A DNA stretch of 64,000 nucleotides from Capitulum mitella (lineage: Eukaryota; Arthropoda; Thecostraca; Pollicipedomorpha; Pollicipedidae). The translations under genes were made by a program, and so were the position numbers. The DNA is taken from the NCBI GenBank assembly GCA_030062745.1, contig CP099839.1, positions 34,753,293-34,817,292 of the forward strand, read 5' to 3'. This document shows, one piece after another, positions 1 through 64,000 of this stretch; position 1 is the first letter of the stretch; each line of letters opens with the position of its first letter. Below the pieces are notes generated by a model. The model was not told the DNA's origin. It made no database searches and saw only the letters and a program-made list of their open reading frames with translations.

Positions 1-350
1 CATATCTTACTGCGTGTTGAACTGCAGTAAAACCATCCCGACATACGGCGGATTTGACGAAAATCAGACTGGACAGGGGTTGACAGATCTGGGTCGTTCC
101 CATAGTAACGCCTGCAGACGTTTCGATAAATGACTGCGCTGTTCACAGAACTGTTCTGTTCCAATAATCATATCTATGGCGATATATCTTGATGGCTAAG
201 TTTCACTACCTTGATGTTAAACGTGAACGTGAGCTCTCCAAAGTGCTTTACTTGCCTTCTCAGTTATCGAGAACGGGCTCATGCATTACGCTTAACATAA
301 CGGAATAACTAGAGTTAATTTACTATAGCTGATTCCCGCAACTGTAATTT
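1..350. other. No recognisable feature
   Basis: AT-leaning intergenic sequence. I see no coding pattern, repeat or splice-flanked exon here. Confidence 0.4.
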
Positions 351-351
351 C

Positions 352-957
352 TTAGTGCAACACGTGATGGACCGATGCGGTCAGTGTTCCAGCGGAACGC
401 GCAACAAAAAGAGAGGAGTATAATGGGAGGGCTGCGGCGGGGTGCGGCGCCCTGCCGGCCGGGGAGGTGGCACCACCCCTTGCCTGGCCGGGAGGGGCGG
501 CGGGCCTCATTACACAGCCAGTGAGGCGCGCCACCCCTGTCCCCCCGGCGGCGGCCAACAACGACCGGCCGGGCACGCTTCGCTCGTCGCTTTTGTTCCG
601 CTCCCATCGAACACGGCTTTTAGTTGGAAACGTTGCGCTGGTCGGGGGAGCGGCATGAATAGCGGCCTCTGCCGCCGTCGTCGCCTGTTGAGCGGACGTC
701 TCTACCCGGGGCTGTCTGGCCGCAACCTGTCGTCTCTGTCGCCCTCCGCCCACGCGGCCATCCGCTCCACTCAAACGAGCACCCCGACATCTGCACCCGT
801 CACCCAGCTGAGGTCGCAGTCTCATCCAACTGCCAACACTGCTTCTGGAACATACCCAAAAGGCAAAACACAAGACCCAACTGAACCACCTTCCCCGCAT
901 GCGTTCTTCAGCAACGCGCCATGAGGCTCCGCTTGCCCCGTGCTTCAAGACCGCCAC
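352..957. other. GC-rich patch with overlapping ORFs on both strands
   Basis: The segment is strikingly GC-rich against AT-rich flanks and is open on both strands because stop codons are rare in such composition. The plus-strand reading that starts at the ATG near 655 and stops near 922 gives a Ser/Thr/Pro-rich peptide of about 90 residues with no domain I recognise. The minus-strand reading is Arg/Ala/Gly-rich. It could be a CpG-island-like promoter, a 5' exon or a GC-rich repeat. I cannot choose a strand from the sequence alone. Confidence 0.25.
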
Positions 958-959
958 TG

Positions 960-3900
960 GTGAATCGCAGCTTGCAAACGTCAGATGTTCACGTGCGGGT
1001 TTCAGTCACAAACAACCGGTGCAGACTAGGCGAGGAGGTCCCATGCTTTCTGCCGGCGTTGTTTTTCTACGGATTTTCAACACCAGACGTTTCAGAAGCT
1101 CGGGTTCAGAACACGCTGTCTTCCCGGAATAAATAGTCCCCACTCCCCCAAATACTGCACCCGCATCCGAAAATGTACCACTTTTCTGAAATGACTATTC
1201 TTTAACTACTCAAAAACAAGCCATGCTATTCATCGTGGCACTTAGCGTCGTCAGAGGCACCAAGAACGAATTTGGAGTATTCTTATTTCGCATGAAGAAA
1301 GCAATGACCTTGCCATTCCTGGCTCGAACTGGTTCATTCACACATGCGAACGTCTAGTATTTTAATGCGGTGACATTTCGCCCCCCACAATGCACCAATG
1401 TTCCGATCTCACGCAGTTTACAATATTGAAGCATTTTCAATAAGACTGTACCAGTTTTACTTCCTAAATGGGCACTTGACCCGGCATTGAATAGGGTATT
1501 TTGCCACCTTCCAATAACTGTGGGGGGGTGGCCTTTAACGCCACCCCCGACTATTCTAGGGAACAATTAGTCCAATTCGGTTAATTTAAACGCCAGTCGA
1601 TAGTGCCGAACCTTGCGGTCCTATGACGTATACATTTTTACTTTTGGGTCACTGATGACGTCGTAGGCTAGGTCGCACACGAAAAAGTGACCATTTCCTC
1701 CACAGTCGCCAAATCACAATGAACACAGGCCGAGACTGAAGTTTGCGTGGTGTTCCTGGTATATTTCAATATTGTCTTACTCTCATATTTTAAGTACCCT
1801 CTCACCCAAAGTTATAAAAAGTCAATGCCACAGCTTGGGCGAAATTTGACCTCCGTTATAACGTGTCATGCAGTGCATTTTTCCGGGCCTATTTGACACG
1901 GTGCCTTTAAAAAAGACACTTTCAGAGGCCCTTGCACACAAAAAAAACTTCAAATCTTGAAATGGCTTACTTATCGTAGACACGCAACATTGCAACATTT
2001 TGTGGCTTGAAACTCGGACTACCACAAGCATGCTAGTTACCTCCCTCTGTCATCTTTGCATGACCCTTCAAGGCAGTTTGTCCCATATTGCATATTTCCA
2101 CGGAATGTTGCACAACACTGCACAGGACAATATCTCCACACCGGTCGTCCATAACGTCAAACAGACGCCACCAGGTTACTCGCTGGGATGAACTGTGTAT
2201 AAAAGCACTAAAGGCCAAGCTACGAAAAATGTGGCAATGTTGCGAGAAACTGCTGCGTAAATTATACGTGAATTTAGTTGGAAGAAAATTCGACAATCTA
2301 TCTGGCCGTACGCAAAAGTCATTTTATTCACCTCCGTTTCGAAAATATATGTAAAATGCAACATTTGTAAAAGGAAATAAAAGATTTGTAAAATGTGTTC
2401 TAACTGGGCCCAGAGAATGAAAAATACATATCTGACAAAGCATGGCCTAAAATGAGGTCAGAAGACCTATATATCGAACTCACAAGTCATGATGATATGC
2501 AGTGCAAGCCACAGTCACCGCACATTGTATAAGCACCGACAATACGGTGGTGAAGTAAAATCGAAAGTCTAAGATGACCTCGTTTCCAGATTTTGGTCAG
2601 TATCTCCGCATCTGGTGTAAGAAAAGGTGCTGGAAGTTTCAGGAAGCTACACTCATTTCTTCGGGAGATATCTGAGAAATGCGCCGGTGGGCGTTAACCC
2701 CCAGCCAATGAACCAGTGTGAACTCTACTTTCACACGAGGAGGTCGATTTGGCCCTAAACCGTTAGGTTTTCCGTTGTGCAGGTACTTTGTGCACTTTCT
2801 TACGAATTTTGATTATGCGTTACATGAACATCTGAGTTTCCAACACAGGACGCAGGAATGGCCCCACGTGACCTTTCGGGAAGGCATGCCAGCTCAGTTT
2901 GCGGCCGCTTCAGACTAGCAATCGCTTCTTAAGTTATGTCAGTCCTTTAACTAGGTACCTGACAATGCTATGATTTCAGTTGAGATTCAGCATGAAACTT
3001 TTGATAATTGACCATCCACATCATCAGTAAAATGTCTGGACACTGTCAAGGGCAGTTGCAGGAGACTTACTGCGTTGTGCAGCGCCACGTTGAAGTGAGT
3101 CCTAGGTGCTAAAAACAATGTATGGCTCTATAACTAAAAATTTCGCATTCCGTAACATCGATGCAATGAACATATTTTGTACAGGAAAGAATATCGAAAC
3201 TTGATACATTGTAACAGTATTCAGCTTATGTTACGTGGTTTATCTGCCATCAACGACACCACTTAATATACAGTTGCCTAATATGCCAGAGACAATAACT
3301 ACGAAACCGTAAGTCTGACCACCTAAAATTTGAACTGTCTTGTTTTGCGTCCAACGGAATCCCTAGGAACAATTTCCAACAAAATATGACGCATGAGAGC
3401 TGGTGTCCCCACAGTTTTTTTTTTGCAGTTCGCCTCAGAACAAGGGCTTTGATCGCTTTGAAAGTTTGCATTGCTGAGGCCATAGGTGTATAATTGGGAC
3501 AAATTTTGGCATGGAAAAATAAATTCATCGAACCCCAAAATGTGGCATTCATGACGTGTTGGCAGCGGTTTACTTTATAAAGCAACAAAGCCCATGAACG
3601 GGTCAAGATATTGCTTTGGAATTCTGTATCAGTAATTTCGTTTGTTATGGAAAGCTCCAAGCCAAAAATATACAAAGTTACACCCCTGGCTGAGGCGGAC
3701 ACCTTTTCACGGGTTTTCCGAAAATTTTAAGTCAATTTCTTGGAAGATAACTGACCTCTGATTACTTTTTCCAAGGGCATGACATGCAGAAATAACGTTA
3801 CGGCGGCGGTCCTCATCGGATAATAAAAGTTTTCAACATTTTAGGGTACTAAGTATTACTTAATCTTAGACAGGGGTGTCACCCAAAGTCTCAGTGACCT

Positions 3901-6002
3901 CTGCACAACAGTATTTTCTGGAGTCATGGTCACCTAGTCAATCATCAACGAAGGTCATCGAACTTTTTGGCGTTTTGTCGAAATCGGAGGGGTCATGGAG
4001 GGGTCATGATTAAATCCGAAACACATATTTGCACACCAACAGTAGTCTGAGTCCTTTTTCATCGTCCAAAGCCATTTTTGGGCCTTTTGAAAGCGTCCCA
4101 TTTTTACGTCCTATAGGACCCAATAAAAACCAGAATCAACCGTTATGATCTCGTTTGAAACTGTTTGTAAGGCCACTGCGCGACCTGAAAGGGTCAAGCT
4201 GAGTATCATCGTGTCGCTTAACGACCACGCTACACGCTCGTTTTTATGCCGACGCTCTAACACGTCAGCTTTGGAAGTGGCTGAGGGGTCGCACCCCCTC
4301 CTGTTCACGCTCACTGAAGCAGCCAAGCCTCCACCAGACCGACAGAGACACTGTCGGCTGGCGGCTGGCTCGTACTTCTACTGCGACTCGGTGCCTGTCT
4401 GGGCTGCCGGCCCACATGACATCTGGAACCAACTGACTGCTTCCCACGCCCATCGGTAGCAGCCGCGGCAATGCTTGATTTCGCTGGTGGTTACTGGGAA
4501 CCTTCTTTTAGAGAGACATTTGAGACATTTGAGCTGTCGGTAGTACAAGGAAAGAAGTGGCGTGCCGAGAGCAAAACATATTTACAAAAGCGACAGGATG
4601 CATCCGCTTGGAACCCGTCGCTTACCTCGCAGGCCGGGGTTTGGGTTTTCGGTTTGTTCTGGACCGGTTGACCGCGAGCGGTATCGGCCATGAAGGCCCA
4701 CCGTCTCAGACTCCATATTGCCCAGACGTCCGAGTATCCGAGCCTTCAGATCGCCGGACATCTAGCATGCAGTCAGCCACTGACGGTGCCAAGGTTCTGG
4801 GTCATGGTACAGCCCTGGGGGAGGGATCACTGGCCTGTATCGATTCCGAAACACTGGCAGGCTCCTTTTGAATCAGTCGCTCGATGCGGGAGATGCTGCT
4901 GACGAACGACGTCGACAAAGCACACTGCCAATATATGGCAGTGTAAATCTTCGTTACGTTGACTCAGCCTGTCACCGCCTGACTGTCTCCCAGCGGATCG
5001 GATTCTGTCACGAGCGGCGGGAAAAACACATCGGGCTGAGTCGGCCTCCCCAGTCCATGCAGATGCTCATTGTAGGTAACTGATTATATCCGAACGAATC
5101 TGATAATCTCAGGCAGAAAACGCGACGACGGAACCGACCACGTCCGGTCGGTCCGTCCGCGGGAGACGTGCTGTCCGACTGCCCGCGGCGGCCGGACGGC
5201 ACGCGGCATCATTAGGCGAGGCGGAGTACCGACCGTCTGCCGCCGTGACGTCAGCGCGCAGAGACAGCCGGAGGCGCGTCCGCCGCGCTCTCTCCGCCTG
5301 CGTGGTGTGTCAGGCAGCCTGCTGAAGCTGAGCTCCGTTCGGATGGCTTCAGCACAACTACATACATGTTTCGACATGTTAGAACGTTTGGGATCATGTT
5401 CTGCCTTCCCTTGCAGTTGAAACGGAATGTTCCGTGCCCAAAGCTCTCTTCAGCTTCAGTCAGGACGGTAGACATGCGAGCAAACATTTATTAGAGACAG
5501 GCCCAACTTAATCGCGAGACAGGGACAAACAAATTACAAAAGGGATAGTTTGAGCCCTTGACTAATGTCCATAAATCATTCATTTTAAACTGTTGCCTTT
5601 ACCTCTCCACGATAATCTTCACAGCAGGACGTCAAAGGAATTGAGGGGAAACAGAGGATTTCCCATGGGCGGAACCAGACCATGGGCTACGGGGGGGGAG
5701 CAGTCTCCACCCATGTAACTTAACGTACTCCAAAATGTTGATTTCTTCTCAAATTTCGTTCACTTCGTTCCGTCATTTTGGAAAATCATGCGTATAAGCC
5801 AATGTCTGAGAGCTGATCTTGATCGATCGAAGATAGCTGTGGCCCAAGGCAAGAGATTTCCATGATCAAATTTTCATTTGGAAAATGACGTGGTTCCTGA
5901 CAATTGACCCCACGTCGTCGGGATACCATCGGCCATTGCATTCCTCGACTAATTGTACGGCGCTGAAGTAATTGCATCATGGGTGCTTGAAGACCCTAGA
6001 CT
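960..6002. other. Intergenic sequence, mostly unrecognised
   Basis: No exon with convincing splice signals and no recognisable protein. The stretch near 3750-4140 contains repeated GGTCA/TGACC words like those in the MITE families elsewhere in the window and may be very old transposon sequence. A minus-strand ORF at 3250-3702 (about 150 codons) resembles no family I know and lies in low-GC sequence. A GC-rich patch lies around 5100-5350. Confidence 0.35.
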
Positions 6003-6749
6003 TTGGCTCTATTCCCTTACCCATAACGCTAGAATGCATATCCGTAAGGGTGGCTCATTCGCACCCCCCCCCCAAATCTCGAGAATTATTCGTCCTATTC
6101 GATTGCAACAAACGGCAATTGATTCCGGATGACGTAAACAGCATTCTTCCAAAAAGAAGTTTTGGAAATCTTAAGGGAGGGAGCCAAAAGGGAGCCAGAA
6201 ATAAAAAAAATGTACTTTAGCTTGTTATTGCTCCGACATTTATTGACCGGCATCGATGCAAATAGTTTGAATCGAGACCTATTCGACGGGACTTTTCTCC
6301 TTGACCCAGACGTCTGGAATCTTGACAAAATTCATACGCGTTCACAGGGCCTGGAAAATGAGAGATTTTTTTACTGAAATGGCATAAAAGTTTACAGTTT
6401 AAACTTTTTTTAAGCTTTGACAATAGGTTTTCTTCTAAGGAAGTACAAATCGTTCTACGTTATTTGTATAATATTGGTATAAGTGTTGCAAGGGGCACGA
6501 AAAGGCAAAACTGTCATGGTCACATGTTCATCAGGTCAACTTATCACTTTTGCCTGCAGTGACCTCAAATGCCTATGGAATGGCTATGTGTTCATTTCAT
6601 GGTGTTAAATTCGATCCCTGTCAATCGAACTGACCATATTTTCAAAAGCCCTGTTTATGACTGTCGCAATATGAGATATTCGCGCCAACATTTTAGATCA
6701 TAGCTCCGTGATCCGACCTGATATCACCCTTGGTTCTATGACAGAACTT

Positions 6750-7035
6750 TGTATCGCATGGCTTCGTATCGCATTTCTTCGTACGCACATGTTCGTATCG
6801 CAGAACTTCGTAAGCAGAAAACTTCTTATACGCAAATCTTCAAAACGCAAAAGTTCGTACTTGCATATCTTCGTATACTCATTTCTTCGTATCCGCAAAA
6901 CTTCTTATACGCATTTCTTCGTATCGCATTTTTTCGTCTACGCAAATCTTTGTATCGCATTTCATCGTACGCGCAAATCTTATTACCCCATTCTTTCGTA
7001 CACGCAAATCTTCTTATCGTGTTTCACTGTACTTA
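6750..7035 (+). repeat. Left subterminal array of ~15-bp TTCGTAT...CGCA motifs
   Basis: A degenerate array in which TTCGTA, TACGCAAA and TCGCATTTC words alternate about every 15-17 bp. It mirrors the array at 8190-8440 on the other strand. Its frames are open only because the motif lacks stops, so the peptides read from it are not genes. Confidence 0.75.
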
Positions 7036-7689
7036 TGCTCTTTATTTGTACTTTCGCGCACAACGACGCGTGAATGTCTTCCTTCTTTTTAGCAACGCAA
7101 ATGATATTCACTGGTTTGGTAATACGTAAACTGCGAATGAGAAAGTGCACTCGATCGGTGGATACAGGTAAGGCAGGGAATGTCCCAGAATGCTGATGGA
7201 TGAGCAAAATCCTTTTTAAGCTGTTCATTTCAAGCATCACCATAATATCATGGTTTGGTAGACTGAAAATGTGTACAATAGAGCAAATCCTAATATTTGT
7301 ATGCCTGCACGGAAATCCCGTTTCAGATCAGCCAAAGCCCGCTTTACGGGTCAGCGGATATCTTGTTGTGCACGTAAATTGGATTCGGTAACAGTGATGC
7401 ATCAGACCATGGGCTTAGGAACAGGGTGGGGGAGGCCATGCCCGCACTTTTTGGGAAATCTAACATGAGTCCTATGGAGGAAAACGTCTCTGCCTCCCTC
7501 CCCCGAAGCGATACGAATGTCTCCGTATACGATTTGTTGGGCTCCTTTTTTCTCTTTTTTTTACGCATTTTGCCCGAACGATTTGCATGGCTTTTGGCTC
7601 GGCGTACCTACAAGGTACCTACTTACTACCTACAAGGAACTTCTCGCCTGTACTCTGAACCCAATACTCAGTAATGCAATTCCAGTTCA

Positions 7690-7925
7690 ACGAATAATTC
7701 TGCGTCCGGCCTCTTCAGCCAGAGAGGACAGTGGAGGAATCCTTTTCGTGCCGCATAATGTTGCAACACGGCCTCCCGGCCGGATTTACCCTCTCTGGTC
7801 AGTGGCCATTGACTACAGTATGAATGGTGGGCCCGAACAATTCGAGTCCCGGGTCGCTATTTCTTGGACTCGAAGTCGGCGGCGTCGGGACCAGAGTCCT
7901 TACCCCATCGGCCGCGAGCACGGCG
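7690..7925 (-). mobile_element. tRNA-derived SINE-like sequence (minus strand)
   Basis: Read on the minus strand, an A-box-like stretch (CGGCCGATGGGG, near 7903-7917) is followed at tRNA-like distance by a B-box-like GACTTCGAGTCC (7866-7877), matching the internal RNA polymerase III promoter of tRNAs and tRNA-derived SINEs. A second B-box-like CGGGACTCGAATTG follows near 7850. I cannot fold a clean cloverleaf, so a SINE head is likelier than a functional tRNA. It lies inside the 1.72-kb insertion. The 3' limit is uncertain. Confidence 0.45.
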
Positions 7926-8189
7926 GATAACTTCCTGGCATCTAAGGTATCTTTTCATGACAAAATACAATATTTCTTTTCGATTGATATGTAAGAAAAT
8001 GGCAGTGTTATTCAAGTAACTTTTCGGCTGCTGCGTCCTCTGGCGGCCACCAGGTGTCATTGCGTCATCAGAACAGTCATCTCGTGTTTGAAGCCGCGAT
8101 GCGAAAAAAAGACAACATGACACCTTCCGTATGATTATTAACACGACGGCAAATTTCGATTAACTCCTCCCCCCGAAAAACAAATACGA

Positions 8190-8440
8190 GGCACGCAGTT
8201 TTGCGTATACGAAGAAATGCGATGTGAAGATTTGCATGTACGAAGCAATGCGGTACGAAGGAATGGGTATGCGATGAAATGCATCCATGAAGTTTTGAGG
8301 ACACGAAGAATTCGAAGTTTTGCGTATACGAAGCTATGCGCGTACGAATATTTGCGTGCGAAAAACTGTATACGAGGATTTGCCGTAGGAAGATCTGTGT
8401 ACGAAGAAATGCGGTACGAAGAAATGCGATACAAATTTCT
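8190..8440 (-). repeat. Right subterminal array, inverted relative to 6750-7035
   Basis: Words such as TACGAAGAAATGCG and TTTGCGTATACGAAG recur throughout. They are the reverse complement of the left array, giving the insertion long, imperfect inverted arms around a 1.1-kb centre. Confidence 0.75.
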
Positions 8441-8925
8441 GTCCGGACACGATCACCCTAGAACCTGAAATACAGGTAGAGGATACTGTGCTGGGTCGTA
8501 TGTACTCTGGATTGTTTTACTATGAAAATGAGCATAAAAAAGGTGTACATAAGGCCAAATTTTGACGTCTGATCCACACCTGACCTTGTTAGATGATCTC
8601 GAGTCAACAAAAATATTTCGTTGCGTCCGTCGTTCCTTTTTCTTATACACTCATATCACATTTAAAGTTCTATTTTAAAAACTCTGTTGACAGCCATTTT
8701 TCCTTTTTCTTCTACGGTGCCAAAAATGACCCAAGGTGCCTCCCAAAGACTTAGCCTTGCTCCTTCCCTGACCAGAAAATGAAAATTTGACATAATTTAT
8801 AGCACGAATATATAGGCAAAATGATCAGGTTTTGAAAAGCTGCTTCAAACGCCTGGAAATGGCAAGCAAGAAACCGTAGGGAGGTTTCTAAAGTCCCTCC
8901 CCTCCCCAAAACGGGAATAGGTTAC

Positions 8926-10620
8926 GCTGCAGTCCACTGCGGCAAATGGATTGGCACCACAGCCGGCTAGCGCAATTATTTTACACAGCATTTAATCACT
9001 TCCCAGCCGACTAGCACTACCATCTCGACAGTCATGAAACAGATTTGTGGTGTACAAAAAGTCGCATCTTTGACGAGATAAATGTTTCTTTTCTAATTCC
9101 ATGGTGTTTAGTGCAGTGACTGGTGTGGCCGGAAATAACTGTAGCGGAACTAGAAGCTCTCTAGCCCACATCTGACCCTAAGCATGCCACAAACATTTTA
9201 AACACAGTCCACGTGACTATTGGTAAAGTGTAAATAATTGGCGGTTTTGCATTTTCAGGCGATCGTTGTTCTACAATCCGAGGGCGCACCCACGTTGGGC
9301 CATAAGGAGGAACATCAGTGTCTTAGGCGACGCAGTTCGTCAGACTGTATATCAGTCTTTTAGTTAGGCAATATTGGGTGATAAAATAAATTTCAAAAGT
9401 GGAATACATGCTTTGTAATTATTTTTAAGATCTATCATTTAAGCAACATTCACTAAGGAACTCATTCAAAATTCCATGCCTCAACATAAAACTATTTACA
9501 TCCCGACTATCTGCAGCATTTTCCCCAATGAAGATCAGAAATCAGTCTTTAACATGCTACACTTGGCCTAAAGAATAGTCACGGCCTTTATACAGCAGAG
9601 TGCACCTTTGCCGACATTATTTGTGGTATAGGTTTTGTGCAAAGTTACCATTTTGTCCCTGTCTCTTTCTTATCCACGTTGCCAATGCAGATGGATAAAG
9701 TTCGGCAATAAGTAGATTTGTGTTACTTCAAGAGGTCAGATTCTATCTTTTGTAACATGCCTCTCAACAGAGTATACACCTTAGCCATGGTTCTGACAGG
9801 CGCAGCACGCGACACCGGGCTCCATAGTGGTCGCGACGTTGGGCCGGAAGGATAAACTGAACGTGGACCAAGACACAAGGACTCTTCCACGGCCCTGCGC
9901 GGCCCCCACTCAGCTGGTGGACTGAGGACTGTGGCGAGACAGTCCTCAGTCAGAGCTGCCGGAGAGCCACCGTGGTGTCGTCCCCGACCGATTTAGCCAG
10001 CAGCCGAAACTCCCGTGCAGTCCGCACGCAGCAACATCGCGATGATCGTTGTGATCTTGATAAATATCCGAGGTCTAGTGCTAACCCTCTGATGCTTTGT
10101 TAGAGTTCTTCGTTTTAGGACTAATCTATGTTACGTCAATGACCAAAAACAATGCATCCCATTTGACCAACATGAGAAAACACATATGTAGTATGGAAGA
10201 GAACAGCACAGGGGACTTTTTGGATCAGTTTATCTCTGTTTTGCATGTTTCGACAAGATCGTGTCATTTTTATATTACAGAACAACACCGCCTACAGCAA
10301 TTTTCAGGCTGAGTGGTATAATCTGCTTCGGTAACGTATGCAAGGACTCATATCTCATCATCATACCATTTCTTAAGCTCACTGAATATTCTGCATAAAT
10401 TTACATTTAGATTTACACGCGGTTGAGTTCAGCATTATCCAGAGAGGCAAGGAACCTAAATACCTCCTCCGCGGCCATCGGAAACGAGACGAGAAACGAG
10501 AAACGAGAACGCCGGAAGCAGTTTGAGACGCCGAACGTCGACAGAGAACGTCGCTGTCTTAGGACGGGAAAAACTGGCATGGCCGGCTGCAGGATTCCGG
10601 TGCGTTCTTGTGGCACCACA
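8926..10620. other. Intergenic; GC-rich patch and hairpin at 9.8-10.05 kb
   Basis: No coding exon is recognisable. A GC-rich patch at about 9790-10050 contains a perfect inverted repeat, GACTGAGGACTGT (9920-9932) and ACAGTCCTCAGTC (9939-9951), with a 6-nt loop. What it does is unknown. Confidence 0.4.
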
Positions 10621-10950
10621 GGGCCAGGTCACTGCTCACGTTCTGTCAGAGGACCAGGGCACGGCTAACGTTCTGTCAGAGGACTACGGCATTGCTCACG
10701 TTCTGTCAGAGAACTACGGCACTGCTAACGTTTTGTCAGAGGACCAAGGCATTGCTCTCGTCTTGTCAGAGAACCAGGGTACTGCTAACGTTCTGTCAGA
10801 GAACCAGGGTACCGTTAACGTTCTGTCAGAGAACCACGGCACTGCTCACATTCTGTCAGAGGTCGACGGCACTGCTCGCGTTCTTTCAGAGGACTAGGGC
10901 ACTGCTGACGTCGTGCCAGGGAACCACGACATTGTTCACGTCCTGTAAGA
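10621..10950 (+). repeat. 30-bp minisatellite, 11 units, coding-phase period
   Basis: Eleven consecutive 30-bp units are visible with a near-invariant TTCTGTCAGAG core and point differences in the GGCACTGCTAACG half. The period is exactly ten codons, so one plus-strand frame reads a decapeptide repeat of the form GTANVLSEDQ for nine or ten units before a TAG at 10895-10897. No ATG-initiated frame feeds into it. It lies in the expected first intron of the minus-strand exon at 11044-11134, which argues against translation, but a plus-strand repeat protein cannot be excluded. Confidence 0.9.
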
Positions 10951-11043
10951 GTCCATTTGTGGATCTTGGCATCGCCAGTGGCACTTGGCGCTAGCTGACC
11001 ATCCAATTATTCGCAACAGTAAACCAATCGGCAAGGCACTCAC

Positions 11044-11134
11044 CGTTGAGCCAAAGCGACGTCGCCAGGACGGCCCAGAGTAGCAGGCTCGAGGTAGACG
11101 GGTGGCGTCGGCCTGCCTCTGCCCTGCGCGCCAT
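11044..11134 (-). CDS. First coding exon with a hydrophobic leader (partial gene)
   Basis: On the minus strand an ATG at 11134 opens a frame of 30 codons plus one base, ending at an excellent donor (G|GTGAGT, intron from 11043). The peptide is basic (MARRAEAGRR) and then strongly hydrophobic (SSLLLWAVLATSLWL), which fits a signal peptide or signal anchor, so the product is probably secreted or membrane-bound. Upstream on the same strand a TTTCAGTC initiator-like sequence lies near 11203-11210. I cannot identify the next exons, and the 30-bp minisatellite would lie in the intron. The family is unknown. The frame is supported by the coincidence of ATG, leader and donor. Confidence 0.5.
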
Positions 11135-11455
11135 GACCGACTCCTGTCCGTCCGTCGCCCTGCTGCCGCTCTCCCCACAGTCAGGTGTAACTCGTCCACC
11201 GCTAGACTGAAACGATGGTCACGAGTAGAATTCATCATCGAACCTTCTTGCCTGTGGTCATACCAGACCGGCTGGTGGTCTTTTGCGCAGCCAAACATCC
11301 TTATCCTGAAGCTATGAAGGTAAATGGTTTATGTAGTTTTCTTTAGCGCTTTATTCGCTTTATTGGCACAATTTCATGCAGAGCAAACAAGCGGTCAAGA
11401 GCTTTATTCCAGGCGATTTCAGCATTTTTGACTACTGAGGTATGTTCCTATGCCC

Positions 11456-12769
11456 TTAACACGCGCACTGGAAGGGAGGAACTTTTGTGCCCTCCAGCTG
11501 TTTTTCTTGAAAATATCGAGAATGGGTCGGAGCTAGTAGCTGCTACTTTGTGACATTTATGGCAGTTAAAGCTAAATAATTCGTCGATTGACGGAAAGAA
11601 CTTGAAAATCGGCCACAAATTTTTGGGGTTTGAAGCATTTAGATTATAACAAATGTAACGAAAATAACGGTTGTCGCTGAAACATGAGAACTTTGCGAAA
11701 GGACTAGCGGTCTACGTAAGATTACTGTCTGAACATAATCAGCCGACATCATTCGGGCATAACTGATGGATGTACCAAGACCAAAGCCAGCGTCAGTAAC
11801 GGTTAAGGTCATCGAAAGTCATGGTCAACCCGCTTGTGACTTGATCCGGATTTGTTTTGTAACATGCCACTTTGTACGAATTATGCATTCAAAGACCTTA
11901 ATTAAATCGCGTGTGCACAAATTGATACGCTTACATATACCAGGATCAGTCAAGGTGAAGGTCGTGAAAGGTCTAGGTCAACTATCTGGTGACCTGGTCC
12001 AGATTTGTTTTGCGACATGCCGATTTCTATGAAATATGCATTCAAAGACCCCAATAAAAACATGCATGCGCACATTGATAGGCTTATGTCAGCGCAGGTC
12101 AAGGTCGTCAAAGGTCCAGATTAACTATTTTATGATCTGGCCCGGATTTGCTTTGCAGCATGTCGATTCGTATGAAGTATGCATTCAAGGACCCTAATAA
12201 AAACACGTGTTGTACATTGATACGCATATATACATATGTATATATGTATAACTTTTACGTTTTATAGCAATCAAATCGTGTAATTGGGTTCATTATAACA
12301 AATAACTTCATTGTAAACAGTTGATAACTGAAACTACGCCAAAAGATGCGTTTAGCGCCCTTATTTGCAGTCAAGGTATACCAGCATCCCGTGTTGCTCG
12401 AAATCTGATATGCAAAAACTGAAAAAATGACGCCATAGGACAGTGACCTGACATGACCTTGCTCCGAAATCCTCAATATAGACGCCGTATGAAAGGAAAT
12501 CGTCGTATTTCGCATTTTAACGCTCAAACACGCGACCTTTTCCCGTTTCGCTCAAAAAGCCGTACGAAATGGCTTGTACGGGCCGAGAAAGCCTCCATAG
12601 CCGACTTTTCGACCCCATTTGACCTTGTAGATATTGGCCTAGGACCATAAAAATTTCACAACATATCAATCGTTATAGCCCTACCCTACTCCCCAAAAAT
12701 CATGTTTCTAGCACTTTCCGTTCTCGAGATCGGAGGGGGTACTTTTGCGCCCCCTCCAGTGCGCGTTGG
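11456..12769. mobile_element. TTAA MITE, family E, with internal ~150-bp tandem repeats
   Basis: The left end reads TTAACACGCGCACTGG and the right end, on the other strand, CCAACGCGCACTGG: matching inverted termini next to an intact (left) and a decayed (right) TTAA. Near each end lies a G-run/C-run inverted motif; the right one is GGAGGGGGTACTTTTGCGCC and its complement. The interior carries three tandem units. No transposase ORF. This is a non-autonomous, piggyBac-type element distinct from families A and B. Confidence 0.6.
11790..12235 (+). repeat. Three tandem ~143-153-bp units
   Basis: The anchor GCATTCAAAGACC recurs at 11885 and 12038 and as GCATTCAAGGACC at 12181, giving periods of 153 and 143 bp. 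Each unit also holds AAGGTC-rich words, a GATTTGTTTTG-like block and AATAAAAACA-like sequence. They lie inside the family E MITE. Confidence 0.85.
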
Positions 12770-13368
12770 CGCGAAACTCCCTTTCCACTGCGCATGTTAA
12801 TAGCAGGACAAATGGCCGAAATCCTGTCAAACAACATTTCTGTGGCATCACAAAAGTCCGTGAGATGCAAATAGAAAGCGAAAATTATAAAGGTAAGATT
12901 GGAAATAAATGACACTGTGACCGAGATGAAAGGTCATTGTACTGACCTTCACCTTATCTCCCTTTTGAATTTTTCTGTCATCAAGTAAGTTTGGTCCATT
13001 GTCTTCGCATAGCAAAATAAACTATTGTGATACTTACTCATCTCATACTGAAAAACTTTAGAAGCAAATTGTTTATGATGCAAGTTTTATTATAAGACAC
13101 AGCAGCCTTTGCGTCTATAGTCTTTTTTTCTCTGCATTTTCAGTATGCCGGATGGTCCTTTTGTGTTTCTGTGGTATGTCTGGGAAGGATTTCTCCTACC
13201 GTAATAAGTAAATCACATGTAAAAGTGCACGTTTCATCGCATTAATTGTGCGATCGCATAACTCGACGTTTTGCCTTACTCCTAAAACATTTTCAGGTAT
13301 GACAATCTCGATTTTCAACTAAGTGCAATAGTCTGTTAGGCATGTCGTGCAATATAATACATACATCT
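12770..13368. other. No recognisable feature
   Basis: AT-rich sequence between the family E MITE and the large tandem array. I see no exon or repeat boundary. Confidence 0.4.
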
Positions 13369-16300
13369 GTATAGTATTTGAGTAACGCGTGTCTGCCTTT
13401 CTGTCTGTCTGTCGTCAAACCTTTACTCCGGTCCACGGCCCAAACGGATTGGCGGATCGGCACGTGACGCGCACCGTTCAAAAGGTCTCGCGCACCACCA
13501 GAAAATCCGCTCATTTTCGTCGCGCTGCGAGCCGTCTTTGGCGCGTGCCTCGCGCTTCAAGGCCGATTTTTAGCCCGTAGCGATAACACGTAAAACGGGA
13601 AACGTAAACAGCGTGGAATATCGTTTCGGTTCCGACGAGTTTTCTCGGCAACCACAGGTCGGACCGGCACGAAACACGTCTAGTTGGAAAGACAATTGAA
13701 CGGGCAATCGCGTGGCACAAAACACGTTTCAGTGCGGGCGGCACGCGCCACGCGCAAGCGATGGCAATGTGAAAAGCTGTTCCTGGGCGTTTTTTCAGAG
13801 TTTGGCGTGGTGCTGGCAATCCAGAGATTGCAGCGACTCCGAAAAAGCATCACGGTGTAGCTCCGTGTTCCGTTTTTCGTTCGTACCGACAGCCCAAAGG
13901 CTTTGCCCTACGGTTCGGGTGCCACACCGCCTGGAAGCATACGATGCACTCACTCTCGAACCCCATATCGATTCCACCTCAATATCGCGTGAAAGCTTTT
14001 GCCTTTTTTCAATGAAAATGACATCATCGTGCAGCAACTTCTTCTGTGTCCTACATCAGCCCGAAAAATCATCACATTTTGTTGTAGTATGTCTGTAATA
14101 GATCATCTCATAAAGTCCTGCATATCTTGACGCAGATTTATCACGAAAAAGAATTTGTGCCGGCTGCAGCTGCGGGCGCATATTACAGCCAAATAAAATG
14201 AACAGTGCACGCGCTGTTCACCTGGGATCTGCACAGTGAAAAACTCGGCACGTTTCGTTGTCAAAGTAGTCCCGGTTTCGGAACGCTGTTCTGGCTTCCC
14301 AGAGAGAGTGACTCGCAGTGAGTATCCTCTCAAAAGACATTGGACATTGCATCACACAGCGCCCTGTGTTCGTTTAAAAAGAATGCTCATAGGCAAGGAG
14401 GAAAATGACTATTCCCCAGGTTTTTTACCTTTGGTGTCGGACGTAGATTGTCACCAAGATCAGATCATGAAAGCGAAATGCAAAATACAATCAAGGGCAT
14501 TTAGAAATGGGGTCTGTCGTGCACAGGAGCGTCCAGCAAAAAGCACCTTACTCATTTATGATCATCCGCACTCCAAAGCCAGAAATCAAGTAAAGATCCG
14601 GAAAGTCAGGCTGCTTTGAAACCGATAATATTGAAAACAGAGCATTTTCATGTTCCTCAGTCTTGCTTAACGAAGGAAGCGGCAAACCCTAGTCTATATA
14701 CTGTTTGACAAACGTGTGCCTGTCTTTCTTTCTTTCTGTCTGTCGCCAAATCTTTGCTTCGGTCTAGAGCCCAAGCGGATTGGCGGATCGGCACGTGCCT
14801 TGCACCATTCGAAAGGTCTCGCGCGCCATCGGAAAATCCGCTAATTTTCGTTGCGCTGCCACCCGACCATGGCGCGTGCCGTGCGCTTCAAGGGTGATTT
14901 TTTTACCCATAGGATAACACGTAAAACGGGGAACGCAAACAGCGTCAAATATTGCTTTGGTTCCGACGCGTTTCCTCTCAACCACGAGTCAGATCGACTT
15001 GAAACGCACCAGCTCAAAACCAGAATTGATCAGGCAATCGCATGACACGCAGCACGTTTCAATGTGCATGGCACATACCAAGCGCAAGCGACGGCAATGT
15101 GAAAGAGCTATTTCTGGGCGTTTTTCAGGATTGGGTGTGTTGCTGGCAATCCAGAGATCGCAGCGACTCCAAAAAACATCGCGATGCAGTTCCGTGTACC
15201 GTCTTTCATTCGTACAGGAAGCCCAAAGGTTTCCGCCCACAGTTGGGACGCCATGCGGCCTGGAAGCAGACAATGCAGTCATTCTCAAACTCCTTGTCGA
15301 TTCCACTTCAATATTGCATAGAGGCTTTTGACTTTTTACAACAGAAATCACATGAGCGTGTAGCCCGTTCTTTTGTAACCCATATCAACTAGAAAAATCA
15401 TGGTATTTTACTGTAGTATGTTTGTAATAGATCATTTGGTAAAGTCTCCAAAATCTAAACGCGGATTTATCGCGAAAAAGAACTCATGCCGGCTGCGGCC
15501 ACAGGTTCATCTTAAAGCCAAATAAAATGAATAGCGCGCGCGCTCCTCAAACCCTGGGATCTGCGTAGTTAAAAACTCGGCACAATTCGTTGCCAAAGTA
15601 TTCTCGCTTTCAGAAGGCTGCCCTGGCCTCCCAGAAACAGTGGCACGAAATCGGTGTCCTCTCAAAGGAAATCGGATGCATCGCATAGTGTTCTGTGTGC
15701 TTTCAAGTGGAATGCTCATGAACAAGGAGGGAGATGTCTATTCTCCATGTTCTTCACCTTTTGTGTCGGACGTAAAGACCATCACCAAAAGAAGATTACG
15801 AAGGCGAAATGCAAAATAAAATCAAGGGAATTTAGATACGGGGTCTTTCACGCACAGTAGCATCCGGAATGGAGCACGTTACCGTCATATGTGACCATAC
15901 AAAGCCAAAACCAAAGCGCTCCAAGCCAAAGCCCAACCAAAGATCCCAAAACCAACCAAAGATCCCAAAGGTCAAACTTTTTTGAAATCTGAACTCTTGG
16001 AAACCGGGCAGTTCAGCGTTCATGAACCTTGCTTAACAAAGTAAGCTTTAAGCTCTAGTCTATAAACTGTTTGAGTAAAGTGTGTCTGTTTGTTTTTCTG
16101 TCTTTCTACCTTTCTGTCTGTCGGGAAATCTTCGTTCCGGCCCTGTGCCTAATCGGGTTAGCGGATCGGCACGTGCCGCGCACCGTTCAAAAGGTCTCGC
16201 GTGCCACCAGTGCGTCTGCTAATTTTCGTCGAGCTTTGGTCTGTCGTTGGAGCGCGTTGCGTGCTTCAGGGGCGATTTTTTCTCTGTATGGATAACACGC

Positions 16301-16950
16301 AAAACGGGACAGGCGAACATCGCCGAACATCGTTTCAAGCTTTCTCGGTAACCACCACCGTTTGGATCGCCTCGAGACGCACCAACTTGAAACGAGAATT
16401 AAATTGATAATCGCATGGCACACAGCACGTTTCAGTGCGCGTGGTATGACCGCATCGGCTTGAAAGAGCACTACGGCGTGGCTCCGTGTACCGTCCTTCG
16501 TTTTTACCCACAGCCCAACGGCTCCGACCCGCGGTTTGGACGCCATACCGTCCGGAAGGAAACAGTTGTCAGTTGAGGCCATAGACCTTCTGCAATGAAA
16601 ATTGCACTGTTGTATAGCCCGTTTTTCTGTGTTCCATATCCGCCCAAAAATATGTTCGTGTTTGACTAAATCTGCCGTCAAAAAAACTTAATGAAGTTCG
16701 CAGGACCCAATAAGAGGGATCCGCTGCGTAAAAACTGGCCACTTTTTCTCAAAGTGGTCATCGTTCCAACAAGCTGTATCGACAACCCAAGGTCAGAGCG
16801 ACTCGAAATGGGTATCGTCTCGAAGGAAAATGAACGCCAAATGGTAAGGAATCATGAGCGTGCAACATTAGACAGCACGTGTCACGTTCACAGGATTACA
16901 AAAAGGACTTTTGTAGCGCTCTTTTATTTTTAGCATCAGACTTAGAGGTC
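13369..16950 (+). repeat. Tandem triplication of a 1.33-1.38-kb unit
   Basis: The block GCGGATCGGCACGTG starts at 13452, 14783 and 16161, giving periods of 1331 and 1378 bp. Each unit opens with a CTGTCTGTC-rich stretch (after TAGTCTATA-like sequence in units 2 and 3), followed by AAAGGTCTCGCG, GATAACACG and AAAACGGG blocks in the same order. Units 1 and 2 stay collinear through ATCATCTCATAAAG / ATCATTTGGTAAAG (about 14101 and 15431). Unit 3 is more diverged and has internal deletions. None of the frames is conserved as an ORF across units, so this looks like non-coding, satellite-like DNA rather than tandem genes. Confidence 0.85.
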
Positions 16951-17246
16951 GATTTCGCTTGTCGTCAAGGAAACTGCACCGGTATTGCTTTGCGGTATAG
17001 GTTGTGCATTGCACTTGTTACCCGCCTCGCGCAGGAGTGTATAACGAAACATACGTTGCTTTTACAAATTTTGAAACAAGGTCACGTCTTAATGAAGTTT
17101 TAAAGACAATGATCTTAGCGATTGGCGTTCAGTTCTACTTCTCCGCTAGATTGTTGGTGCTGTTACAATGTACGCTGCATCTTTACTAATTGAGTCCGTA
17201 TTATTTCAGTTGACCTGACATAGCTGGCCTGCGATTCTAGGGAACC
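16951..17246. other. No recognisable feature
   Basis: Sequence between the tandem array and the family B MITE, with nothing I can assign. Confidence 0.35.
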
Positions 17247-18396
17247 TTAACCCTATTCCCAGCAGGGGGGCTAAATCGGCCTCCCTCGGATTTTTTACTT
17301 GCCGATTCTAGGCTTTTTGGCGCAGCTTCACGAAACGTGGTGACTTTTCCTAGCTATTCATTCTCCGTGCCGTGACAAAGTTTCAAAATTCTATTTTGCA
17401 CAAGGGCGGAGCCAGGCAACGCTTTTGGGAGGCGCCTCAGGCCATTTTTGGCCATGTTGAGGGTAAAAGGAAAACGCCTGCCAAAAATAGCGTTCTTAAG
17501 ATAAAACTTAAAACTTCATATGCATAGCATAGCAAAATAGTTATGCAACATGCAGATACAATCTTGTTCATGTGAGGTCACTTTACAATGTCAGGTCAAG
17601 GTCAGAAAACAAAATTTGGTTTTATAGTAACAATTTCGGCGCTGTTTTTTTCTAAATGCCAAATCCGGAATATATGTGCCGTAAAAAGGTACCCTCTACT
17701 TGTGTATCAAATCCCAGCTTGATATCAGGTCGGGTCACGGAGCTATGACCTAAAATTTCAGCGCGCATACCCTATATCGCAATAGCCATAAAATCAAATT
17801 TTTGAAATAGAGTGAATGCAAATGATTGAAGACGTTTACAGATAAAATTACATGCACACGAAATCATCCAAAGTGGTTCCAAGGTCACTGGAGGTCATTT
17901 AAGGTCAATGTCACAAGTTGATCTGAAGAACGTGTGGCCATGACAGTTTCCCCTTTTTCATGTCCCTGGCACCGCCTATGCTAACATTATACAAACATAA
18001 TGCGAATTGTACTTATTTAGCATGACATGACTAGGACAAGCCAAAAAGGTGTTTTTGCCTTTTTTGTTCATTCAGTTGTTGAAAAAGCAGTCAGTCTATT
18101 TTTGAAACCCTGTGAACGCCCATGAATCATGCCAGTTTCATCGAAATCGGTCCATAAACAACGGAGTTATAAGAAGTCCAAAAATACCCCTGATTTTGAC
18201 ATTTTTGCCCTCTTGTATCCATCTCTTTCAAAATTTTGAAAATTTCTTCTTATATAATGTAGTTCACGTCATGGCAAATCGATTGCCGTTTGTGGCAATG
18301 AAATCGAATGTGTAGTTCTCGAGGTCTCGGGGGGGGGGGCGAATCCCCCCTGCCGGGAATCGACCATACCGTGTAGCCCTCCGGGAATAAGGTTAA
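17247..18396 (-). mobile_element. TTAA MITE, family B, reverse orientation
   Basis: TTAACCCTATTCCC at the left and GGGAATAAGGTTAA at the right are inverted termini abutting TTAA on both sides, as in piggyBac-type transposition. The interior is the reverse complement of the copies at 19.6-22.0 kb and 48.9-50.1 kb. At about 1150 bp it is slightly shorter than intact copies. The DR1 motif of the family is degraded here. Confidence 0.85.
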
Positions 18397-18792
18397 ACCC
18401 ATTGGCAAAATGCTGCATTTCAAATGCCTGAACTCGTTTGACGTTGGCTGACCCGACCTGGCTTATTTGTGCTTTGGGGTAAATATAGCACGATACATAT
18501 AGGTACAAATGCATATAGGTTAAGCACAATCATCCTGTGGACCAACTCCGCGCGGAGTTCGTCGGGATCGGATGAACAGATTCTGAAGGGAAAAGACGGA
18601 ATTTTCACAATTTGGTATTGACTGACCTCGATTAACCTGACTCAAACTACCTGCGCCTTTGGATTGTATGTTAAATACACAGGCTGATGCCCCACCATGG
18701 TCTGTAGCTAGCTTCCAGGCAACCGTAACATACGAGGCACCGCACGTGCGCCCTGGAGTCCGACCCGCGTGCGGCCGTCCGCCGCTGCCTAA

Positions 18793-18845
18793 ATGGACCG
18801 GCCGCGCTCCCGGGCCCCCGACTTTGTCCGACTGCAGAGGAGAAC
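18793..18845 (+). CDS. Short first coding exon (partial gene, unknown)
   Basis: An ATG in good context (AAATGG) at 18793 opens a GC-rich frame, MDRPRSRAPDFVRLQRR plus two bases, ending at a GTAAGG donor (18846). The high GC begins about 70 bp upstream and stops abruptly after the donor, the pattern seen at the other first exons here. I find no TATA box and no downstream exon. The basic peptide has no family I recognise. It could also be a chance ATG in a GC-rich patch. Confidence 0.35.
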
Positions 18846-19572
18846 GTAAGGTACTGATTTAAAGATTTCAAATGGCGAAATATGCGTAAGAATAAACCGC
18901 AACAGAAGCTGTGAATAATTGTGTGATCTAATAATATAATCTCCAAAGTTATGTGCAATACGCATGCGGGAGGACAATTTTTCCCCTCCATTTATATGAG
19001 TGACAGTTTCGACTTTTGGCTTCAAATCAATTCTCCGTTTAATCTTTTCAGTTATGCGGCAGTGTTACAAGTGATTTCAAATGTGGCTATGCCAAAGAAT
19101 TGATTGTTATTGCACCCTGTAGGACTAATCATACAGAACGCTTTGAAAAAGTCACAGCACAGCTTATGATGACCATTGGAGACTGATCACTGGAACCAAT
19201 GTTATCATCTGATTCGACATTTCCTTGGTAACTCCTCCGGGATAAAACAGGCCACACAGGCTAGCTAATCTCAGTTAACGATTTCGACCTAAGATGACCT
19301 TAAATCGGTCAGTATCAGTGTAGCCAAAGCATCTCCGGAGTCGCATGTTGCGACCCTGTGAAATGGAGGAGAACGCTGATCATTTACATCAGTAGTATCC
19401 TAAAAATAAAACTTTCGGAAAGCCTTTACTGTCTTCCCAAATCTTTCAGAAATGCTAATACTTTTCTACACGTTTCTCATGTTAATGAGGTTCTACCTAC
19501 ACATGAACACTTTTGTTTACAAATATTGAGAATTTTCCGAGGAAGGCATCCGTAAACCAGACCACCTGCCTA
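18846..19572. other. Possible first-intron or intergenic sequence
   Basis: AT-rich, with no recognisable exon or repeat before the tandem MITE pair. Confidence 0.35.
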
Positions 19573-20782
19573 GTAACCCTATTCCTGGAGGGCCAGACGG
19601 TATGGTCCATTCCCGGCAGGGGGGACGGATTCGGCCCCCTGAGATCTCGAGAACTACATTTCCGATTTCATCGCAGCAAACGGCAAACGATTTGCCATGA
19701 CGTGAACTACATTTTTATAAAAAGAAATTTTCAAAATTGTGAAAGGTGTGGATACAGGGGGGTAAAAATGTCAAAATCAGGGGTATTTTTGGACTTCTTA
19801 TAACTCCGTTGTTTATGGACCGATTTCGATGAAACTGGCATGAATCGAGATATTATGGATAAGACTTTTACCATTGGTACACACATCTGGAATTTTGAGA
19901 AAATTCATGGGCGTTCACAGGGTTTCAAAAATAGGATTAGTTTTCTAACAACTGAATGAACAAAACAGCCAGAAACACTTTTTGGGCTTCTGCTAGTCAT
20001 GTTATGCTAAAGAAGTACAAATCGCATTGCATTGTTTGCATAATGTTAGCACAGGCGGTGCCAGGGACATGAAAAAGGGGAACTGTCAAGGTCACACGTT
20101 CTTCAGATCAACTTGTGACCTTTGACCTTAAATGACCTCCAGTGGCCTTGGAGTCACCTGAAATGATCTCGTGTGCATTTGATATTATCTGTAAACGTTT
20201 TTAATTATTTGAATTCACTCCATTTCAAAAATTTCATTTCATGGCTATTGCGATATAAGATACGCGCACTAACATTTTAGGTCATAGCTCCGTAACCCGA
20301 CCTGATATCAAGCTGAAACTTGATACACAAGTAGAGGGCACCTTTCTACGTCATACATATTCCAGGTTTGGCATTCGAAAAAACAGCGCCGAAATTATTG
20401 CAATAAAACCAAATTTTGACTTTTGACCTTGACCTGACCTTGTAAAGTAACCTCAGATGGACAAAATTACATCTGCACATTGCCCAACTATTTAGCTATA
20501 CATCCATGTAACATTTTAAGTCCTATCTTAAAAACGCTTTTTTTCGCAGACATTTTCCTTTTACCCTCAACATGGCCAAAAATGGCCTGAGGCGCCTCCC
20601 AAAAACGTTGCCTGGCTCCGCCCCTGAGCAAAATAGAATTTTGAAATTTTGTCACGGCACGTAGAAAGAATAGCTAGGAAAGTTCACAACGTTTCGTGAA
20701 GTTGCGTTAAGAAGCCTAGAATTGGCAAGCAGAAAACCCGAAGGGGGGCGGATTCAGCCACCCCTGCAGGGAATAGGATTAA
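19573..20782 (+). mobile_element. TTAA MITE, family B, first of a joined pair
   Basis: It begins GTAACCCTATTCC (TTAA decayed to GTAA) and ends GGGAATAGGATTAA. The 1210-bp interior matches the next copy throughout. It carries a perfect DR1 nuclear-receptor motif TGACCTTTGACCT at 20116-20128. It has no coding capacity. Its right TTAA is also the left TTAA of the next element. Confidence 0.9.
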
Positions 20783-21991
20783 CCCTATTCCCGGAGGGCT
20801 AGACGGTATGGCCGATTCCCGGCAGGGGGGGCGGATTCGGCCCCCCCCTGAGATCTCGAGAACTACTTATCCGATTTCATCGCAACAAACGGCAATCGAT
20901 TTGCCGTGACGTGAACTACATTTTGATAAAAAGAAATTTTCGAAATTTTGAAATCTGTGGATACAGGGGGGCAAAAATGTCAAAATTGGGGGTACTTTTT
21001 GACTTCTTATAACTCCGTTGTTTATGGACCGATTTCGATGAAACTGGCATCAATCGAGAGATCATGGATAGGGCTTTTACCATGGGTATGCAAATTTGAA
21101 ATTTTGAGAAAATTCATGGGCGTTCACAGGGTTTCAAAAATAGGGGGATTAGTTTTCCAATAACGGAATGAACAAAAGAGGCAAAAACACTTTTTTAGCT
21201 TCTGCTAGTCATGTTTTGCTAAAGAAGTACAAATCGCATTACAATGTTTGTATAATGTTAGCATAGGCGGTGCCAGGGACATAAAAAGGGGGAACTGTCA
21301 TGGTCACACGTTTCTCAGATCAACTTGTGACCTTTGACCTTAAATGACCTCCAGTGACCTTGGGGTCACCTGGAATGATGTCGTGTGCATTCAATATTAT
21401 CTGTAAACGTTTTTAATCGATCAAATTCACTCTATTCCAAAAAATTCATTTTTTGGCTTTTGCGATATAGGGTACGTGCACTGACATTTTAGATCATAGC
21501 TCCGTGACCTGACCTGATATCAAGCTGAAACTTGGTACACAAGTAGAGGGCATCTTTCTACGTCATATATATTCCGGGTTTGGCATTTGAAAAAACGGCG
21601 CCGAAATTATTGCGAAAAAACAAATTTTGAATTTTGACCTTGACCTGACCTTGTAAATTGACCTCAGATAAACAAAATTACATATGCACATTGCCCAACT
21701 ATTTAGCTATATATTCGTATAAAGTTTTAAGTTCTATCTTAAAAACTCTGTTTTTGGCAGACATTTTCCTTTTACCCTCAACATGGCCAAAAATGACCTG
21801 AGGTGCCTCCCAAAAACGTTGCCTGGCTCCGCCCCTGAGCAAAATAGAATTTCGAAATTTTGTCACGGCGCGTGGAAGGAATAGCTAGGAAAAGTCACCA
21901 AGTTTCGTGAAGCTGCGTCGAAAAGCCTGGAATTGGCAAGCAAAAAACCCGAGGGGGCGGATTCCGCCCCCCCTGCCGGGAATAGGGTTAA
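20779..21991 (+). mobile_element. TTAA MITE, family B, intact reference copy
   Basis: Both ends are intact: TTAACCCTATTCCCGG at the left and CCGGGAATAGGGTTAA at the right, a 16-bp inverted terminus including the TTAA target duplication. Just inside the left end is a G7...C7 inverted motif around CGGATTCGG. A perfect DR1 (TGACCTTTGACCT) lies at 21328-21340. The CCCTA terminus and TTAA target are hallmarks of the piggyBac superfamily. The 1213-bp element has no transposase. Confidence 0.92.
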
Positions 21992-24900
21992 AGGACAGCA
22001 TTATCGCCGACAGTCCCAGGATGGCGTAGTAGCCGAAATCGTGTGCCGGGGTCGCAATATTGGAAACGTGTCACTCGTCCTTAACTATGTCTTAACTGAA
22101 GAGACAGCGTCCTCGACGTTTTTGGACGGAATGGCGATTACATTTGAGCTGACGAGCAGGGAGTAGCCCCCCTCATGAGATTTTTCTTAGAATGGTAGCG
22201 AACGGCGCGCTGACCTCCAAGAACCCTCACTTTGTAACAATTATCCTACATCCTTAGCAGCGGACCTTACATTCTTTCCGAGTCTCCAGCTCCGAAAATT
22301 GTTGCTAGGTCATGTCAGATCACCAAGATATGACGTTATTCTCGATCGTGACTGTCGTGCATCATGATTGCTCCATGCCATGCCCTCGATGAAAAGGTCA
22401 CAGGTCAGGGGCCTGTCTTGGTATGGACCTCATTGTTTTGAGAAGTAGGTCAGTATGAAGGTGTTCGAAGCGTATCAATACACAATTTATATGCGATCAA
22501 AACGATGGTTGTAAGGCATCTTGCGAAAACCCCGAAGGGGGGGGGGGGCACACCAACTTACTGGTGACAGTTGAACGTCGGGGTACGCAGTGAAGTATAC
22601 AACTCGCTTATCCAAAATTTTACAACGGTGGGGCAGTCGTTTTATGGCACCCTGCGGAAAGCCTCAGTTTCACACACTTCCTGTACTCACGAAGATTAAC
22701 CAATGTGAAGGAGCCTGTGCAGTTTGTGGTTACCTAACGTGCCGTCGTTTTCGAGGTCGTCAACAAATAGCAAGTTCTAAGTACGGACTGCTGAGAAATT
22801 TTCACCGAACGATTTTCAACTCATCTTTTGTCGCGTGCCCTGCATGAAAAAGACAGGGTAGTCGTGTTTAGCACAGCAACTGAGCCTTGGCAAGGAAGTC
22901 GTAATGATAGTTGCATTATGGACAAAGTGGCTGCGTAGCTGGCTAAGGAATACGCGAGGAGTCACAAGATACTACTTCGCATATTTCTGTGTTATCAGCC
23001 GTTTACTTCAGAAAGTATTTCGAAGCACACATCACGTATTATGGCGAAAGCAGACGAAAATGTTTACTAATAAGCTGAAAAAATGTGGTATTTATTATAT
23101 TGTACTAAACATATGATACATGGTTCCTTAAAGCGAATAATTTGCTAGTTGTCCGTCAAAGCACCGCAAGCCCGGACAAAATGGTAACCTCCGTAGGTAT
23201 TTCACAACCAATATAGAAGAAAATACTTGGTGAAAAGGCTAAACAAAGTAGAAATAATTGCAGAATAACAGTATTAAGAACAAAAAACAACTGTGGACGG
23301 GATGTGGTGACGATATTACTCGAAAAAGCTTTTACTTATGCTAGACGTGACCGGCAGCTTCCGTGCCACCAGTTAAGTCAGTGAGCTCCAGTCGGAGAGG
23401 TTGAATGCTGTGAGGGGGTGGTGCGCGCCGCCCAGCGCTGGCACTACGGCCGGCTGTTGCGGCGGATTAGTGGCGCAGTTGCCGGCGGCCCGGCGAGCTG
23501 GAGCCCTCTGGCAGCGCGACAGCCCCAAATCGATTAACGCCGACTCCGGGGCGTCATTTCATCCGCGAGCGGACCGAACTCGATCTGATCCACGGCCGAA
23601 CCAATCCAGGAGCATCCGGCCCGAATTCGATCAGCTTCCGACTCTTTCCCTTTCGGATCCCAACAGTTTTGAGGCCTGTTTTGGAACTGCTTCGCATGCA
23701 CACTCAGCAGAAGCAGCACACCCAAACTCTGTGCGGATTTGAATATGATCAGAGCCTGGAACACTGTGCAGCCTTGGATCTGACCTTGGTTTGGAACGCT
23801 GTTCAGGTTTGGAATGTGGTCTGAGCCTGGGGCCATGTGCAGACACGGCGCCAGAACCGAGTACTGCCCACTTATGTTTGTCTTCGACTACGGAGCACAG
23901 AAACTGAGGGGTGACTGCAGGTAAACGGAAAGCGTCTGGGAGGGGCATAGTGGAATAGATCCGATGCAAAACATCATGGATCGAGTACTCCGTTATTTGG
24001 CGCCGTTGGGTACCCATAAAGCCGGATGGGACGCCCACAAATACTCTTATTATTTCTAGTTAAATAACTTTCTTGATAACATACGTGATTATCATTGACA
24101 AACATGGGGAGAACAAGACGTTAATGCAGTCTTAATAGCATCACATAGGTTACTGGCTTAATTGTCAGATGATGCGATAAAAGCGTCGTTGAGCGCTCAA
24201 ATAACTACGTTTTGGAAGTTCCCTATTGGCAGTTGTGCATGATACTGAATGTGCGAAAGGTTGGTTTGTGTAGTTTGCTTTGTAATGAAAAGTGCAACGT
24301 GGGTACTTTTCGACAGATGTTGGTTATAAGCATTGCATACTACATCCACAGTCGGTAGCAACAATGACTGTTTTCTCAGTGTCCTAGAACGGCTTGTTAA
24401 ATAGTGCATATGGCGTGTGTCATTCCTGAACGGATGTACTGGATCTGCGAAACGATCTGGTAAATACCACGACAGATTTAATGTCGCTTGTTACTGGTGG
24501 CAAGTCTTCTGGATTCCAGACGCGTTATATTTTGCACCATAACGCGAGAGGCGCCGAGAAGAAGGCAAGAGGTCTGGATACGTCGGTAATGCTATTTCGC
24601 CAACAGTATGGGATTGTTTGGCCGATGAGGCTGAGAGACCCCAGCTGCAGTTCCGAGAGTCCGTGCTCGAGGAGCGATACCGTTAAAAAACAGGTCTATC
24701 TTTGCTCAATTTCAGGAGTAAATATTTGACTTTCTGAAAGGAGCTTTTATCGCTAGGAGGCTGCAAATCAAAACTGCTATTTAAAGGTTAGGAGAATGCG
24801 CCTCATTATCCGATGAAATATGAATTATATGTTTTACTAAATCAGGTAATGGCGATTTTTCTGACGTACCAGAGCAACAAAATTTTCACCTCAGGACGAC

Positions 24901-25867
24901 GATGATTTCCATTAATTTCACTCTCGGCACATACATCTTGTTTCAAGGTTGTCTGGGCGAATCTAGAGAGGTTTCCAAGTCTTGGTTGAAGTCGAGTGAT
25001 GTATGCATAGTTGACGCGTGTGACGCTTGTTTTACATTATTACGCATTATTTTATAAAAGTGTGAATGTCTAGTAGAGCGTAATTTGCGAAGGGCGTATT
25101 GTATGTAAGGCATTTTCTGTTTGAGCTCAATACGAAATAAGCTTTGGTAGAAAATGCGAAAATAAAAGGATTTCTCCGTTAAGGATTGATTAAAGAACGG
25201 GTTTTTTTTCTTGTCGCCCTGCGAGGGATTACTTGACGGCTTAGCCCAAATCTGAAGATTTTGTTTGAAAGTGATACGATGATATATTTCGAGCACCGGA
25301 GACGCTTTGATTGGAGCTCTCTCTTCACCTTATGGACAATCAGGAGAATGTCGAAAAAACCAACGTCTGGCCCAAGGCTCGGTGTTTTCTGGAGGTGGGA
25401 TTGAGGAGTGAGTTTTCTCCAGCTTTACAAAATATGCAGTTTGTTACACCCCCCTTCCCAGCCACCAATTTTCCGTGCTTGATTTTTTGCGTGCTCTAAA
25501 TCTGTATAAGGAGAACATCATGTTCTGCCATTTGTGATACCTTCTAGAGTTCTGGTAGCCTTGGACCTCTTTTGTGAAAATCCCAGCAATAGTGAAAAGG
25601 TGGCATTCTGGTGCCAACCACATCAGAAAAGCCAAACAGTCAACATTATCGGAAATACTGCATCCTCGAAATAGCCAAGGGTTGTAATTTAAGTGACTGA
25701 TGGCGTACCGATAGATAAAAAAAAAAATGATGAAAACGTACTATACCAGTCAAAATGCTGAACGGTCTGAATCTGAAGCAATCAAATTGAAAACCGTTTG
25801 CGAAGATCTAGTCAGCTTTCAACAGTTGGCTTTTCACACAGTGTTCATCAGGTCTCACGAGTCTCAC
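21992..25867. other. Intergenic; weak GC-rich patch at 23.4-23.85 kb
   Basis: No supported exon. Around 23370-23530 is a GC-rich patch preceded by a TCAGT initiator-like word (23378-23382), and 23540-23850 contains loosely repeated CTGGAAC/TGGATCTGA words. The minus-strand ORF at 24943-25296 is in AT-rich sequence with no family resemblance. Confidence 0.35.
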
Positions 25868-26112
25868 CGTGTCTGGGATCCGCCGCCACCACACCACTCG
25901 CCGACTGGCGCCTCTGCGGCCGGCAGCGGCTCCCGGGGACCACTGACCACCACCGCCCCGCCGCCCCGCCGCCGCCAGCGACGCGTCGGCTCCGTCGCGG
26001 CCGACGGTCGGCGGCGGCGCCGTCTGCGGCGGTCAGCCGGCCTCCCGTCACGGGCCATCGAGGCCGACCGGCAGCAGTCGGCGGCAGACTCGCTCCCGTC
26101 GACGCTCGTCAT
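25868..26112 (-). CDS. Candidate GC-rich first coding exon (unknown)
   Basis: On the minus strand an ATG at 26112 opens 81 codons plus two bases, ending at a good donor (CACG|GTGAGA, intron from 25867). The frame is very GC-rich: a Ser/Ala-rich start (MTSVDGSESAAD), a run of eight arginines, then Gly/Pro/Ala-rich sequence. Low-complexity first exons in CpG-rich promoters often look like this. A TGACGTC motif lies just upstream at about 26129-26135. The opposite strand is also open, so composition alone could explain the frame. No domain is recognisable. Confidence 0.35.
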
Positions 26113-26529
26113 AAAAAACGCACACGCCGACGTCATAGAAAATAGTTTATTGCACGACTCGGATTTATTTGTTCGATGTCGGAATTCCAAGTCGTTCAGC
26201 CGGTCGGGTCTGGCGCTACTTTTTCAGCCGCATATCTGGCTTGTCAACGGCCGTGCAGGAGCGTTTGCCGAACACACATCCGATGCACCTGAAAAACGTA
26301 CCAAATCTACAGGGCGTATGCTCTTTCCCAGCAAATGTAGACCACTCATAGGTATGACTGTGCACTGTTCTGATAATGGAGCATCTTCCTCCAGTAACTG
26401 ACAAGCAGCTAAGCATGAACTTAATCATTGAGACACAGGCCTTCTTGCAATGTAATTCACGATTACTCCCGTCGGTGACGAACGTACCGTTTCCAGTTTT
26501 TCGCGGGAACTTTCTACGGTTGTCGCTGC

Positions 26530-26665
26530 ACATCGATTAAAGGTTTACACGGGGCGGCCAGCCGTGCGGTCGGCTGTAGCCTATGGCCAACGGGGTGGAG
26601 CGGCTGCACAAACCTGGCAAAGCATGGCTGCAGCTATGGCCACGGCTGTTAAAGATAGCACTCAT
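26530..26665. repeat. Short repeat, inverted partner at 28990-29140
   Basis: ATCGATTAAAGGTTTACACGG here matches, on the other strand, the sequence near 29115-29140. Both copies also hold GGCCAACGG and GGCTGCAGCTATGG-like blocks. Probably two inverted copies of one small element; the ends are not resolved. Confidence 0.45.
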
Positions 26666-26792
26666 AATTTAGTAGGTGTTTTTTTCTATTTTAAACATTA
26701 CTTGACACTTACTTCCATATCTAGTATGTAATTACAACGTTTTATTGCATAAAATAGTAAACAAACACCACATAGATGCCAAACTCGTTACT

Positions 26793-27355
<563 letters not shown>

Positions 27356-30300
27356 TCCCAGCTTATCTGAAAAACAGAAAAATTTCAACGCCGCTGCAGC
27401 AGGAGAGTAAGCAATCAACATGGAACAGAATGAAATGGATAGATACCAACTAGCGATTTCACTCTACTACTGAGCAAACTGTGCTTTCACCAGATTCTGA
27501 AGAAAGTGCCTTCAAACTTTAGTTCTGTGATGAGGGTTTGGGTGGATACCCAGCTACCTAGGTAGTTAATTCTGTGAAGCTAAACCAATTTCAGGCTTCA
27601 TCTACTTAGGCATGTTCATATGGCAGTGCAACAAGTTGTAGACTGGAAGGATGGCCCGGGTCCTGCTTGCTCAGTGCCTGTAAGCTATTTGCTTGGCAGA
27701 ACATCAGGACCTCAATCCTATAGCGCAAGTACGTAAATGTCCTAACTCCCAGCTATCTGGATAGGCATCTAGCTAGCCTACCTTGACTTATGCCTTCTAC
27801 ATCATATGATTTCCCAGCCTCATACGTGCCTTGTACCCGGGAATAGGACGTAGCCCGTTTTTTTTGCGTTACGTTTGCAACAAATTCGCCTCATCTGAAT
27901 CTTTGCTTGCAGCTTTTGAAAGTATCCCTTCGAAAAGGTAGAAAAATGTTTGGGTAGGCAATTGAATCCCATGAATCCTTTACATCTGTGGAACACAAAA
28001 TGGAACTAAGTGGTTACGCAATTATATTATACAAGTTAATATTCATTGCTATAATTGCACTATCATTTGATTCAGACGTAAACTGCGATAATGTGCAAGC
28101 CGTGTAAAGTCCTTTCATAGAGCCTCTATGCCATTTCAGCAGACACTTAAACCGCATCTGCGGCATTTACGGAAGACGTGTAAAGTTTTTTTCATTAGGA
28201 GCTCAAGTAGGTAAGCTAGGTGCTAAATAACTTGGACGATGCCAAATATGGGCAACTTTTGAAGCATTCCGTTATGGACTGGACAGCGACTTCCTGTGAA
28301 ACGTCAAAGCGACACCGTATTTTATCATTTTCCAAGGTTGCTTTACCTTAGCTGTGTTTGCTTATGTTGGTCAGAGCCTTGGGTGTTTGCTACACTTGCT
28401 CACTGCTGAAGACTTTCGTCGCTCGTAATGGTTATTCTGTTATGAACTTGACAATAGCTGCATACTCATGAAGACGAACTGTACTGTTTTTTTGAGCGAC
28501 TCACTCCCCTAGTAATTTGTGGCAACAGAGCACAGCCTCCTGATGCAGTCACCGCAGACCCATTTAGGAACGTAGATAGGTAATGATGAATATATTTTTA
28601 GCTGAGGCTGTGTACCTACGTACCTACCTATCTACCCAATCGCTTAAGCAAACCATTGTGAGGAAAGGTAGTCCAGCTGGTAGATCAACAGGGTCATATT
28701 GATGTTAGGCCACAATTCTGATATTGTTTCCAAGTTTTGGCTTGTAAATAATAATGAATAAAATAGCTAATCCACACGTTTCCTCATGGCTGGTTTCTCA
28801 TACTCAGCTCAACCAACTTGCCTATGATAAGGATAGGAAAGGTAAGCTGAGCTGCTTTCACATACACATAAATGTCAAAGGAATAAACATGATTAGAAGT
28901 GGAGAGAAATAACCGGCTTGAGTGACATGATGCAGTCTTTTAATAGTACTTCCATTTTCAGGGATTGTCTAACCCTAAACAAGTGTTTTTAAAATTAAAT
29001 TCTGAAAAAATGACATGGCTGGCCAACGGCCGGTTGTTGGATCTATGGGTTACGCTGCAGCTGGCTGTGGCTAGTGAGGCTATGGCTGTGGAGCGGGGCG
29101 CCCAAAGAAAAATACAACCGTGTAAACCTTTAACATCGATGAAACTGCTTTTGACCATTTCACGTCAAGTACTGATTTCTGGAAAACGTTTGGTCACACT
29201 GAACAGACACAAACCATAGAATCCACTGCTTAAAAATTCGTAAGAATAGGAAATGGTGGGGGACGGGGATAGGGGTTCAGGCCGAGGTAGACACTGGAGA
29301 GCCTTTCAGTACGTGATACCATACGTCTGTCTCGCTGGAGACCGGGCTGACACGGGGCGACCGACCCGTTTGGTTACCGGAATCATAACCGCACCCAGGA
29401 GGGAGGGGCCATCAGGCTCAGCCCCCTCTCTACGACCGTTGCTCAGAATACTTGGAACACATGCCCTAGCGTAACCTACTAAATAAGTTACAGATGCATG
29501 TGCCGTTTGCAAAAAAATCATTTAAAACCCAAGTATATGTACGTGAGTGTCCTCATCACCAGAGAGACGCGCAAGTACAGATCACCCGATCAGCGTGTGT
29601 CTGAATATGCCGACTGAAGATAATTTGGTTTTATTTAGGTTTATCATTCACGTCGTCACATTTGAAAGACGTGTCTTACAGAAGATCCGGGTTACAGTCA
29701 CAGTGCATCGTATCAAACGGCGATGGACGACCGACATGTCGAAATGCACGGACAAGGGTGTGCTCCGGGGCGTATACTTCTTTCCTTGTTTTCTGTGATT
29801 TAAAAAAATACCTTAACTTTGGGAACATTCTTTGATTCAGGAATCATTATGCTCTAATTGTATGAACAGCACTAACGCTTCCCGAGTATTTTTGATTCGC
29901 GTTTGGTCAGGGATTATGCCTTGTATCTCTGGCGAAAGACGAGACGTGCAGTTCGTTGGACATGCAGTAAGACGGAGAAACAGCATTCTGGCTGCCGATT
30001 AACCGAGCAGCCTGCATTTTGTCCAGTTGCGGTGAGTAGCCTCGACCTAGCCTCATAAGTCACCATACTTTCCTAGTAGGAACAGCTGTTGCCTGACTCC
30101 ATGCTCAGCTCCTTTTGGAATTTGGAACGCCTCTGGGCATGCTATAATGCACCACCGTTCGGCAACGCCAATAGGTCACGCGCGGTCAACTCGTCTCCCG
30201 AAGTGGGCGGGGCATAGCACTGGACGAATGACGTCATATACCTGAAACGCCTATGCGGGGTATTCGGCAACTTCGTTTTTAATATGTCTATGAGAAGAAC

Positions 30301-30530
30301 TTTTATTCCCCGTCCGATTTTGATCGGGCCTGTTACGGACATTGGCGCTTAAGCAGAAATGGTTGCCTGCAAAGTTACGTCGGGTTTTCACAGTTATGAA
30401 AATTATGAAAAAAAACACCGAGGATGGTCAAGGAATCACAACTACAGTACCGGTGGGATCTGGCCGGAATGCAGAGTTTGGCACCTGCGGTAAACAGCAG
30501 CTGACTGTACCCAGGGCGTGAAATACTCAC
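27356..30530. other. Intergenic or intronic sequence, no supported exon
   Basis: Apart from the small repeat at 28990-29140 and TACC-rich words around 28610-28640, I find no repeats or exons. The minus-strand gene at 30.5-31.5 kb must continue somewhere below 30530, so part of this is probably its intron. No exon with the required phase stood out. Confidence 0.35.
28990..29140. repeat. Inverted partner of the repeat at 26530-26665
   Basis: It contains GTGTAAACCTTTAACATCGATG, the complement of the block at 26530, plus GGCCAACGGCCGG and GCTGCAGCTGG words. Confidence 0.45.
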
Positions 30531-30669
30531 GTAACCTGCACCTTCCGCAGTCTCAGTCGGGCAACACTCATGGCCTCGTCCATGGACTCTTCCAGCTTGA
30601 CCTCGCTGAGCTTGTCGGACAGCGTGTTGATCTGCGGCTCGATCTGGTTGATGCTGGTCTGTTCCGGAG
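30531..30669 (-). CDS. Second coding exon of a secreted-protein gene (coiled-coil-like)
   Basis: On the minus strand the exon starts after TTTCACAG (acceptor 30671-30670) and ends before GTGAGT (donor from 30530), giving 139 bp with two bases at each edge. The frame reads PEQTSINQIEPQINTLSDK, then a Glu/Lys/Leu-rich stretch ending RLRLRKVQVT. It has strong GC preference at third positions and heptad-like spacing of Ile/Leu, so a short coiled coil is likely. Its phase fits exon 1 at 31400-31457 exactly: that exon ends with one base (C) and this one supplies two (CT), giving proline. I do not recognise the family. Later exons are not identified. Confidence 0.65.
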
Positions 30670-30924
30670 CTGTGAAAGGTGTTCACGTGTTCACAAATTA
30701 TCGTCAGCTAGATGGGTTGCCAAGGAAAACTGTTGCCTGGCTATATCTGAACGCACATCATCCATCCACACCCAATGCAGCATAATTTTCATCACTGAGT
30801 ATTTTGGCGCTGATTGGCCGGAGGTGCAATAGCATCAGAAATGTTACCATATAAGTTTTTAAAATACTTTTTTGCCGCGAAGAGTAAAAATGCTTTCCAA
30901 AATTTAAGGCGTGCCGGCAGTTCA

Positions 30925-31150
30925 CGATGGCGGCCGTCGTGGCCTGGTCTCCAAGAGGCCGGACAACAGAGTTCATTGGTTGGCAAATACTGGGTTCGAG
31001 TCCCAGAACGGGCACTTGTATTTGGCCCGAGACCGAAAGGGTCAGCCGCTCACGGAGCGGCTGTGTCGTGGAGTTGCACGGCACGATAAAGATCCTCCGG
31101 CGCCATCTGGTTAGATGCCTGGGCTCCATATTTGGGAACACCTGGGCGGC
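30925..31150 (+). mobile_element. tRNA-derived SINE in the intron
   Basis: GTGGCCTGGTCTCC...AGGCCGGAC resembles a SINE A-box region, and GGGTTCGAGTCCCAG (31002-31016) is a near-consensus B box with the T-stem pairing CTGGG/CCCAG. A tRNA-unrelated body follows (CGATAAAGATCCTCC), as in arthropod and mollusc SINEs. It sits in the intron between 30669 and 31400, antisense to the host gene. The precise ends and target duplication are not visible to me. Confidence 0.6.
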
Positions 31151-31399
31151 AGGGTCAGGGTGCAAGATTAAGCTTGGCTTAGCATGAACGTTGATCCCTA
31201 CACCACCCATTTCAGTGCATTCGAGCTAAATAAAAGAAATGGAGCCAGAGTTACACATTAGATAATTTCTCGGCATCCAGGCGGCTGCAAGGCACACCCG
31301 ATCCCTGCCGAGGCCCCTACTCGACGTTCCGTTCTGAATGGCGCAGTCGGCGCGCGGTGCAACGTCTGAGGACGGAGACCAGTCGGCGGACCAACTCAC

Positions 31400-31457
31400 G
31401 ACTGCTGAACCCCGACACGGCCACGGCCCACAGCAGCAGAACCAGCGCACACTTCAT
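31400..31457 (-). CDS. First coding exon: signal peptide of a secreted protein
   Basis: An ATG at 31457 on the minus strand opens MKCALVLLLWAVAVSGFSS plus one base, then a GTGAGT donor (intron from 31399). This is a textbook signal peptide: one positive residue, an 11-residue hydrophobic core and small residues before the likely cleavage after SG or FSS. The promoter fits: a TTAAAT TATA-like box at 31510-31515 and a TTCATTT initiator around 31485, spaced about 29 bp, leave a 28-nt leader. Joined in phase to exon 2 at 30531-30669, the mature protein would begin near PPEQTS. The family is unknown; the product is probably extracellular. Confidence 0.7.
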
Positions 31458-31508
31458 CGCGGGTGTTGGCCGGACGACGGGAAATGAACAGACGGACGCA
31501 GTCGGCGC

Positions 31509-31516
31509 CATTTAAG
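31509..31516 (-). promoter_or_regulatory. TATA-like box of the secreted-protein gene
   Basis: CTTAAATG on the minus strand lies about 29 bp upstream of a TTCATTTC initiator-like sequence (A at 31485), the standard TATA-to-start spacing, and 28 nt before the ATG at 31457. Confidence 0.5.
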
Positions 31517-31784
31517 TCCTCCCGCCAGCGGCGGCCGGCTAAATGGCCTAACAAACGACCGGCCTCATTACCCGGTAACGATCACTGAAAAGAGCGTTTA
31601 ATAATACGAGACTGGGCGCGCAGGTGGGGGCGAGCCGAGCGGCTGCCCCAGCTGCTGCTTATTAACTCGGACTGGCAGCGGGTCTTGCATTTGCCTGCAC
31701 TGCTGCGTCGGACATGGTGACATCTCGCGCCGCCTCCATTTTGGGATGAGGCTCGTACCGGCGGCGGCCGGAGGTCGGGACAGC

Positions 31785-32184
31785 CCCGGACCGGGTACCA
31801 AACAGCAGTACTGCCGACAGACCCGGGACCGGGTACCAGACACAGCAGTACTGCCGACAGATCCGGGACCGGGTACCAGACACAGCAGTACTGCCGACAG
31901 ATCCGGGACCGGGTACCAGACACAGCAGTACTGCCGACAGATCCGGGACGGGGCACCAGACACAGCAGTACTGCCGACAGATCCGGGACCGGGTACCAGA
32001 GACAGCGGTACTGCGGACAGATCCGGGACTGGGTACCAGAGACAGCGGTACTGCCGGCAGATCCGGGACCGGGTACCAGACACAGCAGTACTGCCGACAG
32101 ATCCGGGACCGGGTATCAGACACAGCAGTACTGCCGACAGATCCGGGACCGGGTACCAGACACAGCGGTACTGCCGTCTAATCC
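31785..32184. repeat. 40-bp minisatellite, about 10 units
   Basis: The unit GATCCGGGACCGGGTACCAG plus ACACAGCAGTACTGCCGACA repeats with an exact 40-bp period and few substitutions. Because 40 is not a multiple of three and the unit has no stops in most frames, long ORFs appear on both strands; they are compositional. It lies about 330 bp upstream of the secreted-protein gene's start. Confidence 0.97.
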
Positions 32185-32647
32185 AGGACATTATTATTAG
32201 ACACTACATGTCCAGGGCAGGTTGTCCAGAGAAGGTTTCGCCAAGCTGTCAGCACATTGAGCTCTTCCCAAAGTTGTAAATATGCGACGTCGGATAATAT
32301 TTAACCAACAAGCTCGGAGACTGAATAACTGAATAAATACAAAGCCAGTGCAGCAGTGTTTTGTTGGTTTGCTCCAGTGCGCTTTTGATGGTGTTGCTGG
32401 TCGCACGTCAGCAGCAGGCATGCGCCGGGACCCCAGATGGAATGCACGTTATCCTCGTTTTATGTCGTATTCCGAGCTGACTAGGGCAAGTGTTTCGTCA
32501 TCTGGGCACCGCTTTGCTCCGGAGGAACACAACCTTTTCGAGATGACGCAATGACCCGCCCAGGTCAACGAGGGGCTGAATACAGCACGGGGATAACCTG
32601 CGTCCCATGGGGATCCCGGCACATGTCTGATGAGCAGCCCGGTCGGG

Positions 32648-32801
32648 TCAAGGTCTGAGGTCTGAGACAGATAGCGGCTCAGGCCCGGTCCGTGCCGGTG
32701 GGCCGAGTGGCGCCGGCAGTGAGCGGCTCGGCAGCCCACTCGGCGTCCACTGGAGGCCGCTGGAGGCCTCGGCCGCCGTCCGGGCTTCACTTGTCAGCAG
32801 C
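32648..32801 (-). CDS. Candidate terminal coding exon (unknown)
   Basis: On the minus strand a strong acceptor (TTTCCTGTCCCGTCAG, ending at 32802) precedes one base plus 50 codons and a TGA at 32650-32648. The peptide is Ser/Pro/Ala-rich (LLTSEARTAAEASSGLQW near its start, SVSDLRP at its end) with GC-biased third positions. A different minus-strand frame across the same sequence is also open to 32449, so the frame choice is tentative. If real, it ends a gene lying upstream of, and on the same strand as, the 31.4-kb gene. I see no AATAAA soon after the stop. Confidence 0.35.
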
Positions 32802-33159
32802 CTGACGGGACAGGAAACCTATCGTGAGAAAACAAACGGAGAGAGAGCAGACGTCAGCCGCCGATGGTGAACGGCAGAACTCTTCTCAGCGGCGAGTCCC
32901 GCCACAGACCGCCCAGATGCCATTCCTCTGTCAATGTAACGTTCTGGACGTCTGAATTTTCACTTGGCGTCAAGCTGTGATCAGAAAACGGTTTCATTCA
33001 TCATTTCGCGGCGCGCCAAAAAAAAAACAAAACATTTGGCGTGAAATCGCTGGGCACTACCCACATTTGACAACGTATTTCTCGCATTTGGTACTTGGCA
33101 ACGGATTTGTCAACGTAGCTTAATAGGCTTAAAGTCAAATTTACAACCACTGAAGTTAT
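32802..33159. other. No recognisable feature
   Basis: Possible intron of the candidate terminal exon. Nothing else is assignable. Confidence 0.3.
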
Positions 33160-34390
33160 TTAACCCGCCCCCGACTGGAGGGGGGACAGTTGACCGCCCC
33201 CCTAAGGTTTTTCTGGGATTGCGAGAGAACTAACGATCACAGAGCCACGAAACTTTGTGTACCTTTTGCTTCATTATTTTTACACTTTGTGTCAAAGTTT
33301 TGACCTCAGGTCGGGTCAGGCGCCTGGCTTAGGTCAGGTCAAATGGACCTATGTCCAAAAAAGTATAGCGCCCTGTAACTTTTTCGGAAAACAAGATGTC
33401 ACAATAATACTGTCAGGGATTAGTGATCGTGATAGGTGCAACAAATATGCTATCTCAGATTTTTCGGAATTCTTCGGGTCATTGACCTAAGGTGAAGCCT
33501 ATTTTTAAGACATGCTTTTTTCGGAAATTGACGGAATATTTCATAACATTTTTAGTGTAGAGTAAAGCAGACATCTAGTTACTGTCATTGAGCATCAATG
33601 ACTTCCAGCCATTGACCTGAGGTCAGGTCACGAATAACTGTAGTCAGCCAAAATGTGCCACCGTCAAAATCAGCGATGAATTACTCAAAATGAGTAGAAA
33701 AAGGCAGAACTGGTTTGCACAGACGTAAGTAATACCAGGAACCTTTAAAAGTTTTACAAAATTGCGTATTTTGGAAACAAACAAGCTCTCGCGAATAAAG
33801 CTCCGCCAGTTGTGTAGATTGGTAACTAATGAATTTTTCCAAAATTTAGGCATGAAAAACCATCACAAGAACCACTAAGATCAATAAAATTTACATGGAT
33901 AGGTTTTTTCGCGAAAATAAAGCAACGCTAAAATTAGTTCCCGTTAATTTCTTGGTGCGTACCGCTGCGGCGCACGCCGACAGCCGGCGCGAAAATTGCC
34001 GTGTCTTCAACTCAACGTCTCGGCGTATATATTGAACAAATCTGCGAAATTAGATGTGTATCGGCATTTGTGGACCTTTACTTGTGCGCTGGTGCCTTTA
34101 CCTATGCGTTACTAGTCACAACCCTTGAGATTCAGGCCATTTCTCGGCCTCATGCAGTCAGTTATGGGAAAACATATATAGGCATATATAGATAGTTAAT
34201 ATATAAAACGTAAATTGCTTACACGTTATCTACCACTGAAACATGAGACCAGTCTTGAGCTCTACTCGTCACAAGCTTTCCAACGGTGTGCTTATTTTTA
34301 TCGTGCGACCAACCGTTCGTGAGTTAGAGGGGGGCGGCCAACTTCCCCCCAGTCGGGCATGATCGCAACCGACGGTCGTGCGCGGATTAA
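33160..34390 (+). mobile_element. TTAA MITE, family A
   Basis: It starts TTAACCCGCCCCCGACTGG and ends GTCGTGCGCGGATTAA, the inverted, slightly decayed counterpart of the TTAACCCGCGCACGAC end of the copy at 50.1 kb. It shares long collinear blocks with 47.3-48.5 kb and, inverted, with 50.1-51.3 kb. It carries TGACCTGAGGTCAGGTCA at 33613-33630. No ORF of note. About 1.23 kb. Confidence 0.88.
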
Positions 34391-34889
34391 TCTGCCCAGA
34401 GGGAGAGCGCTACGTAATCACCAAACCTAACGTATACCTTTCATAGCAACTTAAACAATATTAAATAGCAAATTCTCCCTAGGAATGGGGAACGATCATG
34501 TTTTTTCCCTTAAAAGTCCAGTAAGTGCTAAAAATCATCTTTTGTTAGCCAAAGCAACAGCTTCTAGAAGGACTGGAAGTTATCCATGGTCGCAAAACAG
34601 CGAAACGGCACTTCCATCTTTTAAGTTTGCCGAGCCCTCCCTGTGATGCCGTTGTTTCTGAGCCCACCGCGGGCGAGGCTGTGACCCTCTCGTGAGGCTT
34701 TTCTTGGTCTGCTGGCGAATAGCCGACATCAAAGCCCTGAAACTTTGCATAGACTACATTACATCTTTTCCGTCTCTTTTACCACAACATTCCTGCTGGT
34801 CGCGTGAGACCATCTAGTTGTAACGAAATTCTCGAAGCCATCGAAGGCCGTTTTTTCTAGATCTGAGCCACATTTTGGCTTCTTCCGAA
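34391..34889. other. No recognisable feature
   Basis: Sequence between two MITEs. The last eight bases are the left target duplication of the next element. Confidence 0.35.
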
Positions 34890-35161
34890 CAGGGACGTAG
34901 CCAAGGGGGCCATGGGGACCATGCCCCCCCTCCCCGTGAACCAAGCGGTCCGCACTAGATACATGACAATTTCTCATGTATACACAATGGTGATCATATA
35001 TATGTTGCAAAGCAAACATTCTATGTTTTCCTGTGCATTAAATAAGAGATAAATTGCCTAAAATTGCTGCCTTTTCTTGTAAATTTCGTCATATGCCTGT
35101 GACATATGACAAAATTTGATATTTGCCCCCACCCCTGAGGAAAATCCTGGCTACGCGCCTG
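34890..35161. mobile_element. Short hAT-type MITE with perfect 8-bp duplication
   Basis: CTTCCGAA flanks both sides (34882-34889 and 35162-35169). The termini are inverted: CAGGGACGTAGCCA at the left and, on the other strand, CAGGCGCGTAGCCA at the right. An 8-bp duplication and a CAGGG-type terminus are diagnostic of the hAT superfamily. At 272 bp it has no coding capacity. Confidence 0.9.
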
Positions 35162-35459
35162 CTTCCGAAGGAGCCTGGCGAGAGAAGAAGCCATTTTTTC
35201 GATACAGGACTGTTTGGACATATGCTTGGTCACATATGGGGGTTGAAAGGTCAGTAACCTCTCTATGGCCATTTGAGGTCACTGATCTGATATGACCTCA
35301 GATGGTTTCCAGCCAGTTTCAGGGTTATCCTTTCTCGCTTATTCCAGTAAGAGAAGTATTTATAACTACATGGATGATCAGAACTCCAGTCTGTCACACT
35401 CAAACACCATTTCGGCATTAGCCAAGTAACAAAAGCTGAAAGTGGTATTCGAGCTTTCA

Positions 35460-35830
35460 TTAACCTGGCCTTAGCCCTCCTCTGGGCTGAGGGCTAAATA
35501 AGCCTCTTTGAGGTTTTTCGCCTGCCATTTCTGAACGGCTTGAGATAGGGTCATGAAATTTGATGCTTTTTCCTAGCTTTTTTGTATGCAAAGAATAATT
35601 TGAGATTTAGACTTGGGATTTTTGCGCAGTTTGCACAAATTGGAGTTTCTAACTTTATCAGAGGCGGATTCAGAGAGAATTTCTTGGTGTGCATCTTCAG
35701 CCGTTTTCTGCTAGTTTTCCACGCAGAGTACTCGACGTTCTCTATTCGATGTTATGGTAATAAGGTCACATTTTTGCAAAGCACCAATTCATTTCACGCC
35801 TTACGACATACCTGCCATATTTTATAGACG
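35460..35830 (-). mobile_element. Diverged fragment related to TTAA family B
   Basis: It begins at TTAACCTGG (35460) followed by a hairpin TTAGCCCTC (35471-35479) / GAGGGCTAA (35489-35497), like the subterminal hairpins of the other TTAA MITEs. The next 130 bp resemble the left end of the reverse family B copy at 17.3 kb (TTTTTCCTAGC, GTCATGAAATTTG). The far end is not found. Confidence 0.4.
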
Positions 35831-37465
35831 CAGTGGAGGTCCGTGGGAGGAAAAGTGGCACACAAGATATTGCTTTTGGCAAAGAAACTAATCTACATTG
35901 TCGGATCAAAAGCAGACATAACAGTGTTTTTACGTTTCAATCATTCTTTTTGTTTATTTTGAGATGGAAAGAGAGTACTAAGACAACAGGGGCAAATCCA
36001 GGGAAACAGAAATGGGCACGCATTATGCCCTGTTACCAACCTGACGTTAGCATAATGCGATTCCGAGGACGTCTTTGGACTGGTCTGCGACTAAACGCTA
36101 ATAATATTTTTTTTTAACACGTACCCTATGGTGCATATTGCCAGGGGCGGAACTAAGAAACCCCACTTCGGGGCCAAATATCGCGCCAAACACCACGGCA
36201 CCGTCCTTGGCACTGTAAACTGGAATAATGAGGAAAGAAGTTCGGAGAAAAAAGCGAGGAAAAGAGTGACCCTTCTTGTTGGTTCCTGTCGCCAATATTG
36301 GTAGCTCTTGTTTCTATGAATATGCGTGATGGGTCAGAGTAACTGATTTCAGCATGCTTTAGGCCACATCAGCATGTAAAGATATCCAGGCAAGATGACT
36401 TCAAACATTGCCTCACATTTGGGGTTTCCAGCTACGCCATTCACGTTTGGTGTGAGGTATACCACCATGTCAAGGTAATGTCAGACCCATTACATTGAAA
36501 TAGGATATTAATATTGTTTATTTATTATTATAATATTTTGTTGTTTTTTTTAATAGGATGAACATTTGTTTCGAAATAGTTTACCGCGTGTTAGCCATGC
36601 ATTGCGAATTATTTTTTGTAAGATGGTTCTTAGTTGCTCACCCATTTCATCAGACCTGAATTATTCGATACCTTTCGAGTAATTCAGTATCCATCGAGTA
36701 CGTACAAGGGAACGCACGGCATTGACAGTGTGTCCGGGCGGACATTACATCGTTCGGCGTCAAACAGCCTCCATTCCGTTGAACTGGATCGAAGGAGGCT
36801 TCACGCATTTGCGTCGCTGCTGACAGGGAACACATGCTTGTGTCATTGTGGTCATTGAAGGTATGGTGTCTCCAACTCAGCACCAACGAAGAAGCAATGA
36901 AAACTGCACTAAAGGCGCTCGCATTCGCAAAGGCGCATCGCATGACCTCGCATTCAAGGAAAAAGACATGAACAAAGGAACTATGTTTTGTTGGCTTCAC
37001 AATACCATTGATAAGAAGCAATGGCATTCAATACGATGGTTTCCTTGGAAACGGTTTTCTTGTTGAACAACAAAATTACCATTTCTAGATTAGTCAGTCC
37101 ATGTCTTTAAAAAGTTTCAGTGATAAATAGCGCAAGTGCGCACATTTATTGCGAGGTCTGATTCAAGGTGTACACTTTAGGAAATTTTGAATGTTTGCCC
37201 TTTCCACTCGTGATTTGTGGGGAAATTTCTTAGCTCTCTGCGCTTATCAAACATGCCAGTTTTTCGTCACGTGTGTCTAGTTTATCGACATCAACCATGG
37301 ACTGAACGCAGGTGTGCGCCGCAGCTGTCGATGACCATTTAAAGCCTGTTCCGGCCACGGTTCACGGGCCGATTTACAGCTGTGCCACCGTGCAGGACGT
37401 CCCTGGTCGCAGACCCGGCACGGCTCATTCTTCGGCCGACATCGTCAGCGATAGCAGCGGCAGAA
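35831..37465. other. Intergenic, no supported exon
   Basis: Nothing recognisable except a CCAGGGGCGGAACTAAG word near 36143, which resembles a hAT-type terminus without an identified partner. The ORFs here lack splice or family support. Confidence 0.35.
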
Positions 37466-37516
37466 ATGAAGAGCCAGGTGCTGTTGGCCGCCGGAGTCTT
37501 TCTGGCAGCTTGTCAG
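37466..37516 (+). CDS. First coding exon: signal peptide of a secreted protein (partial)
   Basis: An ATG at 37466 in good context (AGAAATGA) opens MKSQVLLAAGVFLAACQ, exactly 17 codons, ending CAG|GTGAGA (donor from 37517). This is a compact signal peptide: one lysine, a hydrophobic core and small residues near AAC. The upstream 150 bp is GC-rich, with a TCAG initiator-like word at 37445-37448 but no clear TATA box. Downstream, short CTGCTGGCAG/GAGACAGAG echoes recur inside the presumed intron. Later exons are not identified. First exons that encode only the signal peptide are common in arthropod secreted and cuticle proteins; that is context, not identification. Confidence 0.6.
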
Positions 37517-37653
37517 GTGAGACAGAGTGCTGCTGGCAGCTATCGGATGAGACATACTGCTGCCGGCAGACTGTCAGATGAGACAGAGTCCTGGTTGGCA
37601 GCTGCCAGGCAAATTAGAATCCTGCTTACTGTTCGGTGAGAAGAAATAATGTA

Positions 37654-37697
<44 letters not shown>

Positions 37698-38499
37698 TGA
37701 GAACAATTTTACTCCAGCTTGGAGAGCTAACCCTCTATACGGGTTGAGAGGATCAACAACCGTTTTTCACTCCCGAAACAGGGATACACTCTTGCCTTAG
37801 TCTGAGGGTATCATACCTCTTCTCTGAGTTACTCATTTTGACATATTCTTCCGCAGTGGTGAACCCCAAACCAAGAACTCTGATCAGGCAGGTAACCCGT
37901 ACAGTTTACTTCCATAGGTGAGGTCCCCAAAACTCGATTTTGGAGTAGAGATCTTCCCACGTGTCTTATCCCCCACTTGGCAGTAAAATTGCTCTTTTGT
38001 TGCAGATTTCCGATCTATATCATGCGGATAACTATGACTTCAGTGTAGCCTGCTCCATGGGTGAACCAAATCCATCAACTTATTACTACTCTCTCTCTCT
38101 CTCTCTCTCCTGCAGCAGGTACAGCAGGTGTTCCACTGTTTCCTCTGAAAAACATGCGAATTCGAGAAGAAATATAAAGCAAATTATGAAATATTAGGTT
38201 TCATAAGCAGATATCTGCCCCATGGAAAAAACCGAACCCGCACTACAACATGGAAGTGCTGGTCCCTGTCTAGTTCCATGGTGGTGCGTTTGCCATGGCT
38301 GCAGGGAATCGCCTTTGACTCCCTGGGGTACCAGATATGCGTATCATGTGATCATTAACCTGCGCCGAGCCCAGAAAAGTTCAGAGCCCCATTCGGCTTT
38401 TCGACGACAGCTAAAAAAAATCAGAAAAGGAGCCTACTGGAATTTCACATGCCTACTCCTGAATTTTTTGGCACATTCTGTCAAATTTGTGCTGTAAAG
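37517..38499. other. Presumed intron or intergenic sequence
   Basis: Contains a TA microsatellite (37657-37692) and a CT run (38089-38110). No downstream exon of the signal-peptide gene could be found. Confidence 0.35.
37657..37692. repeat. (TA)n microsatellite
   Basis: An uninterrupted TA run of about 36 bp. Confidence 0.97.
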
Positions 38500-38690
38500 T
38501 CATGCAGGAGTACTGACCTAGGTCAGACCAGAGGTCAGCGTAAAGAAGTATCCCTTATAACTTTTACGGGAGAACCGATATCGCTCGACTTGCATGAACA
38601 AGTCTCATATCTCATAGGACCTGCAATTTTATATGCCGAATTTTTAGAGGCAATTTAAGGTTAACGACCTTAGGTCAAGTCTATGCACTC
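38500..38690 (+). mobile_element. Diverged fragment resembling TTAA family A
   Basis: CTGACCTAGGTCAGACC, a GGGAGAACC block and a closing AACGACCTTAGGTCAAG follow the order of the corresponding blocks in family A (compare 57.7-57.9 kb). No termini were found. Confidence 0.35.
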
Positions 38691-39094
38691 CCGAACCTTC
38701 TGTTCCCATTCCCTTCTGCTTTTTCCTTTGAACACGGGGAAGGTTGCATACAGAGTTGATGTGGCGCGGCTATTATTGCATAAGCTGCCTAGCAATGGCC
38801 AATATGTACATTCCAGGCGGCTCTTTTGTACACAAATAAAGTATCAGTATGCCAATAATTGTCTGGTTTTACTTTCTGGTACTCCACGTAATCGGCTACA
38901 AAAAATACACATACAGGAAGAAATTAGTTTGTGTATCTACTCTTTGGAGCTTTCGAATTTTTGAAGTTTTGAAGTCAAACGTCCTTAGAAATGCGATATG
39001 ATGCGTTTGAATTTAGCAATCGTGACATGGGGATGGCAATAGTTTAGAAATTTATGGCACTTGAGAGCAGCGCAAAAGACGAAATTGACACAAG

Positions 39095-39244
39095 CAGGGG
39101 CGCGGGAATTCCTCCAAAGTTGGGGGGAAGAGCCATTTGGGTAAGTTCTGTCTGATCAGCGCCCGTAGGTTCAATGTTAAATTTCAACAAAAGTTGGGGA
39201 GCTGCGGTCCAGCCTGCCCCCTCCCCCCGCTTCCCGCGCCCTTG
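39095..39244. mobile_element. 150-bp hAT-type MITE with perfect 8-bp duplication
   Basis: GACACAAG flanks both sides (39087-39094 and 39245-39252). The termini are inverted: CAGGGGCGCGGGAA on the left and CAAGGGCGCGGGAA read from the right. It has the same superfamily hallmarks as the element at 34.9 kb but different internal sequence. Confidence 0.9.
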
Positions 39245-41657
39245 GACACAAGACTTTGGACACCTCAGCTCAAGAGGCTGTGCGACCTAACCCACAAACA
39301 AACAGTGTTGTTTTGTTTTCGTCGCTGATTCACTCCTGTTTTCTTCTTTAAATACGTGGAAAGTTGAAAAGGAGGTTTGAGTGACGTGGCTATGTGACCC
39401 TGAATTCGTGAAAAATTTAAAGTTTCTAGACCCAAATCAAAAACAAACAAAATTAGCCTGAATTTCAGATACTACTGCTCGAGCTCCGTTCTTGCTGCCA
39501 GCTCAACAGTATTTGATAAAACATGCCATGGTTTCCAGAACGGTCTGTACTATTTGTGTGCCCATTCCAGCAGGTTATGTGCCTCTCTACCTGGTGATAT
39601 GATGCATGCACTTGGTTGCCTGGACTACATCATTGCCTTTGTAGTGTACACCCTAAAATATTTGTGAAATCAGTCTTGACCACTAAAAAGTGAACAATGT
39701 TTGAAGACCCTAGCAAAAGGTCCTTTGATCTATGTGACACAGATCTATCTAGATCTACGTCACACTTGGCGTTTTTTTCTATGCGTTGCTACTTTTTGCG
39801 AGGTCGTGCATTTTTTTACGTGGTGCTCAAGCTCCACCTGAGAGATATAAAACTCTGCATGGGGCTGAATATGTTCTGCTCCTGTTTTTTGCTGTTCACG
39901 ATTGGTTGTGCTTTTGTTGGGAATTTACTCATATTTTTCCTGCATGATGTGACTGGTCTCATGGAAATATTGATGATGTAAAGACGCAAAGTGGCAGTGT
40001 ACAGCCTTTTTAGCGGCTCACGGTTGATGGTAATAATTCCGCAACATTTTGGGTGACTGCCTTTGCAAAACCTGTATTATCTAGACTACAACAAACACAT
40101 GAATTATAGGTATAGGGAGGTGCTCCACATAACCAGCAAGCATTCACATTGTTACATCATCTTTTTAATGAACCGGTTCGAACTACCCGAAACTATTTAC
40201 ATTTTTCCTGTTGACAAGATTTTGGTGGCAATATGGACGTAGGTGCTCCTCTGATTTCATGAAACTCCGCTTGTGCTTCAGATATTTATATTATCAAGTC
40301 TAAGTGCATGGCATACTGCAAAAACTGGTTATTGATATTTTGTAATCCTGGTTTGGTTCCCTGTTTACCATGCAATGCCTCGGCAACAATGCTTAATCTT
40401 TGTAACACATAATAAAATGGATTTAATAAATGTTATAATAGTACAATATATGCAAAGTAATAATATGACATGGAAATGTAATAAATATGCTAAAAGTAAA
40501 ATAAAAATAGTAAACAAATAATAAAAAGGTGGACTAGCTTTAGCTTTTTACAAGCTACAGAACAACTTATAACTGCCAGTCCTAGACTGCGCTTCCGTCT
40601 CCATATGCCTGAATTTATCATGAAATATCAACAGTGACATGGTTCATTACCAAAAACAGTGAGGCCTGCAGGATTGTTTGTTGACAGAAAGTTGGAGTTG
40701 GGATCGCGGGTTTGTGGCCAATCCCAAACGCTCTGATTGACAATGATGCAGTCATGGCATGGGTCAAGTGGGCATGTAGTATGCAATCCCTGGTTATTGC
40801 TTGAAAGTTGTCATTCGCTTCTCGCTTTTGGAGCCAAAATACCTAAGAAAATTCACGCACCTCATGAGCGTCTTCTTTCCCTGTCCAGTCAGCGATGGAA
40901 AAGAAGGCGTCCTTCGGAAGTGTCGCGCGAAAAAAACTCCCACAGCATGGGTAGGTTACTCCCGATTATATGAGAAAGGTAATGACTGCTCTTGACGTAA
41001 CAGTATTGTTTACTCTTCCGCTCACCGACAACAGAACTGGAGGCATGGGCAAATGGCACCAGTGGCAAATGGGTAGTCTATTGATGTACTGTGACAGTCT
41101 GTGAGCTCCGTTTTCGAAAATGAATGACGTACTAACGGTCGTTCCTGTGTGTTTATTGCAGTTCAGTTATAGGAAGTCCCCGTGTAGGAAAAGTGCTGCG
41201 AGGTTTTCCTGGATGCCTTTTCCTGAAGGACTTACGTTTGCTTAGGATTCTAAACCAAGAATAAAGCGCGAAACAAAAGACGTGAAGTTGCATAGCAGTT
41301 TGGAACTCCCTGAATTTACTATTTACGCGATGCTTTACAGACAACTGTCTTGCAGGCTTGAAAAGAATTTGAAAATTGTATTTGTTACACGTAATTACAT
41401 TACACAAAATGAAGGGCAGCGCTCCATTACATGCATACTTAATAATCTTGAATGAAATTGAAATATAATGACTTGAAAAGGTATCTGAAGCCAAGAGTCT
41501 GATGGTAATAGTGAGTACGATGGCAGAACCCATGGAATGTTTACTCGGCTACTTCATTCAGACGTAAAGGAAACAATTTTTTTGCACTTTACCAGATAAA
41601 CTTCATGTTCATTGACACAATATCTGGCAACTCGGTACGTTCGTGTCAGTAATGGTT
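39245..41657. other. No recognisable feature
   Basis: A long AT-rich stretch without supported exons, repeats or recognisable protein fragments. The ORF at 41153-41533 on the minus strand has no family resemblance. Confidence 0.35.
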
Positions 41658-42525
41658 TCAGAGACCTCGATCTAGAACATTTCGTTTTCCTGGCATCGTG
41701 CAAGAATATGTATTCCGTGCCAGCGCATTCAAAAAGAAACAATGTGCTTCATTGTAAAGCAGAATATTCTGAGGATGGAAAGCGGTACTTCTGAATCCAA
41801 AACTCCCCAAAACTGGATATATCTCTGGGCATTTGCTAACATCATTGAGGCAGCGTCCCGCGTCTGTTGACTTTCTGAAAACCTTTGCTTTGGACGTCTG
41901 GTGTCGATCATCGATCATCGATGGTTCGGTCCAAGAAGGGAATCTTATTTGTGACGGAAATCTCATAGAAGAAACGAAGTACCGGCTTGTCTTTGAGTGC
42001 TGATTAAAGCCTTGTCAGGCGCTGTCTGTCTGGTGCATCAGCAAATATGTCGTCAGCATATCTCAAGCAGAGTGCTGGTCGCAGTGAGTGGTCATCTGAC
42101 ACCATGTTTCCAAATGGCTCATGTAAGCGTTGGTAGCTATCGGTCCAAGTGGTGAGCCAATTCCCACGTCGTCTTTCTCAATACTGCTTCAGTGGTGTCT
42201 GCTTTCAGCGTCTTCTCTAGAAAGATCTGGACAACTGAAGCTATGGAAATATGGTATGGAGGTAGGCAACGTCCGTGATTCTTTGGCTGGTATCTTGCAC
42301 CGGGGCGTTGGTGAACAAATTTTCGTCATCCAGTGACGTCAGGAGTTCTTTGGGCTGGTTGGCTCGTGAGATGTCGGTAAATTGGTCGGTAGATGTGATG
42401 TTATAGATAGTCGGTATGTACAGAGAAATAAGTTGGTTCAGTCGCTTGGCATGCTGATAGGTCGATGCTGGGATCTGTGAAATGATGAGCCGGAGAGGAT
42501 TGTCTGCCTTATGTATTTTAACGTT
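41658..42525 (-). pseudogene. Decayed Penelope-like retroelement reverse transcriptase
   Basis: Read on the minus strand, fragments in successive frames match the Penelope-like reverse transcriptase pattern. They run from KIHKADNPLRLIISQIPAST (near 42520) through KRLNQLISLYIPTIYN, TSLDDENLFTNAPV and LRYADDIFAD (the YADD catalytic box at 42049-42060) to STDAGRCLNDVSKCPEIY (near 41860). Frameshifts and stops interrupt it, notably after the FTNAPV block. The homologous family copies DNA at ends by target-primed reverse transcription. No GIY-YIG endonuclease part is recognisable downstream. It is a dead fragment. Confidence 0.8.
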
Positions 42526-42769
42526 TCAAGAGGCGTAGCCACGTATGTATTCTCCTGTATATATTAATTTTCACGGAGTGTTCTGTACCCACCACAGCGT
42601 TTGCTTGGACGACTACGTGGTTCGCATTCGCTTAAAGCTGGACGGTTGGGTCTTGTGAGACAGGTCCTAACTTGGAGGCATCTGATGGAATGTCGTTCAT
42701 CTTTTTAAAATATTTCGTTTTCTTCGCAATTAAGAAAACAGATGACTGGACGGCTTTCCTCACGACGAG

Positions 42770-43111
42770 CTAAGTATTTGTCCGTAACGCCTTTGCTACC
42801 GTTTTGCCTTCACGTAATTGTTCTTTCAGGACTGGGTTAAAAGATATGTGGTTGTTTTCTTTGAACTTATCTTGAAAGAGTATTGCCAGCTGAGCCTTCT
42901 TTTCCCATGGGTCGTATTTTGTTTGTACGTGACAATGAAAACTGAGATTCAGCATAGTCCTCTGGTTCTCTTTTAATTCATACATTATTACATAATTACA
43001 GCAGTAAGCCATGTCGATGTAACCATCTTTTGCTTCTGGTAGCACGATCGTTCCGCCATATAGCCCAGAATGACTGTAGTTTTGCTGGGCCGCTCTGACG
43101 TGCTGAATCAA
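42770..43111 (-). pseudogene. ORF upstream of the Penelope-like fragment, possibly its N-terminal part
   Basis: A 113-codon open frame (LNLSFHCHVQTKYDPWEKKA and LREGKTVAKALRTNT are parts of it) lies on the same strand and immediately upstream of the reverse transcriptase remnant. Position and strand suggest it belongs to the same element, but I do not recognise it as a conserved N-terminal block. The first in-frame codon is not certain to be ATG. Confidence 0.35.
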
Positions 43112-43164
43112 TACCTAGGCTGGGCATCGATGTTGCGACGCAACTCGGTGACAGCATCATGATC

Positions 43165-43592
43165 AGCATACTCACTAACAGGATGTCGATCTGTATTCTT
43201 TTGCAAGGGCCCTACACCCCGCCCCCCATGTTGATTTGCGCTCCCAAGGTTGATTTGGACTCCCCCAATATTTTCTGCCGGTTTTATTGGGAATGGGTAA
43301 TAATAACGAAAAGAACGGTCCCAGTAGATAAGAGATAGACAGAAAGCAAACAATAGAAGCTAAAGTGACGTATCTATCTTTCTGCTTTCCATATATATGA
43401 GTCATACCTATATTCATAGGAATATATGCAGTTTTACTTTTGGATAAATAATAACCGAAGACTTACAGATTTCTGCTGGTCGAAATAAACTGGGCCCAAT
43501 CTTTCGAGAAATCCACATGGGGGGGGGGCTAGGAATTCGGGCACTTGGCTCCCCACCAGTTGTTCACAGAAATCGACACCTTTGTTCACTAG
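43165..43592 (+). mobile_element. Repeat family C copy without the GA tract
   Basis: Collinear with the inverse of 26793-27355. It starts near GATGTCGATCTG and ends ACAGAAATCGACACC, inverted ends of the same motif. The flanks CTCACTAA and TTCACTAG may be a decayed 8-bp duplication. A G-run around 43519 is unique to this copy. Confidence 0.65.
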
Positions 43593-43823
43593 TTAGTTGG
43601 TGAAGCTTGGTTGTCAGATTTTTTACTTCTCCTTTTTTGCAATCGATTTGAAACTGAATCATCCGCTCTCTGAACTGTTTCGTATTAGCGTGGTCCATTG
43701 CTGCCGGATCATCTAGCTTTATAGTCGTATACGCGGGCAGTATATATCTCGTATGCAGGCTTCATTTGAAACTAGACAACGTTTTGCTTGACCAGTTTTT
43801 GCGTTGTTTTTCCATGTTATGGA

Positions 43824-43863
<40 letters not shown>

Positions 43864-44039
43864 TTCGGACATATATATGTGTTTGTGGGGGTATTAGGGT
43901 GCTCCATAGGCCTGTAGCAGAAAACGAAAAATGGAATATTTGCCGCCCGCTGTGTTTGCCCCTGTTCCACGACGACCAACGGCTCTGGGTAACAAAAACT
44001 ACCCCAACTAGATGATATTTAGAGGTGCCGAAGAGCTGC
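43593..44039. other. Spacer with TA microsatellite
   Basis: Only the (TA)n run at 43826-43862 is assignable. Confidence 0.4.
43826..43862. repeat. (TA)n microsatellite
   Basis: A pure TA run of about 37 bp. The Tyr-Ile ORFs across it are artefacts. Confidence 0.97.
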
Positions 44040-44419
44040 ACTTTTCCATCTATTCATGTCAAAGATGCACAATTACGGTTGTTTCGGAACAGCATCTGCA
44101 TAATGCCGGATCTTTACCGAATCTTCACAGTCAGAAGTGCTATATCAGCTCATCCACGTGATACAGTCACGTGTGCCCAGAAAGCTCTCGCGGACAAGCT
44201 CACAACAATAATCTCCGTCAGCGGGGTACCTCCGTCAATACTTTCGCGAGAGTGGGAGGGGAGGTGCGGCTCCTTTGCAAGTGTAGTTTGCACAGTTTGT
44301 TGCCGTCGGATAAATGACGAAACATGTCGGAGCGGTATCAACCAGGAATTCCCCAGGCGTCTGGCTCTTGGGTAAAGCCGACGACAAATTTGGCAGCACT
44401 CGTCTGACATAAAAAAAGG

Positions 44420-46300
44420 AAGTTATTTTGAATTTTATGCATCACCTTATGGAGCAGAAGCAGACTCCAATGGAAAGCGCTTCAGCAACCAGTCGTGCAG
44501 TCCTTTATTTCTGGAACAAGGCACGCATTCCATCAGTCTCGGAGAGAGCTGTAGCAGAAAGACTTCTCATGATGCACAGTGAGTACGGATCCTTCTGTCG
44601 GAACCGGAAAAAAGACCTTCCAGGCTAAGGAGAGCATGTTCACAACTCATCTAAATGAACTTTTTCATAAAGCGCAACAGGACGCGCTTAGAGTCACGAC
44701 GGAAGTGGAAGGAAAATTCTTCTTCTCAAACAGAAGGAGGACCTGTCAAGTTTGAGCTTCAGTGGTATGGACAAGACGACAACAAACCAGGAGGCCCGGA
44801 AAAGGAAACGCAGTGACGCATTGCTTAAGATGAAGAGGAAACATGATCAAGACATTATTCAGGACAATGCATCAGTGGCGGAGTCTTTCGAGTCATGCTC
44901 ATCCGAGTCAGACGATGACAACTGTCTCAGCTAAGCTCCATGCGTCACTCCCCATGCCAAGAACCATGTCCCTGCGAAAACGACCGTCTTGAACGGCACG
45001 TAGCTGCTTGCCTTGACCGCATACATGATTTTGACCGCACAGCTACCTTTCCTTGTGGCAACCGCACAGGTAGCATGCATGGACATCGGCAAGGTAAGGT
45101 GGTGCTGTCCCGCAGTACAATCCGTCGATCCGTATGAATACTCGAGCAAATGTTGCGACCGAAGACAAGCAACCATTCAATCCTGGCACGCCTCTTCTGT
45201 TGCACTGGGATAGTAAGCTTCTTCAGAACATCACGACTGCCAAGGAAAAGCAGAACGCATCGTTGTGCTTATGTCTGATGGAGGGGAAAAAGTTCCAATA
45301 GGCTCCGTCTGTACCACGGAAACGGGTAAAGCACAGGCCAATGTGTGCCTGGAATTGCTCCAGCACTGGAACTTGTGCGACCAAGTGCAAGGGCTGGTGT
45401 TTAACACTACTACCTCGAACTCTGACCTCACTCTAGTATTGATCTAGCTTCATTCGCAGCGCCTGACAAATAGCTCTTTGAAGGCACATTGAAGCACCGT
45501 CGAAAGAACATGCTTCGGTCCTACAGCGTCACCATATAAGACAGCGGATTCAAAAGAGACGACTATTTCGAGCACCTCCATTTGAGCTCTGTCGTTCTCG
45601 GAAGAACCGGGGACGAGGCCAGTCCCAGAGCCCCGGAGTGTCCACCACGCGCTCTGGACGGCCAACGCAATCTTCTGCCTGAAGGTGTATCTGTTCAGAG
45701 GCTAGCTGAAGCTCAATGTCGGTGAAGAAAAGGGCGCGAAAGACCTCAGTCTGTTCGTGGCCCTCATCTACACCAAATACTGGCACAAGGCACCGCTTGC
45801 AGTGCGAGCGTCACTGAACGGCCATGCCTTCCTCTCAGATCTGGATGAGTACGCAGAGGTGCTGTTGCCCAAGCAGCCCTCAGGGCGTTTCAGCGTCATC
45901 TGTGGTACATGGCCGAGGACACTGTCGGACTCTTCTTTGACACCCGGTTGAGCACAGAACAGAAAGCCAAACTACCAAACAGCCTGACGAGGCCAACGAA
46001 GAAAAATGGACTTCAACGAACCAATGGAAAGTCTCTCGGCGCAGAGCACACAGCGAACATCTCCAGCATCGCCAACGTCGTCGTTGAGAACGGGAAAGAA
46101 AGAGCTTAAGACTTCCTGGAAAAGGACCCAAACGAGTGGGAAATGAACGCCACCTCCAGGATTTTCCAGCAAAAGGCAGATAATCTTCGAGTGATAAATG
46201 ACTGCGCAGAGAGGGCGATCGCGCTGATCCAAATGTACAACGCGACCCTAACGAAAAATGAAGGGCAGAAACAGTACCTTCTGAATAATATTTCTCGCAG
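44420..46300 (+). pseudogene. Decayed copy of a multi-copy invertebrate ORF family (HWDGKLLP-type)
   Basis: Fragments in shifting plus-strand frames recall a family of uncharacterised, repeated genes in arthropods and cnidarians. In order they are: FWNKARIPS (about 44510), HLNELFHKAQQDALRV (44645-44700), a Lys/Arg-rich stretch MDKTTTNQEARKRKR (44766), LHWDSKLLQ (45200-45226), GEKVPIGSVCTTETGKAQAN (45285), NTTTSNS (45405), LWYMAEDTVGLFFDTRLS (45900-45955) and INDCAERAIALIQMYNATLT (46193-46250). At least five frame changes and several stops break it. The DTTASNTG-like motif and the charged linker suggest a transposon-derived, RNase-H-like protein. This is recognition from memory, not a search. 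Confidence 0.65.
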
Positions 46301-47225
46301 GTGTATAGTGGTCCAAACTGAATCACTATCGCATGCATACAGAAACGCTAGTTTCCTCGCGGGCGGAAAAGTTACACGTGAGGAACGCCATATTATGGTG
46401 CAATTCAACACTTGAGAACTCTCAAATATTTACTTGTACCATATTCAGAGTTCCTTGGAAATACTTGACAACTCTCAAATGTTTCATAGATCTCTAGAGT
46501 TTTCACAGTTCTGGTTCAGACTCCTGTAACATGAAACTACGAGTCTATTGCAACGTTTCGTTATTTCAATGATATACGTAGGCATACGTACACAATGAGA
46601 ATTAAATCAGGTTCTAGTTCCAGGCTTTCAAATGACATTGTAAATAGTTAGCATGAAGATATGAGTACATTTTACTATGTCAAACGCATCTACAAACTTG
46701 CTTTAACATAATAAATTATCGCTGTTCGAAAACGCGGGTGTCGCCGGGACAAACTTCATACGCAGCCGTCTGGCGGCAGAAAAGTACATCCCAGTGACTG
46801 GAATTTTACCTAAAGTGACGTCTTGAAATGACCAGATTTATCAGTTCAGACAGCAATAAGGATGTGTGCCAGACTGCATGCAGTTGCGACAGGTGGGTCA
46901 AATGTTAAAGAGGTATGGGGAATGGTCCTGATCGACGGCTCCGTGTATGGGGAGCTGTGATCGCCGGACATCTCCTCTGCCTGGACCCGTCGCCGGCACT
47001 GCTGACGCGCCAACGCATTTCATTTGCGCCGTCTGGAGATCTGATCGTCTCTGACAGAGGATTATTGCCTCGGCAGGCGGCCGCCCATTCCGCCGAGTGC
47101 TGTCATTTGGGCCGGAGACGCCGTCCACCATGGACGCCAGTGAAACGGACGACAGGCTAATTTAGGCAGCCGCCGCTGATGACCTCCGACCGCAGCCTGG
47201 GTACAGTCCCCGACACCACCGATGT
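46301..47225. other. Intergenic; GC-rich promoter-proximal part from 46.9 kb
   Basis: AT-rich to about 46880, then GC-rich. No exon is supported. The GC-rich part leads into the TATA box at 47232. Confidence 0.35.
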
Positions 47226-47231
47226 GGAGCA

Positions 47232-47258
47232 TATAAACCGGACCGAATACACCGCAGT
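47232..47258 (+). promoter_or_regulatory. TATA box with initiator-like CAGTG, cut off by a MITE
   Basis: GCATATAAACCGGAC (TATAAA at 47232-47237) is followed 18 bp later by GCAGTGTCC. Only about 25 bp further on, family A MITE sequence begins at 47281. If this is a live promoter, its transcript would start in host DNA and run straight into the element. Confidence 0.4.
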
Positions 47259-47280
47259 GTCCGTCTCAAGGCCCGCCATA

Positions 47281-48520
47281 TTAACCCGCCCCCGACTGGG
47301 GGCTGCTGACCCCCCCGAGGTTTTTCCAAGATTGCGAGAGAACGAACAGATGCAGCGCCACGAAACTTTGCATACCTTTTGCCTTATCATTTTTACACCT
47401 TGCATCAAATTTTTGACCTCAGGTCAGGTCATTTTCTGACCTAGATCAGGTCAAGTGGGTCTATATCCAAAGTTGTCACTTTTTTGGAGAACATGATGTC
47501 ACAACAAAACTTCATGGATTAGATATCTTGACGGATGCAAGATGTGTGCTATGTCAGCTTTTTCGGAATTTTCCGGGTCATTGACCTAAGGTGAACTCCG
47601 TTTTTAAGACATGTCGATTTTTCGGAATTTGACGGATTTTTTTGAAACAGTTTTAGTGTGCGGTGATGTAGAAACCGATTTACCATCAGTCAACAAAATA
47701 CCAATGACTTCCAGCCATTGACCTGAGGTCAGGTCACGAAAACTGTTATGAACCAAAAGGCACCGCCATCAAAATCGGTGATGAATTGCTCAGAACGGGT
47801 TGAAAATGACAATACTGGCTTGCACATATGCGAGTAATACCAAAAAGTTCAAAACGTTTCAAAAAATTGCATATTTCGGAAATAAACAGATTCTCGCGTA
47901 GAAACCTTCGCCATTTGTGTAAACTGATAACTACATATTTTTTTCCAAAATCTGAGCATGAGAAACCATCAGAATAACCACCAGGACCAGGGAATATTAC
48001 ATGGTAAGGTCTATGTCTCGAAAATAAAGACACGCTAAAATTAGTTCCCGTTAATTTCGTACCGCGTTCGGTCACGGCACCCACCGTGAGTCGGCGCAAA
48101 AATCGCCGTGTCTTTAATTCAACGTTTCGACGCATATATTTAACAAACCAGAGAAATTACGTGTGTATCGGCATCCGCGGACTTTCATCTGTTCATTGGT
48201 ACCTTTAGCTAGACATTATAAATCACAGCCCTTGAGATCCAGGCCGGTTTCCGGTTTCCGTTTCACGGTTTCCGGTTCACGAAACCGGTTCTCGGTTTCG
48301 TGCCGCCGGCTGTGATAATACATATTTAGGGCGTAAATGGCTTACATGTTATCTAAAACTAAAAATGAGACCAGTTCCGAGCCCTACTTGTCACGATCTT
48401 TCCAACGGTGTGCTTATTTTTTATCGTGCGACCAGCCGTTCGTGAGTTAGAGAGGGGCGGCCAACCCCCACCACCTCCCAGTCGGGCTGCTCGTCGCCGA
48501 ATGCCAGTGGGATGGGTTAA
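47281..48520 (+). mobile_element. TTAA MITE, family A
   Basis: It starts TTAACCCGCCCCCGACTGG and ends GGGATGGGTTAA, each next to TTAA. It is collinear with 33160-34390. It carries TGACCTGAGGTCAGGTCA at 47719-47736. A local run of CGGTTTCCGGTTTCCG-like repeats (about 48243-48305) is an insertion or expansion absent from the other copies. No coding capacity. Confidence 0.9.
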
Positions 48521-48565
48521 CCCCGTCTTGCCACGCCGGAGGACGTGACCCCATTGATGAAAAGC

Positions 48566-48603
48566 ATATAAATCCGGACTGCAGCCTGCGACCACACTCA
48601 ACT
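48566..48603 (+). promoter_or_regulatory. Second TATA core promoter candidate
   Basis: GCATATAAATCCGGAC (TATAAA from 48568) closely resembles the TATA region at 47232. About 30 bp downstream is ACACTCAACTGG, an initiator-like position. No first exon with ATG and donor could be recognised after it. Confidence 0.35.
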
Positions 48604-48893
48604 GGAACGTCTGATTTTCAGCTCTGTTAATCCTCTCCAGTGTTCGCTGTTTGGCCACGTTCCATAGTACGGGGGGAAGATGCGACCCCCAGCTTTTTAC
48701 AAAGCTGAATGAAAGAGCACCGAAAAACTAGCTTGTAGTTTGATCTTTAACCTACGCGATGATACCAAGTTTGCTCCATTCAGGCCAAACGTAGACCTGC
48801 AGGCGCCCTGAAAGGAGGTCATATCAGTGGATTGTTTTTCATTGGACCCTAGGAGACGCAAATGTGGACATACACGCCCCCATTTGGGACGTT
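48604..48893. other. No recognisable feature
   Basis: Short spacer between the TATA candidate and the next MITE. Confidence 0.35.
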
Positions 48894-50105
48894 TTAACCC
48901 TATTCCCGGAGGGCTAGACAGTATGGTCGATTCCCGGCAGGGGGGGCGGATTCGGCCCCCCGAGATCTCGAGAACTACTAGTCCGATTTCATCGCAACAA
49001 ACGGCAATCGATTCGCCATGACGTGAACTACATTTTTAAAAAAACAAATTTCCAAAATTTTCGAATTTGCGGATGCAGGGGGGCAAAAATGTCAAAATGG
49101 GGGGTACTTTTGGACTTCTTATAACTCCGTCGTTTATCGACCGATTTTGATGAAACTGGCATGAATCGAGAGATTGTGGATAGGGCTTTTACCATGGGTC
49201 CACAAATCTGAAATTTGAGAAAGTTCATGGGCGTTCACAGGGTTTCAAAAATAGGAGGATTAGTTTTTTAACAACTGAATGAACAAAAAAGGCCATAACA
49301 CTTTTTTGGCTTCTGCTAGTCATGCTATGCTAAAGAAGTACAAATCGCAATACAATGTTTGTATAATGTTAGCATAGGCGGTGCCAGGGACATGAAAAAG
49401 GGGAACTGTCATGGTCACACGTTCTTCAGATCAACTTGTGACCTTTGACCTTAAATGATCTCCAGTGACCTTGGGGTCACTTGGAATGATCTCGTGTGCA
49501 TTTGATATTATCTGTAAACGTTTTCAATCATTCGAATTCAGTCTATTCCAAAAATTTTATTTTATGGCTATTGCGATATAGGGTACGCGTACTGACATTT
49601 TAGGTCATAGCTTCGTGACCCGACCCGATATCAAGCTGAAACTTGGTACACAAGTAGAGGGCACCTTTCTACGACATATATATTCCGGGTTTGGCATTTG
49701 AAAAAGCGACGCCGAAATTATTGCAAAAAAAAACAAATTTTGACTTTTGACCTGGACCTGACCTTGTAAAGTGACCTCAGACAAACAAAATTTTTTTGTG
49801 CACATTTCCCAACTATTTAGCTATACATCCATTTAAAGGTCTAACTTCTATCTTAAAAACTCTGTTTTTGGCAGACATTTTTCTTCTACCCTCAACAGGG
49901 GCAAAAATTGCCTGAGGTGCCTCCCAAAAACGTTGTCTGGCTCCGCCCCTGAGCAATGTAGAATTGTGAAATTTTGTCACAACGTGTGGAAAGAATAGTT
50001 AGGAAAAGTCACCAAGTTTCGTGAAGCTGCGTCAAAAAGCCTGGAATTGGCAAGCAAAAAACCCGAGGGGGGCGGATTCAGCCCTCCTGCCGGGAATAGG
50101 GTTAA
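48894..50105 (+). mobile_element. TTAA MITE, family B, intact copy
   Basis: The termini are TTAACCCTATTCCCGG and CCGGGAATAGGGTTAA. It is 1212 bp and collinear with the 20779-21991 copy throughout. A perfect DR1 TGACCTTTGACCT is at 49439-49451. The right TTAA (50102-50105) is shared with the following family A element. Confidence 0.92.
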
Positions 50106-51326
50106 CCCGCGCACGACCGTCGGTCCGTCCCGAACACCGGCGACTGGGGGGGGCAGTTGACTGCCCCCCCTCTAACTCACGAACGGTTGGTCGCACGATA
50201 AAAATAAGCATACCGTTGGAAAGCCCGTCACGAGTAGAGCACGAAACTGGTCTCATTTTTAGTTTTAGATAATATGTAAGCCAATTTACGCCCTATATAT
50301 GTTTTCTCATAGCCGACTGCATGAGACCGAGAAATGGCCTGAATCTCAAGGGCTGTAACTAATAACGCATAGGTAAAGGCACCAGCGCACAAGTAAATGT
50401 CCGCGGATGCCGATACACGTCTTATTTCCTCAGATTTGTTCAATATATACGCCGAAACGTTGAGTTAAAGACACCGTAATTCTCCCGTCAGGCGTCACTG
50501 TGCGCCGCTGCCGTATGCGGTATCAAATTGATGGGAACTAATTTTAGCGTTCCTTTATTTTCGCGAAAAAAGACGTAGTATGTAAATTTTATTGATCTTT
50601 GTGGTTCTTGTGATGGTTTCTCATGCTTAAACTTTGGAAAAATTGATTAGTTGCCAATCTACAAAGTTGGCGGAGCTTTATTCGCGAGAGCCTGTTTATT
50701 TCCAAAATATGCTACTTTTTCAAACTTTTTGAGGTTCCTGGTATTACCTACGTCTGTGCAAGCTAGTTGTGCCATTTTCTACCCATTCTGAGTAATTCAT
50801 CGTCGATTTTGACGGTGGTACATTTTGGCCCACTTCAGTTATTCGTGACCTGACCTCAGGTCAATGGCTGGAAGTCACTGATACTTTTCCCAATGACGGT
50901 AACTAGATGTCTGCTTCACTCCACACTAAAAATGTGATGAAATATTCCGTCAATTTCAGAAAAAAACGGCGATATGTCTTAAAAATGGGCTTGACCTTAG
51001 GTCAATGACCCGGAAAATTCCGAAAAATCCGAGATTGCAGATTTGTTGCATCTATCACGATCACTAATCCCTGAAAGTATTATTGAGATATCTTGTTTTG
51101 CGAAAAAGTTAGAGGGCACTAAACTTTTTTGGACTTAGGTCTGTTTGACCTGGTCTAGGTCAGGCACCTGACCTGACCTGAGGTCAAAATTTTGACACGA
51201 GACGTAAAATTGATGGAGCAAAAGGTACACAAAGTTTTGTGACTCTGTGTTAGTTCGTTCTCTCGCAATCTCAGAAAAACCTCAGGGGGGGCAGTCAACT
51301 GCCCCCCCCAGTCGGGGACGGGTTAA
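50102..51326 (-). mobile_element. TTAA MITE, family A, reverse orientation, joined to a B element
   Basis: It begins TTAACCCGCGCACGACCG and ends CAGTCGGGGACGGGTTAA (TTAA 51323-51326). It is the reverse complement of the copies at 33.2 and 47.3 kb. Near both ends lies the palindrome built on GCAGTTGACTGC with flanking G and C runs. The nuclear-receptor-like motif is at 50846-50863 in inverted sense. No ORF. Confidence 0.92.
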
Positions 51327-51933
51327 GGGCGCCAAAACGGCTTCGAATGATGAACACCAACCCAGGTTACTGTCTGTATGCAAATCAGCGTTCCCAATTG
51401 CTTAGTGACCCTTCCCAGCTGCACAAAAAGTCAGTAAGGGTCAATGACCGCCATTCGCGATTTTGACCCAAGATGACGGAGATGCAGATGAGGACTGGAG
51501 TGCAGAGGACACTGGCACCGTGGGTGATACCCATGTTTAAGACTGAGTAGGGCTTAGTATCGTAAGAGGCTTAAAACGTTTGCTGTCCGATGAGGACCGT
51601 CGTCTTGCCGCTATTTCTCTGTGACATGCCCCCGAAAAAGAAGTCATAGGTAAGGTCAAGGCAGGGGGAGTCAAAATCACCTTCCGAAGGTGATTCTGCC
51701 TCCCCCATATTTCCTGCTCGTTTTAAGAAGGCTATTTTTATGTTTGTTCCCACCTAAGGGCTAGTTTATAACTCATTAGCATGCATCACTAATGGCATTA
51801 CATTCATACATCTCATACCACTGCATACTCATATTCATACATCTCGTACTCATACAAACATACATAATGTCATACACACACGCATCTCACGACCATTTGG
51901 AAGATCACTAACTAACCACAGAATCTACACATC
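51327..51933. other. Spacer with a long hairpin
   Basis: The inverted repeat GGGGGAG...AATCACCTTC / GAAGGTGATT...CTCCCCC spans 51664-51706. Beyond it, a run of CATAC/CATCTC words (51800-51890) lies 3' of the LINE fragment, perhaps its degenerate tail. Confidence 0.5.
51664..51706. repeat. Near-perfect 43-bp inverted repeat
   Basis: Outer arms GGGGGAG/CTCCCCC and inner arms AATCACCTTC/GAAGGTGATT pair with a short internal bulge and almost no loop. Possibly the remnant of a small foldback element. Confidence 0.7.
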
Positions 51934-52560
51934 TCACAAGTTAGACCACTTTTTGATCCATTGGCGTTCTGCACCCTGTAACGAAGCTATCAAATATTCT
52001 ATTTTAATATCAGTTTTCAACTTTTGTTTAACCTCCTCTAAACATACATTTCTACCTCTTGACATGATGCGTTTGACTGGAATAATAACACGATTAATCA
52101 CTTGTGTATTTCCAAGCCCAATCATGATACATTTCTCCTGAAGCATACTGGAATGATCAATCTTCATTTCAACTAGCCAATTATGAACGGTAATCCATAA
52201 CTCCTGAACGTGTTGGCAACTCCAGAATTTATGTGCCAGAGTGTCTCGGGCTGATCTGCACCGGGTGCAAATGTCAGGATCGGTAATTCCATTTTGTTTT
52301 TTAGTACGGACTTCGTTACATAAATCTTCGTGACTATTTTTTAATATATTGCTCGATATAAAAAGAAAGAGGACGCCTAAAGTACATTTTTATAGACGTT
52401 TGGCTATTCTGCCTCACTGTGTTAGTATTATGACTTTTTTCCAACCATGCGTAGAATTCCGATCTTTGTGCATAATGAGAAACTCATAGAAATATTTCGC
52501 GCCGGTCGTTTCTCGCAATAGTTTGTGAATGACTGGGTGTATCACTGGGGTTTGGCTTTA
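51934..52560 (-). pseudogene. 3' end of a LINE reverse transcriptase ORF
   Basis: On the minus strand a continuous frame from about 52392 to the stop at 51934 contains CTRCRSARDTLAHKFWSC followed by QHVQELW. This is the CX2C...HX4C zinc-knuckle block found after the reverse transcriptase domain in L1/Tx1-type and related LINEs. The sequence then continues with a Lys/Arg-rich tail ending WIKKWSNL. Further upstream (52400-52560) another frame (SEFYAWLEKS, RQNSQTSIKM) looks like the same ORF after a frameshift. No start codon or catalytic domain is present, so this is a 5'-truncated, dead insertion, as is usual for LINEs. Confidence 0.7.
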
Positions 52561-52599
52561 AGTTAAAAGAAATAAATAAAAAAGTAAGCATTATCCTCG

Positions 52600-52712
52600 G
52601 TTAAAAAAGTCGGCTAAATCCGTTGAGAAACTCACATTTGGGGGAACGTTTGGTTGTTGGGCGCTCGGTTCGTCATTCCCCCACCCCCCAAATCGCTCAC
52701 ACAGAAAGACAA
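52600..52712 (+). repeat. Partial copy of repeat family C
   Basis: GGCTAAATCCGTTGAGAAAC and CACATTTGGGG match the inner right part of the copy at 26.8 kb, and CACACAGAAAGACAAC resembles its terminal CAGAAATCGAC. Confidence 0.55.
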
Positions 52713-54140
52713 CTCTTGGCCAGATTGAAACTCCGACGGACAGACGTTTTGAAATATTCTGATGGGACGGTCCAGAAAACGAACGACAAAACCAAATGCC
52801 ATTACAGAATACGAAGCCTTGGGCACAAGTGTGCCTACTTTCAACCCTGGCATCCTAATTCGTTTTTACAAAACAGTTGTCCATCGGACTTTCCCACTGA
52901 TTCTTCGCTACGAAATCATCCGACATTTCAGATCGCCAACCTTCGTCATCACCACAGGCAAAGGATGTTTTCCCCAGCCCGCTGTGGGCTCGTAGCCGCA
53001 CGCTCCTTTCAGGGACGGTGTGGCCTTTTTGTTAATGAGGTCCAGCGTCATGTTGTCGCAGGAGACCGAATGAGACCGTATTTTCCGTATTTCAGGTGCT
53101 CTGGGCAATCGAAACGTGCGGACCAGATGTCAACAGTAAGTGGCTGTCGCCGTGATTGGTCCAGACGTGTGTCTAATATTGCCGTGTTGTTGTTAAAATT
53201 GACGTCCAGCCCGCCAGCTCGGTGCTGTTGTTCTGCATGTGATGACCTTTCCTGAAAACTATCTGCCTTGTGGTGTTAACTTTGACATGATATCTGAAAC
53301 TTGATTATACCTGTTGTCGGAACACATTCAGGGGACAGGGGAAGATTCAACCAGATGAAACTGTGATGACCATAAGCTCCCTGCATAAAGTGAAGGGAGT
53401 GGCCTAATTAGGGTTGCGTGTTGGTGGCCATGGTGCTGAAAGGCAGGCGACAAATGGATACAGCTCATAAACTGACGATCTTGTTCATGTTTCATATCTT
53501 TAGGTATACCAGGGGTGAGAAGAAAACCGAGAGGGGCGAAGGAACCTCTCTCTCTCTCTCTCCCTCCTCTCTCTCTCTCTCTCTCCACTGGCGTTTTCAT
53601 TTGATACTAAGCTTTTCCTTAGATATGTAAGGGATGTAATATGGCCAGTGAAAATGGTACTGTGACCGTCACAAGATGTATGCTGTGATCGTAGCAGTGC
53701 CACTGCGGAACACGCTTCACGAAGTTCAAATCATCGCACGAATGGCAACAGGCAGCGAGGGTTACTGAACAGCATTTGAAGATATTTGAATATCATTAGC
53801 ATGTCACATGTCGCATTCATGATCCACAGTCCAGACTAGAATGGCTTTGACTTGCAGGCAGGTCGCCGTTGCTGTTCCTGAGCCCAGAGCGGACGCGTGT
53901 AACTGTGGTCTGGACCGCCGCTGTTCGTCATGGCCCGATGTTCTGGCGCGGTGTCCGCCGACACCCTGCGCCGTGACGTATCGACAGGGGATTCTTTCCA
54001 CATTATTCACGAACTGCGCAGCAGACATGCAGCAAATCAGGGGCATTTATTCAGAACCGACGTCAGTCGCTGAGTGGCTCCGAAATCACATGCGTCTCTG
54101 TCGTCGTTAAAACATACAGTGTGACGGAAGCCATGCCTCA
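52713..54140. other. Intergenic, with a CT microsatellite
   Basis: (CT)n runs at 53546-53585. The long plus-strand ORF over 52623-53255 begins inside repeat C and shows no family resemblance, so I do not call it. GC-rich sequence at 53850-54000 leads to the TATA candidate at 54141. Confidence 0.35.
53546..53585. repeat. (CT)n microsatellite
   Basis: Two adjoining CT runs split by CCCTCC. Confidence 0.95.
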
Positions 54141-54175
54141 TATAAAGGCGTCACCGTGCCGCCTACAGAATCGGA
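54139..54175 (+). promoter_or_regulatory. TATA core promoter candidate
   Basis: CATATAAAGGCG (TATAAA at 54141-54146) is a strong TATA box, with CTACAGAATC about 22-30 bp downstream. It lies on the same strand as, and about 0.8 kb upstream of, the exon candidates at 54971 and 55251, and could be their promoter. Confidence 0.4.
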
Positions 54176-54970
54176 ACTGAACGGGACGGATCACCACCCT
54201 GACGGCTGTAAATTACTGCAAATGCAATATCGCCATCCTCACGGCTGTTTGGGAGGTAGCACTGTCACCGTCCAGTAATCTGGCAATACCTACACAGTGG
54301 GTACCCTCTGGGCGACGCTAATGGCACGCGGCGGCCGGCGGCACAGTCTGACGTGCTGTCCAGACGGAGCGCTCGAGTCTAGCAGTTGTTTCAGCATAGC
54401 TGGCCTCAAGAAACCAATCCAGGAACTGAACCAAAAGCAGGTGAATGAAGGACGAAAATCTTCTGATGTCTAAGCCCCGGGCACGGCATTCTTTTTGATC
54501 ATAGTCCCCGTGTACACATTTAAGGAATTTTAGACAGCTTGTACGCTACAGATGCTTAAAGATAGGAACTCAACTTGAACGGCTTGAACTTGTTTAATGT
54601 TGTTGTTAATAATGTTAACGAACTTGAATTAATTTACGGAACGCTAAACGATCCCCAAAACTATTCCCGCCGTTACTGACACAGCCTGCAGGAATTCGCT
54701 TGATCGCTCAAAATGTTTGACAGGACATGCATTGATGGATTGGTATATTAAAAATGCAACTTCATATGAACACATGACAGGTCGTATGCCACGACAGATG
54801 CCTGTAGCAACGTTCTGGGCCGTAACGATTTTTGCAACGTAACCGGACCTTTTGGGCGCAAAGGCCTCTTTGAATGAGAAAAGCTTGCGCTAAACGCAAT
54901 CGCGTATGGGACCCTCGTTGGCGTTTCCGAATTTAGAATTACAAAACAAATGTTATGCAGAGCCTCAGTG

Positions 54971-55062
54971 ATGTCAGACAACTTTCATCACGGGCGCACG
55001 ATGCGCTGCGATCCAGAGTACGCCGTCTTGAAGCCCGGAGGCGATGGTCTCCGTCTGGCTCG
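54971..55062 (+). CDS. Coding exon candidate, start or internal (unknown)
   Basis: The frame from the ATG at 54971 reads MSDNFHHGRTMRCDPEYAV then LKPGGDGLRLA and ends in a split codon CG|GTAAGG (donor from 55063). GC-rich third positions begin here, and the frame hits a stop immediately after the donor, as expected at an exon edge. The start is uncertain: an in-frame ATG also lies at 54950, and an acceptor after GATGTCAG (54969-54976) is possible. Phase 2 at the donor fits the next exon if its acceptor is ACGGCAG|C (exon from 55258). Family unknown. Confidence 0.45.
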
Positions 55063-55250
55063 GTAAGGCTGTTCCGGCAGTTAATTCCCCGAGGCGGAGG
55101 TCATCTGGTGGCGATTGAATTGGCGCCGGAGCGGGTCCGTGTGGCGCCTGTCCTTGAGGGGCCGCCTGCAGGTCAGAACCGAACCCGGCGGCCGCAGTCA
55201 GCTGAATCCGTGACGTCAGAACCGACTTGACCCGGCCCTCTGGCCCGCAG

Positions 55251-55362
55251 ACGGCAGCCACACGTGGAGTCAGGGGCCAGCCGCCGAGTGGGCCCAGCAG
55301 GGCGAGTTCAATGACCTCAACAAGGGCAAGCCCGAGTGGATCACCAATCAGGTGGAAGTCTA
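55251..55362 (+). CDS. Coding exon candidate ending at a perfect donor or a TAG stop
   Basis: A pyrimidine-rich acceptor CCCTCTGGCCCGCAG ends at 55250, with an alternative tandem acceptor at 55257. The frame reads GSHTWSQGPAAEWAQQ, then EFNDLNKGKPEWITNQVEV, with strong GC bias at third positions. It closes either at TAG (55361-55363) or, if TA|GTAAGT is used as donor (from 55363), as an internal exon. The Trp-rich, charged sequence has no family I can name. The 198-residue minus-strand ORF over the same bases lacks comparable splice support. Confidence 0.55.
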
Positions 55363-55622
55363 GTAAGTTGTCTCGCTTTCCTCTCGTATCGGCTTTCGAC
55401 AGGCTGCATCTCTTCAAAGCGTGACCATAACGAAAGCTGAATGTTGTCGTACTCTGATGGCACTGTGGACATAATATTCTGGACTTCTGTGCACGATAAA
55501 CCCTGCATATCCTAATTTTTCCCATTAAGTTCAACAGTGAAGATGGCTTCACGTCAATGAAACCTTGCATGTGGACATTTAGCTCAAGCGTTGATTTCTG
55601 GGAATGGTTCGGTCAGAGTCGC

Positions 55623-55680
55623 ACAGCAAATAAGGGCACTTTCCACGGACAAGTACATGGAAAGTGTCCTTATTTGCTGT
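55623..55680 (+). ncRNA. miRNA-sized hairpin (23-bp stem, 12-nt loop)
   Basis: ACAGCAAATAAGGGCACTTTCCA (shown in two parts: ACAGCAAATAAGG, GCACTTTCCA) at 55623-55645 pairs along its full length with 55658-55680, with a single G-U wobble when read as plus-strand RNA, around the loop CGGACAAGTACA. The stem length fits a microRNA duplex. However, pairing this perfect, and a TA microsatellite starting 9 bp downstream, equally fit a tiny foldback element. Nothing in the sequence proves transcription. Confidence 0.35.
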
Positions 55681-55685
55681 TGTTC

Positions 55686-55688
<3 letters not shown>

Positions 55689-55733
<45 letters not shown>
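55689..55733. repeat. (TA)n microsatellite
   Basis: An uninterrupted TA run of about 45 bp directly after the hairpin. Confidence 0.97.
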
Positions 55734-55736
<3 letters not shown>

Positions 55737-57355
55737 TGCCACGGCTTAATGTTGAAAAACATCATGGTGAATCAACACCGTGGATAAAGGTTAGAGAGGC
55801 ATGACTCTCCATTCAGCGCTAGGCTCCGCCCCCTGCTGCAGACGGACTGACCGCGCGTCGGGCCCTCCTGTGCTACCAAACGGAGAGGGTGGCACTTCCA
55901 GACATTTCCAGAGCACCACGATACAGAAAATATTGTGAAAATATATATACGGGGCGCCGGATCGTGAACAATTAAATTGGCATGGAAGAAAACTTGGCTT
56001 CCTGTGCGGATGACCGGGAACCAAAGCGCCACAAGTTCGTCTCATTAGCGTCATCCTTTGCCTCGGGCCAGTAGCGTCAGGTGTAAGTCCTGACGCGGCC
56101 GCGGACCCAGGGTTTTGGAAACCAGGGCGCGGTTACAAAACTTAGAGCTCAAAGGCTCTAGAATCTAAAACTTTCCGTAAGACTGAGAAAAACAACAACA
56201 AAAGGGTCATACGCTACTGAGTCTCATGCGGATCTGCAACTGCTAACAAGTAGATTGTCAGCATCATCCGATAATGTGCGTCATCTAAATATTTTGAAGC
56301 ATGCCGTTAAACAAAGGCCGCAATATCAGTGACCCATAGTATCTCAAACCACTGCATTCAAGAACGCGCACATCTGTCGGCTGGCCACTTAAACCGCGCT
56401 CCTGCGATTCGGTGCGCATCCATGTGAATAAAGTCCGACATCAGGAATAGTTGTAGTGCAAATAACGCTGACCACGCTTTTCTATACTTCCGACCGATGG
56501 TCCAAAGGAGGGGCTCGGGAATCATGTCTTCTCCCTTTGCATGGTCTACGGCAACCAGTCGACCGGCCAGTTATCCATCGATGCCAGGCGGCCGCTAACG
56601 CCCCATATATTATGACATGGCGGGCAGTCTCAGAGCCTCTACACGACATCCCTAGCTGAAGGAATTTTCGAAGCATTGGCTCCTGTGGGAAGAACTTTAA
56701 GCTTCGTCCTGTTTTAACCAAACCTTTTCCAGAAACTGGCGCTTAGAGTGAAATGGCGATACTCATGTTTACGTCATATCAAATGCGCAATTCAAGAAAA
56801 AAAATCGGGAAAAATTAAAACATGCAGAGTTTAACGCCACCAGTAGTCGGGCTGCAGCGTTCCGTTCCAGCATCCCCAGCTATACCCTGACGCTGTTTCC
56901 GTTTCAGTTGTTTCGGCTGCATGATTGACATCGATAGGGCTGGTGTGGCCACCATCCAGAACTCCAACTGCCGCTGCATCAGGAAGAGAAAACTGTTTCA
57001 GGCGGTCAACGCCTGGACCAAGTGAAATCTTGGTGCAGTGCAGATGGAGGGTGCATAAAAGACTCCGTTTATTGCTGGCGTTTTAATGTCGTGTGACAGA
57101 GTGACACGTGCGATATGAAAATGGAGGTCATGAAATCGTGACGTGGATTGAAATCAATGACTCATCATGCGTATGTTGACGGGAGACTTTTAATGAGGTT
57201 TGCGTGAAGGAAATTGCAACTCACAGGGTCAAACTCCAAAGGCAGATAACAATGTTGTGGGATTACACCGATTTCAAACTCATGATGCAGCAGTACGGAA
57301 GAAATGTAAGGCACGGATGTGCATATGTTAGGATTCGACGAGCTGGTGTCAAATG

Positions 57356-57430
57356 GAAAAAAGAACGACAAGACATTAAGACGCCCAGACTTTCCCTGTT
57401 TCACGACGTGCGTTTTGTCGTTCTTTTTTC
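57356..57430. repeat. 16-bp inverted repeat
   Basis: GAAAAAAGAACGACAA (57356-57371) and TTGTCGTTCTTTTTTC (57415-57430) are exact reverse complements, 43 bp apart. Confidence 0.8.
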
Positions 57431-57538
57431 TTCGGACTGCGGACAAACTGAACGAGACAGAAATACGACATCATTGGCAATGATGACGTCATACAGTACA
57501 GGGATATAGTGTTATTACTGAAACGTTTCATTTATCAA

Positions 57539-58430
57539 ATACACCCGACCCCGATTGGTGGGAGTCGGTTGACCGCCCACCGACGTTTTCCAAGATTGCG
57601 AGAGAACGAACGAACGCAGTGCCACGAAACTTCATGAATCTTTTGTATGATTATTTCTCCACTTTGTAACAAATTTTTAACCTCACGTGGAAGTCAGGCT
57701 CCTGACCTAGGTCAGGTCGGATGGACCCATCTTAGAGCCCTGTATTTTTTCGGAGAACATGACATCAAAATAAACCTTCAGAAATTAAAGATTTTGATAA
57801 ATGCGACAAATTTACTATCTCGGACTTTTCGGAAATTTCTAGGTCAATGACCAAAGGTCAAGCCTATTTTTAACACATGTCGTTTTTTTCGAAAATTGGC
57901 GAGTTTTTAACAACTTGAATTTGGGGAGACGCAGACATCCAGTTTCCGTCAATGGCCAAAGTTTCAGTGATCTCTTGACCACTGGCCTGAGGTCAGGTCA
58001 CGAAGGACTGTTAAGAGTCAAAATGCACTGCCATCAAAATCGGCGATGAATGACTCAGTTCGGGTGGAAGATGGCAAAACTGGCTTGCACAACTGTGAAT
58101 AAGATCAAGAAGCTCAAAAAGTTTCGAAAATTGCATATTTTGGAAACAAACAGTCTTACGCGAAAAGCTCCATCATTTGTGTAGATTAATAACTGCAGAA
58201 TTCTTTTCAGTATTAAACCACGGGAAACTATCACAGAAACCATTCGAACGAAAAACAACTTAGAATGGCTTCTTTCGCGAAAGAACGCTAAAATCAGTTC
58301 CCGTGTTTCATACCGCGTTCGGTTAAGGCGACCGCCGGCAGTCGGCGCGAAAATCGCCGGATCTTTAGCTCGACGTTGCCGCGTAAATGTTAAACAAATC
58401 AGACTAATTAGACGTGTATCGGCGTAATTA
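57539..58430 (+). mobile_element. TTAA MITE, family A, truncated
   Basis: It opens ACACCCGACCCCGATTGG (TTAA lost) and stays collinear with the other family A copies through the GGTCAGGTCACGAA block (57992) and the TCAGTTCCCGT block (58296). It stops before the last 250-300 bp of the element. The everted half-site motif is mutated to GGCCTGAGGTCAGGTCA. Confidence 0.8.
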
Positions 58431-58526
58431 AAGACGTATATCGGAATGATACAAAGAGAAGTCGTGTATCGGTTAATAAAAGCAGTCTGTTGCTGAGGAC
58501 CTCTGACACTCCAGGTCACCTTGGCG

Positions 58527-59168
58527 TCAACCGCCGTCGGCAGAGTTCGATCGGCTCTTAACCACACTCAACGGAATTTTGGGCCGGGACCTCCGGCTCC
58601 CACCATCTGTGGGCGAGATCAGCCCCGACGGGCAGCGTTTCGCAGGGCGACTCAGAGGGGGCGGAGGACGCATTAGTTGCGGAGAGGCTGGTGAGGTCGC
58701 CGCCGGCAGCGGAGGAGTAACGGGGGGGAGGGGGACCGGGCTCGGTGGCGACGGTGGCTCTGTGTCCAGGATGAAGTCCTGATGCGCTCCGCGCGAGCCA
58801 CCCGCCCCGCAGCACTCAGGTCCGGAGCTCCCGTCCGGACAGCGGGCTCTGACGGACGAAAAGCCGGCCCGCGCACGGGAGGGTGCCAGGGAGTCCCGGC
58901 TGTAGAGCCCCTCCTGGGAAAGCGGGGGTGTGGAGGCATGGATGGGTACGGAAGCCTCGCTGCGTTGCCCCTCGGAAGAAGATGGCGGGTCGCTCGCACC
59001 CGCCTGTCGTAGCTGAGGTGCGGGAGGGCCTCGCTGAGGCCCCCGGCCATGCTGAACAGGAGTCCAGCCCTTCTCCGTCGGTTCCTCAGCCGGTCCCGGG
59101 CGCCCAAGGGCGTCCCCAGGTGGAGCCAGCTGGGAGGGCGCACGCGGCGGCGCCGGCTCCGCGCTCAC
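58527..59168 (-). CDS. Pro/Ser-rich open frame downstream of the eS27-like exon
   Basis: The minus-strand frame that contains the eS27-like exon stays open for another 214 codons to a TGA at 58529-58527. It is rich in Pro, Ser and Arg, with stretches such as HQDFILDTEPPSPPSPVPLP and a basic end RPKIPLSVVKSRSNSADGG. The last part has an exon-like look (SRSNS resembles a phosphorylation site). However, the region is GC-rich and the plus strand is also open over 58883-59257. Either this is the disordered tail of a fusion protein, or the frame is chance beyond the donor at 59168. Confidence 0.3.
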   Translation of the reverse strand: MSAEPAPPRAPSQLAPPGDALGRPGPAEEPTEKGWTPVQHGRGPQRGPPAPQLRQAGASDPPSSSEGQRSEASVPIHASTPPLSQEGLYSRDSLAPSRARAGFSSVRARCPDGSSGPECCGAGGSRGAHQDFILDTEPPSPPSPVPLPPVTPPLPAATSPASPQLMRPPPPLSRPAKRCPSGLISPTDGGSRRSRPKIPLSVVKSRSNSADGG

Positions 59169-59281
59169 TTTTCTTTTCTTCCAGACTTTTCCACCAGCCG
59201 ACTGGCACACAAATGAAGAGCAGCCTTTACACTGCACTGGAATCTGCGAGTGGCTGAACACAGTCGTGGTCTTGAAGCAGA
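59169..59281 (-). CDS. Exon resembling the zinc-ribbon core of ribosomal protein eS27
   Basis: On the minus strand a strong acceptor (TTCTCCATTCACTTCTAG) precedes 113 bp ending at GTGAGC (donor from 59168). The frame reads CFKTTTVFSHSQIPVQC, KGCSSFVCQSAGGK, then VWKKRK. In eS27 the corresponding segment has CYKITTVFSHAQ, then C-x2-C, then CQPTGGK, so the TTVFSH core, the second cysteine pair and the CQ..GGK turn match. eS27 is a small-subunit protein that binds zinc through two cysteine pairs. After GGK the usual RLTEGCSFRRK end is absent, and the N-terminal exon was not found. It is either a diverged paralogue exon or a decaying pseudogene. Confidence 0.65.
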
Positions 59282-60636
59282 CTAGAAGTGAATGGAGAAA
59301 ACATTTCTTAAAACTTTACATCATCATTATGCCAACATTATTCAAACAAATAGGACTTGATCGCCGGGAATGAACTGAGATTTATGTTGTTGTCCGAGGT
59401 GAAGACGTAATATTATTGAGCATATATAATTAAATAAGGCACGACAATATAATTCATACTGTCGTGTTTTTCAATTTACTGCTACACTGTTATGATGGTT
59501 TTTGGACCTTCATGTTGACGTTTTTAATACCCTGTGTACCAGAATGTCCAGTTTTACTGGATTGTGGCTGAGACCCGGCAGTGGCAATGCTGCCAGTCCT
59601 TTAAATTGGGATTGACAGCACAGGGCAGGCATGATTTGAGTGATGCCTTATGACTTACCATAACGTGCCAATGATGCGATGTTTCTGTGGCATTTCATAA
59701 CAACATTAAAGACTTTTGATTGTGGCCATACCTACCACATTAGTGTTGGTGACTTATGTATTGTTGTATCCTTCATTTCATATTTGAGCTGACAAGCAAA
59801 GATGTCAACTAATTGTGCTGTGCTCACCTGTTGGTTGTGGGTTGGTGGTAAATGTAAATACCAAGAGCGTAGCTTTTCCTTGTTTTTATATCCAAAAGAA
59901 GATGGCACTAGGTTACCTGGGTGCACAAGTATGTTAGAGGAGAGAAATTTAACTTAGCTAATGAAGCAGTTTGCTTGGAATACTTCGTTGGGGCAAACTG
60001 TGGCCCATTATATTTTGTGGAGAAGAGTGGTTGCCAGTATCAAACCTGTGCTGAAAAGTGGTGCATTGCCATCCAAAAATCCTTCATTATGCATGTCAAG
60101 GTGTTAGATTTTGGGCCAAGGGTGGGTCCACAGCACTGGTTTTTGCCAGTCAGAGGGGGGACCAAATTCCAAAAAGGCATGCTGATTAAAAAAACTCATT
60201 GGACTCTGCTTCATTTTACCTTAAAGACTGTCATGAAACAAACTTTTCTTCATAACTGCTTCCTAGATTTTCTTCGGATTCCAGACCTGAGTCAACTTGG
60301 CTTGTTTTTCTGTTGGGAGACATGCCCTGTGCCCCCCCCCCCACAGATGCATTATTATTTGTGGCACTACTTGGGTGGCAACTGGCATATTTGTTTGGAT
60401 GTGTTAGTGCTAGCTTTGCCATTAGTTTATTTCCATATTGGGAAAGGTTTGCCATTATCTTGGTATGACAAGCTTTTGGTGCTAATTTACAAGTAGATAT
60501 CACCTATCAGTCCCAGTAGGTACAGCACACTAAGAACAACAATTAATTGCATAGATATTCATGTGGCATGTGCTAAGAAGCAAAATTGGTCAAAATAATG
60601 CATCACTGATGCGAGTGAAAATGCATTTTAATTTGA
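59282..60636. other. AT-rich sequence without a supported gene
   Basis: Opposed ORFs of 191 codons (plus, 59921-60496) and 90 codons (minus, 60231-60503) overlap. Neither shows conserved motifs. The minus one has a more protein-like Ser/Asn/Lys composition (SGLESEENLGSSYEE), but no splice context decides it. No eS27 N-terminal exon is visible here. Confidence 0.3.
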
Positions 60637-61330
60637 CTAGCGGCAGCCGCCGGCCTGTCGGCCGGCATAGCCCCATCTAGATGCTGTCGCTACGAGCTCG
60701 TTCCTGTACCCCCATACCCCCCGAGTTCCCCATGTACGCCACACGACACATTCGCGACGCCCCGACAGCAATTTGGAAGTCTGCCGCGCCGCGCATTTAA
60801 AGTTCTTTGCGCGTTCGAATTTTGGAATCGAATCAAGTTTTGGCCAAAGAGGTGACCGAACTGATCCTGGGACCGTCCCACCACCACCATCAAGTTGCCG
60901 GCCGGCGAGAACCTCGTCGGGCTGCCGCGCCGCCGGTGCGGGCCGTCCTTGGCGTGCGGCATCCCTCACTCGCCTGCGGTGTTCCCGGTCACGCTGGAGC
61001 ACCATTGGGTCCTCGCGACGACGCTGCTCGCGCTCGTGCTCCCGCTCGGCATACTGTTCATCACGGCGCGCGTCTCTCAGTCTAGCGGCGTCGGCCTCCC
61101 TTACCTCCACATCCGCGGCACGGGCCACTCGTCGGCGCTCCAGTTCGGCGGCTCGTTCGGCCTCGTTCAGGGCCTCGCGTCGCAGCCGGGCCCGCTCGGC
61201 CGCCCTGCGCCTGTCGGCCGCGCTCGGCCGGCGCCTCATCGCGAGCGTATCACAAATCCACTTCGGGCGCAATACACTTTCACAGTACACACACTCCATA
61301 ATTTCACGCAAAACGCTTGTAGTCCAGGAA
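60637..61330 (-). mobile_element. Helitron 3' part with N-terminal ORF remnant
   Basis: On the minus strand the element ends in a GC hairpin GCCGGCC-GACA-GGCCGGC (60666-60649), eight bases, then CTAG at 60640-60637 followed by a host T. This is the canonical Helitron 3' end (hairpin, CTRR, insertion before T). Upstream, an ATG at 61299 opens MECVYCESVLRPKWICDT, then about 100 residues of Arg/Glu/Ala-rich repeats (RRRPSAADRRR, EREHEREQRRRED). These resemble the charged N-terminal region of Helitron Rep/helicase proteins. No Rep or helicase domain follows, so the copy is internally deleted. Its 5' TC end was not located. Confidence 0.7.
60871..61299 (-). pseudogene. Arg/Glu-rich N-terminal fragment of a Helitron protein
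   Basis: The frame from the ATG at 61299 contains a CVYCESVL cysteine pair and long heptad-like arrays of Arg, Glu, Asp and Ala (RDREHRRRVRDAARQGR). It then runs into the non-coding 3' terminal module, where it ends at the TAG inside the terminal CTAG. It is a truncated coding remnant with no catalytic domains. Confidence 0.5.
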
Positions 61331-61644
61331 GCCTAAATCGGCCAGAACACACACAGCACAACACGTATCAGACGAATGGCTTATTTTTTCAATGCGCCAC
61401 GTATGTAAATCGCGCAAATGCAAAAAAAAAATCACGTGTTCGGTCACGTTTTTTTCTCGGGCACTGCTCACTTGAAGTCACTAAGAAGAAAACAACAGAC
61501 CAATAAAGGGAAGAAATAATCGGAAACTGTTATTAACATGGTAACCGCATTCATTTCCCTCCATGCGGTTTCTACCGTAAGACTACCTAGGGTACAATGT
61601 AGCCGCTGCCTCGTCCTCCTGGGTTTTGCTTTTCTATTTTAGGT
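61331..61644. other. Spacer before the 248-bp tandem repeat
   Basis: AT-rich, with nothing assignable. It may be the missing 5' part of the Helitron. Confidence 0.3.
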
Positions 61645-62368
61645 ATGAGCAAGGGGAGCCCTAATTGACGAAAAAATCACGCAAAAGACCAAATAAGACC
61701 TTTTTGTACGCTTTCGTTGAAAACAACCGCAACGAGACACACCAAATGGCCTATAGCGACGCATTGACAATTGACTGACGAACTTGATGCAAGTATTTTC
61801 AATCGCCAGCTCCCAATGACGGCGCCACGATCTTCAACTGAACACAAAACACTCAAAATGCGTCGATTTTGCGCATGAAGCAAGTTTTATGTATGAGCAA
61901 GGGGAGCCCTAATTGACGAAAAAATCACGCAAAAGACCAAATAAGACCTTTTTGTACGCTTTCGTTGAAAACAACCGCAACGAGACACACCACATGGCCT
62001 ATACCGACGCATTCACAATTGACTGACGAACTTGATGCAAGTATTTTCAATGGCCAGCTCCCAATGACGGCGCCACAATCGTCAACCGAACACAAAACGC
62101 TGAAAATGCGTCGATTTTGCGCATGAAGCCAATTTTATGTATGAGCAAGGGGAGCCCTAATTGACGAAGAAATCACGCAAAAGACGAAATAAGACCTTTT
62201 TGTACGCTTTCGTTGAAAACAACCGCAACGAGACACACCAAATGGCCTATGCCGACGCATTGACAATTGACTGACGAACTCGATGCAAGTATTTTCAATG
62301 GCCAGCTCCCAATGACGGCGCCACAATGTTCAACTGAACGCAAAACACTGAAAATCCGTCGATTTTGC
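61645..62368 (+). repeat. 248-bp tandem repeat, nearly three units
   Basis: ATGAGCAAGGGGAGCCCTAA starts units at 61645, 61893 and 62141, two exact 248-bp periods with about 95% identity by eye. The third unit breaks off after GTCGATTTTGCGCA near 62368. A further unit starts at 63822. The shared AAAATGCGTCGATTTTGCGCA block marks the unit end. Not coding in a conserved frame. Confidence 0.95.
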
Positions 62369-62987
62369 GCAAAACTACGACATGCATCGGTTCGGTTGAT
62401 GCCCCATGGCACGAACAGTTATGTCAAGTATGATGATTTTATTGCGGCGTCAGAACGACAAAACTACGGCCTTTCCATTGGTACTAATTTTGCCAACAAT
62501 GTCACGCTGCGTGCTGTCGAAATCGCGGTGTAAACACAAATGAACCGGTAATGAAAAATGTTGCCATTTTGAAACCTTTGAGAACGGCCATTTTTCTCGT
62601 TGCCTCGGGTGGCACGCGCCACGTGCCGAACCCCGCGCCACGTGTTCGGTGTCATGCTGTTCCCCTGCAGATTCTCTTTCGATGGCATTTGGTTTGGTGT
62701 CGATGCGACCTGCGGTTGCCGAGATCGGGCGCCCGGAAGCGGCGCGCGACACCGTTTTTCCACGATGTCGTCAAAAATACATGCAAACCCTATGGGCGAC
62801 CGAAGCGGGTGCCACGCGCACCCCGTGCACCCCCGACGCCCGAAAACGTGACCAGAATGCATTGTGCCACCAAACCCGTGACCTGGCCGAGTTTCACCTC
62901 TGTGCCGCATGTGGTGTCGGCGCACCAGCCCGTCAAAACCGAACTCCGACGGTCGACATTTTGAAATTTATAATATAGAGATAGAGA
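62369..62987. other. Sequence between tandem repeat and second Helitron end
   Basis: GC-rich from about 62600. Several overlapping ORFs on both strands have no recognisable domain. It may have been carried by the mobile elements around it. Confidence 0.3.
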
Positions 62988-63317
62988 CTAGCGGCAAACA
63001 GCCGGCCTGTCGGCCGGCATAGCCCCACCTGGATGCCACGAGCTCGTCCCTGTACCCCCATACCCCCTGAGTTCCACATGTGCGCCACACGGTGCATTCG
63101 CGACGCTCCGACTGCATTTTGGAAGTCTGCCGCGCCGAGCATTTAAAGCTCTTTGCGCGTTCGAATTTTGGAATCGAATCAAGTTTCGGCCAAAGAGGTG
63201 ACCGAACTGATCCTGGGACCGTCCCACCACCGCCCTGCAGACTTCATTGCCAACAAACGGCGTCTGCTTGATGGTCCAAACGTCCGCAGTCTCATCCCTA
63301 CACCAGCATTCTAGCAC
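62988..63317 (-). mobile_element. Second Helitron 3' end, different upstream sequence
   Basis: The minus strand ends with the same hairpin GCCGGCC-GACA-GGCCGGC (63018-63001), nine bases, and CTAG at 62991-62988 followed by T. The last 240 bp match the 60637-60887 module almost base for base. The match stops abruptly at GGTGGTGGGACGG, upstream of which this copy reads a different frame (LECWCRDETADVWTIKQ, FVGNEVCRA) instead of the Arg/Glu-rich ORF. Confidence 0.75.
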
Positions 63318-63821
63318 CGTTCGACAATCGCGCTTCGCGCTTTAGTCAGTTTAACCGCTGATCGAGCTTCCCCCATTCCGCTGCACAATCGCGCTGCGCG
63401 CTCACGTGGAAACGGACAGCATTCGGCCCCGCCGCAGACCCCACAACTCTCCATTCCTCTCTCCAGAGGACCATATACACGACTATGTGCAGAACGTGAT
63501 CGGGCACACCGACCGCCTCGGACGTCCTTTGCCGCGCGGAACATTTAACTGTTAATGCATGATCGAAATTTGCGTTTCAATCGAAACTCTGCCGAACTTC
63601 TCAACGTCTTCAAACCGCCACCGTCCGGTGATCACGCTGCACCTTTCATTTCGAACAGACAGCTTCTTTTTTCTTAAACAAACTTGGGCAGGCTCGTTTC
63701 CCTGAAACTGTCATGCCAGCACACAAGAGCGTTGTTCGACTAACGCCCTACGCGCTTCATTGCGGCTGCACTTCAACAACTGCAGGTGCTGCCCCTACGC
63801 TGCTGAACAGTCGCGCTGCGT
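63318..63821. other. Spacer with short CAATCGCGCTKCGCGCT echoes
   Basis: ACAATCGCGCTTCGCGCT (about 63323) and ACAATCGCGCTGCGCGCT (63384) repeat, with a related AGTCGCGCTGCG at 63810. No gene is recognised. Confidence 0.4.
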
Positions 63822-64000
63822 ATGAGCAAGGGGAGCCCTAATTGACGAAAAAATCACGCAAAAGACGAAATAAGACCTTTTTGTACGCTTTCGTTGAAAA
63901 CAACCGCAACGAGACACACCAAATGGCCTATGCCGACGCATTGACAATTGACTGACGAACTTGACGCAAGTATTTTCAATGGCCAGCTCCCAATGACGGC
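63822..64000 (+). repeat. Fourth copy of the 248-bp repeat, cut by the window end
   Basis: It starts ATGAGCAAGGGGAGCCCTAA and follows the array at 61645-62368 to the last base of the window. Confidence 0.95.

Follow-up and report, generated by a model that had tools for sequence, protein, structure and literature searches.

A non-autonomous foldback-type element of probable Mutator affinity nested in a diverged family-B MITE of Capitulum mitella

The window analysed here, meaning the whole stretch of 64,000 nucleotides of Capitulum mitella contig CP099839.1 (C1), contains at 6003..8925 (+) a diverged copy of a family-B MITE that is split by an insert. The octamer ATCACCCT is present at 6723-6730 and again at 8452-8459, on both flanks of the insert. 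When the window was compared with itself by local alignment, the stretches that the host MITE shares with other family-B copies broke off at 6726 and restarted at 8452 with continuous target coordinates, as for example in 19597-20310 followed by 20307-20748. Four other family-B copies, delimited by self-comparison and joined-flank alignment, provide references for the empty site: 17247..18403 (-, interrupted internally by a gap of about 60 bp), 19574..20785 (+), 20779..21991 (+) and 48894..50108 (+). Once the insert is taken out, the host can be aligned through the site to all four without a gap, at 64-65% identity overall, and removal of 1729 bases leaves 1194, rebuilding a family-B MITE of about 1.19 kb. 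An earlier note on this DNA had proposed a nested insertion in a family-B MITE, and this is borne out by the flanking octamers, the gap-free empty site and the length that remains; the order of events proposed there also holds, with the MITE arriving first and the foldback insert second. The four reference copies are 86-91% alike among themselves, whereas the host is only 64-65% like them, and it is therefore a much older or more diverged family-B copy. Its termini read TTGG... and ...GGTTAC with a decayed TTAA, and those of the references read TTAACCCTATTCC and its complement. These ends suggest a TTAA target, presumably as in piggyBac-type MITEs. The head-to-tail copies at 19574-20785 and 20779-21991 appear to have one TTAA in common.

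The inserted foldback-type element occupies 6732..8451 (+) and is 1720 bp long, its ends being fixed by other copies with the same tips. At 6732..6744 (+) lies tip A, which reads GGTTCTATGACAG here and GGTTCCATGACAG in the family form, and at 8439..8451 (-) lies tip B, CGTGTCCGGACAG reading inwards. Other copies start with GGTTCC and finish with ACACG, so the T at 6731 belongs to the target, and flank comparison at fixed tips gives a target duplication of 9 bp with one mismatch, ATCACCCTT at 6723..6731 on the left and ATCACCCTA at 8452..8460 on the right (8/9 match). The earlier note had placed the ends at 6731 and 8451; the right end stands, and the left end moves one base further in. Behind the tips lie arrays of 14-16-bp units resembling CTTCGTATCGCATTT, at 6747..7024 (+) on the left and, inverted, at 8182..8438 (-) on the right, where the inner edge is approximate; both were delimited by tandem-repeat analysis, self-comparison and unit spacing. 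Tandem periods in the arms are 15-16 at 6747-7019 and 15 at 8399-8432, and the arm at 6740-7024 is 68% complementary to that at 8443-8182, in agreement with the inverted arrays of a motif of about 15 bp described previously. The middle, at 7026..8185 (+), is about 1.16 kb long, with approximate edges, and runs a few bases into the right array; copy alignment shows it to be common to the family. It is non-coding: the longest stop-to-stop frame in the family-majority sequence is 123 aa, and the seven window frames in or reaching into it gave no Pfam family match at E<=1. Scanning the window for Rfam families and for tRNAs returned no match in either case.

The window's own assembly comprises 16 contigs that total 477 Mb. 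Querying it with the insert plus its octamers yielded 430 candidates; 40 of them were scored, in 139 aligned pieces, and the best 30 of the 430, including the window's own copy, were taken as loci. These 30 loci have tips, arrays and middle in common, and their array units are spaced by 14 bp (107 times), 15 bp (188) or 16 bp (215). The copies are dispersed on many contigs with differing flanks, with the exception of L002 and L025, which are segmental duplicates 87% alike. At up to three mismatches, the 28-mer of tip A has 95 matches in the 477 Mb and that of tip B has 100, while reversed-pattern controls for both have none; the further copies of the insert ends for which the earlier note suggested searching are thus present in the assembly.

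Target duplications were assessed at 33 end pairs with ends fixed at the tips. These are a non-random set, 23 coming from the best genome-search matches and 10 being picked for their tips or unusual length. A 9-bp duplication with at least seven matching bases was found in 20/33, five of them perfect, against 2 of 1056 mispaired flanks, which gives the chance level; an earlier, smaller count had found at least 7/9 for 12 out of 23 end pairs, with none among 506 mispaired ones. Duplications of 10 bp with at least eight matches occurred in four of the 33 pairs, and nine pairs, including the false pairing L005, had no 8-10-bp duplication by the limits used. The 8-bp duplications that had been expected in other copies did not materialise (0/33 with at least seven matches). 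Target duplications of hAT elements are 8 bp long, and the earlier view that these ends are unlike those of typical hAT holds. The same note had held that copies ending elsewhere, or lacking 8-bp duplications, would speak against its account, and this came about in part, through the one-base shift of the left end and the usual duplication of 9 bp. At L015, oriented with tip A on the left, the sequence TACGTCCGGACGGC adjoining the B tip resembles an extra piece of tip, and GTTACTTCCGG is repeated slightly further out, so that the target side of this locus looks partly doubled.

This is a foldback-type element by its long inverted arms, which consist of tandem sub-repeats, and by its dispersed copies flanked by target duplications. 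Tandem motif arrays can also come from slippage, and a local expansion of a simple motif beside a chance octamer match would need no transposon at all. This explanation is refuted by the copies on many contigs, which have the same tips, arrays and middle in different flanks with 9-bp duplications, and by the empty site, and we give it practically no credence.

The middle could be aligned in 24 copies, which are 86-92% like the majority sequence (87% for the window copy) and about 80% alike pairwise (75-92%). This star-like divergence indicates an old burst; the family is old and decaying, and the window element is one decayed copy of it. The history of nesting runs in both directions. When one family-B copy was compared against 47 sequences, some of them incomplete, a foldback element inside family B was seen solely in the window's own copy, with its diverged host. 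The reverse, a family-B copy inside a foldback element, was seen at L026 (at 2853-4068, with the locus oriented A-left), L051, L066 and L068, the inserted copies being 80-95% like the query copy. Beyond L066, in L075, the foldback middle picks up again after the family-B insertion; the sequence of L068 is incomplete. Since nesting occurs both ways, family B appears to have been mobile both before and after the foldback burst. The locus offers a clean and readable case in which two non-autonomous families have nested one inside the other.

The two tips of the foldback element differ in their outermost 8 bp and are identical from the ninth base, AACTTCGTATCGC coming next after both. In the outermost 80 bp of the arrays that follow the tips, similarity is about 81% throughout, whether arms of one type or of the two types are compared. 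Among the 195 tip matches, 104 make up 52 nearest facing pairs within 15 kb, most spanning 1.5-2.1 kb, and 91 are unpaired at the sensitivity used. All 52 facing pairs join an A tip with a B tip. The middle likewise has a single orientation relative to the tips in the 30 loci, with an A-type tip on the left in 27/30 and a B-type tip on the right in 26/30; the better-scoring tip is consistent on at least one side throughout (at L014 by one base), and the right end of L021 is a false match. An apparent inversion of the middle against the tips was rejected, as it vanished once the loci were turned to the query strand. A transposase that pairs solely two unlike ends, giving a two-ended, directional rule in a Mutator-like transposon, might lie behind this pattern, and we regard that idea as speculative and rather unlikely. 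Because the copies come from common masters, the uniform A-B pairing demonstrates that the tips have retained their identity and does not mean that mixed pairs would be immobile. Descent of all copies from one master could account for the pattern as well, and mostly unlike tips are already described for Tm1 of root-knot nematodes in the available part of its report (PMC3169594). With so many copies that can be aligned and whose two tips are unlike, how the ends of foldback elements are paired becomes a testable question.

An autonomous partner with a transposase, for which the earlier note had also suggested looking, did not emerge from the places examined. The MULE transposase domain PF10551 has six matches in the genome (22 candidates), none with a tip within 1.5 kb, the best tip-like match nearby being 17/28 bases against 26/28 for the window copy; two of these six places were scanned further and had no tip within about 4.5 kb. 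The single FLYWCH match in the genome is without tips. Ten of the 52 end pairs exceed 2.5 kb, and nine of these were examined, the tenth being a pair of 12.3 kb on C8. As candidate partners, L046, L047, L048 with L054, L049, L051, L052 and L053 were rejected as ordinary elements with extra sequence, and L026 as a long end pair whose extra length is the family-B insertion. L050 was rejected as well, having family arms around a middle built of other dispersed repeats. Its arm pair, at 214-2745, has a 9-bp duplication matching at 7/9, and one piece of its middle, judged by eye, is perhaps a fragment of a Penelope-type reverse transcriptase. There are 43 unpaired A tips and 48 unpaired B tips, and eight of the former were also inspected. 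Five (L065, L067, L069, L070 and L071) lead into an ordinary middle, and two (L066 and L068) have the family-B insertion inside. At L072, which together with L074 spans C11:13072710-13077000, the A tip and array are followed by unrelated sequence from near TTTAACCC, and neither the middle nor a B tip is present in the 2.95 kb that come next, in L074. No transposase was found between A and B tips among these nine long end pairs and eight unpaired A tips.

Several described foldback elements offer a basis for comparison. The TU elements of sea urchin are said to be foldback elements with long inverted arms that have tandem repeats of about 15 bp in their outer part, and reportedly make 8-bp duplications; by this description the repeat-built arms are alike, and the duplications differ from the 9 bp found here. 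A sea-urchin foldback is cited in the report on Tetris of Drosophila virilis, whose authors propose a Mutator origin from duplication length (PMC4079207, in the part available). Tetris resembles the present family in being a non-autonomous foldback with 8-10-bp duplications, and differs in having an arm repeat of about 220 bp rather than 14-16 bp (PMC4079207). The closest described layout is that of Tm1, a Mutator/Foldback element of root-knot nematodes with one coding type that carries a MULE transposase. As far as the available part of its report goes, Tm1 is bounded by 7-bp tips that are unlike each other, inside which lie composite inverted arms with a variable number of ~14-bp units; its duplications are mostly of 9 bp and many of its copies are non-coding (PMC3169594), all of which recalls the family described here. 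The Tm1 unit CGATTCAGTATCGC and the unit here also have GTATCGC in common, which is a lead only, the chance of any common 7-mer being roughly 2-3% by hand estimate (PMC3169594). In contrast, the Tm1 tips A1 and A2 (CGGTTAA and CCTACCC) and motif B (GGA) given in that part of the report are not matched here, where the tips are GGTTCCATGACAG and CGTGTCCGGACAG; the arrays here are longer, the middle is different, and a transposase-coding copy is known in Tm1 and none was found here (PMC3169594). Tm1 also has a purine-rich motif D (PMC3169594). As the tip sequences differ, the element is not filed as Tm1.

Target duplications in the Mutator superfamily are 8-11 bp long according to the available part of a published account (PMC6446971), and the duplications of 9 and 10 bp found here fall within this range, which is not exclusive to MULEs. 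Because no autonomous partner was found at the places examined, we infer Mutator membership from the 9-bp duplication and the layout in common with Tm1. Our preferred reading, to which we give a probability of roughly 0.6, takes 6732-8451 for a non-autonomous DNA transposon of foldback type that moved by cut and paste, mobilised in trans by a Mutator (MULE) transposase. A transposase supplied from elsewhere would recognise both ends; the 14-16-bp units repeated in the inverted arrays would most likely mediate this recognition and may serve as binding sites for the enzyme. The two unlike tips would then be brought together and cut at GG...CG, and insertion at a staggered cut in a family-B MITE that was by then old would give the 9-bp duplication. 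The family would have spread in this way from one or few masters in an old burst and then decayed.

The element could instead have been mobilised by an enzyme from a different superfamily, such as a P/Galileo-like, Merlin, Rehavkus or hAT transposase, with a foldback layout that arose by convergence, and we consider this a real possibility that is on balance doubtful. Foldback layouts do occur with different transposases, as with Galileo and its P-type enzyme, according to the Tm1 authors (PMC3169594, in part). The available part of the account cited above tables Rehavkus with 9-bp duplications and long repeats and Phantom with 8-10 bp, partly not indicated, and some Phantom and Rehavkus Mutator-like elements are reported there to have long terminal repeats and minisatellites; both groups are defined by their transposases, and neither is linked to the tips found here (PMC6446971). 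Merlin-type transposases (PF12762) are plentiful in this genome, with 36 matches, but the ten of these places examined have no tips (best 17/28) and no array motif within 1.5 kb, and the usual duplication is 9 bp, not 8. At L055, L057, L058, L059, L062 and L063, for example, the PF12762 matches lie in open frames of about 290-320 aa, and the Merlin matches possibly represent a young family. As to the kind of finding, this is an ordinary, old and decaying family of a known structural class; if the Mutator assignment is true, Capitulum mitella adds one more animal genome with the Tm1 layout of unlike tips outside repeat arrays.

Another dispersed repeat family, about 1.25 kb long, is also present in the window, with copies 72-84% alike at 33160-34408, 47281-48542, 50081-51326 and 57543-58423, one of which abuts a family-B copy near 50081-50108. 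In an open frame at 58530-59315 (-), 35 residues match the Pfam family of ribosomal protein S27e at E 1.3e-08; the frame is perhaps an exon or a copy of that gene. Tandem arrays lie at 10620-10951 (30-bp unit), 31788-32176 (40-bp unit) and 61636-62371 (248-bp unit), and a 181-base stretch resembling the 248-bp unit reappears at the right edge of the window.
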